Source: a virus
Length of the DNA: 64,000 nt
Strand: one strand, 5' to 3'
Virus record (IMG/VR): IMGVR_UViG_3300032287_003123
Location: 1-64,000 of that record
The stretch's first letter is position 1. The number at the start of each line of letters is the position of its first letter. A program made the translations under genes and the position numbers. Positions 1-64,000 of this stretch are shown here, in pieces. A model generated the notes under the pieces. The model saw nothing but the letters and a program-made list of their open reading frames with translations. It made no database searches and had not been told where the DNA came from.

Positions 1-56
1 GCAACTACCGCACTTTGGATTTTAACTAGTCCAATTAGAAATAAGGAGGAAGAATA

Positions 57-368
57 ATGGCAAGAAAAAAAGAAGTAGACCTAACAGTTGTTGATCCTAC
101 CACAGGAGAAGAAGTTCTTGGTTCATCAGCAGTAACAAATCTTTGGAATATTTTTCTGAGAATTGTTGCAGTATTTGCAGCATCAGGACTATCAGTCATT
201 GGTGCAGGTGCAGTGGTTGGTATTTCTACAGTTACAGCAGTAACAATGGCGGGATTGCTAGGAGTAGCAACTGTCGTTGAAAGACTAGCAAGATCATTCC
301 TAGATGATGGAAAATTAAGTGCTGCAGAAATCAATGCTGCATTTTCTAAAGTAGATAAGCAGTCATAA
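57..368 (+). CDS. small membrane protein, possible holin
   Basis: 103 residues. A charged N-terminus is followed by a long hydrophobic Ala/Gly/Val-rich stretch (about residues 30-75, room for two membrane helices) and a charged C-terminal tail. A strong AAGGAGGA ribosome site sits 7 nt before the ATG. Size and topology suit a class II holin and the endolysin lies 3 kb downstream, but no family was recognised; two other small membrane proteins (11921 and 43260) compete for that role. Function is inferred from topology only. Confidence 0.7.
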   Translation: MARKKEVDLTVVDPTTGEEVLGSSAVTNLWNIFLRIVAVFAASGLSVIGAGAVVGISTVTAVTMAGLLGVATVVERLARSFLDDGKLSAAEINAAFSKVDKQS

Positions 369-378
369 TATAAACTCT

Positions 379-407
379 TTGACAACCCCTTTTAAAACTG
401 ATATACT
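379..407 (+). promoter_or_regulatory. sigma70-type promoter, TTGACA-17-TATACT
   Basis: Consensus -35 (379-384), exact 17-bp spacer and TATACT -10 (402-407), predicting a start near 414. The spacer contains the left arm of a 15-bp inverted repeat whose right arm covers the ribosome site of the gene at 436. Confidence 0.8.
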
Positions 408-434
408 TTAAATATAAAAGTTTTAAGAGGGGTT
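384..434 (+). promoter_or_regulatory. RBS-sequestering inverted repeat around a promoter
   Basis: Bases 384-398 pair with 420-434 over 15 bp (one G-U). The right arm contains the AGAGGGG ribosome site of the next gene. The -10 box lies between the arms, so RNA started at about 414 lacks the left arm, while read-through RNA from the gene at 57 would fold and hide the ribosome site. Confidence 0.65.
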
Positions 435-435
435 T

Positions 436-1185
436 ATGAGTAAAAAAAACACAATTACTGTTTACTGGGCACCAGTCTTTGAGCCTGAACTAATAAATGA
501 AGAAGACATTAAGTCCTTTTACTTAAAGCCAGAAACCTTAATGTATGAATTAGCAAAAGATAAAAGTAAAGATATGGGTCAAAATGGTCATTTTTTTACC
601 TGCCCTGCTTCAAGTAATTATTTTAAAAATACCCATGTGTTTAAAAGTCCAGTTAGCATAAATTATTTTTATGATTTTACTGATGAAAAAAATTCAATTA
701 TTGATTCAGTTTTAGACAAACAGCCACAACTTCAGTTAATGAGACCTCCAACACTAAAGAATAAGCCAGTTCTTTTTCTTAAAATGGGGTTTATATTTTT
801 TTCTGAAGAAACAATAGATTTAACTTTTACTCCTCCATTTTTAACAGAACCCAAATACACAAAATTTGGAACTGTTATTTCAGGATCCTTTGATGTTTCA
901 AAATGGTTTAGGCCTTATACCCTTGAGGTACAAATGTGGAAGCCAAAAGGAAACTTAGTTATTGAAAAAAATGAACCACTGTTTTATCTTACAACAGAAA
1001 CAAACAAAAGTATTGATTTAGTTGGATTTAAATTAAATGATAGATTATTTAAATATATGGCAGACTGTGTTTCCGCACCAGAATGGCAAGGAAAAAATCT
1101 TCCTTTGTCGGATCGCTATGAGGTTTTTAAAAAATTAAAGATGGATAAGTTAATATTATCTGAAATAAAAAATAATTTGATATAG
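436..1185 (+). CDS. YWAPVF-type member of the expanded phage family
   Basis: 249 residues, unknown function. Starts with TVYWAPVF and shares this opening, a KPET motif, a CPA segment, a TPP motif and a GTVISGSFD / WFRP block with the protein at 38510, so the two are clear paralogs. The order of blocks (N-terminal W motif, central aromatic region, PP turn, G-x-I-x-S/G-x-D strand) also resembles the other two branches of the family seen in this window, suggesting one fold. Own promoter at 379 and a GAGGGG ribosome site. Confidence 0.85.
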   Translation: MSKKNTITVYWAPVFEPELINEEDIKSFYLKPETLMYELAKDKSKDMGQNGHFFTCPASSNYFKNTHVFKSPVSINYFYDFTDEKNSIIDSVLDKQPQLQLMRPPTLKNKPVLFLKMGFIFFSEETIDLTFTPPFLTEPKYTKFGTVISGSFDVSKWFRPYTLEVQMWKPKGNLVIEKNEPLFYLTTETNKSIDLVGFKLNDRLFKYMADCVSAPEWQGKNLPLSDRYEVFKKLKMDKLILSEIKNNLI

Positions 1186-1214
1186 TTGAATTTGTCAGTT
1201 CAATGATGTATAAT
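1186..1214 (+). promoter_or_regulatory. promoter TTGAAT-17-TATAAT with TTGTCAG spacer motif
   Basis: -35 TTGAAT (1186-1191), 17-bp spacer beginning TTGTCAG, -10 TATAAT (1209-1214). It is the left-arm example of the TGTCAG promoter class otherwise found at 27.5-35.8 kb. Confidence 0.75.
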
Positions 1215-1235
1215 TGATATAAGAGGGGTGGAGCA

Positions 1236-1766
1236 ATGACTTGTATTGCAGTTGTTCGTGATGAAATAAATAATAAGGTTTACATGGCTGGTGATCGTGG
1301 TGCATCTGACGATGGAACAATTTTAGCATTGTCTAGTCCAAAAGTTTGGAAACTAGGACCTTATTTAATTGGTTATGCAGGTGCTATGGATGGTGAGCGT
1401 ATTCGTTATAATTTTAATCCTTATGTTCCAGACATTAAAGACACTGACAAATTTATGCAAACTAAATTTATCAAACAACTTAAAAATTTTTATAATGATT
1501 TTTGGGTAGATACATCTAAAGATGGAGACCTTGGTTTAATTATTGCAGTTCGTGGAAATATATATGAGCATAGTTCTGCAGATATGTCTTTATCTAAATA
1601 TACCTTGCCGTATTTGGCTATGGGTTCAGGTGCAGAATATGCCTATGGATATTTAAATGCTACAGAAAAAACAAAAGATGCAAGAAAACGAGTGGTGGGC
1701 GCTGTAAATTCAGCAATTAAATTTAGCCCATCATGCATGGGTCCAGTTGACGTTGTGAGTGTTTAG
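1236..1766 (+). CDS. proteasome beta / HslV-like Ntn hydrolase
   Basis: 176 residues. Starts MTCIA, so Met removal would expose Thr as N-terminal nucleophile. Asp20 (in AGDRG) and Lys36 (in SSPKVWK) sit close to the Asp17 and Lys33 spacing of the proteasome beta/HslV active site, and the GYAGAMDGER segment fits the family. No propeptide is present and no ATPase partner is seen. Related single-subunit proteins occur in actinophages. It could process phage or host proteins in the cytoplasm; the substrate is unknown. GAGGGGTGG ribosome site. Confidence 0.8.
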   Translation: MTCIAVVRDEINNKVYMAGDRGASDDGTILALSSPKVWKLGPYLIGYAGAMDGERIRYNFNPYVPDIKDTDKFMQTKFIKQLKNFYNDFWVDTSKDGDLGLIIAVRGNIYEHSSADMSLSKYTLPYLAMGSGAEYAYGYLNATEKTKDARKRVVGAVNSAIKFSPSCMGPVDVVSV

Positions 1767-1775
1767 GGGTATACT
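1747..1775 (+). promoter_or_regulatory. promoter TTGACG-17-TATACT for a leaderless gene
   Basis: -35 TTGACG (1747-1752), 17-bp spacer, -10 TATACT (1770-1775), then exactly 6 nt to the ATG at 1782. It lies inside the 3' end of the Ntn hydrolase gene. Confidence 0.75.
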
Positions 1776-1781
1776 TATAAT

Positions 1782-1988
1782 ATGAATCATTCACACGAAG
1801 AAGATTTATCTCCAGAAGAACAAGAGTTTGGTATCTGGCTTGAAAACGGTATTGAAAGAGGTTGGGTAACACCGCCATACTGCAATACTCATGATGGTGG
1901 ATACGAATACATGGGGGAAGAAGAGCAAGAGGAATGGGAAGCAGGTGGCGACCCATGCCAACATGTCGTCAGATTGATGATATCGTAA
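1782..1988 (+). CDS. small acidic conserved protein, leaderless
   Basis: 68 residues, very acidic, with a GWVTPPYC-NTHDGG block and a GGDPCQHVVRL end in which Cys and His residues could bind metal. I recall similar short proteins in actinobacteria and their phages; the function is unknown. The start is set by the TATACT box 6 nt before the ATG, with no ribosome site. Confidence 0.75.
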   Translation: MNHSHEEDLSPEEQEFGIWLENGIERGWVTPPYCNTHDGGYEYMGEEEQEEWEAGGDPCQHVVRLMIS

Positions 1989-2006
1989 AAATAGAAAAGG
2001 AATAAA

Positions 2007-2876
2007 ATGAAAAAAGTAGTGGGACTATTAGCAGTAATGCTTGGCTTTGTTGTAATTCAACCAGTTCAGGCAGCACCAACAGATACAATTGCAATTATTG
2101 ATACAGCGATTGATTCTTCAAAAAATGCAAATGTGGTTTATGAAGTTTGCTTTACACTAAAGACATGCCCAAATGGAACTTCTTTTCAAGAAGGAAAAGG
2201 TTCTGCTATGGTTAATGATTGGAATGTAAAGGGTATTGATCACGGCTTCAATGTTTCACAGGCAGCAGTATTGGCAAATCCTTCTGTAAAGATTGTATTT
2301 ATCCGTATCTCTGACATTAACGTTTATCCTACATTTAGTGCTATGCACAATGATGGAAGGTCTTTGTCACGTGCAATTGAGTGGGTATCAAATAATGCTG
2401 CAAAGTTTAACATTAAGGCAGTTTCAATTAGCCAATCAAGAGTTAACTTCACTGCTGGAACTTGTCCAAAAGATTTAGTTTTTGAGTCAGCAGTAAAGAA
2501 TCTTAATGCTCAAAACGTTGCAACATTTGTTGCTACAGGAAATGATTCAAGAAAGAATCAAGTAGGTTTTCCTGCATGTGTTGATGGAGTTGTAGGTGTT
2601 GGAGCACTTCGTCCAACTGTATCAACTAAGCCTTACCCTGAGTCATCCTATACAGCATTGGCAAACTATACAAATGTTGGTCCTGGACTAGACTTGGTTG
2701 CTAGAGGAGATGCAGATGTAAAGGCATATGGTGGATGGGATATTACAGTCACAGGAACATCAATTGCTACTCCAATTGCAGCATCCCTTGCTGTTGCAAA
2801 AAATGATTCAACAAATTGGAATGTGTTTATTTCTAGTTTGCCAAAGTCAGCGAATTACCAGTACATTTCAAAGTAG
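2007..2876 (+). CDS. secreted subtilisin-like serine protease (S8)
   Basis: 289 residues. Signal peptide 1-22 (KK, hydrophobic core, VQA-A cleavage). Catalytic elements appear in order: Asp32 (IAIIDTAID), His79 (DHG-FNVSQ), oxyanion Asn179 (ATGND) and Ser252 (GTSIATP), so the enzyme looks intact. There is no long propeptide. Cysteines at about 48, 54, 153 and 191 could form disulfides outside the cell. A secreted subtilase is unusual in a phage; it may act on the host envelope, in lysis or in exclusion. AAAGGAAT ribosome site. Confidence 0.85.
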   Translation: MKKVVGLLAVMLGFVVIQPVQAAPTDTIAIIDTAIDSSKNANVVYEVCFTLKTCPNGTSFQEGKGSAMVNDWNVKGIDHGFNVSQAAVLANPSVKIVFIRISDINVYPTFSAMHNDGRSLSRAIEWVSNNAAKFNIKAVSISQSRVNFTAGTCPKDLVFESAVKNLNAQNVATFVATGNDSRKNQVGFPACVDGVVGVGALRPTVSTKPYPESSYTALANYTNVGPGLDLVARGDADVKAYGGWDITVTGTSIATPIAASLAVAKNDSTNWNVFISSLPKSANYQYISK

Positions 2877-2887
2877 TGTATAATAGG

Positions 2888-2916
2888 TAGTGCACCTGCC
2901 AAATGGGGGTGCACTA
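2888..2916 (+). promoter_or_regulatory. 5'-terminal hairpin of the Hsp20 mRNA
   Basis: A 9-bp perfect stem (2888-2896 with 908-916 of the same block, i.e. 2908-2916) follows a TATAAT -10 at 2879-2884, so the RNA would begin within or just before the stem. The ribosome site (AAAGGGG, near 2930) lies outside it. Confidence 0.55.
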
Positions 2917-2943
2917 ACTTATTCGCTTGAAAGGGGAATAAAA

Positions 2944-3372
2944 ATGGTAACACAATTCGCAATGGATCTATTTAATGATCCTTTTTTTATTGGCTTTAAC
3001 AGAGAGTTAGGCCGTCTTAACAATGCACACAAGATCAATTCACAGTCATACCCTCCATATGATCTTCTAAAACTAGATGAAGATACATACAGGCTATCTA
3101 TTGCGGTAGCAGGGTTTGGCAAAGATAATATTGATGTGTCAGTGGACAATGGAACACTTATTATTAAGGGTGAAATTGTTGAAGTAACAGATGCTGAGAT
3201 TGTTCACAAGGGAATTGCTGGTCGTAAGTTCACACGATCTTTTGCTCTTGGTGAATACATGGAAGTAACTGGAGCAGAAATGAAGGATGGTATGCTGCAT
3301 ATTAATGTAGATCGTATTGTTCCTGAAGAAAAGAAGCCAAAAACTATTGACATCAAGGTTGCCAAAAAGTAA
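2944..3372 (+). CDS. Hsp20 / IbpA-like small heat-shock protein
   Basis: 142 residues from the ATG preceded by AAAGGGGAATAAA; an upstream in-frame GTG lies in the hairpin and is rejected. The YPPYDL opening, YRL-IAVAGF strand, IDVSVDNGTLIIKG strand and RSFALGE segment are hallmarks of the IbpA-type alpha-crystallin domain. These proteins hold unfolded proteins; phage versions are thought to aid virion assembly or protect folding. The neighbouring protease and Ntn hydrolase genes suggest a protein-quality theme. Confidence 0.9.
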   Translation: MVTQFAMDLFNDPFFIGFNRELGRLNNAHKINSQSYPPYDLLKLDEDTYRLSIAVAGFGKDNIDVSVDNGTLIIKGEIVEVTDAEIVHKGIAGRKFTRSFALGEYMEVTGAEMKDGMLHINVDRIVPEEKKPKTIDIKVAKK

Positions 3373-3387
3373 TCTTTAGGATATAAT
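3359..3387 (+). promoter_or_regulatory. promoter TTGCCA-17-TATAAT for the endolysin
   Basis: -35 TTGCCA (3359-3364), 17-bp spacer, -10 TATAAT (3382-3387), overlapping the end of the Hsp20 gene. The 5' UTR of about 70 nt holds a short AT-rich hairpin near 3400-3418 and a GATGGAGG ribosome site. Confidence 0.75.
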
Positions 3388-3465
3388 AGTAATACAGAAT
3401 CAATAAATTTTATTGATACAGCCTGGGTACGCTGATAAACTGCCCATTTACTTGATGGAGGAATA

Positions 3466-4248
3466 ATGGCAGTAAAAGGTTCGGTAGAGGCAATCATTGA
3501 GGTTGCAAAGAAAGAAATTGGAACTATTGAAGGTCCAAAAGATAACGAAACAAAGTATGGCGCATGGATGAAAGTAAACTTCCAACCTTGGTGTCAGTCA
3601 TTTGTTTCTTGGTGTGCAATGACAGCAGGGGTTGCAAAGTTCCCTAAGTCAGCATCAACAGTTGCAGCATCAGATCAGTTTAAGAAAGAAGGTCGTTGGG
3701 CAGATGCTCGTAATGACGATCCAACTCCAGGAGACTGGATTTATTTTGATTTCCCAGAAGATGGCGTAAATCGTATTTCACACGTAGGTCTTTGCATTAA
3801 GAACAATGGCGATGGAACTATCCAAGTTATTGAGGGAAACACTTCAGGAACTGCTAAGGGGGACCAACGCAATGGCGGAATGTGTGTTGAAAAGACTCGT
3901 GGTTATGTAAAAGATAACAAGAAGAAGTTGATGAATGCAGTTGTTGGTTGGGGTCGTCCAGTTTATGCTGGTGAAGAAAATGCACCATTGCTTTCAAAGC
4001 GTGATGCAGCACCTGCAGCAGCAACAACTTCTCCCGCAAAAAAGGCAGCACCTGCAGCATTTAAAACATTAAAGGTGGGATCAAAGGGGCAAGCAGTTAA
4101 GAATGTTCAAACACTTCTTGATCTTAAGGCAGATGGTGATTTTGGTCCAGGTACCGAAAAGGCTGTAAAAGCATTTCAAGCATCTAATAAGTTAAAGGTT
4201 GATGGCATTGTAGATGTTATTACTTTTAAGGCATTAAAGGCTAATTAA
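3466..4248 (+). CDS. endolysin: CHAP amidase plus peptidoglycan-binding domain
   Basis: 260 residues. The N-terminal CHAP-type domain (1-150) has Cys43 in the PWCQSFVSWC motif, His106 in ISHVGL and a third-site segment IEGNTS near 122-127. A linker rich in Ala, Pro and Lys (about 170-198) joins a C-terminal PG_binding_1 repeat (200-260: LKVGSKG-AV, DGDFGP-T, FQ-N-LKVDG). CHAP enzymes cut peptide or amide bonds of peptidoglycan. There is no signal peptide, so a holin is expected. Confidence 0.9.
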   Translation: MAVKGSVEAIIEVAKKEIGTIEGPKDNETKYGAWMKVNFQPWCQSFVSWCAMTAGVAKFPKSASTVAASDQFKKEGRWADARNDDPTPGDWIYFDFPEDGVNRISHVGLCIKNNGDGTIQVIEGNTSGTAKGDQRNGGMCVEKTRGYVKDNKKKLMNAVVGWGRPVYAGEENAPLLSKRDAAPAAATTSPAKKAAPAAFKTLKVGSKGQAVKNVQTLLDLKADGDFGPGTEKAVKAFQASNKLKVDGIVDVITFKALKAN

Positions 4249-4250
4249 GT

Positions 4251-4826
4251 ATGGTTAACTCAAAAAATGAATTTTTATTGCCAAAAGATTTAGAAGGACC
4301 TGGCATATCTTCTTATCAAGGAATTTGGGCTGATTCAGAAGAAACTATTTTTGAATTAGAAAATTATTACAATCTAGATTCTTTTGCGTCTTTAAATGAA
4401 ATGTCTAAAGACAGTGATTCAATAAACCAAATACTAAAAAGGTATACAAAAATACTTCAAATAATTGTTTTTGGATATAATTTTCATTTTGGAGTTAATG
4501 AAGGATTTTACATAAACGAAGATTCTTTTGTTTTAAAGTTTGAAGATGGTGAAGAACGTCAACTTAGTTATGGTGGAGGCACACAAACTGGTAGATCAAT
4601 GTGTGCAATTCTTTATTTAAATGATGATTATGATGGTGGAGAGATTGAATTTGTTAACTTTAATTTAAAAATTAAGCCTAAAAAGGGAACACTTTTACTA
4701 TTTCCATCTAACTTCTTATATTCATATAAAGAAAATAAAGTAACAAATGGAACTAAATATTCAATTGTTAACTTCATTCACGATAGACCAATTGACGAAA
4801 TATCTAAGCAAATTTTGGAACAATAA
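4251..4826 (+). CDS. 2OG-Fe(II) oxygenase-like protein, metal ligands missing
   Basis: 191 residues. The C-terminal half has the frame of phage prolyl-4-hydroxylase-type oxygenases: ILYLNDDYDGGEIEF, IKPKKGTLLLFPSN, then NGTKYSIV. The HxD motif normally just before the YLND strand is absent (SYGGGTQTGRS there) and the distal His normally after FPSN is replaced in FLYSYKENKV. The protein may be a non-catalytic relative or bind its partner differently. No clear ribosome site; starts 2 nt after the endolysin stop and overlaps the next gene (TAATG). Confidence 0.7.
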   Translation: MVNSKNEFLLPKDLEGPGISSYQGIWADSEETIFELENYYNLDSFASLNEMSKDSDSINQILKRYTKILQIIVFGYNFHFGVNEGFYINEDSFVLKFEDGEERQLSYGGGTQTGRSMCAILYLNDDYDGGEIEFVNFNLKIKPKKGTLLLFPSNFLYSYKENKVTNGTKYSIVNFIHDRPIDEISKQILEQ

Positions 4827-5002
4827 TGCCTATATATGATTACAAATGCACACAGTGCTCTAGTACTGTTGAATACAAAAGAGATTTTGGCGACAGCACT
4901 GAGCCTGTGTGTTGTAATCAAACAATGCAACGCCAATGGCAATCGCCAGGGGTACTTTTTAATGGTTCTGGATTTTATTCCACAGACAACAGAAAGAAGT
5001 AG
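4826..5002 (+). CDS. FmdB-type zinc ribbon protein
   Basis: 58 residues: MPIYDYKCTQCSST opening with a second Cys pair (CC at about 29-30) and a C-terminal GSGFYSTD segment, the signature of the FmdB/CxxC regulatory-type zinc ribbon. TAATG coupling to the preceding gene. Role unknown; such proteins bind one zinc and may be regulatory. Confidence 0.8.
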   Translation: MPIYDYKCTQCSSTVEYKRDFGDSTEPVCCNQTMQRQWQSPGVLFNGSGFYSTDNRKK

Positions 5003-5008
5003 TACAAT

Positions 5009-5239
5009 ATGAATACAATGATTGAACAAGAAGAGCAAGTATGGCTTTTAGACGCAACAGATCGTTGTGATAGATGTTCTGCTCAAGCATACGTAAAGGT
5101 AATTGGAAACTCTGGCGAACTGCTATTTTGTAGTCATCATTACAATAAGGTAGTAGATAATGCTGTGGGATATGACAAAATCATGAAGTTTATGGTTGAA
5201 ATAATTGATGAAAGAAAGAGACTAGAAAATGGGCAATAA
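5009..5239 (+). CDS. DUF7455-like zinc protein
   Basis: 76 residues. The LDATDRCDRCSAQAYVKV stretch and LLFCSHHYNK motif match the short actinobacterial DUF7455 proteins, which place CxxC and CxxH pairs for one zinc. Function unknown. A TACAAT box lies directly before the ATG. The family is mainly actinobacterial, which supports the host assignment. Confidence 0.8.
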   Translation: MNTMIEQEEQVWLLDATDRCDRCSAQAYVKVIGNSGELLFCSHHYNKVVDNAVGYDKIMKFMVEIIDERKRLENGQ

Positions 5240-5372
5240 TAAGCATCCATTTAATGCTACGCAAATTAAAGATGGCAGAATTGTTAAGTTAAGAAAAGAT
5301 GGTCGCATTAAGGCTGACCTAGGTCCATATTATGCTAATCATAATAAAGTAAAACCAAAGAGAGTTGGCTAA
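5229..5372 (+). CDS. short basic protein
   Basis: 47 residues, Lys/Arg/Asn-rich (MGNNKHPFNATQIK, LRKDGRIKADLGPYYANHN). Overlaps the preceding gene by 11 nt. No family recognised; its charge would suit nucleic-acid binding. Support comes from its place in a tightly packed operon. Confidence 0.6.
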   Translation: MGNNKHPFNATQIKDGRIVKLRKDGRIKADLGPYYANHNKVKPKRVG

Positions 5373-5376
5373 TCGT

Positions 5377-5784
5377 ATGTATGAATATTATGTTCGTAAA
5401 GTAGAGAATGTCGTAGATGGGGATACCATTGACGTTCTTATTGATCTGGGTTTTGATATCCTATTTGCATCTCGTGTAAGACTGGCTGGTATTGATACCC
5501 CTGAGTCTCGCACAAAGGATATTGCCGAGAAAGCACTTGGTCTTGAATCAAAAGAATATCTTAAGAAGCATTTAAAGGATGCAAAGTCTGTTATTATTAA
5601 AACTGAGAAGATGGACTCATCAGAAAAATATGGGCGTATTCTTGGTTGGCTTTATGTTAATGGAGACACAGAGTCTGTTAATGATAAGATGATTAATGAT
5701 GGATATGCTTGGGGATATATGGGTGACACAAAAGTTAAAGACTTTGATGCACTTGCTAAAGCCAGAAAGAAGTCTGGAAAATAA
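5377..5784 (+). CDS. staphylococcal-nuclease-like (SNase) nuclease
   Basis: 135 residues from the ATG at 5377; a TTG at 5365 would add four. Motifs VDGDTIDV, SRVRLAGIDTPES and EKYGRILGWLYVNG give the thermonuclease active site; from this start Arg35, Asp40, Glu43 and Arg87 fall on the same numbers as in staphylococcal nuclease. Calcium-dependent phosphodiesterase expected. No signal peptide, so cytoplasmic: host DNA or RNA breakdown is plausible. TAATG coupling to the thioredoxin gene. Confidence 0.88.
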   Translation: MYEYYVRKVENVVDGDTIDVLIDLGFDILFASRVRLAGIDTPESRTKDIAEKALGLESKEYLKKHLKDAKSVIIKTEKMDSSEKYGRILGWLYVNGDTESVNDKMINDGYAWGYMGDTKVKDFDALAKARKKSGK

Positions 5785-6053
5785 TGAAACATGTAATGTA
5801 TTTTACTGCCGAATGGTGTAATCCATGCAAAAGAATTAAGCCAATAGCAGAAGAACTAGAAAGAGAAGGTTTTGTTAATTTTCAAATAATTGATGCTGAT
5901 GATAATCCAGAACTTTGTAAGAGTTTTGAAGTTCGTGGAGTGCCAACCTTTATCGTTATTGAAGATGGAAAAGAAGTAAGAAGAGTTACTGGCGCACCTC
6001 CAACAAGAGAAGATTTCATTAACTTTATAGAAGGCAAAAATGGATCCAATTGA
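5784..6053 (+). CDS. thioredoxin-like redox protein
   Basis: 89 residues with AEW-C12-N-P-C15 active site, the cis-Pro loop RGVPTFIVI and the closing strand. WCNPC differs from the classical WCGPC and may shift the redox potential. Likely a cytoplasmic disulfide reductant; the class II ribonucleotide reductase at 56425 needs such a reductant, which offers a possible partner. Confidence 0.88.
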   Translation: MKHVMYFTAEWCNPCKRIKPIAEELEREGFVNFQIIDADDNPELCKSFEVRGVPTFIVIEDGKEVRRVTGAPPTREDFINFIEGKNGSN

Positions 6054-6366
6054 TCAAACTATTGATGAATTAATCTTAAGTGGTGCAGTAGAGATTGCTG
6101 CAATTGACTCTATAACTGGAGAGCCTTTATACTCTTTTAGTCCTAAAATTAAAGAGGTAATGCCAAAACTATATGAGCAACACATGACAGAGGTAAACAG
6201 AGATATTATGGCTTTATGGGAAAAGGGTTTTTTAAACATAGAAATGCTTACTGATAACCCATTGGTTACCCTTACAGATAAGGCTTTTATTGATGATGAG
6301 ATTGTAAAAATACCAAAAGAACTTCAATTAAGCCTGTCTGAAATTAAAAGACTTTTGGTTAAGTAA
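6040..6366 (+). CDS. conserved actinophage protein of unknown function
   Basis: 108 residues, mostly helical, acidic, with the block LYSFSPKIKEVMPKLYEQHM and ALWEKGFLNIEM. I recall similar short proteins in actinophages without known function. Overlaps the thioredoxin gene by 14 nt. Confidence 0.75.
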   Translation: MDPIDQTIDELILSGAVEIAAIDSITGEPLYSFSPKIKEVMPKLYEQHMTEVNRDIMALWEKGFLNIEMLTDNPLVTLTDKAFIDDEIVKIPKELQLSLSEIKRLLVK

Positions 6367-6400
6367 TCTGCTATAATCATGTTAGACAATAGGAGGCATC

Positions 6401-6961
6401 ATGCCATATAAAGTAGGAGCAAAGGGCTCATACGGCTGTTCTGGCTACCCTGCAGTTAAAGAGGGTGGAGAAGTAATGGGATGCCACGACACAAGAGCAG
6501 AAGCAGCAGCACAAATTTATGCAATAAACCGTAGTGAGGGTAATATTGGCAAGGCAATGCCTAATCTTAAAGAAGGCGATTTTGCCATGACTGCACATGG
6601 TGGAGATGAAGAGTTTCATGTTGGACAAGTAGTTCATGTTATGCGTGAAGGAATGCTTGGAGTTCCTGGTGGAGAATATACTCTTGAAGCGACACCAGAA
6701 AATCCTGCTGTAATGATTCAATTATTTGAGCAAGAAGAAGAAGGATTTTGGGAAGCAACAAGACTATATACAGCATGCATGATGAGTTTGTATATTCCAA
6801 TTGATCCACTCCCAACGGAGCCAGAGATGTCAATTGAAGATATGCCTAACATGAATGCACAACCAGACTTAATGGATGCATATGATGCGTCAATTGGAAA
6901 AAATGTTTACAAAACCGTATGGGGCGGAACAATTTTTGATTTGAGTCAGTTTACAAAATAA
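6401..6961 (+). CDS. conserved phage protein with GCxGYPAVKEG motif
   Basis: 186 residues. The N-terminal motif KGSYGCSGYPAVKEGGEVMG with a second Cys-His (GCHDTRAEA) is a small domain also found in other actinophage proteins, often near virion genes; the middle (about 60-130) looks beta-rich. Extended -10 TGCTATAAT at 6369-6377 and AGGAGG ribosome site. No function assigned. Confidence 0.7.
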   Translation: MPYKVGAKGSYGCSGYPAVKEGGEVMGCHDTRAEAAAQIYAINRSEGNIGKAMPNLKEGDFAMTAHGGDEEFHVGQVVHVMREGMLGVPGGEYTLEATPENPAVMIQLFEQEEEGFWEATRLYTACMMSLYIPIDPLPTEPEMSIEDMPNMNAQPDLMDAYDASIGKNVYKTVWGGTIFDLSQFTK

Positions 6962-6975
6962 AAAAGGGGTAGAGC

Positions 6976-7134
6976 ATGAATGATTTAACAATTGAAGAAC
7001 TTAAGCAACTAATTGTTTTTTATAAGCAAAAAAGTTCGGATCTTGAGTTTGAACTTTTGAAAACACAACTAATGATTAATAGGGCAGTTACAACTAAAGT
7101 TCAACCAGAACCAAAAAACAAAAAGTCTGAATAA
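6976..7134 (+). CDS. short coiled-coil protein
   Basis: 52 residues: MNDLTIEELKQLIVFYKQK followed by a leucine-rich helix and a Lys/Glu tail. Probable short coiled coil. AAAGGGGTAGAGC ribosome site 15 nt after the preceding stop. No family recognised. Confidence 0.65.
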   Translation: MNDLTIEELKQLIVFYKQKSSDLEFELLKTQLMINRAVTTKVQPEPKNKKSE

Positions 7135-7145
7135 AAGGTCATGAT

Positions 7146-7565
7146 GTGCAATATTTTTTGCTTGTACTATTGACATTGTGCCTTAGTTCCTATATAATTT
7201 ATAGAGGAAGAAAAGTAAAAATTTTTCCAGGTATGGTATATAGCCAAAGCAGTATACATATCATGATAAAAAACTTTCTTCCAAAAAATTTATACGAAAG
7301 GCCTATGCAAAAGTCTCAAGCATTAAAACATGCAGAGAAAAACAGTGTAAAGGTAATTTTCATAGAGGGGAAAGCATATTGGGTAAGCAATAATATATTT
7401 TATTGTGCAGAAGCAATTGGTGGAAATGTAAATATAGATACAACAGAACCAGTTGATACAAACAATATGTCAAAAAGAGATATTGATAAGATGTTGTTTA
7501 TATTGGACAACTTAAAGAATGGAAATGATGATGATAGTAGTAGTGCAGGGAACAAAAGAATTTAA
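7146..7565 (+). CDS. membrane-anchored conserved phage protein
   Basis: 139 residues from a GTG start with AAAGG seven nt upstream. One N-terminal membrane helix (about residues 2-19) followed by a basic RGRKVK stop and a soluble domain (MIKNFLPKNLYERPM, FIEGKAYWVSNN). Probably faces the cytoplasm. Function unknown; overlaps the next gene by about 40 nt. Confidence 0.7.
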   Translation: MQYFLLVLLTLCLSSYIIYRGRKVKIFPGMVYSQSSIHIMIKNFLPKNLYERPMQKSQALKHAEKNSVKVIFIEGKAYWVSNNIFYCAEAIGGNVNIDTTEPVDTNNMSKRDIDKMLFILDNLKNGNDDDSSSAGNKRI

Positions 7566-7881
7566 CGATTACCAGGTTTTTCTTCGTGCAATGGGAGTCG
7601 CTATGTCTGCTATGCAAGAAGAAGATAAAGAATTTTTAATATATTCTGTTGGTCCTGCAAAAATTAACTCAATGGTTTCAGAATTTTCTAATCTTTCTGA
7701 AAGAGGCATGAAGTCAAGAGGAAAAAAGATTAAATTTTTTAAGGTTCCGCCTTCTTATGTTGAAGAAAACATTGATTATGTAAATCATTTAGCATTTTTA
7801 AGCAAGCCAAAAGAACCACTTTCAAAGTTAGTCGCATTAGCCGAACTCAAAAATATTGAAGTCGGAATTTACAGATACTAA
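7519..7881 (+). CDS. possible SLOG-type (YspA-like) nucleotide-binding protein
   Basis: Up to 120 residues; several in-frame ATGs (7519, 7525, 7528, 7531) leave the start open. VVVQGTKEFNDYQVF-RAM and IYSVGPAKINSM resemble the first strand and helix of small Rossmann-like SLOG proteins that sense nucleotide ligands. The match is weak and recalled, not searched. Confidence 0.6.
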   Translation: MEMMMIVVVQGTKEFNDYQVFLRAMGVAMSAMQEEDKEFLIYSVGPAKINSMVSEFSNLSERGMKSRGKKIKFFKVPPSYVEENIDYVNHLAFLSKPKEPLSKLVALAELKNIEVGIYRY

Positions 7882-7890
7882 GGATATAAA

Positions 7891-8100
7891 ATGATTATAA
7901 ATAAATTAGAAACAATGGAAGCAATTGTCAAGAAGAATCGTAATCTTCGCTGGGATGGATGGAACGTAATGGATCTTAAGAAAACAGACATTGCCAGAAC
8001 ATCCCCTCAAGGAATTAGAATTAATGGTGAATGGTACCTAAACAAAGTTTATGTATTAAATAGTAATGGCTGGGATATTCCGAATAAATACAAGGAGTAA
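7891..8100 (+). CDS. short conserved protein
   Basis: 69 residues, basic: RNLRWDGWNVMDLKKTD, GIRINGEWYLNKVYVL and GWDIPNKY. Reads like a small beta-rich domain. No function recognised. The next gene starts behind AAGGAG at the end of this one. Confidence 0.65.
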   Translation: MIINKLETMEAIVKKNRNLRWDGWNVMDLKKTDIARTSPQGIRINGEWYLNKVYVLNSNGWDIPNKYKE

Positions 8101-8103
8101 CTA

Positions 8104-8391
8104 GTGAAGCAGCATTTATGGAAAGATGAAGCCAAGTGTCTTGGTTTAGAAACTGATTTATATTTTGATAAATATGAAGATGATATTGATTTAAGATTCA
8201 ACATAGATAATTTTTGCGAATCCTGTCCAGTTGCAAAAATATGTTTTGCTAATGGTGTATCTGGCAAAGAGTGGGGTGTTTGGGGTGGTGTATACTTAGA
8301 AGGTGGAGAAATCTCTAGGGAGTTCAACAAACACAAGACAAAAGAAAAATGGGGTGAGGTGTGGAAATCTCTGACAACGGAAATGAATTAA
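8104..8391 (+). CDS. WhiB-like iron-sulfur transcription regulator
   Basis: 95 residues from a GTG start behind AAGGAG. Four cysteines at 12, 38, 41 and 47 in the C..C-x2-C-x5-C pattern with CPVAKIC, then the G-V-W-G-G turn (58-62), are the Wbl signature. Wbl proteins carry a [4Fe-4S] cluster, bind the primary sigma factor and steer transcription; several actinophages encode one. It is the best candidate in the window for a phage transcription switch, for example at the TGTCAG promoters (inference). Confidence 0.88.
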   Translation: MKQHLWKDEAKCLGLETDLYFDKYEDDIDLRFNIDNFCESCPVAKICFANGVSGKEWGVWGGVYLEGGEISREFNKHKTKEKWGEVWKSLTTEMN

Positions 8392-8660
8392 CACCGTTTG
8401 AAAGTATTTGTGAAATACTTGCCGATTTATGGATTAATCATAAGCATGAAAAAACATTTCAAGATTTTATATCTTATAATGATTTAGGGTTGCCCCTTGC
8501 TTTTTTAATTGATTCAGAATTAGTCATACCAACCGAACTAGCAAAAAGATATATTGAAGAAACTTGGAACATTCTTCTTAACTCTCTTGAAATTGAAAAT
8601 GATACTGGTTTTGAATCTTTAGAAGATTTGTTTAATTATTCTAAAATGGAAGAACAATAA
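8361..8660 (+). CDS. acidic helical protein of unknown function
   Basis: 99 residues, GTG start within the end of the WhiB gene (31-nt overlap). Acidic and helical, with FESICEILADLW and ELAKRYIEETWNILLNSL. No family recognised. Confidence 0.6.
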   Translation: MEISDNGNELTPFESICEILADLWINHKHEKTFQDFISYNDLGLPLAFLIDSELVIPTELAKRYIEETWNILLNSLEIENDTGFESLEDLFNYSKMEEQ

Positions 8661-8890
8661 TGTATACATATGATATGCGTAAGGCTGTACACTCAATCAT
8701 TCCTCCAAAAAATTTTGGTGTTCAAATTATTGACAATGATAGTTTTTTAACTATTAAACTTAATGAAATGGATTTTTTACCTATGGCTCATGATGAAAAA
8801 ATAGAGGCTGTTGAGTATGTTGCAAGAGTAAAAAAAGCATTAGAGCAAAATGGTGCAATTGTTTTGGTTACAAGAGAGGCAGTTAAATGA
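8660..8890 (+). CDS. short conserved protein
   Basis: 76 residues, mixed alpha/beta (FGVQIIDNDSFLTIKLNEMD, then a helix and AIVLVTREAVK). TAATG coupling to the preceding gene and ATGA coupling to the halogenase, so co-translated with it. Function unknown; it might assist the halogenase, but this rests on position only. Confidence 0.65.
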   Translation: MYTYDMRKAVHSIIPPKNFGVQIIDNDSFLTIKLNEMDFLPMAHDEKIEAVEYVARVKKALEQNGAIVLVTREAVK

Positions 8891-10455
8891 AAGATATTGT
8901 TGTAGTTGGTGGTGGTTCTGCAGGATGGATGACAGCAGCAATACTAATAAAATCTTTTCCTGAAAAAAATATTTATGTACTTGAAAGCAATGATATTCCA
9001 CGAGTTGGGGTTGGAGAAAGTACATACGAAGGCATAAACCATTATCTTGAGTATTTAGGAATTGACAGAGAATCATTTTTTGAATATACAAATGCTACAG
9101 TAAAACTTGCAATTCAATTTAGAAATTTTTATAAAGAATCTGGTGAGCCAGATTTCATTTATCCTTTTGGAGCGCCTACCTTTACTAAAGAAGGATCATC
9201 TTTAGATGATTGGATGGCAAGAAAAAATTTAGATAAAACTATACCAGTTACAGATTTTGCAGAGTCATATTTTCCAGCAGCACACCTAGTTAAACATAAT
9301 AGGCTAACTGATAAAAACCATTATGGTAATTTTACACAAACTCTTAATACTGCATTACATTTTGACGCAATAAAGTTTGCAGATTGGCTAAAGAATAATT
9401 ATTGTTTGCCACAAAATGTTAAGCAAATTGTAGGAACTATAGAAAAAATTACCACAAACGACAATGGTGTAGATAAGTTATTCTTGTCGGATGGAACAAC
9501 TGTTTCTGCAGATCTATTTGTTGATTGCACTGGGTTTAAAAGTTTATTATTAGACAAAACTCTTAATGAAGAATTTATTTCTTATACTGATCTACTTCCT
9601 AATACAAACGCATGGGCAACACAAATACAGTATAAGGAACCAGAAATTGAAATTGAAAATGTTACAAGATGCACAGCCCTAAAAAATGGCTGGTGTTGGA
9701 ATATACCTCTTTTTTCTAGATTAGGTTCTGGCTATGTATATTCTGATAAGTATACAACACATGAAGATGCACTTGAAGAATTTAAGAAATACTTAATGAC
9801 AGAGTTAAAAATACCAAGAACAAAAGAAGAAGTTGAAAGCCTAGAGTTTAGGAATATACAGATGAGAGTTGGTATTCATAAACGTACTTGGGTCAAAAAT
9901 GTAGTTGCAATTGGTCTTGCTGCAGGTTTTATTGAGCCACTAGAAAGTAATGGGCTTTTTACTGTTCATGAATTTTTGTTCTGTTTAATCAAAACATTAC
10001 AGCATGATAAAATTTCTCAATGGGATAGAGACGTATACAACAAGGCTACAAAAAAGATATATGACAACTTTGTAGAGTTTATTAGACTACACTATGCTCT
10101 TAGTTTAAGAGATGATTCTGAATATTGGAAAAATAATTTCAATAGAACATTTTTTAATGATGAAAACAGTTCAAGTGTTTTTAGTCACTTAAATGACATG
10201 GCAACAATTAAAATGAACTCAATAAGTTCAATGCCATTAAGAGGTGGAAATAGTTGGATTGCAACTGGGATGAACTATTTTATTCTTGATAGCGTTGCTT
10301 TGGCTTTTTCTGATATACTGTATGGTAATCTGGATAAGGAAAAAACAAAAATAGTGTTTGAAAATTTAGATAATAACAAAAAAATATGGAAAAATTTAGC
10401 ACTTGAATCAGAAACTTCGTATCAATACATAAAAAGGAAATATCATAGTGAATAA
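8887..10455 (+). CDS. flavin-dependent tryptophan-halogenase-like enzyme
   Basis: 522 residues. FAD-binding GGGSAGWM (8-15), RVGVGEST (39-46), catalytic Lys73 in the position of PrnA Lys79 (ATVKLAIQF), and the diagnostic W-x-W-x-I-P motif at 269-274 (WCWNIP) mark a complete PF04820-type halogenase. These enzymes use FADH2, oxygen and halide to halogenate indole-like or other substrates; a flavin reductase partner is not evident here. A cyanophage homolog (VirX1) is characterised, but substrates of phage enzymes are unclear. ATGA overlap with 8660 and 8-nt overlap with the next gene. Confidence 0.92.
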   Translation: MKDIVVVGGGSAGWMTAAILIKSFPEKNIYVLESNDIPRVGVGESTYEGINHYLEYLGIDRESFFEYTNATVKLAIQFRNFYKESGEPDFIYPFGAPTFTKEGSSLDDWMARKNLDKTIPVTDFAESYFPAAHLVKHNRLTDKNHYGNFTQTLNTALHFDAIKFADWLKNNYCLPQNVKQIVGTIEKITTNDNGVDKLFLSDGTTVSADLFVDCTGFKSLLLDKTLNEEFISYTDLLPNTNAWATQIQYKEPEIEIENVTRCTALKNGWCWNIPLFSRLGSGYVYSDKYTTHEDALEEFKKYLMTELKIPRTKEEVESLEFRNIQMRVGIHKRTWVKNVVAIGLAAGFIEPLESNGLFTVHEFLFCLIKTLQHDKISQWDRDVYNKATKKIYDNFVEFIRLHYALSLRDDSEYWKNNFNRTFFNDENSSSVFSHLNDMATIKMNSISSMPLRGGNSWIATGMNYFILDSVALAFSDILYGNLDKEKTKIVFENLDNNKKIWKNLALESETSYQYIKRKYHSE

Positions 10456-10603
10456 TGTAAATGCAATGTCAATGATAAAAATGGCTATTGGATCAATAAG
10501 GTGTAAAAAAAATGGTCACAATCTTGATGAAAAAGTTTCATGCCCATTTACAGGAAAATCATATCGTGGATGCATGGTGTGTGGAAAGGTAATAACTATA
10601 TGA
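10448..10603 (+). CDS. small Cys-rich protein, putative zinc ribbon
   Basis: 51 residues from GTG overlapping the halogenase end. Cysteines in RCKKNGH, VSCPFTG and GCMVCGK suggest one zinc site. ATGA overlap with the following membrane protein. Confidence 0.65.
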   Translation: MNNVNAMSMIKMAIGSIRCKKNGHNLDEKVSCPFTGKSYRGCMVCGKVITI

Positions 10604-11028
10604 GTTTAACGGTTATTTTGTCAGTTTGTCTTTTTTCAATGTCTGTTGCTTATCTTACATCAGTATATAATTTTAATAAACTTCGTTCTAGACATCAAAA
10701 ACTTTTTATTGAGATGATGGTTCTTGAAAAAATAGTAAATGAATCTGAAGAATTAAAGATACAAAGCGATGAAAGTGTTCATAAGGAAAACTTTATTAAA
10801 TTTTTATCTGATTCAAGAGATTGGGCCTATAAATATATTGAGGATGTACAGTCTGGGCTAAGCAATTTTATTGTTACCATTGAACCAGAAATTAAATATT
10901 TTAAAGAGTTTGGTGGTGTTCTTGGTGAAAGTGCTCCAAATTATTACTCTATGAAAAAAATAACAGAAGAGTATGAAAAGTTAAAAACTTTATTACCAAA
11001 AGAAGAAAACACAAATTATGAAAAATAA
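10600..11028 (+). CDS. single-pass membrane protein with coiled-coil tail
   Basis: 142 residues from the ATG that overlaps the preceding TGA; an upstream in-frame ATG at 10540 lies inside the previous gene and is less likely. N-terminal membrane helix (2-22), then a helical, charged region. Overlaps the next gene by 11 nt. Unknown function. Confidence 0.7.
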   Translation: MSLTVILSVCLFSMSVAYLTSVYNFNKLRSRHQKLFIEMMVLEKIVNESEELKIQSDESVHKENFIKFLSDSRDWAYKYIEDVQSGLSNFIVTIEPEIKYFKEFGGVLGESAPNYYSMKKITEEYEKLKTLLPKEENTNYEK

Positions 11029-11749
11029 AAAAGTATTTTTTGTTCCTAGAAGTCAGATTGTTTCCGATATAAATAGGTATCCACAACCATCCAAAAAATA
11101 TATTCCTGAATGGTATAAAAAAATGAGTGGATCTTATAAAGAAAAAAATGGTTTCTTAGTTCCTGGACCTAAAAGTTGTATGCCATTTTTAGATTCTTTT
11201 ACAAGTGGCTATACAATGGAATTGGCAACAGATGTTGTTATTCAATATAACGGAAAAGATCCTAAAACAAACAGAGATGACATTAGTTATACTTGGGCTG
11301 GTGGTGGTAATAACCTTACGGAAAGACCTATAACAACAAGACAAGAAGAAACTGATTCACCTTTTGCTCTTCCAAAGTTTGATGGATACTATGATACAGA
11401 ATTTCAATGGTATACCATGTGGGATACAAAAACGCCACCAGGGTATAGTACCGTATATCATCATCCGAATAATAGGTTTGACTTGCCGTTCCACACCTTT
11501 ACTGGAGTAATAGATACGGATACCTGGAATGGTGATGGTCCAATTCCATTCCTACTAAAAGAAGGTTTTGAAGGGGTTATTCCAGCAGGTACACCGATTA
11601 TACAGTTTACCTTCATTAAAAGAGAAAACTGGAAATCTGAAGCATTAGAGTTTGATCAAAAGAAAAGAAGAAGAGAAAAACATATGGTCAAAAGACATAT
11701 TATGAATGGATACAAAAAAGAACATTGGAAAAAGAAAGAGTTTGATTAA
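11018..11749 (+). CDS. IPEWYKK-type member of the expanded phage family
   Basis: 243 residues. Shows all branch motifs: YIPEWYKK (28-35), a Lys-x-Cys-x-Pro-Phe-Leu-Asp block with TSGYT, TPPGYSTVYHHPNNR, DLPFHTFTGVIDTD, FEGVIPAGTPI, KRENW and a C-terminal HWKKKEF. Paralogs in this window start at 20529, 37066, 40150 and 44201. No signal peptide or membrane helix. Function unknown. Lies in the halogenase operon. Confidence 0.85.
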   Translation: MKNKKVFFVPRSQIVSDINRYPQPSKKYIPEWYKKMSGSYKEKNGFLVPGPKSCMPFLDSFTSGYTMELATDVVIQYNGKDPKTNRDDISYTWAGGGNNLTERPITTRQEETDSPFALPKFDGYYDTEFQWYTMWDTKTPPGYSTVYHHPNNRFDLPFHTFTGVIDTDTWNGDGPIPFLLKEGFEGVIPAGTPIIQFTFIKRENWKSEALEFDQKKRRREKHMVKRHIMNGYKKEHWKKKEFD

Positions 11750-11750
11750 T

Positions 11751-11909
11751 ATGAAAGAAATACTTCTATCAACATTAACAGGTTTTGGATGTGGCGTAGT
11801 ATTTGCTGCATTCAAATTGCCAGTACCAGCACCACCAGTTTTTGCGGGAGTCGCAGGAATTATTGGTTTATGGATTGGCTTTACAGTTATAACTAATATA
11901 ATATCCTAG
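11751..11909 (+). CDS. XapX-like small membrane protein (DUF1427)
   Basis: 52 residues with two membrane helices flanking a FKLPVPAPPVFAG turn, the hallmark of XapX-domain proteins. Role unknown in bacteria. Starts 1 nt after the preceding stop; an upstream in-frame ATG at 11706 is less likely. Confidence 0.8.
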   Translation: MKEILLSTLTGFGCGVVFAAFKLPVPAPPVFAGVAGIIGLWIGFTVITNIIS

Positions 11910-11920
11910 GAGGAAAATAT

Positions 11921-12199
11921 ATGAATGAACAAATTAAGGCACTACTAGCATCATACGGACGATCAGTCCTTGGTGCAGGCCTTGCACTATACATGTCTGG
12001 GGTAACAGACCCTAAGACTCTTGCTTACTCACTATTGGCTGCGCTTGCGCCAGTTGCATTGAGAGCACTCAACCCTAATGATAAGGCGTTTGGTCGTCTT
12101 CCAGATGTAGCAGAAGTTGATGCTGCAGTTAAGAAGGCAACCGTTAAGAAGGCTCCTGTCAAGAAGGCTGTCAAGAAGGCTGCACCAAAGAAGAAGTAA
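11921..12199 (+). CDS. membrane protein with Lys/Ala-rich histone-like tail
   Basis: 92 residues. One or two hydrophobic helices (about 15-48), then a tail with repeated VKKA/KKAPVKK units (70-92) like histone H1 tails. Similar actinophage proteins are annotated as holin-like or unknown. The basic tail could hold DNA or acidic wall polymers at the membrane. CTAGGAGG ribosome site; followed by a terminator. Confidence 0.75.
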   Translation: MNEQIKALLASYGRSVLGAGLALYMSGVTDPKTLAYSLLAALAPVALRALNPNDKAFGRLPDVAEVDAAVKKATVKKAPVKKAVKKAAPKKK

Positions 12200-12208
12200 T
12201 TCTTTAGG

Positions 12209-12240
12209 GAGGGATATGCTTATCTAGCCTATCCCTCTCT
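12209..12240 (+). terminator. rho-independent-like terminator
   Basis: Stem GAGGGATA (12209-12216) pairs with TATCCCTC (12230-12237), 13-nt loop, followed by a T-rich run. Ends the rightward operon after 12199. Confidence 0.7.
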
Positions 12241-12255
12241 TTCTTGGGTAATATT

Positions 12256-12975
12256 ATGTATATATTTCAAAATCAAATTAAACCTAAATCTAAAACTGCA
12301 TTAATAATGTGTACATACATTAGGTTAAAAAACATGCCTAAATTATTAACAAAAATACAATTACAAACAAAAAAAGATTTTGATTTTTATATATCCAATA
12401 ATGCAGAAAATCAAGATGTAAAATTGTTAAATTATTTTAAAAAATATGGTTCAGATCTTGGAGTAAATGTTTATGTAAAAAATTATAATAATTTATATAA
12501 ACAGTTTTCAAGGTTTTATATGGCAAAAGAATTAGCGATGCAGGGTTACGAAAAAATAATATTTGTGGATGATGATGAAGTTTTACCTTCTTCTTTTATT
12601 CAAGACTGCTATAACCAGTATGACCCAAAACATATAAAATCATTTTATGCACATAAATTTGAACATGATTACTGGGAAAAGGTAAAACTTAAGGATGGTG
12701 AAACTGGAAACTATGCTGGAACTGGTGGTTTGATATGTTCTGCAAAGTTGTTTCTTGATACAAACTTTTTTAAATGTCCAGAAGAATATTATATAATTGA
12801 TGATCTTTGGCTATCATATTATGTTTTAAATTTTACAGACTATACAATATCTTTACTTAATACTGATATACAATTTATACATGACGATAAGGGAACCTTT
12901 AAAACTTTGCATGAACTTAAAAAAGATTTTTCAAATAAATATATACTAAAAATAAAAGAGGCACATGATGATTAA
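12256..12975 (+). CDS. GT-A fold glycosyltransferase (GT2-like)
   Basis: 239 residues from the ATG; an in-frame TTG at 12244 is possible. ALIMCTYIRLKNMPKLL is the N-terminal nucleotide-sugar strand and helix, IIFVDDDEV the metal-binding DxD-like motif, and YIIDDLWLSYYV the acceptor-side acidic motif. Cytoplasmic. Overlaps the next glycosyltransferase by 11 nt, so the two probably act on one glycan. Confidence 0.82.
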   Translation: MYIFQNQIKPKSKTALIMCTYIRLKNMPKLLTKIQLQTKKDFDFYISNNAENQDVKLLNYFKKYGSDLGVNVYVKNYNNLYKQFSRFYMAKELAMQGYEKIIFVDDDEVLPSSFIQDCYNQYDPKHIKSFYAHKFEHDYWEKVKLKDGETGNYAGTGGLICSAKLFLDTNFFKCPEEYYIIDDLWLSYYVLNFTDYTISLLNTDIQFIHDDKGTFKTLHELKKDFSNKYILKIKEAHDD

Positions 12976-13672
12976 TTTTGGATCTTTATGGATTGGTAAT
13001 CCACTAAGCAAGGTAGAGCAAACTGCTTTATCATCAATAATTTATCACGGTCATTCCATTACCCTATTTGTTTATAATATGGATCTAAAAGTTCCAAAGG
13101 GTGTCGTAAAAGCAGACGCTAATCAATTTATACCTGAGTCTGATATTTTCAAGGTACAGAATTCTTACGGACCATTTGCAGACATTTTTAGATACAAGAT
13201 GATAAAAGAACTAGGACTGATATGGACAGATACAGACTCAATATGCTTAAGATCTGATTGGGATTTTGGAGACTACATATTTGGTTTTGAAGAACCTGGA
13301 AGGCTGTCAAACAGTATTCTTGGAATGCCAAAGGATTCTGATCTTATTGACATGATGCTGCTGGGGGCTAATAAACAGGACAAAGATAAGATAATTTGGT
13401 CTGAAATTGGACCAGACTTACTTACAAAGGCAACAAAAAAACTTAATTTGACAAAGCATGCACAGCAGCCAGAAGTTTTCTACCCAATACATTTCTGGCA
13501 ATGGAAGAAGATTTGGCTTAAGGATTATGCTAAAGAGGTAGTTAATACATGTCAAAATGCACATACATTGCAGGTTTGGAATCAATTTTTAAATAGAGAA
13601 GGAATTGACAAGAACAAGTTACCTAAAGGATCAGCAATAGAGTATTATCATAATAAATTTGTTATTGATTAA
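12965..13672 (+). CDS. GT32-like sugar transferase with DxD motif
   Basis: 235 residues. FADIFRYKMIKELGLIWTDTD contains the A-D-x-x-R helix and D-T-D metal motif of the Gly_transf_sug (GT32-type) family; the N-terminal SLWIGNPLS strand fits as well. Ends convergently with the next gene (11-nt overlap). Likely transfers a sugar to a virion or envelope glycan. Confidence 0.82.
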   Translation: MMINFGSLWIGNPLSKVEQTALSSIIYHGHSITLFVYNMDLKVPKGVVKADANQFIPESDIFKVQNSYGPFADIFRYKMIKELGLIWTDTDSICLRSDWDFGDYIFGFEEPGRLSNSILGMPKDSDLIDMMLLGANKQDKDKIIWSEIGPDLLTKATKKLNLTKHAQQPEVFYPIHFWQWKKIWLKDYAKEVVNTCQNAHTLQVWNQFLNREGIDKNKLPKGSAIEYYHNKFVID

Positions 13673-15170
13673 ATATGTGTGACATGTTTATGTATTCTCC
13701 TGATTGAATAGTAGAATCCATTTCGTAAATATCACATATATTATTTAGACCGTACCTAATAGAGTAACCACTTAATTTTTCGTTATAAAATAACCAGTGA
13801 TCAATCGGTCCATTAACTGGTTCTTGAACTTGCTTTAATAACTTTTCTACACCATTTTTGCTCACTATGTAACACAAGCAAGACCAAGACTGATATACCT
13901 TTGTAATATTTTGTTTTCCAACATCAAGAAGTTTTTTTTGTGTTTTTGCTCTACGATTCCCATAAGAGGGAATATATACTGTAAAAAAGTCCCAGTTATC
14001 TGGAAGTTCAGAAATATAACCAGATAGTTTTTGGTTAAAGTCTTTATCTAGAACTATGTCATCTTCCATAAGCATAAGCATTTCACGTCCAGACTTTGCA
14101 AAATTTTTCCATGCTGAATAATTGCTTGCCCATATTCCAAGTTCACCAAATCTCCATCCACGTTTTTCCCAGCCAAGTGGATCAATTTTAATTGCTTCAC
14201 CATTAAAAAAATTCTTTACATCTTCTTCGTTTTTGATTATGATTGTTGGAGTTTCAATCTTGTCAAAGTTATCCAATAATTTGTCTGTTGCTCTTTGAAC
14301 AAGAATTGACCTTCTCTTTAGTGAATCTGTGTCTCCATTAACATGAAAAATATTAAATACTAGATCAATATTTCCTTGTTTCTTTCTTTGAAGTCCATTC
14401 TTAACATCAAAAAAACTTTCTTTGGGATATTTTTTTGCATTTTTTTCCCACCAAGAATCAATATTATTCTTAGATCTTTTATGAAATGATTGATGATCTA
14501 GATTAATTGCATTTTTTGTATCAACAAAATGAGTAAATATTGGCATTGAGTATGCTGTTCCAAGGTTATACAGTAAAACATCTGCTGGTTTATCCTTGTA
14601 CTTACCTACTGTAAACTCATACTTTCCGTCAATTAAAAATGTATTTACTATTTTTTCGGCATAAGATCTTTTAATTATATAGCATGCTGTTGACCATGCA
14701 TATGGATAAACATCCTTACGACTATACTTTTCTTTTTCATGCATATAAAACTTAACATTATTTTCTTTAATCATAACTAACTGAATAATGTCAGCATCCT
14801 TTGGCATATTTTCCATAAAATAATCCCAGTCCCATTGCCAATATTGGACAGTATCAAAGGTACAGTCATCTTCCATAATGATCCCATACTCTTCAGTGGA
14901 ATCTTCTATCCAGGTCTTTATGGCGGTTATATGGGAGGCTAAGCACCCTATCTCTGCTGGCCTTAGTTTGGGGTAGGCTCCATATACTATGCCTCTTAAA
15001 TCGTCTTTACGCCCATCTACAGCCTCTATTACCTTATAGTTGGTAACACCATACTTCATAAACTCTTTTTTAATGTTGTGAAGTCTTTTAGTTTGGTCTG
15101 GAAGATTAATTAAATAAACAGGGCCAAAGTTTTGCATTTTATTCATGTTTGCGTATCCATACTTGCTCAT
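13662..15170 (-). CDS. two-domain GT25-type glycosyltransferase fusion
   Basis: Up to 502 residues; ATGs at 15170, 15146 and 15137 all fit and no ribosome site decides. Domain 1 has VYLINLPDQTKRL, EIGCLASHITAIKTW and GIIMEDDCTF; domain 2 (about 270-500) repeats the pattern with FGELGIWASNYSAWKNF and LMLMEDDIVLD. Both carry the E-D-D metal motif of GT25 enzymes, so two linked transferase activities are likely. It overlaps the upstream methyltransferase gene. Confidence 0.85.
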   Translation of the reverse strand: MSKYGYANMNKMQNFGPVYLINLPDQTKRLHNIKKEFMKYGVTNYKVIEAVDGRKDDLRGIVYGAYPKLRPAEIGCLASHITAIKTWIEDSTEEYGIIMEDDCTFDTVQYWQWDWDYFMENMPKDADIIQLVMIKENNVKFYMHEKEKYSRKDVYPYAWSTACYIIKRSYAEKIVNTFLIDGKYEFTVGKYKDKPADVLLYNLGTAYSMPIFTHFVDTKNAINLDHQSFHKRSKNNIDSWWEKNAKKYPKESFFDVKNGLQRKKQGNIDLVFNIFHVNGDTDSLKRRSILVQRATDKLLDNFDKIETPTIIIKNEEDVKNFFNGEAIKIDPLGWEKRGWRFGELGIWASNYSAWKNFAKSGREMLMLMEDDIVLDKDFNQKLSGYISELPDNWDFFTVYIPSYGNRRAKTQKKLLDVGKQNITKVYQSWSCLCYIVSKNGVEKLLKQVQEPVNGPIDHWLFYNEKLSGYSIRYGLNNICDIYEMDSTIQSGEYINMSHIFNQ

Positions 15171-15714
15171 CCATAATCATCAACTTATATTGACCATCAA
15201 ACTCATTCAAAAATCTATCTATCCCTGGCTTTGGAGAGAGCATGATATTACCAGAATCATGCCTCCATTGATAGTCATCAAATGCCATAATCCCATAAGG
15301 TTTTAGCAGGGGCCAACTTAAATAGGCATCTGTATAAACACCTTCTGCAGTGTGATCTCCATCAATATAAATGAAATCATAATGTTTTTCTTCAGCATTT
15401 TTTAAAAAATCATCAGAACGTGACTTCATCTTGCAGACATTTTTATAGTTTGACATACGATCATCATAGAACTGTTCAAGTTCATCCCAATCAAATTCTT
15501 TATGTGCTTCTTCTTCCGATCCAGACCAAGTGTCAACATCAGTTAGCCAAGAAGTTTCATGTGTAAGTATATTATCTAACATCCACTTTGATGCATCACC
15601 AGTATACGCACCTATCTGTAGAAAATCTATTAATGGTTTTCCTGCAAATCTTTTTGGAAGGGCTAATTTAAAGTAGTCAACAGCAGCAAGTTCAAACCAA
15701 TTTGGATACCCCAT
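15139..15714 (-). CDS. class I SAM methyltransferase (Methyltransf_24-like), leaderless
   Basis: 191 residues starting MGYPNWFEL. FLQIGAYTGDASKWML is the SAM-binding loop and FIYIDGDHTAEGVYTD the acidic strand-4 motif with catalytic-type DGDH. An ATG three codons upstream overlaps the TATAAT box (15722-15727), so the second ATG, 7 nt after the box, is the likely start. Operon with the glycosyltransferase fusion, suggesting sugar O-methylation. Confidence 0.85.
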   Translation of the reverse strand: MGYPNWFELAAVDYFKLALPKRFAGKPLIDFLQIGAYTGDASKWMLDNILTHETSWLTDVDTWSGSEEEAHKEFDWDELEQFYDDRMSNYKNVCKMKSRSDDFLKNAEEKHYDFIYIDGDHTAEGVYTDAYLSWPLLKPYGIMAFDDYQWRHDSGNIMLSPKPGIDRFLNEFDGQYKLMIMDEQVWIRKHE

Positions 15715-15754
15715 ATATTCCATTATACACTATTGAGCGTGATATACTTATATC

Positions 15755-16336
15755 ATGTCAATTAAAAACCTAATATCTCAAGATCAATTAAATAATGCAA
15801 AATTATATTCAACCAAATTTGAATTTATTAAGCACATTCCAAAAGGTGGTCACATCTTAGAGATTGGCACTCTTGGTGGAGATTACGCAGAACCATTGCT
15901 TGCAGCAAAGCCAGCAAGCCTTGACCTTCTTGATACATTTGAGTCAAGGGATTGGGAGGGGTCCAATAGGTTTAATGAGATCACCCATTATGAATACATT
16001 AAAGATAAATTTAAGGATAATCCAGAGGTATCCCTTTTGCGGGGTCATACAGACAAAGTTCTTCCTAGCATTAAAAAGAAATATGACTACATATACATAG
16101 ATGCAGATCATAACTATGCTCAGGTCAAGAAAGACCTTGATAATTCATACAAATTAATTGCTGATGGTGGAATTATAGGCTTTAACGATTACATTTATGA
16201 TGACAGATATTATAATGTATATGGTGTTATTCAGACTGTTTGTGAATTCCTGGATGAGCATATAGATTGGCATGTTATTGGGTTTGCACTACAAGAAGAG
16301 ATGTATGCAGATATTTATATTCAAAAAATACACTAA
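15755..16336 (+). CDS. class I SAM methyltransferase, leaderless
   Basis: 193 residues. ILEIGTLGGDYAEPLL is the SAM loop and YIYIDADHNYAQVKKDL the strand-4 motif; GGIIGFNDYIYDD follows as in Methyltransf_24 enzymes. TATACT at 15743-15748 lies 6 nt before the ATG. Divergent from the other methyltransferase; the two share topology and may act on the same glycan. Confidence 0.85.
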   Translation: MSIKNLISQDQLNNAKLYSTKFEFIKHIPKGGHILEIGTLGGDYAEPLLAAKPASLDLLDTFESRDWEGSNRFNEITHYEYIKDKFKDNPEVSLLRGHTDKVLPSIKKKYDYIYIDADHNYAQVKKDLDNSYKLIADGGIIGFNDYIYDDRYYNVYGVIQTVCEFLDEHIDWHVIGFALQEEMYADIYIQKIH

Positions 16337-16370
16337 TTTTTATATTACAACATAGGATATAATGGTAGTT

Positions 16371-16937
16371 ATGGCTGATACATATACCCCAAATTCTGGC
16401 ATGAAGGCTGCCGCTAGACGTGCTTTAAAATGGAAAGAAGATGGCAAGGCAACTGGTGCTGGAACTCCTGTAGGATGGGGAAGAGCAAGTGATATTGTTG
16501 CAGGTAGATCAATGTCTCTTGATACAGTTAAGAGAATGTATTCTTTTTTCTCCCGTCACGAAGTAGATAAAAAAGGTAAAGACTTTTACAATACATCTAA
16601 TCCATCTAATGGTCGTATCATGTGGGATGCATGGGGCGGAGATGCTGGGTTTTCATGGTCAAGAGCAATTGTAAACAGAAATAAAGAAGCATCTGATCTA
16701 TTTATTAATTTTGGTAAGTTTATTCCTGGAGCAGAAAGACTAACAGAAGTTTTTGATTTATCTAAAAAAGAAAATTACGGTGGTGTAATTGGAAACAGAA
16801 AAGGTGAACCAGCAGACAAAGAACTGTATGCAAGAGTAATTGCAGCAGCGAAGAAAAAGTTTAAGGTTTACCCATCAGCATACGCTAACGGCTGGGTAGT
16901 GCAAGAATACAAGCGCCGTGGCGGAACATATAAATAA
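16371..16937 (+). CDS. phage protein with HEVDKKG domain and DUF5872-like tail, leaderless
   Basis: 188 residues from MADTYTP. The N-terminal part (RRALKWKEDGKATGAGTPVG, SFFSRHEVDKKGKDF, WDAWGGDAGFSWSRAI) matches a helical domain known from actinophage virion-related proteins; the C-terminal PSAYANGWVVQEYKRRGG resembles DUF5872. An upstream ATG at 16362 overlaps the TATAAT box (16358-16363); the one at 16371 lies 7 nt after it. Function unknown. Confidence 0.75.
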   Translation: MADTYTPNSGMKAAARRALKWKEDGKATGAGTPVGWGRASDIVAGRSMSLDTVKRMYSFFSRHEVDKKGKDFYNTSNPSNGRIMWDAWGGDAGFSWSRAIVNRNKEASDLFINFGKFIPGAERLTEVFDLSKKENYGGVIGNRKGEPADKELYARVIAAAKKKFKVYPSAYANGWVVQEYKRRGGTYK

Positions 16938-16940
16938 AAG

Positions 16941-17012
16941 TACCCCTGGCAGGACTTGAACCTGCGACCTACACCTTAGAAGGGTGTCACTCTTCCACTG
17001 AGTTACAGAGGT
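16941..17012 (-). tRNA. tRNA-Arg (TCT)
   Basis: Cloverleaf on the minus strand: acceptor ACCTCTG pairs with CAGGGGT, anticodon loop CTTCTAA, T-loop GGTTCAAGTCC. Reads AGA. No CCA end is encoded. Confidence 0.92.
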
Positions 17013-17016
17013 TTGG

Positions 17017-17088
17017 AGCCTTCTGTCAGGATTGAACTGACGACATCTCGCTTACAAGGCGAGTACTCTACCACTGAGTTAAGAAGGC
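17017..17088 (-). tRNA. tRNA-Thr (TGT)
   Basis: Acceptor GCCTTCT pairs with AGAAGGC, anticodon loop CTTGTAA, T-loop AGTTCAATCC. Reads ACA. CCA not encoded; 4 nt from the next tRNA. Confidence 0.92.
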
Positions 17089-17089
17089 G

Positions 17090-17161
17090 CATCTCCAGAG
17101 AGAATTGAACTCTCGTTTACACCGTGAAAGGGTGTTGTCCTAACCACTAGACGATGGAGAC
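17090..17161 (-). tRNA. tRNA-Glu (TTC)
   Basis: Acceptor GTCTCCA pairs with TGGAGAT (G-U first pair), D-arm ATCGTCTAGTGGTTAGGAC typical of tRNA-Glu, anticodon loop CTTTCAC. Reads GAA. Confidence 0.92.
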
Positions 17162-17165
17162 TTGG

Positions 17166-17238
17166 CTGGTCTGGCAGGCTACGATCCTGCGACTTCCGAA
17201 TTAACAGTTCGGCACTCTACCAACTGAGTTACAGACCA
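17166..17238 (-). tRNA. tRNA-Asn (GTT)
   Basis: Acceptor TGGTCTG pairs with CAGACCA, anticodon loop CTGTTAA, complete D and T arms. Reads AAC and AAT. Confidence 0.92.
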
Positions 17239-17242
17239 ATAG

Positions 17243-17316
17243 TACAACAGGTAGGACTTGAACCTACGATAACCGAATTATGAGTTCGGGGCCTTGACCA
17301 ACTTGGCTACTGTTGC
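17243..17316 (-). tRNA. tRNA with CAT anticodon (Met or Ile2)
   Basis: Acceptor GCAACAG pairs with CTGTTGT, anticodon loop CTCATAA. The first pair is G-U, not the mismatched pair of initiators, so it is elongator Met or, if lysidine-modified, Ile for ATA. First gene of the leftward tRNA transcript. Confidence 0.88.
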
Positions 17317-17480
17317 TTGTTAATTATATTATATCCTGCATTATCTAGGTTGTCAACTATTGCATTAACAATAACTTCATAATCTATTTCCATAATAAAA
17401 TGATTTTCTATCTTGTGCATGTTTATTGCAGTTGGTGCATGATGTTGCAATGATTTAGATATTATTTCTTTATAATCCAT
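17307..17480 (-). CDS. short protein, end overlaps tRNA gene
   Basis: 57 residues (MDYKEIISKSLQHHAPTAIN...). ATG overlaps the stop of the upstream gene (TAATG). The frame stays open through the tRNA promoter and stops inside the tRNA-Met gene. Coupling supports it; overlap with a promoter and a tRNA argues for caution. Confidence 0.55.
   Translation of the reverse strand: MDYKEIISKSLQHHAPTAINMHKIENHFIMEIDYEVIVNAIVDNLDNAGYNIINKQQ
17328..17356 (-). promoter_or_regulatory. perfect consensus promoter for the tRNA cluster
   Basis: TTGACA (17351-17356), 17-bp spacer, TATAAT (17328-17333). Predicted start near 17321, five nt before the CAT tRNA. Confidence 0.88.
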
Positions 17481-17743
17481 TATTTACTCTTTGGCTTAGG
17501 GTTTCTGCTTTCAATAAGTTCAATTATTCTATCAAGACCTTCAGAGTAAGTCATTGCATCATCTTTAGCCCAAAATAAAGTACCATCTTCATTAAACGAA
17601 CTGCCCCTGTATTCAAGATATTCTTTTTGTATTTGTTTTATTATGGTAACTAATTGTTTTCTTTCCCATTTAACTGCTTTTTGACAGCCACTACATGGAC
17701 AGGCCCAATCTCCACGGTCAGGTGTTTGATTTGGATCAGCCAT
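17480..17743 (-). CDS. conserved protein with CPCSGCQKAVKWE motif
   Basis: 87 residues. WACPCSGCQKAVKWER near the N-terminus suggests a zinc knuckle; the rest is helical and charged. TAATG coupling on both sides. Related short proteins occur in actinophages; function unknown. Confidence 0.72.
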   Translation of the reverse strand: MADPNQTPDRGDWACPCSGCQKAVKWERKQLVTIIKQIQKEYLEYRGSSFNEDGTLFWAKDDAMTYSEGLDRIIELIESRNPKPKSK

Positions 17744-17820
17744 TATCTATCATGCTTTCCATGAACATAACCAACAATTATTCCACAAATAAAACCTATT
17801 ACAAGGTCAATTACTTCCAC
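17743..17820 (-). CDS. 25-residue membrane peptide
   Basis: GTG start 6 nt after GGAGG; VEVIDLVIGFICGIIVGYVH is one membrane helix with a basic tail. The stop overlaps the next ATG (TAATG) and the start lies within the 3' end of the carbamoyltransferase gene. Good ribosome site and coupling support it. Confidence 0.6.
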   Translation of the reverse strand: MEVIDLVIGFICGIIVGYVHGKHDR

Positions 17821-19366
17821 TGTTTTCCTCCTCATATTTTTTAAAAATTGTATTACCAATTATCATGTAATCTATTGGAGAACTATAAAATAAATCAATT
17901 GCATTTTCAGGATATCCAGCAATTGGTTTTTTATTAACATTTAAACTAGTATTTAAAATTATTGCACATCCCGTAATATTGTAGAACTCTTCTATTAGTT
18001 TTCTAAAATAGCCATCATCTTTTTCAACTGTTTGTACTCTGCAAGTATTATCAACATGTGTAATTGCAGGAAAATCATTTACAATAAAATTATTTGTGAA
18101 TAACATATAAGGATCTTTATTTTCAAACTCAAAATAATCTTTTATATTTTCAGACAAAACTGAAGCACCAAATGGTCTATAAAACTCTCTGTTTTTTACG
18201 GTGTTTATTATTTTTTTCCCATCTTTTATTCTGGGATCCATTAGTATAGAGCGGTTCCCCAATGCTCTTGGCCCAACTTCTCCATGTTCTTGATACCAAC
18301 CAACTATTTTACCTTCAGATAGTAACTGTGCAACCATTTTAATTGTTTCATCAGTGGGTTTGTCTTTTGGTGCAATATCATTTTGGCAGTAAGGAAAGTT
18401 TTCTAGTTTAAACTTTGGTAAATTATTTAACTGTCTTAAAAGTTCAATTGCTCCTAGGCTTGTTCCTTCATCACTTGAATGTGGAGCAACAATAAGGTTC
18501 TTAAACTTATTTAAAATTTTTGTGTTCCATACAACATTTTGAGCCACACCACCAGAATATGAAACAACATCATCGGTATCTGCGTATTCTAAAAATAAAT
18601 TAACTATTAAATCTCCAACTGCTTCATGAACCGTTCTAATCCAATCAAGTTTATTGTGTGCAGCAAGTAGCAGATCGCCTTTATGTTCAATCCATCTTTC
18701 AAAATTAAAAATCTGATTTACTTCATCAATTGAATATTCTTTTGTTTTGTTTAAAAAATCATTATCTACTTTTCCATAAGACTGCAGCCCCATAATTTTT
18801 CCAGCGTTATCATGAATATTATTAGAATTAACTCCAAGCATCGGTCCAATTTCACCCATAGTAAGACCAATAGATCCGTTTTCTATTCTTCCATACCGAA
18901 CAATTTTGTTGTTTTTAAATACAGTATAGGTTCTTCCTTGACCAACTCCATCAATAACTATTTTTGTTGATGGCAAATTATTTTCATCTTCTAGCATCCA
19001 AGTTGACATAGCATGAGCATAGTGATGATTTAAATGCCATAACTCTTTTACTCCATGAACCGCAAACATATTTGCATGGTCTGGAACTTTATAATAGTTT
19101 TTGTTATAATCTCTTAAGGCCTCAAACCCATCAGGCTCTTTACCACCATTAAACTTTGTGGCATCATAATCAATTGCTACTTGATCAATTTCTTTAATTT
19201 CAAAGTTAAATAATTTTTCAGCATCTTTTATGATTTCCCAAATTGTTTCATACCAAAAATGTTTTTCTTGTTTTGTTCTTTCAAATTTATGATAATATAG
19301 TTTTTCTCCATCAAAATAAGAAACATTGTTATCGTGATACATCAAACTAATACCCAATAACTTCAT
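17807..19366 (-). CDS. NodU/CmcH-type O-carbamoyltransferase
   Basis: 519 residues. The N-terminal domain opens with GISLMYHDNNVSYF and has LNHHYAHAMSTWM (metal and substrate histidines), IDGVGQGRTYTV and SGGVAQNVVWN; the C-terminal domain has GWYQEHGEVGPRALGNRSIL and FYRPFGASVL. This is the full two-domain layout. It uses carbamoyl phosphate and ATP to carbamoylate hydroxyls, usually on sugars. With nearby glycosyltransferases it suggests carbamoylated glycans. GGGGGA ribosome site. Confidence 0.92.
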   Translation of the reverse strand: MKLLGISLMYHDNNVSYFDGEKLYYHKFERTKQEKHFWYETIWEIIKDAEKLFNFEIKEIDQVAIDYDATKFNGGKEPDGFEALRDYNKNYYKVPDHANMFAVHGVKELWHLNHHYAHAMSTWMLEDENNLPSTKIVIDGVGQGRTYTVFKNNKIVRYGRIENGSIGLTMGEIGPMLGVNSNNIHDNAGKIMGLQSYGKVDNDFLNKTKEYSIDEVNQIFNFERWIEHKGDLLLAAHNKLDWIRTVHEAVGDLIVNLFLEYADTDDVVSYSGGVAQNVVWNTKILNKFKNLIVAPHSSDEGTSLGAIELLRQLNNLPKFKLENFPYCQNDIAPKDKPTDETIKMVAQLLSEGKIVGWYQEHGEVGPRALGNRSILMDPRIKDGKKIINTVKNREFYRPFGASVLSENIKDYFEFENKDPYMLFTNNFIVNDFPAITHVDNTCRVQTVEKDDGYFRKLIEEFYNITGCAIILNTSLNVNKKPIAGYPENAIDLFYSSPIDYMIIGNTIFKKYEEENSGSN

Positions 19367-19393
19367 GATTCCCCCAATTAAATGTTTTTGTTT

Positions 19394-19600
19394 TTATGAA
19401 TTGGTTTGTTCTAAAACCATTCCATCATATTCTATGGTATGGGTGTTATCTTCATTGTGTACAATTGAATCAACTTCATGAGAGAAGTACCACATTTCTT
19501 TACAATCAGACGAAGCGCATCTGGTTAGAAACCAAACCTGCTTTCCATCTTTTTGTACTCCGTCTGTAAAAACTATATCATCTGGTAAATTATTATTCAT
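19394..19600 (-). CDS. short protein, leaderless
   Basis: 68 residues (MNNNLPDDIVFTDGVQKDG; WFLTRCASSDCKEMWYFSHE), beta-rich, possible Cys-x5-Cys metal site. TATACT (19607-19612) sits 6 nt before the ATG. No family recognised. Confidence 0.7.
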   Translation of the reverse strand: MNNNLPDDIVFTDGVQKDGKQVWFLTRCASSDCKEMWYFSHEVDSIVHNEDNTHTIEYDGMVLEQTNS

Positions 19601-19615
19601 ATATACAGTATACCA

Positions 19616-19840
19616 TCATTCTTCCTTGAAGACTTCATTTTTCCCTTGAACAATAGAACGGCATGCCTCAAACGCTTTGCGTGTTCTGCGACTTTTCAAG
19701 AATCCTTTGCGTTCCCAGATTTGCTGGGTAAATAAAATATCTTGATCCATTTGGTATCTTATTTCTTTTACCGTAGTAACAACAAGATCCATTATTTTTG
19801 TTTTTTGTTCTTCTGTTAGTTCTTCTGTCCAGTCTACCAT
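19616..19840 (-). CDS. short helical protein
   Basis: 74 residues, highly charged helices (WTEELTEEQKTKIMDL; RKGFLKSRRTRKAFEACR). Overlaps the end of the upstream family member by 7 nt. Unknown. Confidence 0.65.
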   Translation of the reverse strand: MVDWTEELTEEQKTKIMDLVVTTVKEIRYQMDQDILFTQQIWERKGFLKSRRTRKAFEACRSIVQGKNEVFKEE

Positions 19841-20529
19841 TGCTTCTTCTTCCAGTGTGTGTTTTTATACCATCCCAAAAAAACTGTATTTGCTTTTTCT
19901 GTGTTTTTAAATCCTTCTTCTAATATCTTATTGTTTTCTTTTAATTCCCATTTTTCATTTTTAAATGGTATTAGTTGTGCAATTGGGGTTCCTTGATGTA
20001 TTACTCCCTCAAAGTTTTCTTTTAAAAAAAACGGAATACTTCCATGAGGTGCTAAAACATAACCACCCTCAAGAACTCCACTTAGTGTATAAAAAGGAAG
20101 ATCGTTTCTGTTTAATGGGTGTGTAAACAAAATACTGTAGTCTTTAGGAACAGTAAAGGATCCAAAAGTTTTCCACACCCAATGTTCGTTAGAGTATCCA
20201 TGAGGCACTGGCAAAAAGGGATTACTTTGTGGATTTCTTTGATCTACTAACTGATCTCTATTTCTCCAAAAAAATGCCTGCTTGCCATTTTTAATAGAAA
20301 CCATTATGTCTGCAGGTAAAAGTAAATGATATCCAGTTGTGATTGCTTCTAAAAATGGTGTACAGGCCTTAAATGTTCTGTCGTCAACTTCTGAAAACTT
20401 TCCACTTAAAAATTTTGGAGTTTTCTTGTACCAGTCTGGCACAGTTGCAGATGCCTGCTTTACTGTTGGAAAATCATTTTGAACTATAGAAGCATGCTCA
20501 AATGTTGGTTTATCTTTTTTAAATATCAT
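19834..20529 (-). CDS. IPEWYKK-type family member (VPDWYKK variant)
   Basis: 231 residues. VPDWYKKTPKFL, KACTPFLEAITTGYHL, VPKDYSILFTHPLNRNDL, PFYTLSGVL, FFLKENFEGVIHQGTPIAQ, LIPFKNEKW and HWKKKQW match the branch in order. The GVIDTD strand is changed to GVLEGG. Two nt after the upstream glycosyltransferase stop and close to the carbamoyltransferase. Confidence 0.85.
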   Translation of the reverse strand: MIFKKDKPTFEHASIVQNDFPTVKQASATVPDWYKKTPKFLSGKFSEVDDRTFKACTPFLEAITTGYHLLLPADIMVSIKNGKQAFFWRNRDQLVDQRNPQSNPFLPVPHGYSNEHWVWKTFGSFTVPKDYSILFTHPLNRNDLPFYTLSGVLEGGYVLAPHGSIPFFLKENFEGVIHQGTPIAQLIPFKNEKWELKENNKILEEGFKNTEKANTVFLGWYKNTHWKKKQW

Positions 20530-20531
20530 TA

Positions 20532-21233
20532 TTATCCAAACTCATACATTCCTATGTGTTTTGCTACTGCGTATGGAGCCAAGTAAACTTTGCCCCCAGT
20601 TTTTATCCAGGACTTACAAAAATAATAATCTTCTGATAAAAGAGTGTTTGTTTCTTCATCAATTTCTAAACTAAAAAAGTTTTTTGTAGTTTTATCTTCA
20701 CTGTTTTTAAACATTAAAGAATTATTTGTATAAGTTTCTGCATCTATTATATCAAATACTTCTCTCTTTATCAGCATGTATCCCGTTCCAATTCCAGAAA
20801 CTTCCTGTACTTCATTGTTGTCAAAAAAATCATTGTTATTTTTTTGTGTAAAGACATAATTAAATCCATTTTTATGAAAATTAGAGTCTCCATTAAGCAC
20901 GGAAGACCTAATCTTAATCCAATCAATCTTTTTTAAAGGATATAAACCACCAATAATATCTCTATCTTCTTTTACTAATCTTATAACGTCTTTTGCATTA
21001 AAATAAATATCTGCATCAATAAAAAGTAAATGAGTTGAATCTGATTCTAAAAATAATTTTGTAAGGTCATTTCTTGCACGATTAATTAGTGATTCATTAT
21101 ATATAAAAGCAGTTGAAAGACCCCATCCTTCTTTTTCAATCTCTTGCTTTAGTGCTAATATTGCTTTTGTGTATTCTCCACTGCACATGCCTCCATACAT
21201 GGGGGTTGCTAAGAATATGCTTGGTGTTTTCAC
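20532..21233 (-). CDS. GT-A glycosyltransferase
   Basis: 233 residues from a GTG that overlaps the preceding TGA. PSIFLATPMYGGMCSGEY, NRARNDLTKLFLES, LLFIDADIYF (metal motif) and GGLYPLKK are typical of phage GT-A transferases of the MNN9/Anp1-like type. GIGTGYMLIKREVFD and LSEDYYFCKSW complete the acceptor side. Confidence 0.85.
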   Translation of the reverse strand: MKTPSIFLATPMYGGMCSGEYTKAILALKQEIEKEGWGLSTAFIYNESLINRARNDLTKLFLESDSTHLLFIDADIYFNAKDVIRLVKEDRDIIGGLYPLKKIDWIKIRSSVLNGDSNFHKNGFNYVFTQKNNNDFFDNNEVQEVSGIGTGYMLIKREVFDIIDAETYTNNSLMFKNSEDKTTKNFFSLEIDEETNTLLSEDYYFCKSWIKTGGKVYLAPYAVAKHIGMYEFG

Positions 21234-21331
21234 TTGTGTCCTTTCATATGTCTTACAAGTGTATCACTAGCCATCCTTGATCTTGACTCAATTTCTTTTT
21301 TGCATACTGGACATATAACTATTTTAGCCAT
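21230..21331 (-). CDS. 33-residue C2H2 zinc finger protein
   Basis: MAKIVICPVCKKEIES followed by a helix ending VRHMKGHK gives C-x2-C-x17-H-x4-H, a compact zinc finger. The stop overlaps the GTG of the glycosyltransferase gene. Nucleic-acid or protein binding is plausible. Confidence 0.65.
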   Translation of the reverse strand: MAKIVICPVCKKEIESRSRMASDTLVRHMKGHK

Positions 21332-21383
21332 AACTACTCCCACTCTACGTTGTTGATACTAAGCCAATCAAGATAGTTAATGA

Positions 21384-21746
21384 TCATATTCCGTTTTCTT
21401 CCATATACTTTAATCTTTCTTCATATTTTTTCCAGTACGGAATATTATTTTCATCATAATCTGATCCAAGCATTTTTACAACTGGATCATTTTTTAACTT
21501 TTCTATGTAATATGTATCTAATTCATAAACTGTTCCCCACTTATAGTATGGTTTGTAAAATAGTTCTGACATAAATGAATGGTATTTATTAGCAAAACCC
21601 CAATCGCCTGCCTCATCTAAACGTATAGCCTTAACTAAATGGTAGTGACCAAAAATTTCACAAGAGTTAGCAAACCATCTAAGCGGAAGTATCTTCGTCC
21701 TGTGTTGCTTGGTAAACTTCTCTAGGAACCCATCGTACTCTTCCAT
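21384..21746 (-). CDS. conserved hypothetical protein
   Basis: 120 residues from the ATG behind GAGAG; TTG 21770 is an alternative. Aromatic-rich: RWFANSCEIFGHYHLVKAIR, AGDWGFANKYHSFMSELFY, KWGTVYELDTYYIEKL. Helical. Overlaps a 44-residue frame at 21679. No family recognised. Confidence 0.65.
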   Translation of the reverse strand: MEEYDGFLEKFTKQHRTKILPLRWFANSCEIFGHYHLVKAIRLDEAGDWGFANKYHSFMSELFYKPYYKWGTVYELDTYYIEKLKNDPVVKMLGSDYDENNIPYWKKYEERLKYMEENGI

Positions 21747-21813
21747 CTTTATACTCTCTTTCATATCCAAGTGACTTCCAGTCCATTCTCATAATCTTAG
21801 GATCTTTTGGCAT
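21679..21813 (-). CDS. short basic protein
   Basis: 44 residues (MPKDPKIMRMDWKSLGYERE, RVRWVPREVYQATQ). Overlaps its upstream neighbour by 3 nt or more and the downstream gene on a different frame. Residue pattern is protein-like but it may be untranslated. Confidence 0.45.
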   Translation of the reverse strand: MPKDPKIMRMDWKSLGYEREYKDGRVRWVPREVYQATQDEDTSA

Positions 21814-21916
21814 TTACACACCATATATTTCCATCTTGCATTGTTTGATGTGCTTCCCAAAAGTATTCGGATTCTTTTGACATATAACACTTATCGCAAA
21901 TATTTTTATTTTCCAT
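21797..21916 (-). CDS. short Cys-containing protein
   Basis: 39 residues: NICDKCYMSKESEYFWEAHQ and IWCVNAK; a CxxC plus distal Cys suggest zinc. Overlaps the next frame by 17 nt; 4 nt after the preceding stop. Confidence 0.55.
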   Translation of the reverse strand: MENKNICDKCYMSKESEYFWEAHQTMQDGNIWCVNAKRS

Positions 21917-21920
21917 TTTA

Positions 21921-22088
21921 TTACTCAAATGATTCTTGTGTTTTATAAAAATCATCACTGCCAAACATAATATCTATCATTTTGTTTTCAACTTTATCTA
22001 AACATTTAGGGCATTTTTTAGTAGGTCTTGGAGTATCGTAATCAACCTCAAAGGCATAGCCACAATCAAAACATAATACCTCTGGCAT
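21921..22088 (-). CDS. zinc ribbon protein
   Basis: 55 residues with CFDCGYAFEVDY and KKCPKCLDKVE: two CxxC knuckles. GGAGG seven nt before ATG, and the ATG overlaps the upstream stop. Likely a one-zinc ribbon of unknown role. Confidence 0.72.
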   Translation of the reverse strand: MPEVLCFDCGYAFEVDYDTPRPTKKCPKCLDKVENKMIDIMFGSDDFYKTQESFE

Positions 22089-22186
22089 TATAGATCCTCC
22101 ATAATATAATCAAACACTTTTTCCACTACTCTGTCAATTTGTTCGGGGTACTTATACTCCAACTGACACACCCTACAATCACACAT
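22088..22186 (-). CDS. 32-residue Cys-rich protein, leaderless
   Basis: MCDCRVCQLEYKYPEQID, followed by an acidic helix. TATACT (22193-22198) lies 6 nt before ATG with a TTGACT 16 bp farther. First gene of the leftward zinc-ribbon operon 22186-21230. Confidence 0.6.
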   Translation of the reverse strand: MCDCRVCQLEYKYPEQIDRVVEKVFDYIMEDL

Positions 22187-22254
22187 ATATCCAGTATACC
22201 AAATAGGGCATAAAAGTCAAGCCGAAAATAGGTTTTTAAGTTCGGCGACGTATA

Positions 22255-22267
22255 GAGGTTTTAAACC
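22255..22267. promoter_or_regulatory. AGGTTT-T-AAACCT palindrome
   Basis: Exact inverted repeat of the AGGTTT half-site that recurs in promoter spacers at 22.9-24.3 kb, located just after the leftward gene at 22271. Candidate operator. Confidence 0.5.
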
Positions 22268-22270
22268 TTA

Positions 22271-22528
22271 CTAAGCCCTATAAGGGCTATATCGGTTAAT
22301 AGCCTGGTTTGCTGCCAATTCTGCATCTTCTTCTGTGTGGGTATATCCAAATGTTATAACCTTAAACCCATTATATAAAGTCCATTTCCAAGGAATCGTG
22401 GGAAGAAAAAACTTATCCTGATTCTTAACAGGCTTACCATTAGATTTAACAGGAGGTTTATATTCCTCAATAACTATCTTAAGTGTCAAACCAATATCCC
22501 AACATGAGTAGGCCAATAGTATAAACAC
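22271..22528 (-). CDS. short conserved protein, start uncertain
   Basis: At most 85 residues from a GTG inside the upstream gene; a TTG near 22492 giving MTLKIVIEEYKPPV is equally likely. IPWKWTLYNGFKVITFGYT and DAELAANQAINRYSPY resemble a small beta-alpha domain. A hairpin GCCGAA...TTCGGC at 22207-22232 follows. Confidence 0.6.
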   Translation of the reverse strand: MFILLAYSCWDIGLTLKIVIEEYKPPVKSNGKPVKNQDKFFLPTIPWKWTLYNGFKVITFGYTHTEEDAELAANQAINRYSPYRA

Positions 22529-22959
22529 CTATCGCAACAAGGTTTGGCAACACTATTCCTATACTCTGCATAGTAAAGCGGATCTTTGCGATATAGGTTA
22601 GCCTTATGGCTATCAAGAACTCTCTTCAACTGTTCTTGGTTTTGCATCCAAAAGGGAGTATTGTTACCCCAATCTGATGAGAATCTAATTTCTAAGTCTT
22701 TGAGGTTTGCAACATTCTTGTCGGTCTTGATGCCACGAAAGTTTGCTTCGTAAACCATATGGTCAATATAACTCTTTAGTTCATACTCACAGCCTTTCCA
22801 CATAAGAACTGCTGGATGGTTTCGCCAAGCACCAGACTCAGATGCGCCAGATAGAATCTTAAGGATTTGATAGCCTTCTAGAATCTGCTTGTTAAGGCGC
22901 TTATTGTCTAGGGTTTGGGCAGTGTATTCGTAATCTGCTGAAGGTAGAAAGGTTTGCAT
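22486..22959 (-). CDS. pyrimidine-dimer-glycosylase-like protein, leaderless
   Basis: 157 residues. MQTFLPSADYEYTAQTLDNKRLNKQ, WRNHPAVLMWKG and the helix arrangement match the MSMEG_6728 / Pyr_excise-type family related to T4 endonuclease V. It would excise UV-damaged pyrimidines, useful for a phage in sunlit water. C-terminal KPCCDRC adds a possible metal site. GATAAT 6 nt before the ATG, TTGACT 17 bp farther. Confidence 0.78.
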   Translation of the reverse strand: MQTFLPSADYEYTAQTLDNKRLNKQILEGYQILKILSGASESGAWRNHPAVLMWKGCEYELKSYIDHMVYEANFRGIKTDKNVANLKDLEIRFSSDWGNNTPFWMQNQEQLKRVLDSHKANLYRKDPLYYAEYRNSVAKPCCDRCLYYWPTHVGILV

Positions 22960-22965
22960 ATATCT

Positions 22966-22994
22966 ATTATCTCAAGGTTTGCAGATAAAGTCAA
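22966..22994 (-). promoter_or_regulatory. promoter TTGACT-17-GATAAT with AAACCTT in spacer
   Basis: -35 at 22989-22994, -10 at 22966-22971, six nt to the ATG at 22959. The spacer carries CAAACCTT. Confidence 0.75.
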
Positions 22995-22999
22995 GTTTT

Positions 23000-23230
23000 T
23001 TATAAATGTATTTTATTGACAGGTTCTTTAGACCAATGTATATAAGATTTAATATACACTGCTGCATAGGCAATTGCTGCAAAGATAAAGCCATATTGCT
23101 TAGTGGTTACAGCATAGATAATCCATAGGAACTCGTTGAACAATAACAATAGCCATCCCCAGATGGTCTTACGACCAACAAAGAATATGCCTGTTACACC
23201 GATTGCTGCTAATATATATGACCACCACAT
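23000..23230 (-). CDS. small multi-pass membrane protein, leaderless
   Basis: 76 residues with three helices: WWSYILAAIGVTGIFFVG, WGWLLLLFNEFLWIIYAV and FIFAAIAYAAVYIKSYIHW. Recalls half of a PnuC-type transporter and similar actinophage proteins. The TATCAT box is 6 nt before the ATG. Confidence 0.75.
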   Translation of the reverse strand: MWWSYILAAIGVTGIFFVGRKTIWGWLLLLFNEFLWIIYAVTTKQYGFIFAAIAYAAVYIKSYIHWSKEPVNKIHL

Positions 23231-23236
23231 ATATCC

Positions 23237-23272
23237 ATGATACCAGGTTTTGGCGGGGAAGTCAAGTATAAT
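23237..23272. promoter_or_regulatory. face-to-face divergent promoters
   Basis: Leftward: TTGACT (23260-23265), 17 bp, TATCAT (23237-23242). Rightward: TATAAT (23267-23272), six nt before ATG 23279. The leftward -35 and rightward -10 are 1 bp apart, so polymerase cannot hold both. Confidence 0.7.
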
Positions 23273-23278
23273 GAATCC

Positions 23279-23599
23279 ATGGCAATCCTATATCTAATAT
23301 ATAACCCTATATTTAAAGCCTTCAAGATAGGTGTAGGAGATTTGTCTGGAAGTAGATACTCAGAGCATAGGCGTAAGGGATGGGTTCTGGTCAAGTATTG
23401 GTATTTCTCAGATAGATCAAAAGCCTTCAAGGTGGAGAAGATGGTTTTACAAACCCTAAAGAAGAGGTTTATGTCTGGTTTTGTATCCAAAGAAAATATG
23501 CCACAGGGAGGGTTTAGCGAAACCTTTGATGCTTCTCAAACCTCATCTACTAAGATTATTAGAACAATAAACAGGGCGATCAAAAATTCGGGGAACTAA
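23279..23599 (+). CDS. GIY-YIG / T5orf172-like protein, leaderless
   Basis: 106 residues from ATG 23279. AILYLIYNPIFKAFKIGVGD matches the first two strands of GIY-YIG-type nucleases (Y-L-I ... K-I-G), followed by basic helices and RRKGWVLVKYWYFSDR. Conserved Arg and Glu candidates are Arg in SRYSEHRRK and Glu in VEKMVL. Endonuclease activity is likely but unproven. Confidence 0.7.
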   Translation: MAILYLIYNPIFKAFKIGVGDLSGSRYSEHRRKGWVLVKYWYFSDRSKAFKVEKMVLQTLKKRFMSGFVSKENMPQGGFSETFDASQTSSTKIIRTINRAIKNSGN

Positions 23600-23623
23600 A
23601 AGGATGCTTCGTAATCCCTATAG

Positions 23624-23791
23624 TCATGAATCCATCTCTACAACACCCTTAGTATCCAGACATAGTTTGCATATCTCAAAGAACATAGTTCCAGAAGAAT
23701 CTATTCTATAGTCATAATCACATTCGTGTGGGGTTTTTCTCATATCGTTGAAACGCTTCCAAGGGTCTTGCATGAAGTCATCTATGTCCAT
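23624..23791 (-). CDS. short conserved protein, leaderless
   Basis: 55 residues from the ATG that follows TATACT (23798-23803) by 6 nt; an in-frame TTG at 23815 overlaps the promoter. DDFMQDPWKRFNDMRKTPHE and CKLCLDTKG (CxxC). Unknown. Confidence 0.68.
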   Translation of the reverse strand: MDIDDFMQDPWKRFNDMRKTPHECDYDYRIDSSGTMFFEICKLCLDTKGVVEMDS

Positions 23792-24026
23792 GTATCCAGT
23801 ATATCGTATGGACAAAGGTTTGATATACCCCCCAAATATAGTACCAAATGTCTGGTTTGATACTAGATATGGTGGTTTGATAGCAAATTAAATGTTACTG
23901 ATATTTTTATGATTTATCCCAAAGTGGAGGAAAGTGGAGCATAGTGGGTTATTGAGCATTTCTAAGAAGGGCGTTCGTAATGTCTTGGGGGCCCCAAACC
24001 TCATATCCCCAAACCTTCCTAGCGGG

Positions 24027-24055
24027 ATTATACTCCAAACCTTCCTATTTGTCAA
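24027..24055 (-). promoter_or_regulatory. perfect promoter, AAGGTTTG in spacer
   Basis: TTGACA (24050-24055), 17 bp, TATAAT (24027-24032). AAGGTTTG is at spacer positions 7-14. Confidence 0.82.
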
Positions 24056-24077
24056 ACCTTATATGCATGGTTTGGGC

Positions 24078-24106
24078 ATTATATAACAAACCTTTATAGT
24101 TGTCAA
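24078..24106 (-). promoter_or_regulatory. second perfect promoter, AAGGTTTG in spacer
   Basis: TTGACA (24101-24106), 17 bp, TATAAT (24078-24083); AAGGTTTG again at spacer positions 7-14. Tandem with the promoter 51 bp downstream. Confidence 0.82.
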
Positions 24107-24268
24107 GCCCATTTTATGCATAAAAAAATCCTACAAAAATGCAGAAAAATGTAGGAAAATCCAGCAAAAAGGTTTGAAAGGTTTGGAAAATATCCAGAAA
24201 ACCAGGAAAAAAGGTTTGTTATTCTAATGGGGTTTATTACTATAGGGATTGGGATCTATTCTAAAAGT

Positions 24269-24397
24269 CCCGTGATTTTTTCTGAAGGGTTCGTAAAGGG
24301 TTATTGACAGAAATGGTTTGATGTGGTATGATCCCCGTGAATTTTTGCGAGGGGTTCGTAAAGTCCCGTGATTTTTTTTAGAGGGTTCGTAAAGGGC
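24269..24397. repeat. three CCCGTGAnTTTTT...GGGTTCGTAAAG hairpin repeats
   Basis: Copies start at 24269, 24333 and 24365. Each has CCC(C)GTGA, a T-run, G(A/G)GGG and TTCGTAAAG; the C and G arms pair. Single CCCGTGA boxes also occur upstream of promoters at 27574, 29924 and 33436. Confidence 0.65.
24304..24332 (+). promoter_or_regulatory. promoter TTGACA-17-TATGAT without rightward gene
   Basis: TTGACA (24304-24309), 17-bp spacer with ATGGTTTG, TATGAT (24327-24332). Start near 24339, so the RNA would begin in the second hairpin repeat and run antisense to the gene at 24444. Confidence 0.75.
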
Positions 24398-24443
24398 GTT
24401 TTAAGAATTTTCGACAATTGAAAAAAACGGAAAGCAGCCTAGT

Positions 24444-24692
24444 CTATGCTAGTGCTGCTAACCATTTGTCCATAGTTTTTGTATCTGGATCTATGTCTAA
24501 TAGGATATTGAGTGCTTCCCAAGCGGTATTGATGATAGCCTTACCATGAGAGGTAGCCTTAGCCTCACCCTTCAATATAAAACCACATAACTCACATTCG
24601 TTTTGGAAGTCTTTGAAGAACTCTTCAGGTACAAAATCTACTGCACCATGATATAGAGAACTCATTATCTTTACTTTATTATTGAAGTCCAT
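24444..24692 (-). CDS. hypothetical protein
   Basis: 82 residues, helical: SLYHGAVDFVPEEFFKDFQN, CELCGFILKGEAK (CxxC), TAWEALNILLDIDPDTK. Overlaps the upstream gene by 14 nt. Unknown. Confidence 0.65.
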   Translation of the reverse strand: MDFNNKVKIMSSLYHGAVDFVPEEFFKDFQNECELCGFILKGEAKATSHGKAIINTAWEALNILLDIDPDTKTMDKWLAALA

Positions 24693-24912
24693 CTCTCCAC
24701 CTCTGCCTCATTACATTTGGGTCAAGCACTGCTTCTCTTTCATATTGCATTGCCTCTAGTATAGCCTCTAGTCGTGTGTAAGTCAATTGTGGCAGTACCC
24801 TCGCCAACATGACTCCAGTAGTTTCAAGGTCAAGGTTTAGGTCTTCTACAATAGTTTTAATTCTCATTGCTACCCGTTCTTCGGGTGATGTCCCAGTCCG
24901 TAGTCTTCTCAT
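24679..24912 (-). CDS. helical protein of unknown function
   Basis: 77 residues: RTGTSPEERVAMRIKTIVED, LETTGVMLARVLPQLTYTRL, EAMQYEREAVLDPNVMRQRW. All-helical, possibly DNA-binding. AAGGGAG ribosome site. Confidence 0.68.
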   Translation of the reverse strand: MRRLRTGTSPEERVAMRIKTIVEDLNLDLETTGVMLARVLPQLTYTRLEAILEAMQYEREAVLDPNVMRQRWRDGLQ

Positions 24913-24927
24913 GAATCTCCCTTATCT

Positions 24928-24985
24928 ATTGTACCAAAAAGTAGAGAGGGGGGCAAGTCCCACCACAAGCCTGCCCCCCATCTCA
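24928..24985 (-). terminator. terminator hairpin overlapping a promoter
   Basis: GGGGGGCA (24948-24955 region) pairs with TGCCCCCC (about 24973-24980) and is followed leftward by a T-run, ending the operon at 25005. The same DNA holds TTGCCC-17-TACAAT (24951-24956, 24928-24933) for the gene at 24912. Confidence 0.65.
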
Positions 24986-25004
24986 TTATATGGACAGGGT
25001 GACC

Positions 25005-25367
25005 CTACCCTATCACTTGCTCAGTCAAGACTCGTGGGGCATATGCATTAATGAATGCCTCCCAATCTACCGACACATTATCAATAACAGTCTTAGTAGT
25101 GAAGTCAACAATCACTGTTTGCTCACCTAGGTCAAAGTTATCTCCGTGGACCGCATAGATACCAAACCCTGTTTCATCAAGGATGTTATGTTGAATAAGA
25201 TAACTGATCACCATACGTGTGCCATACGATGAGTCATCCCAGCGTCTACGTGCATGCTGCAGCGCCTCTGCAATGTCAGGCTGCCATGAATCCTGGCCCC
25301 AGTGTGAGTAGAGTACTACAGATGAATCGGTACCGTCTTTAAATACAAAGTTAATCCGTGCTCCCAT
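25005..25367 (-). CDS. conserved hypothetical protein
   Basis: 120 residues. GARINFVFKDGTDSSVVLYS, HWGQDSWQPDIAEALQHARR and YLIQHNILDETGFGIYAV form an alpha/beta domain I recall from actinophage small proteins without function. Starts at the stop of the upstream gene (TAATG). Confidence 0.7.
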   Translation of the reverse strand: MGARINFVFKDGTDSSVVLYSHWGQDSWQPDIAEALQHARRRWDDSSYGTRMVISYLIQHNILDETGFGIYAVHGDNFDLGEQTVIVDFTTKTVIDNVSVDWEAFINAYAPRVLTEQVIG

Positions 25368-25705
25368 TATTCCTGCTCCCCTAGTTCTCCGTCAAAGTCA
25401 ATTACTACCATTGTGACACGTCCATCATCGTTTGTCTTTACATAAACAGGATAAAGGCCGTCGCCGTATCCAGTAGAGAACACTACAGCGGAACCGTTGC
25501 CAATTACACCGTATGCCTCGTTAATAGTCTGATTACATGCTCCTAGATAAGAATATTCGCCTATGTGATTTTCAGGTAGGAATTCATCCTCTGAGTTAGT
25601 ATCCCATTGGTCTAGGTAGCAAGGGTCCCCAACCATAGCCTGTCCGCTGTCAACAGCAAAGGACCCCGCATAGGTTAAGTCTTTCATTAGTGTAGTGGTA
25701 TTCAT
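25367..25705 (-). CDS. conserved protein with VGDPCYLD motif
   Basis: 112 residues. VDSGQAMVGDPCYLDQW and VFSTGYGDGLYPVYVKT are the two conserved blocks of a widespread small beta-rich family (DUF4241-like); the function is unknown. Acidic. ATGA overlap with the upstream gene. Confidence 0.7.
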   Translation of the reverse strand: MNTTTLMKDLTYAGSFAVDSGQAMVGDPCYLDQWDTNSEDEFLPENHIGEYSYLGACNQTINEAYGVIGNGSAVVFSTGYGDGLYPVYVKTNDDGRVTMVVIDFDGELGEQE

Positions 25706-26133
25706 TTTGTCTCCTCTAGTTCTTTCATTTCTTCAATGGTAGCACAGTTAGGGCATTTTTCCAAATCAATGCTATCAAATTTATCTCTAATTAAATTATC
25801 AGGGTCTTCAAACTCTGCGTCACAGTTGCCACAGTAAAACCATGGGTCTGATATCTTTACCTGAATAGTGGTATTTTCGGGGAATGGAATCTCAGTAATA
25901 AAATAACCAATCCTATTAACAAAGCCCCATCCAGACCATAGATAAGACCCACCGTCATCACCATCTCCATACATCCAAATATGGTTTGGCGGGGTAGACT
26001 TAACAAACTCTACCTCATCCCCATAGGTCTCAAACATATGACCGTCAAAGGAAGCATTTACATCTATATGGTTTTTGATTGGTTTGTAGGTTTCAAACCA
26101 TTCATCTTCTGTCATCTCAATAAAGTTATCCAT
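25702..26133 (-). CDS. hypothetical protein with C-terminal zinc ribbon
   Basis: 143 residues from the ATG overlapping the upstream stop region; a TTG at 26160 is in frame. Acidic, aromatic N-terminal part (IWMYGDGDDGGSYLWSGWGF) and CGNC ... CPNC zinc ribbon near 105-135. Confidence 0.65.
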   Translation of the reverse strand: MDNFIEMTEDEWFETYKPIKNHIDVNASFDGHMFETYGDEVEFVKSTPPNHIWMYGDGDDGGSYLWSGWGFVNRIGYFITEIPFPENTTIQVKISDPWFYCGNCDAEFEDPDNLIRDKFDSIDLEKCPNCATIEEMKELEETK

Positions 26134-26407
26134 TAGCCTTGGCCCTATCTGATATAGCAAATGCTAGTTGATATGTAAGAGCATATACACTAGACAAAGC
26201 GTCAATGTATCCTGAATTATATAGTCGCTCAACGGTGTCTTCATACTCCTCATCAGAACCAAGTTCATCAGAGTTCTCCAGCAGAGGCACGAGTATCTTC
26301 TCACACTCATACATCATATTCTTAAGTTCGCCATGGAGGATATCAGTTCCTGATTCCCCTAGGTCTACGAGTTTTTGCAGTCTTGGGTCTAGTTGTGTTG
26401 TTTCCAT
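26126..26407 (-). CDS. hypothetical helical protein
   Basis: 93 residues, acidic helices (LRQK-type start LDPRLQKLVDLGESGTDILH; YIDALSSVYALTYQLAFAIS). Coupled by TAATG to the upstream gene. Unknown. Confidence 0.65.
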   Translation of the reverse strand: METTQLDPRLQKLVDLGESGTDILHGELKNMMYECEKILVPLLENSDELGSDEEYEDTVERLYNSGYIDALSSVYALTYQLAFAISDRAKANG

Positions 26408-26610
26408 TATGCAATCATATCCTCTGCCACTGACAAAAGGTGGCGGGTATTATAAATCTCAGCCTCTTTAACCCTATAGAAATGATGGTCATTTACATAA
26501 TCAATCTTCTCTAGGTCTTGCATTAAACTAATCTCATGTATCTTCATATACTCAATGAAACTATTCATCTGATTCATCTTCATCCTCTTCTTCAGGCTCT
26601 TCTTGCTCAT
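26407..26610 (-). CDS. short basic helical protein
   Basis: 67 residues: MSKKSLKKRMKMNQMNSFIE and HHFYRVKEAEIYNTRHLL. Overlaps the upstream gene by 50 nt in another frame. Unknown. Confidence 0.6.
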   Translation of the reverse strand: MSKKSLKKRMKMNQMNSFIEYMKIHEISLMQDLEKIDYVNDHHFYRVKEAEIYNTRHLLSVAEDMIA

Positions 26611-26746
26611 CTACCTCAATAGAATAAACTTCAGCGCTATAAGAGTGCTCTTCGTAGTTCCAGCCTTCTTGTTCTGCTGCGGCTTCATCTTCTGCCTCAA
26701 CTTCCATGAAGTACTCAACAATTACTTTAACATCATAAATGGGCAT
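26561..26746 (-). CDS. short acidic protein, MPIYDVKVIVEY type
   Basis: 61 residues. A beta strand (MPIYDVKVIVEYFMEVEAE), a helix and a strongly acidic C-terminus (EEPEEEDEDESDE). Similar in plan to the protein at 32735. Behind promoter 26781-26809. Confidence 0.65.
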   Translation of the reverse strand: MPIYDVKVIVEYFMEVEAEDEAAAEQEGWNYEEHSYSAEVYSIEVDEQEEPEEEDEDESDE

Positions 26747-26777
26747 TTTTTTGACTCCTTCTTAATGGTTTGATATA

Positions 26778-27008
26778 TTAATTATAGGGGTTTGAGTCTA
26801 TCTTTACAACCTGTGTGGGTGTGATGTTAGTCACATCTGTGATGATAGGGGCATAGGCCTCTTCGTAACTAATATAGTTTAACATTCTGCCACAGGGACA
26901 TTGCATCTGTACTACGCCCAGGGGAAAGTCATAGCCATCCCTGGCGGTAAACTCAATAAGAGCATCACACTCATCGGGATCGCATACAAATGTATATTTA
27001 CTCCACAT
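26778..27008 (-). CDS. small zinc ribbon protein
   Basis: 76 residues: FVCDPDECDALIEFTARDGY and MQCPCGRMLNYIS supply Cys pairs for one zinc. TAATG coupling upstream. The next promoter lies in its 3' end. Confidence 0.7.
   Translation of the reverse strand: MWSKYTFVCDPDECDALIEFTARDGYDFPLGVVQMQCPCGRMLNYISYEEAYAPIITDVTNITPTQVVKIDSNPYN
26781..26809 (-). promoter_or_regulatory. promoter TTGTAA-17-TATAAT
   Basis: -35 at 26804-26809, -10 at 26781-26786, inside the 3' end of the gene at 26778; drives 26746 to 25005. Confidence 0.72.
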
Positions 27009-27166
27009 TAGTCAAAGTACCCTTCTGCCCATAGGCCTTGCAAGAAGTCAGAGGCTTGTGTAAGGTTTCTATGTAGCCAAGGATCATCGTCAGAATTCAC
27101 GGTAGTTAATGCAGAATCAATGGCAAGAACCATATTATCTAAATCATCTCTCTCATATCCTAGCAT
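27008..27166 (-). CDS. short protein
   Basis: 52 residues: MLGYERDDLDNMVLAIDSAL and DDDPWLHRNLTQASDFLQGL. Helical. TAATG overlaps at both ends. Confidence 0.65.
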   Translation of the reverse strand: MLGYERDDLDNMVLAIDSALTTVNSDDDPWLHRNLTQASDFLQGLWAEGYFD

Positions 27167-27327
27167 TACTCACCCCAATACTTTAGAATGGTTTCAAGGG
27201 TATTACAGATATGACAGTCACAAGGGTCTCCCCCCATGTTGTCCATAAAATCTATATGAGAGAAGTTATCTTCATAGATAGCCTCTACTAATTCAGAGAT
27301 GGTTTGAGGTTTGAAGGTTTGGGTCAT
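27166..27327 (-). CDS. short Cys-rich protein
   Basis: 53 residues with DPCDCHICNTLETILKYW (C-x-C-x2-C). ATGA coupling upstream and TAATG downstream. Confidence 0.65.
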   Translation of the reverse strand: MTQTFKPQTISELVEAIYEDNFSHIDFMDNMGGDPCDCHICNTLETILKYWGE

Positions 27328-27542
27328 GCTATTTCCTTTTCATAGGCAGGTAGGCTTACTACCGTCAATTCTAGCATTTCATCAGGATATCTGTCAACTA
27401 CCCAGTTCAAGGCTTCCCCAGCAGTTTTGAAATCAGTAGCAGTACTACTAGTTCCATAACCGTTAATGGTGGCTTCCCAGCAATCAGTCCCACCTGGTGA
27501 GACAGAATAGTTCATTTCATATATTGCTACTTGTTTGGTCAT
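27324..27542 (-). CDS. short protein, leaderless
   Basis: 72 residues from MTKQVAIYEMNYSVSPGG. TATAAT is 6 nt before this ATG, so an upstream in-frame ATG at 27611 lies ahead of the promoter and is rejected. GGTDCWEATINGYGT and AGEALNWVVDRYP form a small alpha/beta domain. Unknown function. Confidence 0.7.
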   Translation of the reverse strand: MTKQVAIYEMNYSVSPGGTDCWEATINGYGTSSTATDFKTAGEALNWVVDRYPDEMLELTVVSLPAYEKEIA

Positions 27543-27548
27543 ATTAAT

Positions 27549-27577
27549 ATTATAGTGGTTTGGACTGACATCTGCAA
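27549..27577 (-). promoter_or_regulatory. promoter TTGCAG-17-TATAAT with TGTCAG spacer
   Basis: -35 at 27572-27577, spacer starts ATGTCAG, -10 at 27549-27554. A CCCGTGAATTTTTT box precedes the -35. Confidence 0.8.
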
Positions 27578-27683
27578 GTCCCGTGAATTTTTTACTAAAG
27601 ACCTTAATCATAAATAGTCCTCAGAAATATCATGATTTTTTCGACCCGCATTTTTATGCATTGCATTGCATTTTTATTTATTG

Positions 27684-27757
27684 CGATCCGTACGGGACTT
27701 GAACCCGTGACCTCTACCGTGACAGGGTAGCGAACTAACCAACTATTCTAACGGACC
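27684..27757 (-). tRNA. tRNA-Asp (GTC)
   Basis: Acceptor GGTCCGT pairs with ACGGATC, anticodon loop CTGTCAC, T-loop GGTTCAAGTCC. Lies between the DUF932 gene and the next leftward unit, likely in the DUF932 transcript. Confidence 0.92.
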
Positions 27758-27763
27758 AAATGG

Positions 27764-27786
27764 TGAGCAGTTTTAATTCATGCTCA
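27764..27786 (-). repeat. 3' stem-loop element, copy near DUF932
   Basis: TGAGCA/TGCTCA stem with GTTTTA in the loop, 10 nt after the DUF932 stop. Confidence 0.65.
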
Positions 27787-27796
27787 GGAAATTGTA

Positions 27797-28813
27797 TCAT
27801 GCTAGTTGCATAACATTCTGCACAACTTTTAGCAGACGATTTTTTTCTGCGTTGATAGCAGGGTCAAATCCACTTGCACTTGCAAGGATAGATTCGTTAT
27901 TGCCACCACGAGCAGAACGGTACCAGTCTAGGCGCTCAGTAAGTGCATTGAAAGCGCCCCATGCAGAGCCAGCAATCATGCCGTTAAATTCGCCAGTGTA
28001 AATATCGTTGATAATATCAACTTTATTTTCCCACTTCTTGACCGCACCCTTAGCGTCCTTCTCAGGCTTAGGATAAGCAGCAAGAATGATGTCGTTGAAT
28101 TGCTTAGCAGAAACTTCTTTCTCAATCATAGCCTTAGCCATAATATCAAATTCGTCCATGTAAGTATTAGCAAGACCAAGAGTCTCACGAGCAATCTGCA
28201 CTTTACCATTGGCAGTCTGCGTGTGGCGAATCTTGAATGATTGCTTGACACCATTCTTCTTCTTGCGTGAGCCTAGTGCAAGATTAAGAGTGTTAGCGCA
28301 CACTACACGAACGGGTGTAATGCTTGCTTGAATAGCGATTGAGCCATCGTGTGATGTGTTGATGAGCAAATAAGTCTTTACCTTATCTGCAACACCGCTA
28401 GGGTCTAGGATTGTTTCACGCTCTAATGCAAGAGAGCCGAATACAACACGACCACCCTTGATTGCGCCTGCGGTTTCCCAACGACCACCGCCGTCTAGGA
28501 TATTATCACCGAATGAGAATAAATCTTCATTCTGCAATACATGATAGCGCTCACCAACGACACCAAGAATATCAGTCTGGGTGTTATCGGTAGGATTTGT
28601 ACGCAAAACATATTGGTATGCCTTGTCGCTAGTTAGATGTGATGGGGTTTCCAAATCCTCTAAGCGAACATTCCAACCGTTTAGATTTGCTGCTTCCAAC
28701 ATTTCTGCGGTTGTTTTTTCCTCAGTGAATACGGTACCCAATCCATGCCATGCTGGTTCACGGAAAGATGCAAAAGATGTCTTACCGTTTTGTGTTTCTA
28801 GGTCATGTGCCAT
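27797..28813 (-). CDS. DUF932 phage/plasmid-like protein
   Basis: 338 residues. FREPAWHGLGTVF, YQYVLRTNPTD, LLINTSHDGSIAIQASITPV and RVVCANTLNLAL are the signature of DUF932 (TIGR03299-type). Widespread in phages and plasmids; biochemical role unknown, often near replication or recombination genes. AAGGAG ribosome site. G+C looks higher than in flanking genes. It follows the cassette promoter at 28844. Confidence 0.9.
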   Translation of the reverse strand: MAHDLETQNGKTSFASFREPAWHGLGTVFTEEKTTAEMLEAANLNGWNVRLEDLETPSHLTSDKAYQYVLRTNPTDNTQTDILGVVGERYHVLQNEDLFSFGDNILDGGGRWETAGAIKGGRVVFGSLALERETILDPSGVADKVKTYLLINTSHDGSIAIQASITPVRVVCANTLNLALGSRKKKNGVKQSFKIRHTQTANGKVQIARETLGLANTYMDEFDIMAKAMIEKEVSAKQFNDIILAAYPKPEKDAKGAVKKWENKVDIINDIYTGEFNGMIAGSAWGAFNALTERLDWYRSARGGNNESILASASGFDPAINAEKNRLLKVVQNVMQLA

Positions 28814-28843
28814 GAGTGTTTCTCCTTTTTGTTTGTTTATACA

Positions 28844-28872
28844 ATCATAACATGACCCACCGACAAATGCAA
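28844..28872 (-). promoter_or_regulatory. promoter TTGCAT-17-TATGAT
   Basis: -35 at 28867-28872, spacer TTGTCGG variant of the TGTCAG motif, -10 at 28844-28849. Confidence 0.78.
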
Positions 28873-28913
28873 ATCAGGATAGTTAAATAGGGGTAAATCG
28901 GACATTTTGGGGG

Positions 28914-28929
28914 TGTGATCAATATCACG
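28914..28929. promoter_or_regulatory. CRP-like palindrome
   Basis: TGTGA-TCAATA-TCACG, centred 84.5 bp upstream of the predicted start of the DUF932 promoter. Confidence 0.6.
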
Positions 28930-28975
28930 TAATCGTAACTTGACAATGACTGGTCATTCGGGTCGAAAAATTTAT

Positions 28976-28998
28976 TAAGCCTTTTTCCATCATGCTTA
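28976..28998 (-). repeat. 3' stem-loop element (variant)
   Basis: TTAAGC/GCTTA variant of the TGAGCA...TGCTCA element, next to a GGGTCGAAAAATTT box. Confidence 0.5.
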
Positions 28999-29078
28999 GG
29001 ATGTATGGGTTCTTACACCTGCCCAATAAGGTGGCTCTATAGTATTTCTATTATCGCCCTAATCAGCCTGGCGAAAAG

Positions 29079-29103
29079 TGAGCAGTTTACGTGGCCGTGC
29101 TCA
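29079..29103 (-). repeat. 3' stem-loop element
   Basis: TGAGCA-GTTTAC...TGCTCA, about 57 nt after the stop of the gene at 29160. Confidence 0.6.
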
Positions 29104-29139
29104 GGGCCCTTACCTAGTTTATAGACATTCGGCATGTCT

Positions 29140-29159
29140 TTTCATAGCCCCCTATGAAA
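29140..29159 (-). terminator. hairpin directly after stop codon
   Basis: TTTCATAG pairs with CTATGAAA over 8 bp with a C4 loop, touching the stop of the gene at 29160. No T-run, so termination is uncertain. Confidence 0.5.
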
Positions 29160-29579
29160 TTAGTAGTCAACCTCGTCATAGTTAGTATCTACAACGTTTG
29201 AATCTTCATTCATGAGTTCAACGTGATATGAATTTACATTGAATTCAATTGTTGACAATATGTCATCAATGTCTTCACCTGATTCAACACATATGGTAAA
29301 TGTATGGTCTACGGTCATAGTAACGTCATAGTTTTGTGATAACGTGAAGTCGCCAATCTTTGCAAGCGCTTGGGCCTGCTCCATGGAGATATTCTCTTCA
29401 TTAAGTTCACTGCGGGTCCAGTCCTTTAGATCTTCCTTAAGTCTATTAAGTGCTGCTGCAGTGTTCATGTCCCGCTGTGCAAGACGTGCATGTGATTCTT
29501 CTAGTTGAGTAATACGCAATGTGGCCTTGGCCAATTCATCACGTAGAAATGTCTCTGTTGCGTAGTTTACTGTATCCAT
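29160..29579 (-). CDS. coiled-coil protein with beta-rich tail
   Basis: 139 residues. Coiled coil about 10-75 (FLRDELAKATLRITQLEESH), then strands (VTMTVDHTFTICVESGED). Short proteins like this are frequent in actinophage early regions. Starts 5 nt after the upstream stop. Unknown. Confidence 0.7.
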   Translation of the reverse strand: MDTVNYATETFLRDELAKATLRITQLEESHARLAQRDMNTAAALNRLKEDLKDWTRSELNEENISMEQAQALAKIGDFTLSQNYDVTMTVDHTFTICVESGEDIDDILSTIEFNVNSYHVELMNEDSNVVDTNYDEVDY

Positions 29580-29584
29580 AGGGG

Positions 29585-29848
29585 TTATTCCATTTCTTTC
29601 TCTAGTTGTTCAAATTCTTTGATGGTATTAATCATCTCATCCATTTGGTCTTTTGTCAAGCACACATTTGATACTAGTGTGGCAGTAAGTGAGGCAAGGT
29701 GAGCAGAATAACTCCAAATTGCCTCAATGAATTCTTGTTCTGTCATTGATTCACGATGTTCGCTAATCTTTTTTGCCATTAGCATTGTGCTGAAGTCTGT
29801 AACTGCGTCGCCAGTTGCTTCTTGAATTTGTATTGCGGTGGATAGCAT
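29585..29848 (-). CDS. helical protein of unknown function
   Basis: 87 residues, all helix (MAKKISEHRESMTEQEFIEA; IWSYSAHLASLTATLVSNV). First gene behind the cassette promoter at 29878. Confidence 0.68.
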   Translation of the reverse strand: MLSTAIQIQEATGDAVTDFSTMLMAKKISEHRESMTEQEFIEAIWSYSAHLASLTATLVSNVCLTKDQMDEMINTIKEFEQLEKEME

Positions 29849-29877
29849 GAGGGCCTCTTTCTTTTTGGTTTAATATA

Positions 29878-29906
29878 AGTATATATCTCAGGACTGACAA
29901 ATGCAA
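29878..29906 (-). promoter_or_regulatory. promoter TTGCAT-17-TATACT with TTGTCAG
   Basis: -35 at 29901-29906, spacer TTGTCAG..., -10 at 29878-29883. Confidence 0.8.
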
Positions 29907-29945
29907 TTTAAAACCCCGTGAATCTTAAATAGTGAGACGTAAACC

Positions 29946-29961
29946 ATGTGAGAAAGATCAC
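29946..29961. promoter_or_regulatory. CRP-like palindrome
   Basis: TGTGA-GAAAGA-TCACA, centred at -82.5 of promoter 29878 and abutting GGGTCGAAAAATTTTT. Confidence 0.62.
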
Positions 29962-29991
29962 ACGGGTCGAAAAATTTTTGCGGGGAATTTA

Positions 29992-30015
29992 TAGAGCAGT
30001 TTTACATCATGCTCA
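29992..30015 (-). repeat. 3' stem-loop element
   Basis: GAGCA-GTTTTACATCA-TGCTC, 11 nt after the stop of the gene at 30026. Confidence 0.65.
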
Positions 30016-30025
30016 GGATGTTTAA

Positions 30026-30196
30026 TTACTTAGATGTTTTTACCATTGCAAAGCGGTGTGCGCCGTTTGCTAACTGTAATGAAACTCTAGTTAGTTTAGC
30101 GTTGATAGGAGTAAAGTTGCTAATGCGACCTGTAATTCCTGTCTTGCTTGTTGTGAATAGATCACCGATTTGGTAAGTGTATCCGCCTAGTGTCAT
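30026..30196 (-). CDS. small SH3-like protein
   Basis: 56 residues, basic, beta-rich: YTYQIGDLFTTSKTGITGRI and LTRVSLQLANGAHRFAMVK. Paralog of the protein at 30846 (shared G-D-x-x-T, K-x-I-T-G, R-V-x-L, N-G, R). It may bind nucleic acid. No promoter of its own is evident. Confidence 0.7.
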   Translation of the reverse strand: MTLGGYTYQIGDLFTTSKTGITGRISNFTPINAKLTRVSLQLANGAHRFAMVKTSK

Positions 30197-30234
30197 TTTG
30201 GGTCTTGCCTTTCTGTTGTGGTGGTTAAAGTTGG

Positions 30235-30259
30235 TGAGCAGTTTTAGTTGTCATACTCA
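30235..30259 (-). repeat. 3' stem-loop element (imperfect)
   Basis: TGAGCA-GTTTTA...TACTCA, 21 nt after the stop of the gene at 30280. Confidence 0.55.
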
Positions 30260-30279
30260 GGACATTTCCCCGTTGGGAA

Positions 30280-30705
30280 TTATAGGTATCGTGCTACCGC
30301 ATTGTATGTGGAAGTATTAACTACTTCCTCATCTGTCATCTTGAGGATACGAATTGCGTTAGCAATTTCCTCTTTCTGACTTTGGTAGTCGTGTGAGTGT
30401 AGAACTACATAGTCTTTTGTTGGCTCTGCTGGCAGTTCCTTTTCTGATACTGCTAGGTCAAAGTCAATGTTTAGGTTGTTGTTCCAAGAACGATATGAAG
30501 TGCGGAAGTTGGTTGCCTTCTTGATGTTTGCTACCGCATAGTCAATAAGTTCCTTCTTATACTTCTCATAAGCCTTCTGATACTTTGCTTCATTGGCTTC
30601 TTGTGATGTCCAATCAAGTTCTAGTTTGGCAAGTGCGCCTTCTAGTGCCTTGATTACTTTAGGTGTAGCGATTTTAACGCTAATTGCTTTTCCTCTTGTT
30701 GCCAT
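30280..30705 (-). CDS. hypothetical protein
   Basis: 141 residues from the ATG after an AAAGAGAG ribosome site; an upstream ATG at 30762 precedes the promoter. Basic N-terminus (MATRGKAISVKIATPKVIK), coiled helix with KYQKAYEKYKKELIDYAV, strand LNIDFDLAVSEKELP and VVLHSHDYQSQKEEI. Common in actinophages, unknown role. Confidence 0.72.
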   Translation of the reverse strand: MATRGKAISVKIATPKVIKALEGALAKLELDWTSQEANEAKYQKAYEKYKKELIDYAVANIKKATNFRTSYRSWNNNLNIDFDLAVSEKELPAEPTKDYVVLHSHDYQSQKEEIANAIRILKMTDEEVVNTSTYNAVARYL

Positions 30706-30739
30706 TTTTTTGCTCTCTTTTCTTTGGTGGTTGATATTT

Positions 30740-30768
30740 ATTATAGGGGGTGGAACTGACATTTCCCC
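30740..30768 (-). promoter_or_regulatory. promoter with TATAAT and TGTCAG spacer, weak -35
   Basis: -10 TATAAT (30740-30745), spacer begins ATGTCAG, -35 position GGGGAA. A CCCCCG-AA-GGGGGG hairpin (about 30765-30778) covers the -35, and no CRP-like site is found upstream. Confidence 0.6.
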
Positions 30769-30845
30769 CGAAGGGGGGAGAGTTCTTACTTACGACATTG
30801 GGCTAGAACACTCTCCTAAACTGCCCCTGTTTCGCTATGAAAGGC

Positions 30846-31007
30846 TTATGCCTTCCAAGTAGTCCAGCGTGGTGAGCCATTTACATCTAACTTGACACGA
30901 ACTGTGTTCTTGTTAGTTGGCACAATTTCTACGATAGTGCCTGTAATCTTAGACTTCTGTGAAGTATAAGTGTCGCCTACCTTGTATGTTGCTACGCCTA
31001 CTGTCAT
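30846..31007 (-). CDS. small SH3-like protein, paralog of 30026
   Basis: 53 residues: VATYKVGDTYTSQKSKITGT, TVRVKLDVNGSPRWTTWKA. Same fold plan as 30026. GGAGAAACAA ribosome site; promoter 31038. Confidence 0.72.
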   Translation of the reverse strand: MTVGVATYKVGDTYTSQKSKITGTIVEIVPTNKNTVRVKLDVNGSPRWTTWKA

Positions 31008-31037
31008 TTGTTTCTCCTTTGTTTGGTTGATATATTA

Positions 31038-31066
31038 AGTCTAGCATTTTCTACTGACATTTACAA
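31038..31066 (-). promoter_or_regulatory. promoter TTGTAA-17-TAGACT with TGTCAG
   Basis: -35 at 31061-31066, spacer ATGTCAG..., -10 at 31038-31043. Confidence 0.76.
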
Positions 31067-31107
31067 CATTTTTCCCTAAAAATCTCATATATTGAGATAT
31101 ATTGGGG

Positions 31108-31123
31108 TGTGATTTACATCACC
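31108..31123. promoter_or_regulatory. CRP-like palindrome
   Basis: TGTGA-TTTACA-TCACC, centred at -84.5 of promoter 31038. A second inverted repeat ATCTCA...TGAGAT lies at 31082-31098. Confidence 0.58.
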
Positions 31124-31184
31124 TTCCGCCTGCCACCATCAGAATTGCCCCTACTATGGCTAAAATGATTATTAGATTATTCAT
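31119..31184 (-). CDS. 21-residue membrane peptide
   Basis: MNNLIIILAIVGAILMVAGG is a single hydrophobic helix with an Arg end. GGGG four nt before the ATG, 8 nt after the GP88-like stop. The stop overlaps the CRP-like site. Translation is uncertain. Confidence 0.45.
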   Translation of the reverse strand: MNNLIIILAIVGAILMVAGGR

Positions 31185-31192
31185 TTATCCCC

Positions 31193-31915
31193 TCACTTTT
31201 TGGTTGCGCTAAACACTATATCAGATTTCTCATAAATACACAACTTGCAGGTGGCGCAGGCTGAGCCTTTCTGAGAGATAAGGGGGATAGCCTTTTTATT
31301 TTCAGGGCACTTAGCACCAGGCTTACCTGTTAGTGCCTTCATGTCTGCTTGCCCTATTAAGAAATTTTTGGCAAGGTATGCAAGGGATACGCCATGATTA
31401 TTCTTGAGATCAATTCCCGTATCCTTATTCTCACTGTCTGTAGAATAGTATAAAGATAGATTAGGAATGTCTTTAAGAATGAGCGCTGCAGATTTAACTC
31501 TTGTGTATACCCAGAATTGAATATCAGGATACTTATCCATAACTACCTTCCACGCATATGCGTAGGTATCGTTAAAGAAATCGCCGTCCCAGTGGATACG
31601 AAATAACTTAGGTGCATTGCGCTTATCACAATCTGCATTAAATTCATGAATCATTTCATTAAGTAGACGGACCATTGTTTCTCCGTCTGCGTCTTTAAGT
31701 AGTTCCCAGTTATGAAGTAGGTTAACCTTTACTGTTGGGAATACCTTTTCCAACTTGCCTGCGTAGCAAATAGTTTCGCAGATAGACGTTGCACCAGGAC
31801 ATGAAAAGTTTTTTCCTGCGGGTAATCCGAATGTGTTTGCGATACTTGCTTGTTTTCCATTTGGGGTGACGGCATTGGCGACTTTCCTATCTTTGCTTCT
31901 AAGTAATTTGGACAT
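31193..31915 (-). CDS. GP88-like protein with Cys clusters
   Basis: 240 residues. FSCPGATSICETICYAGK, FRIHWDGDFFNDTYAYAW, FWVYTRVKSA and a C-terminal CPENKK ... CATCKLC match the mycobacteriophage gene-product-88 family as I recall it. The Cys pattern suggests metal or iron-sulfur binding; the mechanism is unknown. Own promoter at 31948 inside the upstream gene. Confidence 0.78.
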   Translation of the reverse strand: MSKLLRSKDRKVANAVTPNGKQASIANTFGLPAGKNFSCPGATSICETICYAGKLEKVFPTVKVNLLHNWELLKDADGETMVRLLNEMIHEFNADCDKRNAPKLFRIHWDGDFFNDTYAYAWKVVMDKYPDIQFWVYTRVKSAALILKDIPNLSLYYSTDSENKDTGIDLKNNHGVSLAYLAKNFLIGQADMKALTGKPGAKCPENKKAIPLISQKGSACATCKLCIYEKSDIVFSATKK

Positions 31916-31921
31916 GGTGGA

Positions 31922-32068
31922 TTACTCACTTTCTTTTTCTCTTTCTAATCTTAACATTAGGGACTGACATTTCTTTCGGTTGTATTTCTTTTTATTTGGG
32001 ATCGCTGAGGCAGCATTAGAACGACGAAGTTCCATAAGTCTACGTAATTCCTCAGATGTTTTTTTCAT
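31922..32068 (-). CDS. short basic protein, leaderless
   Basis: 48 residues, very basic (EELRRLMELRRSNAASAIP; KKKYNRKKCQS). TAGTAT is 5 nt before the ATG with TTGTAT 17 bp farther. Its 3' part contains the promoter for the GP88-like gene. Confidence 0.6.
   Translation of the reverse strand: MKKTSEELRRLMELRRSNAASAIPNKKKYNRKKCQSLMLRLEREKESE
31948..31976 (-). promoter_or_regulatory. promoter with TAAGAT and TGTCAG spacer
   Basis: -10 TAAGAT (31948-31953), spacer ATGTCAGTCC..., weak -35 (AAAGAA). Confidence 0.6.
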
Positions 32069-32073
32069 ACTTA

Positions 32074-32102
32074 ATACTATCAGATTTAGGGGAAAAATAC
32101 AA
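32074..32102 (-). promoter_or_regulatory. promoter TTGTAT-17-TAGTAT
   Basis: -35 at 32097-32102, -10 at 32074-32079. Lacks the TGTCAG motif and has no CRP-like site, though a GCGGGTCGAAAATTTT box lies at 32137-32152. Confidence 0.65.
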
Positions 32103-32149
32103 GTCTACGTAAAACGGACATTGCGGACAAAAGGGGCGGGTCGAAAATT

Positions 32150-32392
32150 TTATTCGTCTAAATCTACATACACATATAAATCAACATATGCATCGTGTGC
32201 AAGTATTAGCGTATCACGTTCACCATATGTATCAGTGTATTCAATAAAATAATTATCGCCAGTTGAATCAGAATTAATTTCAATAACTTCAAGTAATTCT
32301 TCATCAACCTTTATTAGATCATCAACCATCAATGACCCTGGCGTTAATTTATCTGCCCAGACTAGTTCCATGTTGTTTATTGTAGCAGTCAT
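32150..32392 (-). CDS. small beta-rich acidic protein
   Basis: 80 residues from the ATG 1 nt after the upstream stop. MELVWADKLTPGSLMVDD and ELLEVIEINSDSTGDNYFIE read as an SH3-like or Hint-like beta barrel. Unknown. Confidence 0.65.
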   Translation of the reverse strand: MTATINNMELVWADKLTPGSLMVDDLIKVDEELLEVIEINSDSTGDNYFIEYTDTYGERDTLILAHDAYVDLYVYVDLDE

Positions 32393-32393
32393 T

Positions 32394-32732
32394 TTAGTAC
32401 CCCTCATCATATTCTAGTGAGAGTGGGAAGTCATCTGAGTCATCTTGCCAGTCATCTACTGGGTCAATGAAAGTGTGAAGGTGGTGCTGGTCTACAATAG
32501 CGTGTGCAGGTGCTTGCGTTGAGCCACGATATAGAATCTGAAAGTCACCAACCTTTGGCATATCAATCATGCGGTCATAGTCCTCATCATAGTATGCGTC
32601 AATAGCCTCAATGCATGGTGCCACCATTTCTGCGGGTACTGGAGGATAGTGATTACCCTTCAAGTGATATAGAATCTGAGTCTCCAAGTCCAAGACTGTA
32701 TCTTTAATTCCTAGTGCTGTTACGCTTCCCAT
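32394..32732 (-). CDS. conserved hypothetical protein
   Basis: 112 residues, acidic: LETQILYHLKGNHYPPVPAE, CIEAIDAYYDEDYDRMID, GDFQILYRGSTQAPAHAIVD. The NHYPPVP and helix blocks are familiar from actinophage small proteins. Unknown. Confidence 0.7.
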   Translation of the reverse strand: MGSVTALGIKDTVLDLETQILYHLKGNHYPPVPAEMVAPCIEAIDAYYDEDYDRMIDMPKVGDFQILYRGSTQAPAHAIVDQHHLHTFIDPVDDWQDDSDDFPLSLEYDEGY

Positions 32733-32734
32733 TA

Positions 32735-32875
32735 TTATTTCTCCTCAATTTCTGCGACATATACATCGCCTCTTTCAATGTTTCCATATTTTAATTTAAA
32801 ATCAAAATTTTCAATTGCTTCATCATAGTTATCTGCTTCAACATTTATGAAAGTAGTAAATTCATATACTGGCAT
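32735..32875 (-). CDS. short acidic protein, MPVYEF type
   Basis: 46 residues: MPVYEFTTFINVEADNYDEA and RGDVYVAEIEEK. Same strand-helix-strand plan as 26561. TAATG coupling upstream. Confidence 0.65.
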   Translation of the reverse strand: MPVYEFTTFINVEADNYDEAIENFDFKLKYGNIERGDVYVAEIEEK

Positions 32876-33093
32876 TATGCTCTTACCTGAACCCTTCCAT
32901 CACGATAGAATACCTTAGTGTAACACTTACCTGTTGGTGTGTAGATATTGACTGTTGAGTATTCGTTAGCCAATCCCCAATCGGTAAAACGGAAAAAACT
33001 TTCCCATGCACCGAATTCATTTTCATAGCGTTGTGACCAATGAGGTGATTCCTCATAGTCATACTGGCAAGTTACTAGGTATTCATATTCCAT
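32875..33093 (-). CDS. aromatic-rich short protein
   Basis: 72 residues: YEYLVTCQYDYEESPHWSQR, WESFFRFTDWGLANEYSTV and CYTKVFYRDGRVQVRA. Coupled on both sides. Unknown. Confidence 0.66.
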   Translation of the reverse strand: MEYEYLVTCQYDYEESPHWSQRYENEFGAWESFFRFTDWGLANEYSTVNIYTPTGKCYTKVFYRDGRVQVRA

Positions 33094-33197
33094 TAGTTAT
33101 AGGTTCCTTTACATTCTGAGCAGAGATAATTAATTTTGCAGTAGCAACCTACGGCAGTAGGCATATCAGTTTCATAGTAGTCATCATAGTAGGTCAT
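33093..33197 (-). CDS. 34-residue Tyr/Cys-rich protein
   Basis: MTYYDDYYETDMPTAVGCYC and YLCSECKGTYN give two Cys pairs, likely one zinc. TAATG at both ends. Confidence 0.62.
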   Translation of the reverse strand: MTYYDDYYETDMPTAVGCYCKINYLCSECKGTYN

Positions 33198-33343
33198 TAG
33201 TTAGCCTCTTTCGTTAAGAATAGTTGGTCAATATAAGCATATTCTATCATCGCTTCTACCTCTCGGTCAAGGTAGCAACGGAAGCAATAGAGTTCAGTTA
33301 CATCTACTGCATTTTCATTACACTGCAAGCATACATCGGTCAT
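33197..33343 (-). CDS. short zinc-ribbon protein
   Basis: 48 residues with CLQCNENAVD and YCFRCYLDREVE knuckles plus a helix. First gene of the operon 33343-32150 behind promoter 33379. Confidence 0.68.
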   Translation of the reverse strand: MTDVCLQCNENAVDVTELYCFRCYLDREVEAMIEYAYIDQLFLTKEAN

Positions 33344-33378
33344 GGGAGCCTTCTTTCTTTAATTAACTTGATATAAAT

Positions 33379-33407
33379 ATCTTATCAGGTTGGGGTGACA
33401 TTTGCAA
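33379..33407 (-). promoter_or_regulatory. promoter TTGCAA-17-TAAGAT
   Basis: -35 at 33402-33407, spacer ATGTCAC..., -10 at 33379-33384. Confidence 0.78.
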
Positions 33408-33438
33408 TTCCGTAATCGGGCAATTTGGACAAGGTTCC

Positions 33439-33454
33439 CGTGATTAATATCACA
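33439..33454. promoter_or_regulatory. CRP-like palindrome plus nearby DnaA-like box
   Basis: CGTGA-TTAATA-TCACA, centred at -74.5 of promoter 33379. A TGTGGATAA (TTATCCACA on the other strand) follows at 33467-33475. Confidence 0.6.
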
Positions 33455-33487
33455 TCGTACGTAACTTGTGGATAACCTGTGGACGAC

Positions 33488-33508
33488 ACGCCCGACTGCG
33501 GGTCGAAA
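33488..33508. repeat. 21-bp duplicated box, also at 34876
   Basis: CGACACGCCCGACTGCGGGT and the following CGAAAA occur here and near 34876-34900 with the same sequence; CCCG...CGGG can pair. The right end is the GGGTCGAAAA box. Confidence 0.65.
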
Positions 33509-33512
33509 ATTT

Positions 33513-33535
33513 TGAGCAGTTTTAGATCTTGCTCA
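33513..33535 (-). repeat. 3' stem-loop element
   Basis: TGAGCA-GTTTTAGATCT-TGCTCA, 11 nt after the stop of the gene at 33546, followed by AAATTTTCGACCC. Confidence 0.68.
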
Positions 33536-33545
33536 GGATTTTTAT

Positions 33546-33698
33546 TTATTTCTTTAGTCGTTCACTTCTCAATGCAATTTGCAATCTGCGAATTTCTTTT
33601 TGTTGTGCAATATTTTGTTTCCAAAACACACCCATTACAAAAAGAGAACTGAAAAGTGCAATTGTTATTCCGATTAGTGTTCCAGTGTCTAGAATCAT
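33546..33698 (-). CDS. small single-pass membrane protein
   Basis: 50 residues from the ATG behind GGGAG. Helix TLIGITIALFSSLFVMGVFW then a basic tail (QKEIRRLQIALRSERLKK). Last gene of operon 34642-33546. An upstream ATG at 33782 lies inside the previous gene. Confidence 0.7.
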   Translation of the reverse strand: MILDTGTLIGITIALFSSLFVMGVFWKQNIAQQKEIRRLQIALRSERLKK

Positions 33699-33699
33699 T

Positions 33700-33876
33700 T
33701 TATACTCCCTTTTCACATGCCTCAATAAACTTATCACGTTTGAAGTTTGGATTGTCTTCTTCAAACATAATTGCGAAATCATTTACCAAATCTTCCCACC
33801 AAAAGTTATCTATCATGGCTTGATGATAACCTGCAAGAATATCGGCGACCTTTACATAGTCTTTACGTGTCATCAT
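33700..33876 (-). CDS. conserved short protein (MTRKDYV type)
   Basis: 58 residues (or 57 from the second ATG): MTRKDYVKVADILAGYHQA, FWWEDLVNDFAIMFEEDNP, FKRDKFIEACEKGV. A helical protein very common in actinophages; function unknown. TAATG coupled upstream. Confidence 0.75.
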   Translation of the reverse strand: MMTRKDYVKVADILAGYHQAMIDNFWWEDLVNDFAIMFEEDNPNFKRDKFIEACEKGV

Positions 33877-34037
33877 TATAGTGCCACCAATTTTTCTACA
33901 TAGTTTGAGATTTGATTATATGCGTTAGCGCATTTGTAGCAATAAGTTTCGGTAGGAATACCACCAAGCATAAAGGCATCAGTTCCCGAATAAACTAATT
34001 CGGTAGATTCGCAATTTATTACTTTACATTGAGTCAT
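33876..34037 (-). CDS. short zinc-ribbon protein
   Basis: 53 residues: TQCKVINCESTELVYSG and ETYCYKCANAYNQI supply four cysteines. TAATG at both ends. Confidence 0.68.
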   Translation of the reverse strand: MTQCKVINCESTELVYSGTDAFMLGGIPTETYCYKCANAYNQISNYVEKLVAL

Positions 34038-34243
34038 TATTCAGCCACCTTTAGAATTGCATATGAACCGCCTGCGTTAATTTCGTCAATAGCAGGCTGA
34101 ATCATTGGCGCAAGTAATTCCTTTAGCATTCCTTCAAGTAATTCTTTACGCATATTTTCTTCAAGTGCAATAAGTTGCATTCCGACTGGATGAGTTTCGT
34201 CTACTTCTGTGACGAATTTTAGAGAGTGTTCAATTTTTACCAT
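34037..34243 (-). CDS. short helical protein
   Basis: 68 residues from the ATG coupled to the upstream stop; an ATG at 34294 would lie inside the upstream gene. EENMRKELLEGMLKELLAPM is amphipathic. Unknown. Confidence 0.65.
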   Translation of the reverse strand: MVKIEHSLKFVTEVDETHPVGMQLIALEENMRKELLEGMLKELLAPMIQPAIDEINAGGSYAILKVAE

Positions 34244-34425
34244 TAGAGAGAGGCCTTTCCTCGTAGTGTGCCAGTAATTCCAAGAGTATCGCAAGCGATT
34301 TTTACGGATACGCCAACGGGTAATTGTGTTGGGTAAGTGTTGATAAATTGTGCAACCGCCCCCTTAGAAGGCAGGCTGATTGTTTTTACTGAACCATTAA
34401 AGGTTTCTAGTTTTACATTGTACAT
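34243..34425 (-). CDS. short beta-alpha protein, paralog of 36480
   Basis: 60 residues: MYNVKLETFNGSVKTISLPS, AVAQFINTYP, VKIACDTLGITGTLRG. Aligns along its whole length with the protein at 36480 on the other side of the control region. Unknown. Confidence 0.7.
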   Translation of the reverse strand: MYNVKLETFNGSVKTISLPSKGAVAQFINTYPTQLPVGVSVKIACDTLGITGTLRGKASL

Positions 34426-34426
34426 A

Positions 34427-34642
34427 TTAGTTTTCCTTTCTTACTGCAATTGTACGGAAAGTCTTGCGACCCCAAGTATTGCTACCGCTATATGGTGCAA
34501 TTTCTACAAGATAAGTTTCGCAACCATCATACCAAATTGGCTGAGGGTGCAATTCTGCACTTATGATTTCTCCACGCATTGTTTTGGAGATATATTCTTT
34601 CCCAATTAGTAGGGATTGGACTGAGTATACATTGGCTGGCAT
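34427..34642 (-). CDS. short beta-rich protein
   Basis: 71 residues: SVQSLLIGKEYISKTMRGEI, CETYLVEIAPYSGSNTWGRK and TIAVRKEN. Beta barrel-like. First gene behind promoters 34676 and 34786; AAGGTGG ribosome site. Confidence 0.68.
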   Translation of the reverse strand: MPANVYSVQSLLIGKEYISKTMRGEIISAELHPQPIWYDGCETYLVEIAPYSGSNTWGRKTFRTIAVRKEN

Positions 34643-34675
34643 ATTGCCACCTTCTTTCTTTTTCTTTATATTCTA

Positions 34676-34704
34676 AGTGTACCAAATTAGTCTGACATTA
34701 TCAA
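34676..34704 (-). promoter_or_regulatory. promoter TTGATA-17-TACACT with TGTCAG
   Basis: -35 at 34699-34704, spacer ATGTCAG..., -10 at 34676-34681. Confidence 0.76.
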
Positions 34705-34735
34705 ATCCAAATTCGGACATTTAGGACATATTCTT

Positions 34736-34751
34736 TGTGATTTTCATCACA
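34736..34751. promoter_or_regulatory. CRP-like palindrome, exact half-sites
   Basis: TGTGA-TTTTCA-TCACA, centred at -74.5 of promoter 34676. Confidence 0.65.
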
Positions 34752-34785
34752 CGGACTTATTTACTTATTTAATTGTATAGATAGA

Positions 34786-34814
34786 ATCTTAACACATAAA
34801 AGCCAAAAAGTCAA
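34786..34814 (-). promoter_or_regulatory. promoter TTGACT-17-TAAGAT
   Basis: -35 at 34809-34814, -10 at 34786-34791; tandem upstream partner of promoter 34676. Confidence 0.72.
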
Positions 34815-34836
34815 CACGACACGCCGTAAACTAGGG

Positions 34837-34852
34837 GGTGATTTATATCACA
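34837..34852. promoter_or_regulatory. CRP-like palindrome
   Basis: GGTGA-TTTATA-TCACA, centred at -65.5 of promoter 34786. A GACACGCCCGACTGCGGGTC box follows at about 34876. Confidence 0.6.
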
Positions 34853-34932
34853 CGTAAACCCAAACTTGAGGGTGCGACACGCCCGACTGCGGGTCGAAAA
34901 AATCTAGTTGAAAGTTAAATCATTTTTTATGA

Positions 34933-35022
34933 TCACTCTTTTAAGTGCAACCAAATTGAATAAATAAATAAGCCCAAGAAAAAAAAGAATGCAGCGTTTC
35001 CGTTTAAATAAAATTCTTTCAT
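34933..35022 (-). CDS. 29-residue membrane peptide
   Basis: MKEFYLNGNAAFFFFLGLFI and an aromatic end; one membrane helix. ATGA overlap with the upstream gene supports translation. Confidence 0.58.
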   Translation of the reverse strand: MKEFYLNGNAAFFFFLGLFIYSIWLHLKE

Positions 35023-35201
35023 TTTTCTAGCACCTCAATCAGTTCATCTGAAAATGCAATTGCAGTTTCATTTTGTTGTTCAGGCGTGAGCGTTGCCCAC
35101 AAATAACCAAGCAAATAAGATTTTCCGCTATCTTCATTTCCATTACGAATTGCGATAGCCATTTTTTTTACTTCTTGAAGTAATTGCATATCAGTTACCA
35201 T
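35019..35201 (-). CDS. short helical protein
   Basis: 60 residues: QLLQEVKKMAIAIRNGNEDS and YLWATLTPEQQNETAIAFSD. Helical; unknown. In operon 35676-34933. Confidence 0.65.
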   Translation of the reverse strand: MVTDMQLLQEVKKMAIAIRNGNEDSGKSYLLGYLWATLTPEQQNETAIAFSDELIEVLEK

Positions 35202-35204
35202 TTA

Positions 35205-35318
35205 TTAACCCCAGCATTCTTGGCATGTAGCCATTAGGTATTGAGAATCTTCAAGAGCAACCTCAACGGCTGGCTCTTCGCAAATTTGACAAGATAAAGT
35301 TATCATTTCTTTTTTCAT
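35205..35318 (-). CDS. 37-residue zinc-ribbon protein
   Basis: ITLSCQICEEPAVEVALED and ATCQECWG give two CxxC knuckles. TAATG with the upstream gene. Confidence 0.65.
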   Translation of the reverse strand: MKKEMITLSCQICEEPAVEVALEDSQYLMATCQECWG

Positions 35319-35500
35319 TAGTGTTGCTCCTCGCAATTTTCATAGGGATTAAATTCGCAGAATTGGCAACCCATCTGCTCAAAGTGTTCATCGCAAAAAT
35401 AGCGGTATTGCAATTCTTCACAACAAATAAATTGGTCGTGATTTGTTAAGTAAGGGCTACCGAATCCGATAGGTGAAAGAACAAGTGTAGGGGTACTCAT
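35318..35500 (-). CDS. short Cys-rich protein
   Basis: 60 residues: FICCEELQYRYFCDEHFEQ and GCQFCEFNPYENCEEQH carry seven cysteines. TAATG at both ends. Likely two-metal or disulfide-stabilised. Confidence 0.66.
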   Translation of the reverse strand: MSTPTLVLSPIGFGSPYLTNHDQFICCEELQYRYFCDEHFEQMGCQFCEFNPYENCEEQH

Positions 35501-35676
35501 TATTTAGATACCTTCCAATCAGTCCACATTGGTAGACGCTCAGGGTCGGTATCGTTATACCAACGCTCAATATTTTGTTCACATTCCATGCAGAATGTAA
35601 ATTGGTCATCATTTACTGATGAGATAGCAGGAACGAATGGAATATGTGTTTTACACATTGTGTTTAATGAAGTCAT
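35500..35676 (-). CDS. short protein, first gene of leftward operon
   Basis: 58 residues: MCKTHIPFVPAISSVNDDQF, TFCMECEQNIERWYNDTDP, LPMWTDWKVSK. CxxC knuckle plus His. AAAGGAAG ribosome site behind promoter 35731. Confidence 0.66.
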   Translation of the reverse strand: MTSLNTMCKTHIPFVPAISSVNDDQFTFCMECEQNIERWYNDTDPERLPMWTDWKVSK

Positions 35677-35730
35677 TTGGACTTCCTTTCTTTAGGGGGT
35701 TTACTTCTTTTTCAACCTTCTATACATAGA

Positions 35731-35759
35731 AGTATAGCAGGGGGGTCTGACATCTACTA
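35731..35759 (-). promoter_or_regulatory. promoter TAGTAG-17-TATACT with TGTCAG
   Basis: -10 at 35731-35736, spacer ATGTCAGACC..., poor -35 at 35754-35759, which suits activator dependence. Confidence 0.7.
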
Positions 35760-35792
35760 GCCAGTAATCATACCAAAACGGACATTTTGAAA

Positions 35793-35857
35793 TGTGATGT
35801 AGGTCATGTGGATAACTTGAGCGTGAAATGGGGGTGTGATCTACGTCATGTGGATAA
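35793..35857. repeat. 42-bp tandem unit: CRP-like site plus TTATCCACA box
   Basis: GTGATGTAGGTCATGTGGAT and GTGATCTACGTCATGTGGAT each continue AACTT; units start at 35794 and 35836. Each fuses a TGTGA-N6-TCATG half-palindrome with TGTGGATAA (35807-35815, 35849-35857). Confidence 0.7.
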
Positions 35858-35886
35858 CTTTTTTTCGACATTTTTTTTCGACCTCA

Positions 35887-35902
35887 TGTGGTGCAAATCA
35901 CA
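35887..35902. promoter_or_regulatory. CRP-like palindrome
   Basis: TGTGG-TGCAAA-TCACA, centred at -74.5 of the rightward promoter at 35934. Confidence 0.6.
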
Positions 35903-35933
35903 CTGAAAATGTCCGATTTGTCCGTGTCTAAAC

Positions 35934-35962
35934 TTGACTTTTTGGGAAATGTATGCTAGTAT
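35934..35962 (+). promoter_or_regulatory. promoter TTGACT-17-TAGTAT
   Basis: -35 at 35934-35939, -10 at 35957-35962; drives 36111-36653. Confidence 0.76.
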
Positions 35963-36001
35963 TACTACTATAAAATTAAATAAAAAATCCTAGTGAGCCT
36001 C

Positions 36002-36044
36002 TGAGCCTAGCAAATAACCCCGAAAGGGTGAGCCTAGCAAATAA
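36002..36044 (+). repeat. 16-bp direct repeat in 5' leader
   Basis: TGAGCCTAGCAAATAA at 36002-36017 and 36029-36044, 27-bp period, with hairpins CCCCGAAAGGG (36018-36028) and GGTTAG...CTAACC (about 36071-36088) before the ATG. Confidence 0.65.
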
Positions 36045-36110
36045 GAGCAAATAACCTAGGTCAGCAAAAAGGTTAGAAAGTCTAACCGAAAAAAAGAAAG
36101 GTGGTCTCAA

Positions 36111-36338
36111 ATGACTACATTAAATAACTACTATAACGAAATTCGTTCTGATATTGCCAAAGAGTTTGGCTTAGAGGCAGGTGGCTTCGCCCCTCGCCCT
36201 ACTATGATACCTATTCGTGTTGCTCAACGCATTAACGATAAGTATCCACCTACCTATGAGGGTAGAAAGGTTATCCTCAACCCTATGGCTAAGCGTATTG
36301 CTAAGCGATATATGTCCATAGTTATGGGGGTTAAATAA
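36111..36338 (+). CDS. small basic helical protein
   Basis: 75 residues: LNNYYNEIRSDIAKEFGLEA, APRPTMIPIRVAQRIND and RIAKRYMSIVMG. Positively charged, helical, possibly DNA-binding. First gene rightward of the control region. AAAGGTGG ribosome site; some distance (8 nt). Confidence 0.68.
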   Translation: MTTLNNYYNEIRSDIAKEFGLEAGGFAPRPTMIPIRVAQRINDKYPPTYEGRKVILNPMAKRIAKRYMSIVMGVK

Positions 36339-36479
36339 ATGATAAAAGATATCATGGTTATCCCTTGCGATGAGTGCAAGGGTGCAGGATTTATCTACTT
36401 CGGTGATGGTGATACCTACGATGTAGAGTCTTGCGATTGTGTAGATAACGACGAATTAACTTTAGATTGGAATGAATAA
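36339..36479 (+). CDS. small DnaJ-type zinc-binding protein
   Basis: 46 residues: IPCDECKGAGFIYFGDG and ESCDCVDNDE. The CxxCxGxG motif resembles one DnaJ zinc repeat. Starts at the upstream stop and ends 1 nt before the next ATG. Confidence 0.66.
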   Translation: MIKDIMVIPCDECKGAGFIYFGDGDTYDVESCDCVDNDELTLDWNE

Positions 36480-36653
36480 ATGAAAGTAACAATAACAACA
36501 ATGTCTGGAAATACTAGAGATATAAATCTCATGACTAAGCAAGAGGTCTATGACTTCATGCATCTATTCAAGACTACGCTAAATAAAAATCAGCGAGTAA
36601 AGATTACTTGCGATCTAATTGGCGTGGATGGATATTTACAAGGCACACACTAG
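36480..36653 (+). CDS. short beta-alpha protein, paralog of 34243
   Basis: 57 residues: MKVTITTMSGNTRDINLMTK, EVYDFMHLFKTTL, VKITCDLIGVDGYLQG. Matches 34243 along its length, so the two operons flanking the control region carry sister genes. Followed by a terminator. Confidence 0.7.
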   Translation: MKVTITTMSGNTRDINLMTKQEVYDFMHLFKTTLNKNQRVKITCDLIGVDGYLQGTH

Positions 36654-36666
36654 CGTGTGTTATTTT
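36645..36666 (+). terminator. terminator hairpin
   Basis: ACACAC (36645-36650), TAGC loop, GTGTGT (36655-36660), then TATTTT; overlaps the stop of 36480. TTGCTGGTAGTACT is repeated at 36665 and 36689. Confidence 0.65.
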
Positions 36667-36858
36667 GCTGGTAGTACTATCTAGAATATTGCTGGTAGTA
36701 CTGCCTAACAAAATGTAGGCACTAGTGATCCCTTGTGTGCTCACTATTTTTTTCAATTTATTTTTCTCAAACACGTATCGTACATCTGATAAAAATATTC
36801 AGATTTTGGTAAAATGAAAATTTTTTCAGATTTTCGGGGAATAGGGTATAATGTATCT

Positions 36859-37032
36859 ATGGGAATATTAGATAACTTTGAAAATGCCTGGGATCCAGAA
36901 TTACAATTTGAGTCAAACCCTATTCCTAAGACAGACTCTATGGGTAGAGATACATCTTTGGTAGAAAATGATGGTTTGGCACTAAAAATGTTTGAAGATG
37001 CATGCTGCGAAAGTTGTTCTTGTAAAAACTAA
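36859..37032 (+). CDS. short Cys-rich-ended protein, leaderless
   Basis: 57 residues from ATG 36859, 6 nt after TATAAT (36847-36852); an in-frame ATG at 36814 precedes the promoter. Acidic with PIPKTDSMGRDTSLVENDG and a CCESCSC end. Similar short proteins are found in actinophages, unknown role. Confidence 0.7.
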   Translation: MGILDNFENAWDPELQFESNPIPKTDSMGRDTSLVENDGLALKMFEDACCESCSCKN

Positions 37033-37065
37033 CAGCATTTGATATACTTAAAATTAGGGGGAAAC

Positions 37066-37770
37066 ATGAAAATAATGTTTAGAGCAGAATCCAAGATAGA
37101 CTTTGAGGTTTGTCCTAGACCTGTACCTACATCACAATATCTCCCTGAATGGTGGAGAAAAGCCACACCCTATGAACCATCTAAGAATGATCCTGAAGGA
37201 AAGAAGATGAAGATTAGGGGTCGTGAGACTACTGCGATGATGAAGAAATGTACTCCAATGCTAGATCTTCTGACCGCTGGCTATATTGTTCCGCTATGGT
37301 CGGATGTATTGGTGGAGCAGGACGAACATAATCTAAATATAAGTTGGAGAGTTCAAAAGAACGTATTTGATACACATAATCCATCCGATATAGCGATTCC
37401 AGACGGATACAAGCATCAGGCTAAGTATATGAACTATTGGCTTACTAAGTTGCCAAAGGGATACTCTATGCTCGTAATACCACCCATAGGCTATCCTAAT
37501 AATCCATTTAGGGTTATGCCAGCCATTATTGATTATGATACTTATCCGATCTCTTTAACTCCCCCCTGCTTTATAAAAGAAGGTTTTAACGGAGTTGTTG
37601 AACGTGGAACTCCAATGATGCAATTAATTCCATTCAAAAGAGATAATTGGGAATCCGAATATAGTTATATGGAACCTGACGAACTTGTTGTTGCTTGGAA
37701 TCGTGACCTTAAGAACACATTGGTAAATAACTATATAAAGAATTTTTGGCAAAAAAAGAGTTTTAAGTGA
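37066..37770 (+). CDS. IPEWYKK-type family member (LPEWWRK variant)
   Basis: 234 residues from ATG behind GGGGGA; TGATATACT lies at 37028-37036. YLPEWWRKATPY, KKCTPMLDLLTAGYI, LPKGYSMLVIPPIGYP, FIKEGFNGVVERGTPMMQ, LIPFKRDNWES and NFWQKKSF follow the branch order. ATGs at 37039 would lie just behind the -10. Overlaps the next family member (GTGA). Confidence 0.85.
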   Translation: MKIMFRAESKIDFEVCPRPVPTSQYLPEWWRKATPYEPSKNDPEGKKMKIRGRETTAMMKKCTPMLDLLTAGYIVPLWSDVLVEQDEHNLNISWRVQKNVFDTHNPSDIAIPDGYKHQAKYMNYWLTKLPKGYSMLVIPPIGYPNNPFRVMPAIIDYDTYPISLTPPCFIKEGFNGVVERGTPMMQLIPFKRDNWESEYSYMEPDELVVAWNRDLKNTLVNNYIKNFWQKKSFK

Positions 37771-38513
37771 TTAACCAAGGAAAAGACGTACCAGAAAAAA
37801 CAATTGTCTATTTTCCTCACATTGAGCCAAAACCGATTAGCGACGAAAGAGTAAACTCAATTCTTCAAAAAAATACAAAGAAGAGAGAATGGTTTACTCC
37901 ACACTTCTATAGGTGTTTGCCATTAACCATAGGAAACCAATACGGATTCTCAGTGGTTTCTGAGTATGACTTTGAGTTTGTATGGGATGGCGGACACAAC
38001 AAAGAATCCTTGAGTATTTTTATGGGAGAAGAGTTTCAAAAAGAACAATTACATCCTTCTGTTTACTCACATTTTGGACAAGGAATAATTACGGTCAATC
38101 TTCCATTTTCTTTGAGAACACCGCCAGGGGTTAACCTCATGACCATTAATCCACCTAACTACGTAATTCCAAATATTACAGTGATGACTGGAGTTGTTGA
38201 GTGTGATAATCTACGAAGAGACTTTACATTTAACCTTAAGGTTCAGATTCCTGGAATACGTGTTCAAGTAACCAAAGGTACCCCTATTGCTGCTTTTATT
38301 CCTATTCCAAGATATTTTGCAGATCAGTTTGAACTAAAGAATGCAGAAGATGTGTTTGACGAAGAAACCATAAACGAAGAAATAAATGCAACCAATGATG
38401 CAAACATACACAGGTCAACGGTTGAATTAGAACTTCCTAATCAGGTTGGAAGATTTTACTTTAAAGGAACAGATGTTTATGGAAACGAATTTCCAGATCA
38501 CCAAAAGCCTTAA
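37767..38513 (+). CDS. DUF6065-like member of the expanded family
   Basis: 248 residues from GTG overlapping the previous TGA. TIVYFPHIEPKPIS, HFYRCLPLTIGNQYGFSV, FEFVWDGGH, HFGQGIITVNLPFSLRTPPG, TGVVECDN and KGTPIAAFIPIPR match my recollection of DUF6065, a short family of unknown function. The second half aligns by motif with the IPEWYKK branch. Ends 3 nt into the convergent gene. Confidence 0.82.
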   Translation: MINQGKDVPEKTIVYFPHIEPKPISDERVNSILQKNTKKREWFTPHFYRCLPLTIGNQYGFSVVSEYDFEFVWDGGHNKESLSIFMGEEFQKEQLHPSVYSHFGQGIITVNLPFSLRTPPGVNLMTINPPNYVIPNITVMTGVVECDNLRRDFTFNLKVQIPGIRVQVTKGTPIAAFIPIPRYFADQFELKNAEDVFDEETINEEINATNDANIHRSTVELELPNQVGRFYFKGTDVYGNEFPDHQKP

Positions 38514-39262
38514 CGTATAACCATAGGGTTTTCATCAATAAGATTTTTATTTATTTCTGTTAATACTTTTTCTCGCATTCCAATGTTTTTAAATCTTTCA
38601 TATTTTTTGGCAAGTGTTGATCTTCCAAAAACCATACGAGATGTTGTTACGCTTTTCATTAACTCAACTAATTCTTTGGACATGTTAAATCTTATTAACT
38701 CAATTGGTCTATCTGTAAAAAACTCAATATACATCAATGCATCATTTTCGTTAAATCTAATAATGCCCTTATCTTTCCAGACTTGTAGTTCAAAACTAAA
38801 AGGCCTAAACCACTGACCAATATCATATTCTCCAGACATAATAGTTCCGTACTTTAAAAATTCTGAATTATGAAGATATGGTGGGGTTAATCTTGCTTTT
38901 AGGGGCTCTTCTGCAAAAAATATTGTTGTTAGTGGCATAATAAAGTTTGGACCATAATTATAGACAAAAGGTCTTGTTGAAACTATTGGAATTGCAACGT
39001 CACCGTTTTTACTAATATGTTTTTTACCATTAGAAAAATCATACTCATACTCAGAGTCAACTGTATTAGAAAAAGTTAGCATCCTCTTGTACATATTGGC
39101 AAAAGCAGGACATGCAAATATAGTTTCATCCATATTATCTTTATTCTTTAATTTTAAAAGATTATTAAAAACCGTCTCAGGCTTATTAAACAAAAATGTG
39201 TAGTCTTCTGTATCTCTATCAAATACAGGTGCCCAATATACTTTTAATGGTTTTTTCTTCAT
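38510..39262 (-). CDS. YWAPVF-type family member, paralog of 436
   Basis: 250 residues from the ATG behind AAGGAG; a GTG at 39286 is in frame. LKVYWAPVFDRDTED, NKPETVFNNL, FACPAFANMYK, FFAEEPLKARLTPPYL and GTIMSGEYDIGQWFRPFSFE are shared with the protein at 436. Confidence 0.83.
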   Translation of the reverse strand: MKKKPLKVYWAPVFDRDTEDYTFLFNKPETVFNNLLKLKNKDNMDETIFACPAFANMYKRMLTFSNTVDSEYEYDFSNGKKHISKNGDVAIPIVSTRPFVYNYGPNFIMPLTTIFFAEEPLKARLTPPYLHNSEFLKYGTIMSGEYDIGQWFRPFSFELQVWKDKGIIRFNENDALMYIEFFTDRPIELIRFNMSKELVELMKSVTTSRMVFGRSTLAKKYERFKNIGMREKVLTEINKNLIDENPMVIR

Positions 39263-39263
39263 C

Positions 39264-39458
39264 TTACTCCTTGTTGCATCTTTCACAAATAATCATACCA
39301 TGCTTGCATTTTGGTAGTGGACGATAAATATCAAACTGATTTAAATAAAATCTAATTAGATCAGGATGGACTTTTACCATGTCTGCTATCCAGGCAACGC
39401 TACGGCCCATCGTAATATACTGATTTGTCAGCCAGTCTTTGTTTTGCCAATCTCTCAC
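39264..39458 (-). CDS. small helix-turn-helix protein
   Basis: 64 residues. TNQYITMGRSVAWIADMVKV and HPDLIRFYLNQFDI form a helix-turn-helix like those of phage and homing-endonuclease-associated DNA readers; C-terminal CKHGMIICERC supplies zinc ligands. Between two family members. Confidence 0.68.
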   Translation of the reverse strand: MRDWQNKDWLTNQYITMGRSVAWIADMVKVHPDLIRFYLNQFDIYRPLPKCKHGMIICERCNKE

Positions 39459-40150
39459 TTATACTCTTTTCTTGTCCAAAAGAAATCTCTGTATTGAGCA
39501 AAAATATTTGCACCTAGTTTTCTTTTGTGTTTTTCGTAAGACTCTAAATCTTTCTTGTTGTCAATCTCAAGTTTCCACGACTCTCTCTTAAATGGAATAA
39601 TCTGTGCTATGGGTGTGCCAGCAGGGATAACTCCTTCAAAATTTGGATCCACATAAACAAAAGGAAAGTTAACAATATGCTCTTTATCTGTATCTACGAC
39701 TCCTTCAAACATCTTTATTGGACTTTTATCTTGATGCATTGGCTGTGTAAATAAACAAGAATATCCTGCAGGAGTAAATACTGCAAAAGGATTTATAAAC
39801 TTTTTTGCTGCAACACCTTTTTCTGCTTCAGGATAATTAGAAAATTGTTCAAAAACATGAGACTGAATAAATGGAAAATTAATAAGATTACTCCATTGGG
39901 TAACCTGTGTTTTTTGATTATCTTGATACTCAAATGAAACAAATATATCGGCATGCAGAAGTATTGTGTATCCACTCGTTATAGCATCAAAAACTGGGAT
40001 GCATCTTTTAATGGTCATACCATGAGGATGTTTTTTATCGTTAAGGTATGGGTGAGTTTTTTTATACCATTCTGGTAAAACTGCATTGCTAGGAACTGGA
40101 TAATATCTCTCATCAATATCATAAAGTTTAACTAATCCAAGCCTATTCAT
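39455..40150 (-). CDS. IPEWYKK-type family member (LPEWYKK variant)
   Basis: 231 residues from the ATG 1 nt after the upstream stop. VLPEWYKKTHPYLNDKK, IKRCIPVFDAITSGYT, FTPAGYSCLFTQPMHQ, GVVDTDKE, FEGVIPAGTPIAQ, IIPFKRESWK and FFWTRKEY are the branch motifs. Confidence 0.85.
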   Translation of the reverse strand: MNRLGLVKLYDIDERYYPVPSNAVLPEWYKKTHPYLNDKKHPHGMTIKRCIPVFDAITSGYTILLHADIFVSFEYQDNQKTQVTQWSNLINFPFIQSHVFEQFSNYPEAEKGVAAKKFINPFAVFTPAGYSCLFTQPMHQDKSPIKMFEGVVDTDKEHIVNFPFVYVDPNFEGVIPAGTPIAQIIPFKRESWKLEIDNKKDLESYEKHKRKLGANIFAQYRDFFWTRKEYK

Positions 40151-40151
40151 T

Positions 40152-40352
40152 TCACCACTTCCCAATCGGACAACGAGCATGCAGAAGTTCAGTCTTTAAC
40201 TTCATAAAACATTTACATTTCTTGCATCTAGACATTTTTGAACTAAAGAACTCACATCCAGAGCAGATTTTTAGGCGGGAATCAATGACAGCATCGCTGG
40301 CTCTAGGCGAAGAAGGCTTCAACCAATCACTAAAGGAAACATCATCTGACAC
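40152..40352 (-). CDS. DUF6171-like zinc protein
   Basis: 66 residues: RLKICSGCEFFSSKMSRCKK, CKCFMKLKTELLHARCPIGK. Same Cys pattern (CxxC, CxxC-x-C, CP-GKW) as the protein at 49160. Function unknown; TAATG/TGATG-type spacing links it to the family member downstream. Confidence 0.75.
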   Translation of the reverse strand: MSDDVSFSDWLKPSSPRASDAVIDSRLKICSGCEFFSSKMSRCKKCKCFMKLKTELLHARCPIGKW

Positions 40353-40948
40353 TATACAACCAACTTATCTGGATCGCCTATAACACTTAAATCAACGGTA
40401 GTCCATAACTGATGACTCATACTAGATACTATTCTAGCATGCATGCCTGGTATATCCATAACATATTTATACCCTAGGTCGTTATCCACCTTATTCCAAA
40501 TACCGCCAGAATAGTCCAATAGAGCGCTATCAAAGACAAATAGGTAGTAAGTCTTGTCTTCACCCAGTTCGGGCGTTGGAGACCAGTCGTGGTCGTTTTT
40601 AGCCACACAGATGTAGTAGTCTGCATGGTTATCTTTGATAGATTTCACCATTTCGTCTATGCCACTGTGCTTGCCTAATCTGCTCCCCGAAAATTTAAGG
40701 GTAGCATTTTTAATATTATACAAACCAGACTTAATTGAAAAGGTTTCTCCAGTATCTAGGGTAAAGTCTTTAGAGGGAGAGTTTGTTCTTTGAGGCTTCC
40801 AGTCATTTGGCATCCCGTTTTCTTTTAGGGTATCAGAGATAAGTTCTTCTAGATATTCCCCAATTGCAGGCAGCCTATATATTGTATGATGAAGCCTTAG
40901 TTTTTCCAGAAGGTGGACTTTTAAAATATTTTTTACACTCTCTACCAT
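40352..40948 (-). CDS. possible restriction-type nuclease, leaderless
   Basis: 198 residues. LEELISDTLKENG, FTLDTGETFSIKSGLYN and LKFSGSRLGKHSGIDEM could supply a D...xxK core of a PD-(D/E)xK enzyme; the assignment is tentative. TACAAT six nt before the ATG, TTGACA 17 bp farther. Confidence 0.55.
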   Translation of the reverse strand: MVESVKNILKVHLLEKLRLHHTIYRLPAIGEYLEELISDTLKENGMPNDWKPQRTNSPSKDFTLDTGETFSIKSGLYNIKNATLKFSGSRLGKHSGIDEMVKSIKDNHADYYICVAKNDHDWSPTPELGEDKTYYLFVFDSALLDYSGGIWNKVDNDLGYKYVMDIPGMHARIVSSMSHQLWTTVDLSVIGDPDKLVV

Positions 40949-40954
40949 CTAACC

Positions 40955-40983
40955 ATTGTATCGTAAAAGACTTGATCTGTCAA
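40955..40983 (-). promoter_or_regulatory. promoter TTGACA-17-TACAAT
   Basis: -35 at 40978-40983, -10 at 40955-40960, six nt before the ATG at 40948. Confidence 0.8.
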
Positions 40984-41073
40984 TATAACAAAATGTTACC
41001 AATATGTGTACATAGGGCATTTTAAATGCAAGGTTTGTACATAGGTGGTTTGATATCTCTATTTCGGCGGACT

Positions 41074-41358
41074 CTAAAAGAAATGCTTTACAAGTGCTGC
41101 GGACGCTAAAATTGTCCAACCAACATTAAAGTATATAATCGTTGGAAGAGTTTTTACGGTTGAAGTTAATATGAGAGCCAGGCTTGAAACAAGAGCAAAA
41201 ACATATAGCCACCAAAATTGAACTCCAAAAAGCAATCCAGGAATAATAATACTTAGTTTTGTACTAAAGGCCCAGAACTCAATGGAGTTTGTTTTATTCC
41301 AATAGGACTTTTGACCAAGTTGTTTGGTGACTTCTACTATCTCTTTAGGCTTTATCAT
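41074..41358 (-). CDS. membrane protein with two to three helices
   Basis: 94 residues: charged N-terminus, then LSIIIPGLLFGVQFWWLYV, LVSSLALILTST and YFNVGWTILASAALVK. Unknown. TATACT 9 nt before the ATG may make it nearly leaderless. Confidence 0.68.
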   Translation of the reverse strand: MIKPKEIVEVTKQLGQKSYWNKTNSIEFWAFSTKLSIIIPGLLFGVQFWWLYVFALVSSLALILTSTVKTLPTIIYFNVGWTILASAALVKHFF

Positions 41359-41404
41359 TATATCTTCAGTATATCATATACATATTTTCTGGTATAATCT
41401 AGGT

Positions 41405-41686
41405 ATGACTCAACATTCCCTCACGACTCTTAGCAACACTTCTGCTACCCGCTTGACTCCAACTGGTACACATACAGGCTTGGACATTACTATTCAAAAT
41501 GTACATGCATCAGCCTATGTTTATATTGGTGGGATTGGTGTAACTTCTAATAATTATGGATACCGCCTTGCTCCAGGTGCTGCATGGTCTATTGAACTTT
41601 CAGGTAAAGATTCTGTATATGCAATTACTGACACAAATACTTCTAAGGTGGCAGTTCTTTCTACAAACCTAGAATCAGGAAATTAA
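41405..41686 (+). CDS. small virion-type protein, leaderless
   Basis: 93 residues from ATG 41405, 6 nt after extended -10 TGGTATAAT (41391-41398); the ATG at 41324 is upstream of the promoter. Beta-rich (TGLDITIQNVHASAYVYIGG; GAAWSIELSGKDSVYAIT), like short phage surface or fibre-associated proteins. Precedes the collagen-like fibre by 2 nt. Confidence 0.7.
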   Translation: MTQHSLTTLSNTSATRLTPTGTHTGLDITIQNVHASAYVYIGGIGVTSNNYGYRLAPGAAWSIELSGKDSVYAITDTNTSKVAVLSTNLESGN

Positions 41687-41688
41687 TT

Positions 41689-43233
41689 ATGGCACGGTTT
41701 ACCCAAGCAGGTGGATCAGGTTCAGGAGAACCAGGACCACAAGGACCATCAGGTAATGATGGTACAAACGGTGCAGATGGTTTAGATTCACTATTTCTTG
41801 GTACATGGAATAGCGTAACTGAATTTCTTGCAATATATCAGGGTGGTCCAGTAGGTTTAGCAGATGGTGATTGGTGGGCTTTTGTAAAAGATAACACTGA
41901 TCCAAATAAAGTTTATGTAGTTCGTGAAGATCCTAATTCTGCAACTGGTTGGGTAATTGATGATAACGAAAGTTTTGTTTTACCTCAAGGTGAAGCAGGT
42001 GCAGATGGAGCAGATGGAGAAAATGGTACAGACGCACTATGGGATTACCTTGGAGAATATAACGGCGGAGTAATATATGGGGCTGGAGCAGTTGTTACAT
42101 ACGATGGACAACTTTGGTATAGAAATGTTTATACATCTGCTGGATATGTTCCTGGTGTTGGAAATACTTATTGGGATTTGCTTGCAGCAAAAGGTGCAGA
42201 TGGTGCTGATGGAGCACAAGGCGACCCTGGCAGTCCAGGACTTGTTTATCTAGGAAATTATGTTTCAGGTAATGGATACATTGCAAACATTGCTGTTGTA
42301 AAAGGAAGCGATAACAATCTTTACATAGCAAAATCAAGTGGTGGATTAGGAGATCCAGTTGGAAATAGTGCAGAGTGGAGCATATTCCTTCCAAAGGGTG
42401 TTGATGGAGAAGATGCAGTTCTTCCACAAGATTTAGGAACAACAGACAGCCCAACGTTTAGCAAGATTACACTTACAAGTAACGGGGAAATAGATAATAT
42501 CACAATTGGCGATGATGTACTTATTGGTGATGGAAATATTGCAAACCACTTAGTAATTGTTGGAAATCAAGATTCAACACAAGGTGGAATTGTTCTTGGT
42601 GACAATAAAACTGAACAAGTTTCATCAGATGGGTCAAACCTTTCTTTAGATGCAGACAATGATATTATTCTTAATCCAGGAAGCACATATGCATATATTG
42701 GTACACCAACTATAGGTGGAGAAACAAGAATTGCTACTTGGGATTATGTAAACGACACAATTAATACTGGGAGATACGGTGCATCAGCATCATTCTTTAG
42801 CACTGTAGACCAAGGTCCACAAGGGTCTGCTGACACTGTTCAGGCATTTACATTTAACAATACAGACTGGGCAACAGGAATTACTCTTGCAAGCACTAGC
42901 AGAGTAACAATGACAAATGCTGGAAAATATAACATTGCATTTTCTGCTCAACTATACCAAACAAACAATACTGGAAATGTAAACATATGGCTAAACAAAA
43001 ACGGTAGCCCAGTAGCAAACACAAACACAAAGGTTAGTATGAACTCTAATAACCACTACCTTGTTGCTGCTTGGAACTTCTTTGTAAATTCTAATGCTAA
43101 TGATTATTACGAACTTATGTGGTCTTCATCTAGCACAAATACTTCTATACAGTATGATCCAGAGGTTACAATTAATGGAAATGTTCATCCAGCAATACCT
43201 TCAATTATTTTGACGGTAAACCAAGTTGGTTAA
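41689..43233 (+). CDS. collagen-like tail fibre with C1q/TNF-like head
   Basis: 514 residues. Four Gly-x-y segments (GEPGPQGPSGNDGTNGADG; near 104-116; near 168-181; GVDGEDA) alternate with small carbohydrate-binding-like modules (WDYLGEYNGGVIYGAGAVV; YLGNYVSGNGYIANIAVVK). A beta-helix-like stretch and a C-terminal TNF/C1q-like jelly roll (AFTFNNTDWATGITLAS; YNIAFSAQLYQ) follow. Likely a trimeric receptor-binding fibre. Confidence 0.82.
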   Translation: MARFTQAGGSGSGEPGPQGPSGNDGTNGADGLDSLFLGTWNSVTEFLAIYQGGPVGLADGDWWAFVKDNTDPNKVYVVREDPNSATGWVIDDNESFVLPQGEAGADGADGENGTDALWDYLGEYNGGVIYGAGAVVTYDGQLWYRNVYTSAGYVPGVGNTYWDLLAAKGADGADGAQGDPGSPGLVYLGNYVSGNGYIANIAVVKGSDNNLYIAKSSGGLGDPVGNSAEWSIFLPKGVDGEDAVLPQDLGTTDSPTFSKITLTSNGEIDNITIGDDVLIGDGNIANHLVIVGNQDSTQGGIVLGDNKTEQVSSDGSNLSLDADNDIILNPGSTYAYIGTPTIGGETRIATWDYVNDTINTGRYGASASFFSTVDQGPQGSADTVQAFTFNNTDWATGITLASTSRVTMTNAGKYNIAFSAQLYQTNNTGNVNIWLNKNGSPVANTNTKVSMNSNNHYLVAAWNFFVNSNANDYYELMWSSSSTNTSIQYDPEVTINGNVHPAIPSIILTVNQVG

Positions 43234-43259
43234 TCTTAAATAATGGTATAATAAATCTC

Positions 43260-43472
43260 ATGACTCCACAAGATTGGGCTGCATTAGTTTTAACTCTTTT
43301 AAGTATTTTTGGTATTCTTGTCGGCGGAGTTAAATTTTTAGTAAAACATTATCTATCAGAACTTAAACCAAATTCTGGATCATCGCTAAAAGACTCCGTT
43401 AATAGATTAGAAGAAAAAACTGACAAACTTCACGATATGATGTTTGAACATCTTCAAAATCACTCTAAATAA
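43260..43472 (+). CDS. small membrane protein, possible holin, leaderless
   Basis: 70 residues: WAALVLTLLSIFGILVGGVK helix, then a coiled-coil tail (SVNRLEEKTDKLHDMMFEHL). TGGTATAAT with 7 nt to the ATG. Fits single-helix phage holin or anti-holin proteins. Confidence 0.7.
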   Translation: MTPQDWAALVLTLLSIFGILVGGVKFLVKHYLSELKPNSGSSLKDSVNRLEEKTDKLHDMMFEHLQNHSK

Positions 43473-44201
43473 TTAACGATACTTTTTTGATTTCCAGTGA
43501 TTAAGTCTATAATAATCTTTTAGTTTCTTATCTCTTTTAATTATTTTTGATGAATACTCTTTGGTCATTAATTCATCTGTTTTTGAATCCCAGTTTTCTC
43601 TTTTAAAAGGTATAACTTGTATCAATGGTGTTCCAGATGGGATTATTCCTTGCCAACCCTTTTTAAACATAAAAGGATGTTTTCCAGCATCTCCCCAGCC
43701 ATCAGTATCAATAACTCCACCTATTGTATAGAATGGAAGATCCATTCTGTTGATTGGGTGTATAAACATTGAACTATACCCTTTTGGTGTCTTTATGCAC
43801 CATGTTGGTAGCCAACTAAACTCTGAGTCGTCATAACCTTCAATATTTACAAAGTTATGTTTTCTTGGTTGATTGCTTTGAACTAATTGAGGAGATACGT
43901 TTTTATTATTAAGTGCCCACGTAATTTGTGGCTTTCCAACATTGTTTCTGGTTACCTGCATATCGTAAAAAGAAGATATGATGTATCCAGTTGTAAAGGC
44001 ATCTGTAACTGGTAAACAAGATTTTACAGTTAAATTGTTTCCAGATCCACCATAGTTTAAAAAATTTTTACCTTCACTATATTTGGGTAAGTTCCTATGC
44101 CATTCTGGGATAAAATTAAGTGCTGGTTTTGGTGGGTCTGAATATGTTGCAGCATACTCATCAACTGGATAAAAAAGTATATCGTTTTTGAATATTTTAA
44201 T
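43473..44201 (-). CDS. IPEWYKK-type family member with apparent ATT start
   Basis: 242 residues if started at ATT 44201, eight nt after GGGGG. Reads MKIFKNDILFYPVDEY with NFIPEWHRNLPKY, VKSCLPVTDAFTTGYI, TPKGYSSMFIHPINRMDLPF, GGVIDTD, GIIPSGTPLIQ, VIPFKRENW and HWKSKKY. The first ATG in frame is at 43961, after the conserved IPEW and Cys motifs, and an in-frame TAG lies just upstream, so no ATG, GTG or TTG can start the full domain. Alternative: a mutated start or a sequencing error. Confidence 0.78.
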   Translation of the reverse strand: MKIFKNDILFYPVDEYAATYSDPPKPALNFIPEWHRNLPKYSEGKNFLNYGGSGNNLTVKSCLPVTDAFTTGYIISSFYDMQVTRNNVGKPQITWALNNKNVSPQLVQSNQPRKHNFVNIEGYDDSEFSWLPTWCIKTPKGYSSMFIHPINRMDLPFYTIGGVIDTDGWGDAGKHPFMFKKGWQGIIPSGTPLIQVIPFKRENWDSKTDELMTKEYSSKIIKRDKKLKDYYRLNHWKSKKYR

Positions 44202-44515
44202 TTTATATACCCCCTATAATATATATATAATATATATAATATATCCTACTAGTTAGTTATTTCTTTTCTTTATATATTTTAAGTATACACCATCAATACC
44301 CTGGCCTATTAGGATAAAACGGACAATTAGGAATATTGTAATTGTAACAATTTGATAACAATTTAATATATAACAAAACTTTATAAACTTTAATATACTC
44401 TGGCTATTTTTGATAATATAATGTTATAATCATACTGGTTGACCCCTAGGTTGCTCTCTACCCACCCCCACTGCCCCTAGGGGTTAATCCTATTTATTAT
44501 GGTATAATCAATGAT
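44202..44515. other. AT-rich intergenic region with hairpin
   Basis: 314 bp. ATATAT runs at 44213-44250, no gene, a CCCCTAGG...CCTAGGGG hairpin (44442-44484) and extended -10 TGGTATAAT (44501-44508) for the next gene. Confidence 0.6.
44442..44484. terminator. hairpin ACCCCTAGG / CCTAGGGGT
   Basis: 9-bp arms with a C-rich loop, 20 nt before the late promoter at 44503. Without a T-run on either side termination is uncertain. Confidence 0.5.
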
Positions 44516-44911
44516 ATGTGCTCACCAACAATAGAAAAATTTGGGGCAACCCCAGCAAATATACAATGGACAGTTGTTCGTGGAGACTCTTCTTCTTTTA
44601 CAGTTTCACTTCTTGAAAATGATGAGATAACAGAATTTGACACAGAAGGTTGGACATACTCTGCAACCGCTTACGACCCAACCTCAGACGTTTTAGATGA
44701 TCTTCCAGTAACAGTAGATGGTAGCGTTATTACGGTAACAGCCCCAGCAGAGACAACAGCAAACTGGGGAACTCAGTATAAAACTGTTGTGTCAGAACTA
44801 TCATTTGATTTACAGGCTAAAGTTCCAGATGGAAATTCAATAATCACATGGACTCCAGTAATAGGAACTATATGTGTTCTTGGAGATGTCACACCTGTAG
44901 GTAGTCTATGA
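44516..44911 (+). CDS. RGD-type fibre-associated protein, leaderless
   Basis: 131 residues. WTVVRGDSSSFTVSLLENDE and TYSATAYDPTSD form an Ig-like beta sandwich as in LtfC/BppU-type baseplate or tail-fibre N-terminal domains. Siblings at 45742 and 50477. TATAAT is 7 nt before the ATG. Confidence 0.72.
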   Translation: MCSPTIEKFGATPANIQWTVVRGDSSSFTVSLLENDEITEFDTEGWTYSATAYDPTSDVLDDLPVTVDGSVITVTAPAETTANWGTQYKTVVSELSFDLQAKVPDGNSIITWTPVIGTICVLGDVTPVGSL

Positions 44912-44991
44912 TAATTAAAATTAATGATAAAAATAATAAGATTCCTCCAGTAATAAAAATAAACGGAACAGTTTTTAAAACAAAAAAGTAG
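44908..44991 (+). CDS. 27-residue basic peptide
   Basis: MIIKINDKNNKIPPVIKING and a KTKK end. ATGA overlap with the preceding stop and a ribosome site for the next gene after it. Possibly a translational coupler or assembly peptide. Confidence 0.5.
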   Translation: MIIKINDKNNKIPPVIKINGTVFKTKK

Positions 44992-45000
44992 GAGAGGGAT

Positions 45001-45720
45001 ATGGCAATATCTAAAAGTATGGATTCTCCAATTAAAAAATCAACCTATGCCTCTAAGGTAGAAGATTCTCAATATTCAGAAAATACATTATCTTTTTTGC
45101 CAGTACCAGGACCACAAGGGCCTCAAGGTCCAAGAGGTGAACAAGGTCCCCAAGGAATACAGGGCCTCACTGGAGAAAAGGGTGAGCAAGGAAAACCAGG
45201 TAAAGATGGAAAAAATGGGGTTGATGGAAAAAGTGTTTTATCTCCATCAGAACAGCAAATAGGGTGGGGTTACTATGAAAATATATCACCAATTCAAAAA
45301 AGAACTGGCATAGATCAAGGACAAGATGGGTGGGTTACACTATACATAAATAATGTTGGTGGCAATACAAACGAAAAATTTTTGCCAAAAGGCAATGTTT
45401 CTTTGTGGAATTCAACCACAAGAAAATTTAACTTTAAAACCTTAAATATTGGTTCAATTATAACAATTCGTTATAATTTTATACTGACTACATATTCTAA
45501 TAACACAGAGGTATGGCTAAAAACACTTTTATCTGAAGACTCTATTTCACCAATTTCTTATGTTGGAAACTTAAAATATCAGTACGACTATGAACTTTCT
45601 GTTGATCAAAAAATATTCATGCACGATCAAAAGGTTCAAAATTTTGGAGGAATACCTCAAGTAAGGACTGACAATCCGTGTGAAGTGGTTCTTGCGTCAG
45701 TATACATATCGGTTTCATGA
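45001..45720 (+). CDS. collagen-like fibre protein
   Basis: 239 residues. About 13 Gly-x-y triplets (36-76: GPQGPQGPRGEQGPQGIQG, then EKGEQGKPGKDGKNG), then a beta-rich head (WVTLYINNVGG; TIRYNFILTTYSN; EVVLASVYIS). Likely a trimeric tip. AGGAGAGG ribosome site. Confidence 0.78.
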   Translation: MAISKSMDSPIKKSTYASKVEDSQYSENTLSFLPVPGPQGPQGPRGEQGPQGIQGLTGEKGEQGKPGKDGKNGVDGKSVLSPSEQQIGWGYYENISPIQKRTGIDQGQDGWVTLYINNVGGNTNEKFLPKGNVSLWNSTTRKFNFKTLNIGSIITIRYNFILTTYSNNTEVWLKTLLSEDSISPISYVGNLKYQYDYELSVDQKIFMHDQKVQNFGGIPQVRTDNPCEVVLASVYISVS

Positions 45721-45741
45721 TATAATGAATCAGGAGGAATA

Positions 45742-46101
45742 ATGGCATTTCCAGGTACATATAATTTTAGTTATTATCGTGGCGACACTTTTGAGTTTGT
45801 GATTAGCCCGAAATCAGCAAACGGAACAACATTTTCTTTAGACTCTTTTACTGGTTCTGGCGCTGAAGCAAACTTTGTTATATCTGATGTAAGAGGTTCT
45901 GCAGGAGATCAAACAGTTGCACAAGCAGTTGTTGATGATGTTTTGGATACAGTAACTTGTACAATAACTTCAACAGTAGGAAGATCCTTGACTGCTGGAT
46001 CATATGTTTATGACGTTGAAATAGTTAGTACCACTGGTACCATTCATACACTTGTTACTGGAACAATAACAGTAACAGACGATATCTCTGGAGCAGTTTA
46101 A
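45742..46101 (+). CDS. RGD-type fibre-associated protein
   Basis: 119 residues: FSYYRGDTFEFVISPKSANG, CTITSTVGRSLTAGSYVYDV, LVTGTITVTDD. Same Ig-like frame as 44516. AGGAGG ribosome site, extended -10 TGATATAAT upstream. Confidence 0.72.
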   Translation: MAFPGTYNFSYYRGDTFEFVISPKSANGTTFSLDSFTGSGAEANFVISDVRGSAGDQTVAQAVVDDVLDTVTCTITSTVGRSLTAGSYVYDVEIVSTTGTIHTLVTGTITVTDDISGAV

Positions 46102-46685
46102 TGCTTTCCATTCCCGTAAATACTGATGATCTTGCAATAATTGCTCCACCAGATATAATTGAGGTTGCAGTTGATATAGGACCAACTGGACAAAGAGGAA
46201 GCAAAGTATTTGTTGGCTCTGGAGAACCAAACGGAATTACTGTAGGTGGGACGATATTTGGACAAAATATTTTACTAAATGATTTGTACATAAATGTTTC
46301 TCCAGGTACAAATTATTCTTATATGTATCAATATGTATCAGTGCCAGGATCAAATCAATGGGAAGAAATACTAAGGGTTAATCCAGCACTACATTCAAGA
46401 CTTGATACAACAGTTGATTTTTCTTCTGGTACCGCAACTATTACAGTTCCAATATCTTCAATAGCAACAGTTAGCGGATCTCCGTTTACTGCCTCAAGTT
46501 TTAATATTCAGCACAACATAAAGCATTCAAACGTAGTTTCATCCTCTATATCAAATGTCCAGGTTTCTGGTTCAAATCTTCAAATAACTATAAAGGCAAT
46601 GGAGTACAGCGGTTCTTGGCAAACACTGACTGCTACAGATGTTTCTGTTTATCTGTTTATTTCAGTAAACACAACTGTGGTATAA
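46101..46685 (+). CDS. tail fibre component
   Basis: 194 residues. GPTGQRGSKVFVGSGEPNGI is a one-triplet collagen-like lead into a beta-rich body (TATITVPISSIATVSGSPFT; FNIQHNIKHSNVVSSSISNV). TAATG coupling to 45742. Confidence 0.68.
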   Translation: MLSIPVNTDDLAIIAPPDIIEVAVDIGPTGQRGSKVFVGSGEPNGITVGGTIFGQNILLNDLYINVSPGTNYSYMYQYVSVPGSNQWEEILRVNPALHSRLDTTVDFSSGTATITVPISSIATVSGSPFTASSFNIQHNIKHSNVVSSSISNVQVSGSNLQITIKAMEYSGSWQTLTATDVSVYLFISVNTTVV

Positions 46686-46703
46686 TCTCTATGAGGTGAA
46701 AAT

Positions 46704-47234
46704 ATGGCAGTTGAAACAATTGGCGAGTTAATCCCCACAAAAATACCAGGGTATGCTGATTCTGCTGACATTCAGGCAGCACTAAGAGCATATCATTATG
46801 GATCATATGACTATGATGTTAATGAAACAAATGCATCAAATTTAGTAAGCCCTTCTATGGCATACACAATTAACGACTTGCAAACTCAAATAAATAATAT
46901 AGATACAATTGGCACTGCTGCCTTAACCTCAAAGGGCGCTTTAATAAGCGCATCTAGTCCTGGGACTGTATCAATTTTATCAGTTGGAACTAATGGAAAA
47001 GTTCTAACTGCTAACTCTGGAACCGCCAGTGGGCTTGAATGGGCAGCACCAGAGGTAACACTAAGCAACTCAATAACTTTCTCCAACAAAACAATAAGTG
47101 GACTAAATAATACAATAACAAATATTGGCAATAGTTCATTGGTTAATTCATCTATTACAGTTGATGGGTTTGAAGTTGCACTTGGAGAAAACATAGATTT
47201 ACTTCCAAACGTAATTATGCTAATGGGATGTTAA
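46704..47234 (+). CDS. tail fibre protein with NKTISGL repeats
   Basis: 176 residues. IPGYADSADIQAALRAYHYG N-terminal, then SNKTISGLNNTITNIGNSSL and VDGFEVALGENIDL, matching the shaft repeats of the fibre at 51600. GAGGTG ribosome site and TGGTATAAT. Confidence 0.72.
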   Translation: MAVETIGELIPTKIPGYADSADIQAALRAYHYGSYDYDVNETNASNLVSPSMAYTINDLQTQINNIDTIGTAALTSKGALISASSPGTVSILSVGTNGKVLTANSGTASGLEWAAPEVTLSNSITFSNKTISGLNNTITNIGNSSLVNSSITVDGFEVALGENIDLLPNVIMLMGC

Positions 47235-47275
47235 AAAATCTATGATACAATATGTAAATAACGGAAGGATCCACC

Positions 47276-47602
47276 ATGGCAACAACTTATAAGGTTCTAG
47301 CGCAGGCAGCACCTAGCGCAACAACAGAAACAACTCTCTACACAGCAGGTGCAGCAGCAGTGGTTTCTACAATTTCAATATGTAATCAGGCTGGAACAGC
47401 AGGTACTTATCGTATTGCAGTTCGTCCAGCAGCAGATGCCTCAACTACTCAGAAGCACTGGATTGTTTACGGAGCAACAGTTCCAGCAAATGATTCAATT
47501 ATGCTTACAGTTGGAATAACCCTTGCTGCTTCAGATTTGATTCGTGTCTACGCTTCTTCAGGAGACATGTCATTTGCAGCATTTGGTTCAGAAATTTCCT
47601 AA
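47276..47602 (+). CDS. beta-sandwich virion protein
   Basis: 108 residues: YKVLAQAAPSATTETTLYT, VSTISICNQAGTAGTYRIAV and SDLIRVYASSGDMSFAAFG. Typical of short phage surface proteins that bind fibres or capsids. GGAAGG ribosome site. Confidence 0.72.
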   Translation: MATTYKVLAQAAPSATTETTLYTAGAAAVVSTISICNQAGTAGTYRIAVRPAADASTTQKHWIVYGATVPANDSIMLTVGITLAASDLIRVYASSGDMSFAAFGSEIS

Positions 47603-47624
47603 TTAAAGATTGAGGTAATCTATT

Positions 47625-49145
47625 ATGGCAGTAAGAAAAGCAAGTGATTCTAACCTAACAGGTAAAAAGTACAATGATGGTTCTGCTGGATCAGCAAAAA
47701 TTGCAGACGTTCCAGAACTTCCAACTATTAGTTCTGTATCAAACGTTGGAACAGGTCGTGGTTACAACAATGCAGCAGCAACTGTTAGTTTTGCAAGAAA
47801 TTCAAAAGGTGGAATCCCAGCATCATACGTGGTTACATCTGTTCCAGGAGGATTTACAGCAACAGGAGCATCAAGCCCTTTAACTGTAACAGGACTTCAA
47901 TCAGGAACTTCGTATACATTTGTTGTTAAAGCAGTTGGAGGAAGCGGTTCAACCCAAACAGCAAATACCGCTGCATCTAGTTCAATTACTGCAACTTCTG
48001 TTGGTGCACAGCCTACTACTGGCACACCTACAAGAACAAATAAAACAACAGTAGTTGTTCCATTTACACCAGCAGATGGTGGTGGATCAGCAATTACTAG
48101 TTACCTAGTTCAAAGTAATCCATCAATTCCATTAACAGTTTCAGGAAGTTCAAGCCCTCTAACAGTTACTGGTGCTTTTGCTCAAAACGTATCTTACACA
48201 TTTAGCGTTTTAGCAGTTAACGAAAACGGAAACTCTACTGGAGGAACATCAAGTTCTCTTACACCAAATACAGTTCCACTTGCAGATGGAGATACATTCA
48301 ATAGAACAACAACAATTTCACTAGGAAATACAACAACTGCTGATTCAGAATGGCAAGCACTTACAGGTACTTGGTATGCTAATGGATCTAGAGCAGAGAC
48401 AGTTTCTTCAACTGCAGTTGCAGTAATTACAATGAATAGCAACTGGGGAACAACAAAGGCTGGATCATTAACACCAGGAACAGGTCTTGTTTATTGGGCA
48501 ACAGATGCAAACAATTATATGGCAACATATAGTTTTGGAACTGTTGGAACATCAACAAACTGCGGTGGATATTCATCAAGAGGCTGCTCTGGAAACGGAT
48601 GTAACCCAGGTGGTTGCTGTACTGGCGTAAGTTATAGTTGTTCAGCAACTTATGTACAGTATTCACCAACTGGTGGATCAGCACCAAGAAACCTTGGTTG
48701 CAACTGCAACACCTGTCAAGGTGATGAAGCAGCAAGATGGTCGTTCTGCTGCAGCATCGGAGGATTTACTCAATACTATAATGGTTCATGTGGAACAAAT
48801 GCAACAGTTTCAACTGTTACAAACTACATGAGAACAATTAAGGTTGAAGGTGGTTCAGCAAGCACAATTGAAGACTTCAACATGGGATCTGGAACTCAGA
48901 TTGCTCAGTCTGATGCATCAAACAATGCGCCAAAACTATCATCAATGACTGTTGCTACCGCATCTAATGGTTCTGTACAAATTGTTGGTTATCCAAACGA
49001 TAATTACACTGGTACACCATACACAACTAGAAATCTTAATCCAACATTTAATACAAAGTCAAACAAGTTTGGTATAATTAAAACATCTTCTGGAGCAACC
49101 AATCAAGGTAACTCAGTTGATGATTTTGAAACAACAGGTTTCTAA
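47625..49145 (+). CDS. FN3-repeat fibre with Cys-rich insert
   Basis: 506 residues. Two fibronectin type III domains (about 30-120 and 125-215; PTISSVSNVGTGRGYNNAA, SGLQ-type TVTGLQSGTSYTFVVKAVG), a concanavalin-like domain (DTFNRTTTISLGNTTTADSE) and within it a Cys-rich insert (about 310-395) with GCSGNGCNPGGCC, CNCNTCQGDE and SFCCSIGG, some 15 cysteines. Likely extracellular on the tail. GAGG ribosome site. Confidence 0.8.
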   Translation: MAVRKASDSNLTGKKYNDGSAGSAKIADVPELPTISSVSNVGTGRGYNNAAATVSFARNSKGGIPASYVVTSVPGGFTATGASSPLTVTGLQSGTSYTFVVKAVGGSGSTQTANTAASSSITATSVGAQPTTGTPTRTNKTTVVVPFTPADGGGSAITSYLVQSNPSIPLTVSGSSSPLTVTGAFAQNVSYTFSVLAVNENGNSTGGTSSSLTPNTVPLADGDTFNRTTTISLGNTTTADSEWQALTGTWYANGSRAETVSSTAVAVITMNSNWGTTKAGSLTPGTGLVYWATDANNYMATYSFGTVGTSTNCGGYSSRGCSGNGCNPGGCCTGVSYSCSATYVQYSPTGGSAPRNLGCNCNTCQGDEAARWSFCCSIGGFTQYYNGSCGTNATVSTVTNYMRTIKVEGGSASTIEDFNMGSGTQIAQSDASNNAPKLSSMTVATASNGSVQIVGYPNDNYTGTPYTTRNLNPTFNTKSNKFGIIKTSSGATNQGNSVDDFETTGF

Positions 49146-49159
49146 GTTAAGGGGTATAA

Positions 49160-49393
49160 ATGACAGAGAGACGGGCAGCAAAGCCGTGGGATCTTATTGA
49201 TCCAACAAAAAAGAAAGTAAGTAAAGAGATTGCAGAAGAAAGAATGGAGATCTGTAAGGGTTGTCCAAGACTTATTCAAGCAACAAAGCAATGCAAAGAA
49301 TGTGGGTGTATAATGGTCCTTAAGACAAAACTAGCATCAGCATTTTGTCCGATAGGAAAATGGGAAGCCATAGAAACAGAGGAAGTGAAATAA
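49160..49393 (+). CDS. DUF6171-like zinc protein
   Basis: 77 residues: EERMEICKGCPRLIQATKQC, KECGCIMVLKTKLASAFCP and GKWE. Paralog of 40152. Function unknown. Confidence 0.76.
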   Translation: MTERRAAKPWDLIDPTKKKVSKEIAEERMEICKGCPRLIQATKQCKECGCIMVLKTKLASAFCPIGKWEAIETEEVK

Positions 49394-49394
49394 T

Positions 49395-49706
49395 ATGACA
49401 GAAGAGACTGGACCAAAAGAGGGTGTAGTGGGAGATATAAACCCTCCAACAGAAGTTAATACAGCCCCTATTCATGAACAAGCAAGAGCAATTGCCTTTG
49501 TTGTTGATGATGAAATTGCAGAGATCATTTTTACCGATGATAGACTGGCTGCAGTGTTTTTAAGCGATCCTACAATAATTGAGATTACAAGCCTAATGTC
49601 TGATCCATTGCTACATCCAGCAACAGGTTGGGGATATGATTCTGATACAAACTCATTTATTGGAAGAGATTCAGAAGACAATGTAGTTTCTTTGCCACTA
49701 AACTAA
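49395..49706 (+). CDS. hypothetical protein
   Basis: 103 residues: AIAFVVDDEIAEIIFTDDRL, AVFLSDPTIIEITSLMSDPL and GWGYDSDTNSFIGRD. Recalls short proteins that follow tail genes in other phages. 1 nt after the DUF6171-like stop. Confidence 0.68.
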   Translation: MTEETGPKEGVVGDINPPTEVNTAPIHEQARAIAFVVDDEIAEIIFTDDRLAAVFLSDPTIIEITSLMSDPLLHPATGWGYDSDTNSFIGRDSEDNVVSLPLN

Positions 49707-49721
49707 TAACTTAATAAAAAA

Positions 49722-49759
49722 AATACCCCCTAAGCACAAAAGCCTAGGGGGATTTTTTT
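49722..49759. terminator. bidirectional rho-independent terminator
   Basis: CCCCCTA-GC / GC-TAGGGGG stem (49726-49751) flanked by A-run on the left and T-run on the right, between convergent genes at 49706 and 49774. Confidence 0.88.
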
Positions 49760-49773
49760 ATTCCCATTAAATT

Positions 49774-50313
49774 TTAACCAGGAAACTTTTCCATCCACAT
49801 TCTGGTCTTTGGGGTTATACCTTTCCAAGAAGACCAGTCGTCTCCACCTCTGGACATATAGTATGCAATCTCTGCATTCTTGACTGGATTGAATAGGTCA
49901 GCGTTATGGTCCAAATCAAATTTTTCTCTTCTATCTGGGCCAAGACCATCAATCATATTTATTTGAAACATCCCATAGGATGAATCACCAGTCTTATGGT
50001 TTCCATTAAATGCTAAAGGACGACCATTAGACTCTTTTTTGGCTATAGCCCAAGCCACAACCAAATCTTTTCCCTTAAAGCCTACAAGTGACAAAAGTTC
50101 TTTCAACTGAACATCTGTTAGATGTGTCATGTTTTCATAACTTTCTAGTTTTTTGGCCTTAGAAACAACTAATGCCGCTTTTTGGGCGGCAGCAGTAACT
50201 TCAACGGGCTTAGTTAGTAAATTATTTTTAGAGGTAGCATTTGCATTATTTGCAAAAATAGCAGATGAAACCACCAAAATCATAATTCCCAACCACACTT
50301 TTGTTTCTTTCAT
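49774..50313 (-). CDS. secreted lytic-transglycosylase-like protein
   Basis: 179 residues. Signal peptide (about 1-26, ANA-T). LVVAWAIAKKESNGRPLAFN holds the catalytic-type Glu94, SSYGMFQINMIDGL the SLT motif, and YYMSRGGDDWSSWKGI the C-terminal motif. It would cut glycan strands; inverted in a rightward late block, so separately controlled. Extended gap upstream; AGGAGG ribosome site. Confidence 0.82.
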   Translation of the reverse strand: MKETKVWLGIMILVVSSAIFANNANATSKNNLLTKPVEVTAAAQKAALVVSKAKKLESYENMTHLTDVQLKELLSLVGFKGKDLVVAWAIAKKESNGRPLAFNGNHKTGDSSYGMFQINMIDGLGPDRREKFDLDHNADLFNPVKNAEIAYYMSRGGDDWSSWKGITPKTRMWMEKFPG

Positions 50314-50476
50314 AGTTTTTACCTCCTAAGAAACGAATGAGACCTTTTTGGTCTCATAATCTAGTATAACACAATCTACTGACAAGTACAACATCAATGT
50401 CCGTTTTGTCCCATATGATTATAACAATTTGATAACAAAATATATTATTAGTTATATATGATATAATAAAAGAACT

Positions 50477-50881
50477 ATGGCTACTTATAGAGGGCAAGAA
50501 ATAAAAAATTCTTACGACGTTGGTTTAAGACCACCAATTGTTAATTGGACTGTTGTTAGAGGCGATACTGCTGCATTTAGAGTTTACACAACAGATGATA
50601 ACCAAGATCCACTAACAATTGAAGATTGGAATATTCTTTGTGAATTTAGAAGACCAGACGTGGCAGGAGATATTTCTCAGGATTCAGCGGGTACAATTTT
50701 TACAATTATTCCAGCACCAACTCCACTAGATGGAGTAGGAGAGTTTACAGTTTCTCTTACTGCTGCACAAACAATTCAACTTCAAACTGGAGATGTATTT
50801 GATGTTGAGTTAAGCGATGCAGATAGAGTCTGGACAGTTTGCCAGGGTAAGATGATAATCATTGAGGATGTAACTGACTAA
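50477..50881 (+). CDS. RGD-type fibre-associated protein
   Basis: 134 residues. VNWTVVRGDTAAFRVYTTDD and LCEFRRPDVAGD, GEFTVSLTAAQTIQLQTGDV, DVELSDADRVWTVCQGKM: a BppU-like Ig frame, third of its kind. TGATATAAT ends 9 nt before the ATG. Confidence 0.74.
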   Translation: MATYRGQEIKNSYDVGLRPPIVNWTVVRGDTAAFRVYTTDDNQDPLTIEDWNILCEFRRPDVAGDISQDSAGTIFTIIPAPTPLDGVGEFTVSLTAAQTIQLQTGDVFDVELSDADRVWTVCQGKMIIIEDVTD

Positions 50882-51105
50882 TGGCTACTGCTGTAATTAT
50901 TGATGATTACAGAAAAAGAGTTGCAATTCCAGAGTCTGTAGATTATCCGATAACAAGAATAAAGTATTCTGCTCCTCTGACTCAGATTGAATCAATTCTT
51001 CCTTTTAGGGTAAGGTTTACAACTATTGGGATTGAAGGGTATTCTTCTTCAAATCCCCCAGGAATTGGAATCCAGGTTATTGGGTTTAGCAACTGGATTA
51101 TTTAA
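50881..51105 (+). CDS. hypothetical virion-region protein
   Basis: 74 residues: VAIPESVDYPITRIKYSAPL and RVRFTTIGIEGYSSSNPPGI. Beta-rich, unknown. TAATG coupling to the preceding gene. Confidence 0.66.
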   Translation: MATAVIIDDYRKRVAIPESVDYPITRIKYSAPLTQIESILPFRVRFTTIGIEGYSSSNPPGIGIQVIGFSNWII

Positions 51106-51136
51106 AACTTATAATTAATTATGTTATAATACATAC

Positions 51137-51583
51137 ATGGCCCAAATATCAATTCCAAACGTAAAGACCAAGTTTGAGACTGGTGATCGTCCCTCCCAGC
51201 AAGACTATGTAGATTTAATTGACACAACTGCAGGACAAGCAACCAATCTTGGTTCTTTTGGTAACAATGACAATACAATTTATGGAATTGAAAATGTTAC
51301 CGTATTTGATAATTTTGATGCTACACAATGGAGAATGGTAAAGTACATAATCTCCATAGCAAAGACTTCTGCTGGCGATAATAAATTTTACGCCACAGAG
51401 ATGACCATCCTAGTTGACGGAGAAGATGTTTCTGTTAGCGAGTATGGAACTATAGACACCGATGGGAATATTGGCACCATTAGCGTCTCCAGGGTTAGTA
51501 ACACGGTTGCCCTCACTGTTACACCAGCCCAAGGAATAACCCCTATCACCCTACGTTATGCACGTATTGGGTTGAAGGCTTAA
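51137..51583 (+). CDS. small tail-associated protein, leaderless
   Basis: 148 residues: FETGDRPSQQDYVDLIDTTA is a helical start seen in fibre-adaptor proteins; DNTIYGIENVTVFDNFDATQ and WRMVKYIISIAKTSAGDNKF then resemble the C-terminal domain of the fibre at 51600. TGTTATAAT then 6 nt to the ATG. Confidence 0.73.
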   Translation: MAQISIPNVKTKFETGDRPSQQDYVDLIDTTAGQATNLGSFGNNDNTIYGIENVTVFDNFDATQWRMVKYIISIAKTSAGDNKFYATEMTILVDGEDVSVSEYGTIDTDGNIGTISVSRVSNTVALTVTPAQGITPITLRYARIGLKA

Positions 51584-51599
51584 TTAAAGGAGATAAAAA

Positions 51600-54008
51600 A
51601 TGGCAACAGTCAACAAAGACTTTAAAATTAAGCATGGACTTGTCGTTGAAGGTACAACAGGTACTATTGACGGACTTGACATTCTTACAAAAAAGCAGGA
51701 TGACCAAGATTACATTATTGATCTTATTGGTGGAACTGCAACACCAGATAATACACCAGATACAGTTGTAAAGCGTGATGGCTCAGGAAACTTTGCTGCA
51801 GGAACAATTACAGCAGATTTAACTGGTCAAGTATCAGATATTTCAAACCACGACACAGATGATCTTGCAGAAGGTACAACAAATAAGTACTACACAGATA
51901 GTCGTGTTAAGGATGTTCTTACAGGAGCAACAAAGACTAACATCACTATTGAAACAATCTCTGGAGATCTTCACATTACTGCTGAAAATGGCGTAGCAGA
52001 TTCAGACACTGACGATCTTGAAGAGGGTGCAACAAACAAGTACTTTACAGAACAGCGTGTATGGGATTCACTAGAAGGTGGAGACGGAATTACATTTGGC
52101 GCAACAGGAACTATTTCTGCTGATGTCGCTGGTGGTCTTCACATTGATAATGCACAAGTTAAGATTGATCGCACAACTGTAGATGGTTGGTACGATGCAA
52201 ATGGTGCAGCAGGAGATGTTCAAGATAATCTTGATACACATACAAATGCATCTTCAGGAGTACATGGAGTAACTGGTTCAGTAGTTGGAACAACTGACAC
52301 ACAAGATCTTTCAAACAAAAGAATTATTGATACACTCTACTTCTCAGATGGCGTAACAGTTTCAGAAGAAGGTGAAATTGCTGTTCGTGCAGTAAGCCAT
52401 GATTTTGATGTTCAGGCTAACCAGGGAGACCTTCACCTTAAGACGGTAGCAGTAGATTCTGATGTTCAGATTACATCAACATATGGAGATATTCTTCTTA
52501 ATCCAAATGCTGCTGGAGGAAAGAAAGCATACTACGGCTCTGCTTCAGCAGAACATGAGATTGCAACTCACTCATATGTAGACAATGCAATTTCAGGTCT
52601 TGACTGGAAGAATGCAGCACACGTGCTTTACGATGCAGCAACACCAGTTCTTACTGCAACATATTCAACCACACCTCTTACAGTTGATGGACACCTATTT
52701 GGTGCGGGAGAAGACGGACTCCGTGTTCTCGTAACAAGTGGTAACGACGGTGGATCAGATGCTGGTATTTATGTTTACAACCATGGAACAACATGGACAC
52801 TTACTCGTTCAACAGATGCTGATGCATTTGGAGAACTTCTTGGTGCAGCAATCTACATTGCAGAAGGTACACAGTACGGTGGAACTTCTTGGGTACAAAA
52901 TAACCCATACCTAACAGATTTCTCTGCCCAGTCATGGACACAATTCTCTGGTGCAGGCTCTGTAACAGCAGGCGAAGGTATCACAGTAGATGGTCTTGAA
53001 GTTTCAATTGACCGTACAACTGTTGATGACTGGTATGATCCTGCAGGAGAGGCTACTTCAGTAGTAGGAACTCACGCTGCACTAACATCAACTCACGGTG
53101 TAACTGGAGATATTGTTGGTACATCTGATTCTCAGACTCTTACAAACAAGACAATTGATGCTTCAAACAATACCCTTTCAAATATTGCTAACTCATCACT
53201 TACAAACTCATCAATCACAGTTAACGGATATGCAACTGCACTTGGTGAGACTGTAACTCTTGATACTGATGATGTTTCTGAGGGTGCAACAAATCAATAC
53301 TTCACAACACAGCGTGTAAAGGATGTATTAACTGCTTCAACTCAGACTAATATCTCAATTACTGAGGTTTCTGGCGTACTTACTATCACTGCTGAAAACG
53401 GTGTTGATGATGCTACAACAGACGATCTTGAAGAGGGTGCAACAAACCACTACTTCACAGATGGTCGTGCAAAGGATGCAGCAGCAGATCTTTTGACTAA
53501 TGCCTCACTTACAAACATCACAATCACAGGTACAGGTGCAGGACTTACTATTACAGCAGAAAATGGTGTAGCAGATTCTGATACTGATGACCTAACAGAA
53601 GGTGCAACAAACCTTTATTTCACAAACCAAAGAGCAGTAGATGCTCTTGAGGCAGTTGTTCCAAACTTTGAAGCAGTTGAGATTGATTCAATTGCTAAGC
53701 AGATTGCAGCAACAACTGGCTTAGTTGCTACAGCATCAACCGTAACCGCATACTCATTTGCTAAGGCTGACTATCGTTCAGCAAAGTTCTTAGTAAAGAC
53801 AGCATACGGCTCACACACAGAAGTTGCAGAGGTTATTTTAACTCTTGACACTTCAGATAATATCGCAATCACAGAATATGCAATTGTTGGAACTAATGGT
53901 TCATCAATGACAATTTCTGCCGATATAAACGGTAACGATGTAAGACTTCGTGTAACTACAATCAACAATAACTCAACAGTTAATGTTGTTGGAACACTAC
54001 TAGCATAA
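51600..54008 (+). CDS. long tail fibre with DDLEEGATNKYFT repeats
   Basis: 802 residues. Five shaft units of the type DTDDLEEGATNKYFTEQRV, two TVDGWYD/DDWYDPAGEA blocks, NKTIDASNNTLSNIANSSLT units and a C-terminal globular domain (YSFAKADYRSAKFLVKTAYG; HTEVAEVILTLDTSD). Such units are typical of T4-like and other long fibres. AAAGGAG ribosome site. Confidence 0.85.
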   Translation: MATVNKDFKIKHGLVVEGTTGTIDGLDILTKKQDDQDYIIDLIGGTATPDNTPDTVVKRDGSGNFAAGTITADLTGQVSDISNHDTDDLAEGTTNKYYTDSRVKDVLTGATKTNITIETISGDLHITAENGVADSDTDDLEEGATNKYFTEQRVWDSLEGGDGITFGATGTISADVAGGLHIDNAQVKIDRTTVDGWYDANGAAGDVQDNLDTHTNASSGVHGVTGSVVGTTDTQDLSNKRIIDTLYFSDGVTVSEEGEIAVRAVSHDFDVQANQGDLHLKTVAVDSDVQITSTYGDILLNPNAAGGKKAYYGSASAEHEIATHSYVDNAISGLDWKNAAHVLYDAATPVLTATYSTTPLTVDGHLFGAGEDGLRVLVTSGNDGGSDAGIYVYNHGTTWTLTRSTDADAFGELLGAAIYIAEGTQYGGTSWVQNNPYLTDFSAQSWTQFSGAGSVTAGEGITVDGLEVSIDRTTVDDWYDPAGEATSVVGTHAALTSTHGVTGDIVGTSDSQTLTNKTIDASNNTLSNIANSSLTNSSITVNGYATALGETVTLDTDDVSEGATNQYFTTQRVKDVLTASTQTNISITEVSGVLTITAENGVDDATTDDLEEGATNHYFTDGRAKDAAADLLTNASLTNITITGTGAGLTITAENGVADSDTDDLTEGATNLYFTNQRAVDALEAVVPNFEAVEIDSIAKQIAATTGLVATASTVTAYSFAKADYRSAKFLVKTAYGSHTEVAEVILTLDTSDNIAITEYAIVGTNGSSMTISADINGNDVRLRVTTINNNSTVNVVGTLLA

Positions 54009-54025
54009 TTAAAAAGGAGTAAGAG

Positions 54026-54484
54026 ATGGCAACAGTAACTAAAGACTTCAGAGTAAAACATGGACTTGTTGTTACAAACAACGGCTTATTTGGAGGTACA
54101 GTTACTGTTTCCACTCCTACCAGTGGGGAACATGCAACAACTAAACAATATGTAGATGATGCAATTGCTGGCTTTAGAGTGCCTTCAGGAAATGTGTTTC
54201 CAGATCCAGCACAAGAAGGACAGTTATTTTTTGATAACATAACTGAGCACTTATATCTATATATTAATTCTGCATGGAACTCATTAGCATTGCTTGATGA
54301 CACATTAGACCTACCACAACACATTCACGATACTGCAATTGACGGAACTGGTCTTGTTGTAAGTATTTTTAAAGATGCTGGGTATTATAATGAACCAGGT
54401 GATTATGTAGATGCTGGTTACTATAATCAAAATGCTTTTGAGTCAACCTGGGATGGTGGAATTGCAGTTGATAATTTTAATTAA
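54026..54484 (+). CDS. short fibre or fibre-tip protein
   Basis: 152 residues. ATVTKDFRVKHGLVVTNNGL repeats the N-terminus of the fibre at 51600 (KDFKIKHGLVVEG), so it shares its docking site. VSTPTSGEHATTKQYVDDAI and GQLFFDNITEHLYLYINSAW are fibre motifs. Ends in Tyr/Asn-rich AGYYNEPGDYVDAGYYN. Confidence 0.75.
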   Translation: MATVTKDFRVKHGLVVTNNGLFGGTVTVSTPTSGEHATTKQYVDDAIAGFRVPSGNVFPDPAQEGQLFFDNITEHLYLYINSAWNSLALLDDTLDLPQHIHDTAIDGTGLVVSIFKDAGYYNEPGDYVDAGYYNQNAFESTWDGGIAVDNFN

Positions 54485-54527
54485 TTATCTGGTATAATAA
54501 CAATAATATACGTTAGGAGTATATAAA

Positions 54528-56276
54528 ATGGCAATAAGAATGCAACAGCGCAGAGGAACTGCACAGCAGTGGACAACTGCAAACCCAATCCTTAATCCAG
54601 GTGAAATTGGTTGGGAATCAGATAATAATAAATTTAAGATTGGTGATGGTACTAATCACTGGGCTGACCTTAACTACTTCGTAGACGCAGATACCCTTAT
54701 TGACGGTGCTCCAGGTCTACTAGACACATTAAATGAACTAGCAGCAGCAATTGGAGATGACCCATCATTCTTCACAACAGTTGCTACAAACCTAACAAAC
54801 CATCAAAATGACACCACAAATGTTCACGGTATTGCAGACACAGCAGAATTAGCAACAAAGGCTTTTGCAGCATCACTCCTAACAGGTGCAACAAAGTCTA
54901 ACATTACAATTACAGGTGATAAGAATGGTCTTACAATTTCTGCTGAAAATGGAGTCGCTGACTCTACAACAGATAACCTTACAGAAGGATCTACCAATAA
55001 GTACTTCACAAACGAAAGAGCACAAGATGCTGTTGGAGATTCTGTAGGAACTGGTCTTTCATACAATGATTCAACAGGTGCAATATCTGTTGATACAACA
55101 GCAATTCAGGCTCGTGTAGCAGATGTTTCAGATACTGAAATTGGATATCTAAACGGAGTAACCTCAGCAATTCAAACACAGTTAAATGCAAAGCAGGCAG
55201 TTGTTTCAGGTGTTTCAGATACTGAAATTGGATACCTTGACGGTGTAACTTCATCAATTCAAACTCAAATTAATTCTAAGGCACCAACAGCAGACCCAAC
55301 ATTTACTGGAACTGTTTCTGGTGTTACAAAGACCCACGTAGGCCTTGGCAATGTTGATAATACTTCAGATGCAAATAAGCCAGTTTCAACTGCAACACAA
55401 ACAGCACTTGACGCAAAGGCTTCTCTTGCTGGAGCAAACTTTACAGCAAACGTAGAAATTGATGGAAATCTTGTTGTAGATGGTGACTTTACTGTAAATG
55501 GAACTAACTTTGCAGCATCAGCAACATCTATCACAATTGAAGATAACTTACTTCAACTTGCTCATCAGAATGCAGCAAATACAGTTGACCTAGGTATTGT
55601 AGTTGGATATAACGACGGTACCGCAAAGCATGCAGGACTTGTAAAAGACACATCTGCAAGCACATGGAAACTATTTAAGGGTGTAACTACAGAACCAACA
55701 ACAACAGTTGACTTTACACAAGGATCTCTTGATGATCTTGAAGTGGCAGGACTTGCAGCATCATCAATAACTTTAGGTGGTTTTGACGTTGCTACACAGG
55801 CTTATGTGGATGGTGCAGTTGGCAACGCAGAAGTTGACCAGTCAACACTTGCTGGATCAGGAATTACTTGGAACGTTTCAACTTCTCAATTTGATGTCAA
55901 TACATCAACAATTCAAGCAAGAGTTGCAGATGTATCTGATACAGAAATCGGATACCTTAATGGTGTAACATCTTCAATCCAGACACAGATTGATTCAAAG
56001 TCTGCAACAGCAGGAAACACATCACTTGTTACTCTTGGTACTGTGACAACTGGTACATGGAATGCAACAACAATTGCAACAACAAAGGGTGGTACTGGAC
56101 TAACAGGGTTTACTGCAGGAGACATGATTTATGCTTCAGCAACAGACACTCTTGCTAAACTTGCAAAGGGTTCTGCAAATCAGGTAATGTACATGAACGA
56201 TGCAGGAACTGCTCCAGAGTGGAGAACTGCAGCAGCAGGTGCAGCATTCAGTGAATTAATGTTGATTGGTGCATAG
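54528..56276 (+). CDS. tail fibre with Mtd-like N-terminal domain
   Basis: 582 residues. MAIRMQQRRGTAQQWTTANP and LNPGEIGWESDNNKFKIGDG match the N-terminal domain of Mtd-type receptor-binding proteins. Shaft units: NLTEGSTNKYFTNERAQDAV and three DTEIGYLNGVTS-IQTQ units. LLQLAHQNAANTVDLGIVVG and AGLVKDTSASTWKLFKGV form a head segment. AGGAG ribosome site. Confidence 0.85.
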   Translation: MAIRMQQRRGTAQQWTTANPILNPGEIGWESDNNKFKIGDGTNHWADLNYFVDADTLIDGAPGLLDTLNELAAAIGDDPSFFTTVATNLTNHQNDTTNVHGIADTAELATKAFAASLLTGATKSNITITGDKNGLTISAENGVADSTTDNLTEGSTNKYFTNERAQDAVGDSVGTGLSYNDSTGAISVDTTAIQARVADVSDTEIGYLNGVTSAIQTQLNAKQAVVSGVSDTEIGYLDGVTSSIQTQINSKAPTADPTFTGTVSGVTKTHVGLGNVDNTSDANKPVSTATQTALDAKASLAGANFTANVEIDGNLVVDGDFTVNGTNFAASATSITIEDNLLQLAHQNAANTVDLGIVVGYNDGTAKHAGLVKDTSASTWKLFKGVTTEPTTTVDFTQGSLDDLEVAGLAASSITLGGFDVATQAYVDGAVGNAEVDQSTLAGSGITWNVSTSQFDVNTSTIQARVADVSDTEIGYLNGVTSSIQTQIDSKSATAGNTSLVTLGTVTTGTWNATTIATTKGGTGLTGFTAGDMIYASATDTLAKLAKGSANQVMYMNDAGTAPEWRTAAAGAAFSELMLIGA

Positions 56277-56319
56277 CACTTTTAAAAAAGTAAAGCACTA
56301 ACTCTAAACTAAAGATTGA

Positions 56320-56350
56320 CACGCTCTTATTGAGCGTGTTTTTCTTTTTA
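56320..56350 (+). terminator. rho-independent terminator
   Basis: CACGCTC (56320-56326), loop TTATT, GAGCGTG (56332-56338), then TTTTTCTTTTT. Closes the fibre operon. Confidence 0.92.
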
Positions 56351-56424
56351 ATTGTATGATATACTTAACACTACTTTGGAATTTACAAAGTACTCAACTT
56401 ATTTTTGCTATGAAAGGTAAATAA

Positions 56425-58458
56425 ATGTCAGAAACCGTATTCTCTTTTCGTCTTTCAGATGAATTTGTAAATAAATATAATAATACTCCAGCCCCATTTG
56501 GATTCTCAGATGCAGGTTCCAACTCGTTAGGAGAGATTACATTTATTCGTACATATTCTCGTGTCAAGGAAGATGGAACTAAAGAACGCTGGCATGAGGT
56601 TTGCCGTCGTGTAATTGAGGGTATGTATTCAGTACAGAAAAACCATGCTAAAGATAATCGTCTTCCATGGAATGATAATAAGGCTCAGAAGTCAGCACAA
56701 GAAGCCTTTCAGAGAATGTTTGAATTGAAGTGGACTCCACCAGGTCGTGGTCTATGGGCATTTGGTACACCTATGACTATGGAGAAGCGTAACTCTGCTT
56801 CCCTGCAAAACTGTGCTATGGTTTCTACTCGTGACATTGATCGTAATGATCCTGGTGCATTATTTTCTTGGGTAATGGATGCATTAATGCTGGGTATTGG
56901 TGTAGGTTTTGATACCCTTGGACAAGATAAGCAAATGTCTATTTATGCTCCTACAGAGCCAGCATCAATCTATGAAATCCCAGATACTCGTGAAGGATGG
57001 GTAGAATCAGTTCGTCTTTTAATCAACTCATTTTTACGACAGAATCAGCCAATTCAGGAATTTAACTATGACCTTATCCGTCCTCTAGGAGCCCCTATTA
57101 AGGGCTTTGGAGGCGTTGCAAGCGGTCCACAACCACTTATTGATCTCCATACACGTATTCGTAATGTAATAGGTTCTAGAGCAGGAGAAGCCCTAGACAG
57201 TCGTGCTATTGTAGATATTGTAAACCTTATTGGTACCTGTGTTGTTTCTGGAAATGTTCGTCGTTCTGCAACTCTTGCACTTGGTGTACCAGAAGATGAA
57301 GGTTTTATTAATCTTAAGAATCCAGAAGTATTCCCAGAAAGAAATTCATACGATCCACAAAAACCAGGTTGGGCATGGATGAGCAACAACTCTATTGCTG
57401 CTGAAGTTGGAACAAAGTATGAAGACTATGTAGATTTAATTGCAGACAACGGAGAACCAGGTTTTATCTGGCTTGATGTTGCTCGTGATTATGGCCGTCT
57501 TGCAGATGCTCCTGATTACAAGGACACTCGCATTATGGGCTTTAACCCTTGTGCGGAGCAGCCATTGGAAAGTTACGAATTGTGTACACTTGTAGAAGTG
57601 CATCTTAATCGTCATGAATCCAAGGAGGACTTCCTCAAAACGTTGAAGTTTGCTTATCTTTATGGAAAGACCGTAACACTTATGCCAACACATTGGCAGC
57701 AGACAAACGGCATTATGCAGCGTAATCGCCGTATTGGTACATCTCTTACAGGTATTGCTGCATTCGCTGACGAGCATGGTCTTCCAGTTATTCGTGAGTG
57801 GATGGATGAAGGATATAATACAATTCGTAAATATGATCATTCATATTCAGAATGGCTTTGTGTTCGTGAATCAGTTCGTGTAACAACAGTTAAGCCATCA
57901 GGATCTGTATCACTTCTTTCTGGTGCTACTCCTGGAGTTCACTGGGGACCTGGAGGAGAATTCTATCTTCGTGCTATTCGTTTTGGTAATCAAGATCCAA
58001 TGCTTCATTTATTCAAAGCAGCGGGGTATAAAATTGAAGACGATTTAGTATCAGCAAATACTTCAGTAGTATATTTCCCAGTTGCATCAGGACACAAGCG
58101 TTCTGAAAAACAAGTTAGCCTATTTGAAAAAATTGGTTTGGCAGCAACTGCTCAGAAGTACTGGTCTGATAATGGTGTTTCTGTAACTCTATCATTTGAT
58201 AAGGAAGAAGAGAAGAAGTTTGTTGCTCCAGCACTCAATATGTACGAGGGACAACTCAAGGCAGTATCATTCCTTCCAATGGGCAACAAGACTTATCCAC
58301 AGCAACCTTATACAGAAATCACAAGAGAAGAATACAATGCATACGTAGGTAAGATTGGAAAGATTGACTGGTCTGCTATTTATGATGGTATTGAAAATCT
58401 TGAGGCAGCAGGAGAAGCATATTGCTCAACTGATGCATGTGAGATTAAGTTTTACTAG
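56425..58458 (+). CDS. nrdJ: class II (B12-dependent) ribonucleoside-triphosphate reductase
   Basis: 677 residues, monomeric RTPR type. Active-site set is complete: Cys130 (NSASLQNCAMV), Cys376 and Glu378 in FNPCAEQPLESYELC with Cys387, and the C-terminal redox pair Cys667/Cys672 (YCSTDACEIKFY), in the spacing known for the Lactobacillus enzyme. It makes dNTPs from NTPs using adenosylcobalamin, oxygen-independent. Set among tail genes with its own TGATATACT promoter and AAAGG site. Confidence 0.93.
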   Translation: MSETVFSFRLSDEFVNKYNNTPAPFGFSDAGSNSLGEITFIRTYSRVKEDGTKERWHEVCRRVIEGMYSVQKNHAKDNRLPWNDNKAQKSAQEAFQRMFELKWTPPGRGLWAFGTPMTMEKRNSASLQNCAMVSTRDIDRNDPGALFSWVMDALMLGIGVGFDTLGQDKQMSIYAPTEPASIYEIPDTREGWVESVRLLINSFLRQNQPIQEFNYDLIRPLGAPIKGFGGVASGPQPLIDLHTRIRNVIGSRAGEALDSRAIVDIVNLIGTCVVSGNVRRSATLALGVPEDEGFINLKNPEVFPERNSYDPQKPGWAWMSNNSIAAEVGTKYEDYVDLIADNGEPGFIWLDVARDYGRLADAPDYKDTRIMGFNPCAEQPLESYELCTLVEVHLNRHESKEDFLKTLKFAYLYGKTVTLMPTHWQQTNGIMQRNRRIGTSLTGIAAFADEHGLPVIREWMDEGYNTIRKYDHSYSEWLCVRESVRVTTVKPSGSVSLLSGATPGVHWGPGGEFYLRAIRFGNQDPMLHLFKAAGYKIEDDLVSANTSVVYFPVASGHKRSEKQVSLFEKIGLAATAQKYWSDNGVSVTLSFDKEEEKKFVAPALNMYEGQLKAVSFLPMGNKTYPQQPYTEITREEYNAYVGKIGKIDWSAIYDGIENLEAAGEAYCSTDACEIKFY

Positions 58459-58493
58459 TCTTTAGCCTGCTATAATAAGAGGATAGGAGAACA

Positions 58494-61400
58494 ATGTCTA
58501 TTCCATCAAATTTATATGCAGAAAAGGTATTTGCGGAACACCCAATAGGTCTTTGGTCATTAGATGATAAGTTAGACTACTTAAGTTTAATTAATGAGTC
58601 ACAAAGAGAGATTGATGTAGAATGGGATATTTCTGGTGGCATAGCGTACTCAGGAACAGCAATAACTGGTGAACCTTTTATAGATAGCCCAACAACAGTT
58701 CTTGAGGGTGATGTCCCATCTGGAGATACAAACGATATTATTGTTGTTAGTCCAAACCTAGTTAATTTTAATTCACTAAATCAAGATTTTGGAAGTTTTT
58801 GTGTTGGATCTTATGTATTTTCGGATAGTGCATACATGCAATCAATTTCTATTGGATATGAATATACAGACCCAGATACATTAGCAAATATTTCTAATAT
58901 GAAAACTTTTGAAACAAATTCAACACAGGCTTGGCTTTTTGTTTCTGAAACATTTGAAACGCCAGATATTGATGCTGAGTTTAGAGTTGTTTTAAAAATA
59001 ACAACAACCTCTGGTGCGGTAACAACAGAAGCATATAGGTTTTATGTAAATGGAATAACTGCTGGTCAGTGGTCAGAAGAGTTTAATGTAACATCTTTAG
59101 GTGTACACTCAACAAGCATTCCTTCAGAAATTTCAGTATATGGTGGACAACAAGGAATATTAGCGGAACCATATGGAATCTCTGATGAAAATGGATATTA
59201 CATAAATTCTAATGGCTTGCTTGCAAGAAATACAAGTATTCCAATGGTTTATGGTTCAACAAATGTAACAAAGGTTTTACCATCAGATAACGCTTCTATA
59301 ATTGTGCCTGGCAAAGGATTTTTAAATAAAAAGGGTCAATACCTTGACTATACAGTTGAATTTTGGGCAAGAATAAATTCAAGTGCAACTACGGATAAAA
59401 GAATTTTTGGTCCAATAGGCTCATCAGATGGTTTGTATGTAAATAATGGTTTTCTTACTTTTGCAATTGGAAACGTTTTTGGTTCTCATTTTGTTGGAGA
59501 ATGGTTTAGGCCAATGCTTATTCAGATTAGATTAATTCGTGACTCAGCATCAGTATTAATTAATGGAGAACAAGTTATTTCTTTTATTATAGACACAGAC
59601 AATCTTTCTTTGCCAAACGAACTTGATAGTCAAAATAAAAATCAAGACTGGTTAGGGTTTTATGCGTATAATGATGTTGATCCGTTTGAAATTGACTGTG
59701 TAGCCATATACCCTTATCAGGTGCCAATCAATGTTGCAAAGCGTAGACTGGTATATGGTCAAGCAGTTTTGCCAACACAAGCAATTAACTCTTCTTATAA
59801 TGGAACATCAGTTTTTATTGATTACCCATTTGCTGGTTACACAGCAAATTACTCTTATCCTAATTTTGCACAATGGTCACAAGGAAACTTTGACAATATT
59901 GCAACAACGTCATCATACTTGACTCTTCCAAATTATAGTTTGCCTGAAATAGTTACTGGCACAAAGTCACTAAATGATTTTTATCTAGATAATCAAGACA
60001 TCCAATCTGAAGATTATAAGTTTACAACTTTTCATCCAAACTCTGAATGGGACAATAATCACTCATATATTAATTTTAATTCTTTTAATGTTTTAAATGA
60101 TGAGGTCCATGCTGTTTTTGGAATATTTAGTTCTGATAATTTATCTTCAGAAGAAACACTGTTTAAGATTTATAATTCTGTAACTGGAAACTTTTTTGGT
60201 GTAAGAAAAAATAATGACCAGATATATTATTATCTTGTATATAATGGAATTGAAGAAGAAATATATACATCAGATGAAATCATGTCGGATGAAAAATTTT
60301 CAGTTGGTTTTATCATAGAAGATTTGGTTAATGTTTTTGGTGGAAATGTTTCAACATTTTTTGGAAATAGAAATGGTTTAAAACTTTATGTCGCAGGAGA
60401 AGATAATCCACAGTATTCTTTTACTGGAAAAATGTATTCTTTTGGTTTTTCTACAAAGTTTAACTCAAGAATAATTAAAGATCATTTTGATGATAATGGA
60501 ATTGCTTTGCTATCTTCTTCTCAGGATTTACTTGATCATACAGCAAGTTATACCCTTGTTCCAATTGAAGAGTATGGTTCTTTTTATTTTGATATTTCTT
60601 CATACGGGTATTGGGAAGACTATCAACCATTATCATATTTTGGAAAAAATATTAAAAATAAAAATGGTACAGAATATTATGATTTAGATTTTTTACAGTT
60701 TAACATTGACTATCCATCAACATCAATAATTGGAGAACAACTTGTAGAGCCGTATCAGTTTTATGATACAGAAAACGCTTTTGTAAAAACATATATAACT
60801 TTTCAATACATAGAAAATGGGGCAAACGAACAACAGGACTATTTTATTTATGAAGAAAAGCCAAATATTGATGGAGTTATTGACATTGACCTATATCCAA
60901 ATTGGCTAAGAACTAAGTTTGAAGTTATCAATGGAACACTTTTGTATCCAAGTAAAACTATTGACTTTAACGAACTTGCAATTGTTTATCATATTGAATT
61001 TTTTGTCCGTGGAACTATTAAGAAATCTTTGCAAATTAAAAAACTAGAAATTGCTTCTCAGTCTTTAAACGATAACTCATTTAATGAAATTGGCACAAAG
61101 TTTGGTGTTAAAATGTTTCCTTATAAAAAAACTGGATTGTATTATGACTATAAAACAAAAAACCCATTTAGTATTTATAAAGGAAGCAGTCCGTACCTTT
61201 ATTTAACAAAAGATTCAGGAATAAAAATTCGTGGAACTTTTGATGCTGATGTAAGTCGTGGAGTTGCAATATCAATAAATGATTCAAAGTCTTCTTCTTA
61301 TCAGATTAATGCTGCTCAACTTTGGATGAGGTATGACGGAGTATCATTTGACGATAACTCGTTAGAGTTATTTGACATAAGATATAAAAACGATACAATT

Positions 61401-61946
61401 AAGTTTTATTTTGTTGCAGACACCAATAAAAAAAATCGGGCAACAATATATGCAAAAAGTTTACTAACTGGAGAAGATGTTAGTGGAATTGCATATTATG
61501 TAAATGGTGTTTTAGTTAGAGAGCCAAAAATTGGTATTGGAGAGTGGCTATCCCTTGGTATTTCTTTTTCAAATTCTTTAAATTTTGACTCCTATACTGG
61601 AGCAATTAGTCTTAGTGGCCCCATGCTTTTTAACAATATTTCATACTATCAGGCAAACAGCCTTCAACAACTTCAAAGGTATATATCAAGACCGTGGATT
61701 AGCGTTAAAAATGATGGAATCATTGATCTAGACTGGCAGTACTGGGTCAACGACTATGTATGGCAAGAGGTTCTTGTTATTTCTTCCTCAAATCTATATT
61801 CAACAAATCCAGACGATATTTATAAATCTTATGTAGGAACCAATAAGATTATTGTTGATGACCAAGAGGGAATTTTGTTTGATGATGACAAATTAAAGAT
61901 ATATACCGAGAAAAACTGGCAGTCCATAGTCAAAACCCCAGTGTAA
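58494..61946 (+). CDS. very large tail protein with lectin-like folds
   Basis: 1150 residues. FAEHPIGLWSLDDKLDYLSL opening and repeated concanavalin/LamG-like segments (YTVEFWARINSSATTDKRIF; HAVFGIFSSDNLSSEETLFK; IYAKSLLTGEDVSGIAYYVN). Asn-, Ser- and Tyr-rich. Likely a minor tail or receptor-binding protein. TGCTATAAT and AGGAGAACA ribosome site. Confidence 0.8.
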   Translation: MSIPSNLYAEKVFAEHPIGLWSLDDKLDYLSLINESQREIDVEWDISGGIAYSGTAITGEPFIDSPTTVLEGDVPSGDTNDIIVVSPNLVNFNSLNQDFGSFCVGSYVFSDSAYMQSISIGYEYTDPDTLANISNMKTFETNSTQAWLFVSETFETPDIDAEFRVVLKITTTSGAVTTEAYRFYVNGITAGQWSEEFNVTSLGVHSTSIPSEISVYGGQQGILAEPYGISDENGYYINSNGLLARNTSIPMVYGSTNVTKVLPSDNASIIVPGKGFLNKKGQYLDYTVEFWARINSSATTDKRIFGPIGSSDGLYVNNGFLTFAIGNVFGSHFVGEWFRPMLIQIRLIRDSASVLINGEQVISFIIDTDNLSLPNELDSQNKNQDWLGFYAYNDVDPFEIDCVAIYPYQVPINVAKRRLVYGQAVLPTQAINSSYNGTSVFIDYPFAGYTANYSYPNFAQWSQGNFDNIATTSSYLTLPNYSLPEIVTGTKSLNDFYLDNQDIQSEDYKFTTFHPNSEWDNNHSYINFNSFNVLNDEVHAVFGIFSSDNLSSEETLFKIYNSVTGNFFGVRKNNDQIYYYLVYNGIEEEIYTSDEIMSDEKFSVGFIIEDLVNVFGGNVSTFFGNRNGLKLYVAGEDNPQYSFTGKMYSFGFSTKFNSRIIKDHFDDNGIALLSSSQDLLDHTASYTLVPIEEYGSFYFDISSYGYWEDYQPLSYFGKNIKNKNGTEYYDLDFLQFNIDYPSTSIIGEQLVEPYQFYDTENAFVKTYITFQYIENGANEQQDYFIYEEKPNIDGVIDIDLYPNWLRTKFEVINGTLLYPSKTIDFNELAIVYHIEFFVRGTIKKSLQIKKLEIASQSLNDNSFNEIGTKFGVKMFPYKKTGLYYDYKTKNPFSIYKGSSPYLYLTKDSGIKIRGTFDADVSRGVAISINDSKSSSYQINAAQLWMRYDGVSFDDNSLELFDIRYKNDTIKFYFVADTNKKNRATIYAKSLLTGEDVSGIAYYVNGVLVREPKIGIGEWLSLGISFSNSLNFDSYTGAISLSGPMLFNNISYYQANSLQQLQRYISRPWISVKNDGIIDLDWQYWVNDYVWQEVLVISSSNLYSTNPDDIYKSYVGTNKIIVDDQEGILFDDDKLKIYTEKNWQSIVKTPV

Positions 61947-61964
61947 TGTGGTATACTGATGGTT

Positions 61965-62360
61965 ATGGATTCATTAATTAACCCTGAAACTGGCGAACCA
62001 CTAGTAAAAAATGTTCGCAGACAAGTAATTGAAAAGAAGTATAACTGGGGTCTATACGTATATAAGAAATCAAATGGTAAGTGGTTTACTGATGGTAGCG
62101 GAAACGTACTTAATATTGAATCTATGCGTAACGACCTTACAAAAATTGCAGAACTAAAGGCAGCAGCAAAGCACTATGGGGATGAGGGAGACGGTGAAGC
62201 CGTATTTGTACCTGGTCTTACAAGAATTACAGACGAAGAATACTCAGAGCAAATGGACAGAATGAAGTCTGGATTAATTCCATCAATGAATGATCTTGGT
62301 GCTTGGCATGCAGCACAACAAACTCTTAACAAAGCAGGCAAGGATCAGTTTGATGAGTAA
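61965..62360 (+). CDS. conserved protein upstream of portal, leaderless
   Basis: 131 residues from ATG 61965, 7 nt after TATACT (61952-61957); ATG 61959 is only 1 nt after the box. RQVIEKKYNWGLYVYKKSNG and VFVPGLTRITDEEYSEQMDR are conserved among actinophage proteins near portals. Unknown, perhaps packaging-linked. Overlaps portal by 8 nt. Confidence 0.75.
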   Translation: MDSLINPETGEPLVKNVRRQVIEKKYNWGLYVYKKSNGKWFTDGSGNVLNIESMRNDLTKIAELKAAAKHYGDEGDGEAVFVPGLTRITDEEYSEQMDRMKSGLIPSMNDLGAWHAAQQTLNKAGKDQFDE

Positions 62361-63984
62361 TAGCGATTATATTGAAGCAAGGATTGGAACAAACGAAAAA
62401 CAAGAAAGCCAGTTTAAGAATAGCGATCCTTTTAATAAGTCTTGGGACGAATTAAAAAATCTTGGGGGACTTGAAGATAACTTTAAACGTCGTATAACCA
62501 GACAAGTAAACAAGGCAATGACACAAGAAGGTTATCTTGCTACAAATGGAAATATTGATCTTCTTAGTACCCCTTATCTTGATTCAGCAAATGCTGATCC
62601 TAAAGGACTTAAAGATGCTGGATCAAAGGCAATAAACCCTGGCTTAGTGTACCGAAATGGTTACGGACTATTTGATGTAATTACACCACCATACAACATG
62701 TACGAACTTGCTAACTTTTATGATACTTCTTTTGCTAATCATGCTGCGATTGACGCAAAGGTAGAAAATGTTGTTGGTCTTGGTTACCGATTTGATGTAA
62801 CAGATCGCACAATGATGAGTCTTGAAAATAATTCAGATCAGGCAGCAACTAGTCGTGCTCGTAATCGTATTGAACGAGCAAAGTTAGAACTTCGTGATTG
62901 GCTTGAGTCTTTAAACGATGACGATAGTTTTACACGTACAATGGAAAAAATCTATACAGATCTTCAGGCAACTGGAAACGGATATATGGAAATTGGAAGA
63001 ACAGTAAGTGGGGAAATTGGATACTTAGGTCATATTCCATCAACTACAATGCGTGTTCGTCGTATCCGTGATGGATATGTTCAAATCATTGGACCAAAGG
63101 TTGTTTATTTCCGAAACTTTGGTGCTACAAACAGAAACCCATTAACAGCAGATAATCGTCCAAATGAAATTATTCACTTTAAAGATTATTCTCCATTAAA
63201 CACATACTATGGAGTTCCAGATATTATTGCAGCGCTTCCTTCACTTATTGGTGACCAACTTGCTTCACAGTATAATATTGATTATTTTGAAAATAAAGCG
63301 GTACCAAGATATGTAATTACTCTCAAAGGCGCTAAGTTGTCTGCTGATGCTGAAGATAAAATGTTTAGATTCTTGCAGACAGGACTAAAGTCACAATCAC
63401 ATAGAACTTTGTACATACCACTTCCTGGAGATAATGATCAGTCAAAGGTTGAGTTTAAAATGGATCCTATTGAAAATGGTATTCAGGACGGCTCATTTAA
63501 AGAATATCGCAAGCAAAATCGTGATGATATTTTAATTGCACATCAGGTACCTATCTCTAAACTTGGTGGATCAGAATCAGGACTTGCAGCAGCACTCTCA
63601 CAAGATAGAACCTTTAAGGAGCAAGTGTCTCGCCCAGAACAACAGCATCTTGAAAAAATTATTGGAAAAATAATTAAAGAAAGAACGGATATTCTTCAGT
63701 TTAAGTTTAACGAACTTACTCTTACAGATGAGATCGCACAGTCTCAAATTCTTGAGCGATATGTTAAGAATCAGATTATGCTTCCTAATGAGGCACGTGA
63801 GATTTTGGATTTGCCACAGGCTGAACACGGAGATACTCCGCTTCAGTTGAGTCCAAGACAAGCAGCAGACGCAGCAGCAAATGGAAATCGTTCTAGAGAT
63901 GCAGAAAGAACCAACAGCCAGTCCGATGGACCAGCAACGGTATCTGGTAGAAATCCGAAGGGTGAAGGCAGAGCGTCTCAATAG
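62353..63984 (+). CDS. phage portal protein (HK97/PBSX-type)
   Basis: 543 residues from the ATG overlapping the upstream stop. GDQLASQYNIDYFENKAVPR, YVITLKGAKLSADAEDKMF, LIAHQVPISKLGGSESGLAA, RPEQQHLEKIIGKIIKER and QIMLPNEAREILDLPQAEHG are portal landmarks. It forms the dodecameric DNA gate of the capsid. C-terminal tail low-complexity (RQAADAAANGNRSRD). The capsid genes should follow beyond 64 kb. Confidence 0.93.
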   Translation: MSNSDYIEARIGTNEKQESQFKNSDPFNKSWDELKNLGGLEDNFKRRITRQVNKAMTQEGYLATNGNIDLLSTPYLDSANADPKGLKDAGSKAINPGLVYRNGYGLFDVITPPYNMYELANFYDTSFANHAAIDAKVENVVGLGYRFDVTDRTMMSLENNSDQAATSRARNRIERAKLELRDWLESLNDDDSFTRTMEKIYTDLQATGNGYMEIGRTVSGEIGYLGHIPSTTMRVRRIRDGYVQIIGPKVVYFRNFGATNRNPLTADNRPNEIIHFKDYSPLNTYYGVPDIIAALPSLIGDQLASQYNIDYFENKAVPRYVITLKGAKLSADAEDKMFRFLQTGLKSQSHRTLYIPLPGDNDQSKVEFKMDPIENGIQDGSFKEYRKQNRDDILIAHQVPISKLGGSESGLAAALSQDRTFKEQVSRPEQQHLEKIIGKIIKERTDILQFKFNELTLTDEIAQSQILERYVKNQIMLPNEAREILDLPQAEHGDTPLQLSPRQAADAAANGNRSRDAERTNSQSDGPATVSGRNPKGEGRASQ

Positions 63985-64000
63985 TTGAGAAATCTGCATA

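Follow-up and report, generated by a model that had tools for sequence, protein, structure and literature searches.

Promoter-linked origins and operator arrays

At the primary origin of T7 and at oriF and oriG of T4, the promoter or promoters are located directly upstream of an AT-rich region; the T7 promoters are tandem and served by T7 RNA polymerase, and the T4 promoters are MotA-dependent. Iteron plasmid origins of the RK2, P1 and pSC101 type combine helically phased direct repeats with an AT-rich stretch and DnaA boxes. In lambda, the operator-bearing promoter PR transcribes into an origin in which repeated initiator sites lie beside an AT-rich region; this transcription is required for origin opening, and the lambda repressors control replication (PMC5043065). 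The operators and stoperators of cluster A mycobacteriophages are short asymmetric words of 13 bp, which occur genome-wide in many copies, including in promoters, with an orientation bias (PMC9283540).

The locus described here lies in a stretch of 64,000 nucleotides (the window) that belongs to a 65,146-b virus record in IMG/VR. Its features are listed below, mostly in the direction of transcription.

25005..25367, minus strand: gene for a 120-aa protein (phrog_31860), constant upstream neighbour
24679..24912, minus strand: gene for a 77-aa helical protein, constant upstream neighbour and candidate partner
24259..24396, plus strand: three degenerate repeats TCCCGTGATTTTTT..GGGTTCGTAAAG, akin to TTACGA words (repeat family D1)
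24170..24218, plus strand: upstream AGGTTTG copies of opposite orientation (24170, 24179, 24212)
24120..24172, no strand: A/T-tracts in helical phase that precede the promoters and probably bend the DNA
24078..24106, minus strand: perfect promoter 1, TTGACA-17-TATAAT, with AAGGTTTG at spacer positions 7-14
24027..24055, minus strand: second perfect promoter, lying 51 bp further downstream; its spacer also carries AAGGTTTG at positions 7-14, and a GGTTTG overlaps its -35
23995..24059, minus strand: array of AGGTTTG copies within and after the promoters (23995, 24010, 24036, 24053)
23975..23981, minus strand: ATTACGA word between array and decamers
23920..23949, minus strand: CTCCACTT-type decamers in a 10-bp register, putative initiator sites; a single site in the genome (23924-23939)
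23886..23919, minus strand: AT-rich stretch containing ATCAGTAACATTTA, where the DNA may unwind
23816..23879, plus strand: more GGTTTG copies beyond the AT-rich stretch (23816, 23854, 23874)
23237..23265, minus strand: peripheral promoter of leaderless type serving the PnuC-like gene, with AAAACCT in its spacer
22966..22994, minus strand: peripheral promoter of leaderless type serving the pyrimidine-dimer glycosylase gene, with CAAACCTT in its spacer

The element itself is plain from the sequence, and the arrangement of its parts suggests its function: we consider it to be probably a phage replication origin that is controlled via its own promoter and opened by transcription as in lambda. As in T7 and T4, promoters precede an AT-rich region, and those of the window are tandem as in T7, but they are of the sigma-70 type and are accompanied by repeat arrays and, in most relatives, by DnaA boxes. 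The likeness to lambda lies in an operator-bearing promoter directed into repeated putative initiator sites beside an AT-rich region; unlike in lambda, these sites are decamers and not 19-bp iterons, the promoter directly adjoins the putative origin, most copies have DnaA boxes, and no O- or P-like gene was identified. Iteron plasmid origins share the phased direct repeats, the AT-rich stretch and the DnaA boxes, whereas here there are only two or three decamers, with a perfect promoter and an 8-bp array in addition, and no Rep protein was found. Like the cluster A stoperators, AGGTTTG is short, asymmetric, multi-copy, present in promoters and biased in orientation, but it has 7-8 bp instead of 13 bp and is clustered at essentially one locus, and no lysogeny genes were seen. 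A literature search returned no report of the AGGTTTG motif or of such an element.

AGGTTTG copies and promoters in the window

The window has 28 copies of AGGTTTG. Dinucleotide shuffles lead one to expect 11.55 +/- 3.15, and 0 of 100 shuffles reach 28. The excess is real and not compositional, which removes the explanation that the initial annotation had itself named as the one that could undo its proposal. Half of the copies (14/28) lie within the 2.2 kb at 22200-24400, and the remaining 14 are scattered across 61.8 kb at about the expected density; the interval 23995-24220, thought to hold about eight, holds exactly eight. Promoter-like sites as a class are not enriched in the window (42 versus 37.5 +/- 6.5 expected).

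The individual sites named by the initial annotation are in place. The tandem promoters (24106-24078 and 24055-24027) score 12/12 each, and their spacers are ACTATAAAGGTTTGTTA and AATAGGAAGGTTTGGAG. The promoters at 22966 (TTGACT, spacer TTATCTGCAAACCTTGA, GATAAT) and 23237 (TTGACT, spacer TCCCCGCCAAAACCTGG, TATCAT) contain their expected words at a score of 10/12 each. The plus-strand promoter at 24304 (TTGACA, spacer GAAATGGTTTGATGTGG, TATGAT) holds ATGGTTTG, though at spacer positions 4-11, and the odd palindrome AGGTTT-T-AAACCT, annotated at 22255, spans 22256-22268. These four motifs (22255, 22966, 23237 and 24304) are peripheral to the element.

Single TTGACA..AGGTTTG..TATAAT sites that are unrelated to each other are numerous in IMG/VR, and one such match by itself says little; the case for AGGTTTG rests instead on clustering and on conservation in relatives. 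Such isolated matches, common in a large collection, are what chance or base composition could produce, but this explanation is refuted by the density of GGTTTG/CAAACC (12.9 per kb over 75 elements versus 0.6 in shuffles) and by conservation over more than 100 contigs, and its probability is negligible.

Separately, the word GTCGAAAA, mostly as (C)GGGTCGAAAAWTTT, occurs in nine copies in the window (24408 and 27638-35875) versus 0.2 expected from a third-order Markov model; it is absent or nearly so in the relatives G013, G017 and G018, and is possibly a second regulatory word.

Conservation of the element in related phages

Relatives were first found via the neighbouring pyrimidine-dimer glycosylase gene, upstream of which AGGTTTG forms one dense cluster with a fixed block order. 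A pattern made from the most conserved block, CTCCACTTYMCTCCAC-N16..40-TCAGTAASATTT (the core), matches at least 119 IMG/VR viral contigs at one site per genome, the two matches in G019 overlapping at the same site. GTDB genomes, searched for host copies and oriC mimicry, have 0 matches to either of two element patterns. The dense cluster is also essentially one locus per genome, with a second, smaller cluster in G013. As the core was chosen as the search pattern, its conservation is built into the element counts; the statistics for the promoter, spacer word, array, ATTACGA and DnaA boxes are independent of this choice. The comparison covers 93 elements that are distinct over about 250 bases, with a median identity of about 65% and some close relatives among them. 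Motif-poor relatives proved partly invalid as negative controls, since G009 carries the element at its contig edge, and they were left out of the evidence.

The order of blocks is constant: CAAACC and ATTACGA words, T-tracts, promoter, array, ATTACG, decamers, AT-rich stretch and, in 67/93 elements, DnaA boxes. In the upstream zone, CAAACC occurs 440 times in the main orientation versus 92 in the other, the bias also seen in the window, and ATTACGA occurs 268 times on one strand versus 0 on the other. The following T-tracts are phased at 10 bp; the zone that corresponds to the A/T-tracts of the window is autocorrelated at both 10 and 20 bp. A perfect sigma-70 promoter is present in 80/93 elements, versus 0 and 1 in control stretches, and the second tandem copy is also near-perfect in L014, L083, L099 and L102. 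Among promoters matching at 11/12 or better (n=87), all spacers measure 17 bp, and in 64 of them GGTTT occupies positions 7-9; many others have either AAACC at the start of the spacer, which gives a CAAACC that overlaps the -35, or CAAACC-AT-GGTTTTG dyads.

The array after the promoter, which occupies the first ~100 bp transcribed, is G/T-rich, with much G and little C (34% and 9%), and its direct copies are spaced mainly by 8, 15-17, 23 and 31-34 bp. The 8-bp periodicity (z 22 versus shuffles, 93 elements) persists with GGTTTG masked, as GATATG, GATAGG and similar words occupy other steps. ATTACG follows at -70 to -20 of the core in 91/93 elements, in this orientation only, and then two or three CTCCACTT decamers in a 10-bp register in 93/93. 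The AT-rich stretch, with ATCAGTAA, has 76% A+T across relatives. Perfect DnaA boxes just past it are found in 67/93 elements versus 0/85 in a control stretch, and their orientation is uniform (128 versus 0), all being TGTGGATAA in the promoter direction. No perfect box lies beside the core in 26/93 elements, including those of the window, G013 and G017; the window's element is complete in all other respects. GGTTTG copies beyond the AT-rich stretch are also biased in orientation (129 versus 14).

Open reading frames across the element (families 4 and 17) were rejected as coding, since promoter-to-core distances represent all three values modulo 3. This spread indicates a non-coding element and, together with the lack of a selected RNA fold, a DNA element. 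A short non-coding RNA, possibly Rho-ended at the C-rich, G-poor decamer zone, would suit the strong promoter and a transcript that is G-rich and then C-rich and G-poor. Against it, no consensus structure was found, folding is no better than that of local shuffles (mean z +0.33), and Rfam gives nothing above threshold and only a sub-threshold plant miRNA match; moreover, the decamers, DnaA boxes and T-tracts are features of DNA. Such an RNA is thus a most improbable explanation.

The divergent G012 keeps the decamers and is devoid of the AGGTTTG array; of the parts of the element, the decamers would thus seem to be better conserved. In its locus (L256), a GGGCAAAATATGCC-like repeat replaces the array around the CTCCACTT core. 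In other divergent relatives (L208, L213 and L233), GGATCGTAAT repeats take the place of the decamers after a promoter whose spacer contains AGGTTTG. Among isolated phages, the window region has no nucleotide match, and the element of a relative gives weak matches, those in the Lactococcus 949 group falling on DnaA-box repeats.

AGGTTTG as a possible control site

The initial annotation proposed a second regulon under a repressor acting inside the spacer. A factor that binds there and affects the promoter is plausible, because AGGTTTG is clustered, fixed in the spacer of the strongest promoter and conserved in dozens of viruses; a lysogeny-type repressor is unlikely, because neither a tyrosine integrase nor a serine recombinase was found in 10 genomes. 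Of the two binding proteins suggested, the zinc-finger candidate at 21230 is not a zinc finger: its reading frame (20532-21233) matches phrog_1574 and, weakly, the Anp1 glycosyltransferase family. The helix-turn-helix candidate at 39264 (39264-39458) gives weak HNH/HTH matches only.

Leaderless promoters of the form TTGACTTCCCCCGC..TTTGATATAAT, with ATG a few bases past the -10, are common in these phages; those at 22966 and 23237 are examples. The full AGGTTTG word occurs in 8 of 148 unique promoters of this type (0.6 expected), all 148 coming from element-bearing loci and some of the 8 being homologous copies. The sites at 22966 and 23237 are thus at most a weak extension, and there is room for a small regulon acting via leaderless promoters. 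A dispersed regulon is not supported by these counts or by the confinement of the dense cluster. The locus is similar in form to stoperator-type regulation, but its sites are not dispersed, no repressor was identified and the 10 genomes gave no sign of a temperate life style.

The element might be a transcriptional control hub only, that is, a strong early promoter with many asymmetric operators for one phage regulator and no role in replication. The position of AGGTTTG, within the spacer of the strongest promoter and across its -35, is consistent with this, as is its low but above-chance frequency in leaderless promoters. However, a hub leaves the decamers, the AT-rich stretch and the DnaA boxes unexplained; the cluster is essentially limited to one locus, and there is no sign of lysogeny, given the lack of integrase and serine recombinase. 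We regard this possibility as rather unlikely. Under the origin reading, AGGTTTG in the spacer would be a control site on the origin promoter; the spacer-bound factor of the initial annotation is kept and its meaning is changed.

A probable transcription-opened replication origin

The phased repeats, the adjoining AT-rich stretch, the co-oriented DnaA boxes of most elements, the probably bent DNA and a promoter reading in are parts expected of an origin, and the 76% A+T region beside two or three phased CTCCACTT decamers is the arrangement of a theta-type origin. GC skew has no change attributable to the element.

From this arrangement we infer transcriptional opening, a possible R-loop and an initiator bound to the decamers. 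Host RNA polymerase would start at the promoter, cross the array and approach the decamers, and this transcription would open the AT-rich region via supercoiling, or via an RNA-DNA hybrid whose formation the G-rich non-template strand would favour. A putative phage initiator on the decamers, together with host DnaA where boxes exist, would load the phage DnaB-type helicase. A putative protein on AGGTTTG would cover the spacer and the -35 and thereby set the timing of origin firing. In a more speculative form, which we put forward as an unlikely but specific extension, the 8-bp G/T array would be bound stepwise by a phage protein, and in its bound state would both gate transcription and keep the opened, R-looped strand stable, making this a new type of origin with an embedded perfect host promoter.

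Another DnaA-box locus about 9-12 kb away (about 35.8 kb in the window) might be the origin, the element then being an accessory site or a second origin. That locus has paired perfect boxes in the window, G013, G017 and G018, and this weighs most where the element itself has no perfect boxes (the window, G013 and G017). It has, however, neither decamers nor an AGGTTTG array, and its conservation was examined in four genomes; we find this account improbable. In the window, the region 35650-36100 is non-coding, lies between diverging gene blocks and has two perfect DnaA boxes, both surrounded by repeated sequence that resembles GTGATGTAGGTCATGTGGATAACT.

A site for packaging, recombination or partition would also be single-copy, non-coding and rich in repeats. 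Such a site needs neither a conserved perfect promoter nor DnaA boxes, and no ParB (PF02195), integrase or resolvase family was found in 10 genomes, which makes this alternative very unlikely.

Carrier phages and their hosts

The element is carried by phages of ~100-112 kb; three contigs of 104-112 kb with end repeats look complete. WhiB, an actinophage marker (PMC10202952), is encoded by 12/12 genomes tested, indicating that the hosts are Actinomycetota. G018, one of the three complete-looking contigs, encodes a DnaB-like helicase, a primase, a DNA polymerase, a UvsX-like recombinase and a RuvC-like resolvase; a DnaA gene was not found in 10 genomes. Also, the window has genes for a tryptophan halogenase (8887-10455), a Nol-like carbamoyltransferase (17807-19366) and a glucosyltransferase (13662-15170).

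Small genes upstream of the element recur in loci with enough flank: that for the 77-aa protein in 62/62, that for the 120-aa protein in 58/62 and a further one in 63/66. The 77-aa protein is predicted to be all-helical (AlphaFold pLDDT 84.7), and its fold has no PDB match and no credible BFVD match. Its gene is present in 11/14 contigs tested; it is absent from G009 and G020, where the element lies at the contig edge, and from G012, which has the divergent, array-less form.

The element is common to more than 100 uncultured actinophages, and provides a testable candidate origin and a marker of the group. It is also well suited to the question of how a phage couples promoter control to the start of replication. 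If the reading of a stepwise-bound array is true, promoter control would be tied to origin firing across a widespread group of actinophages.
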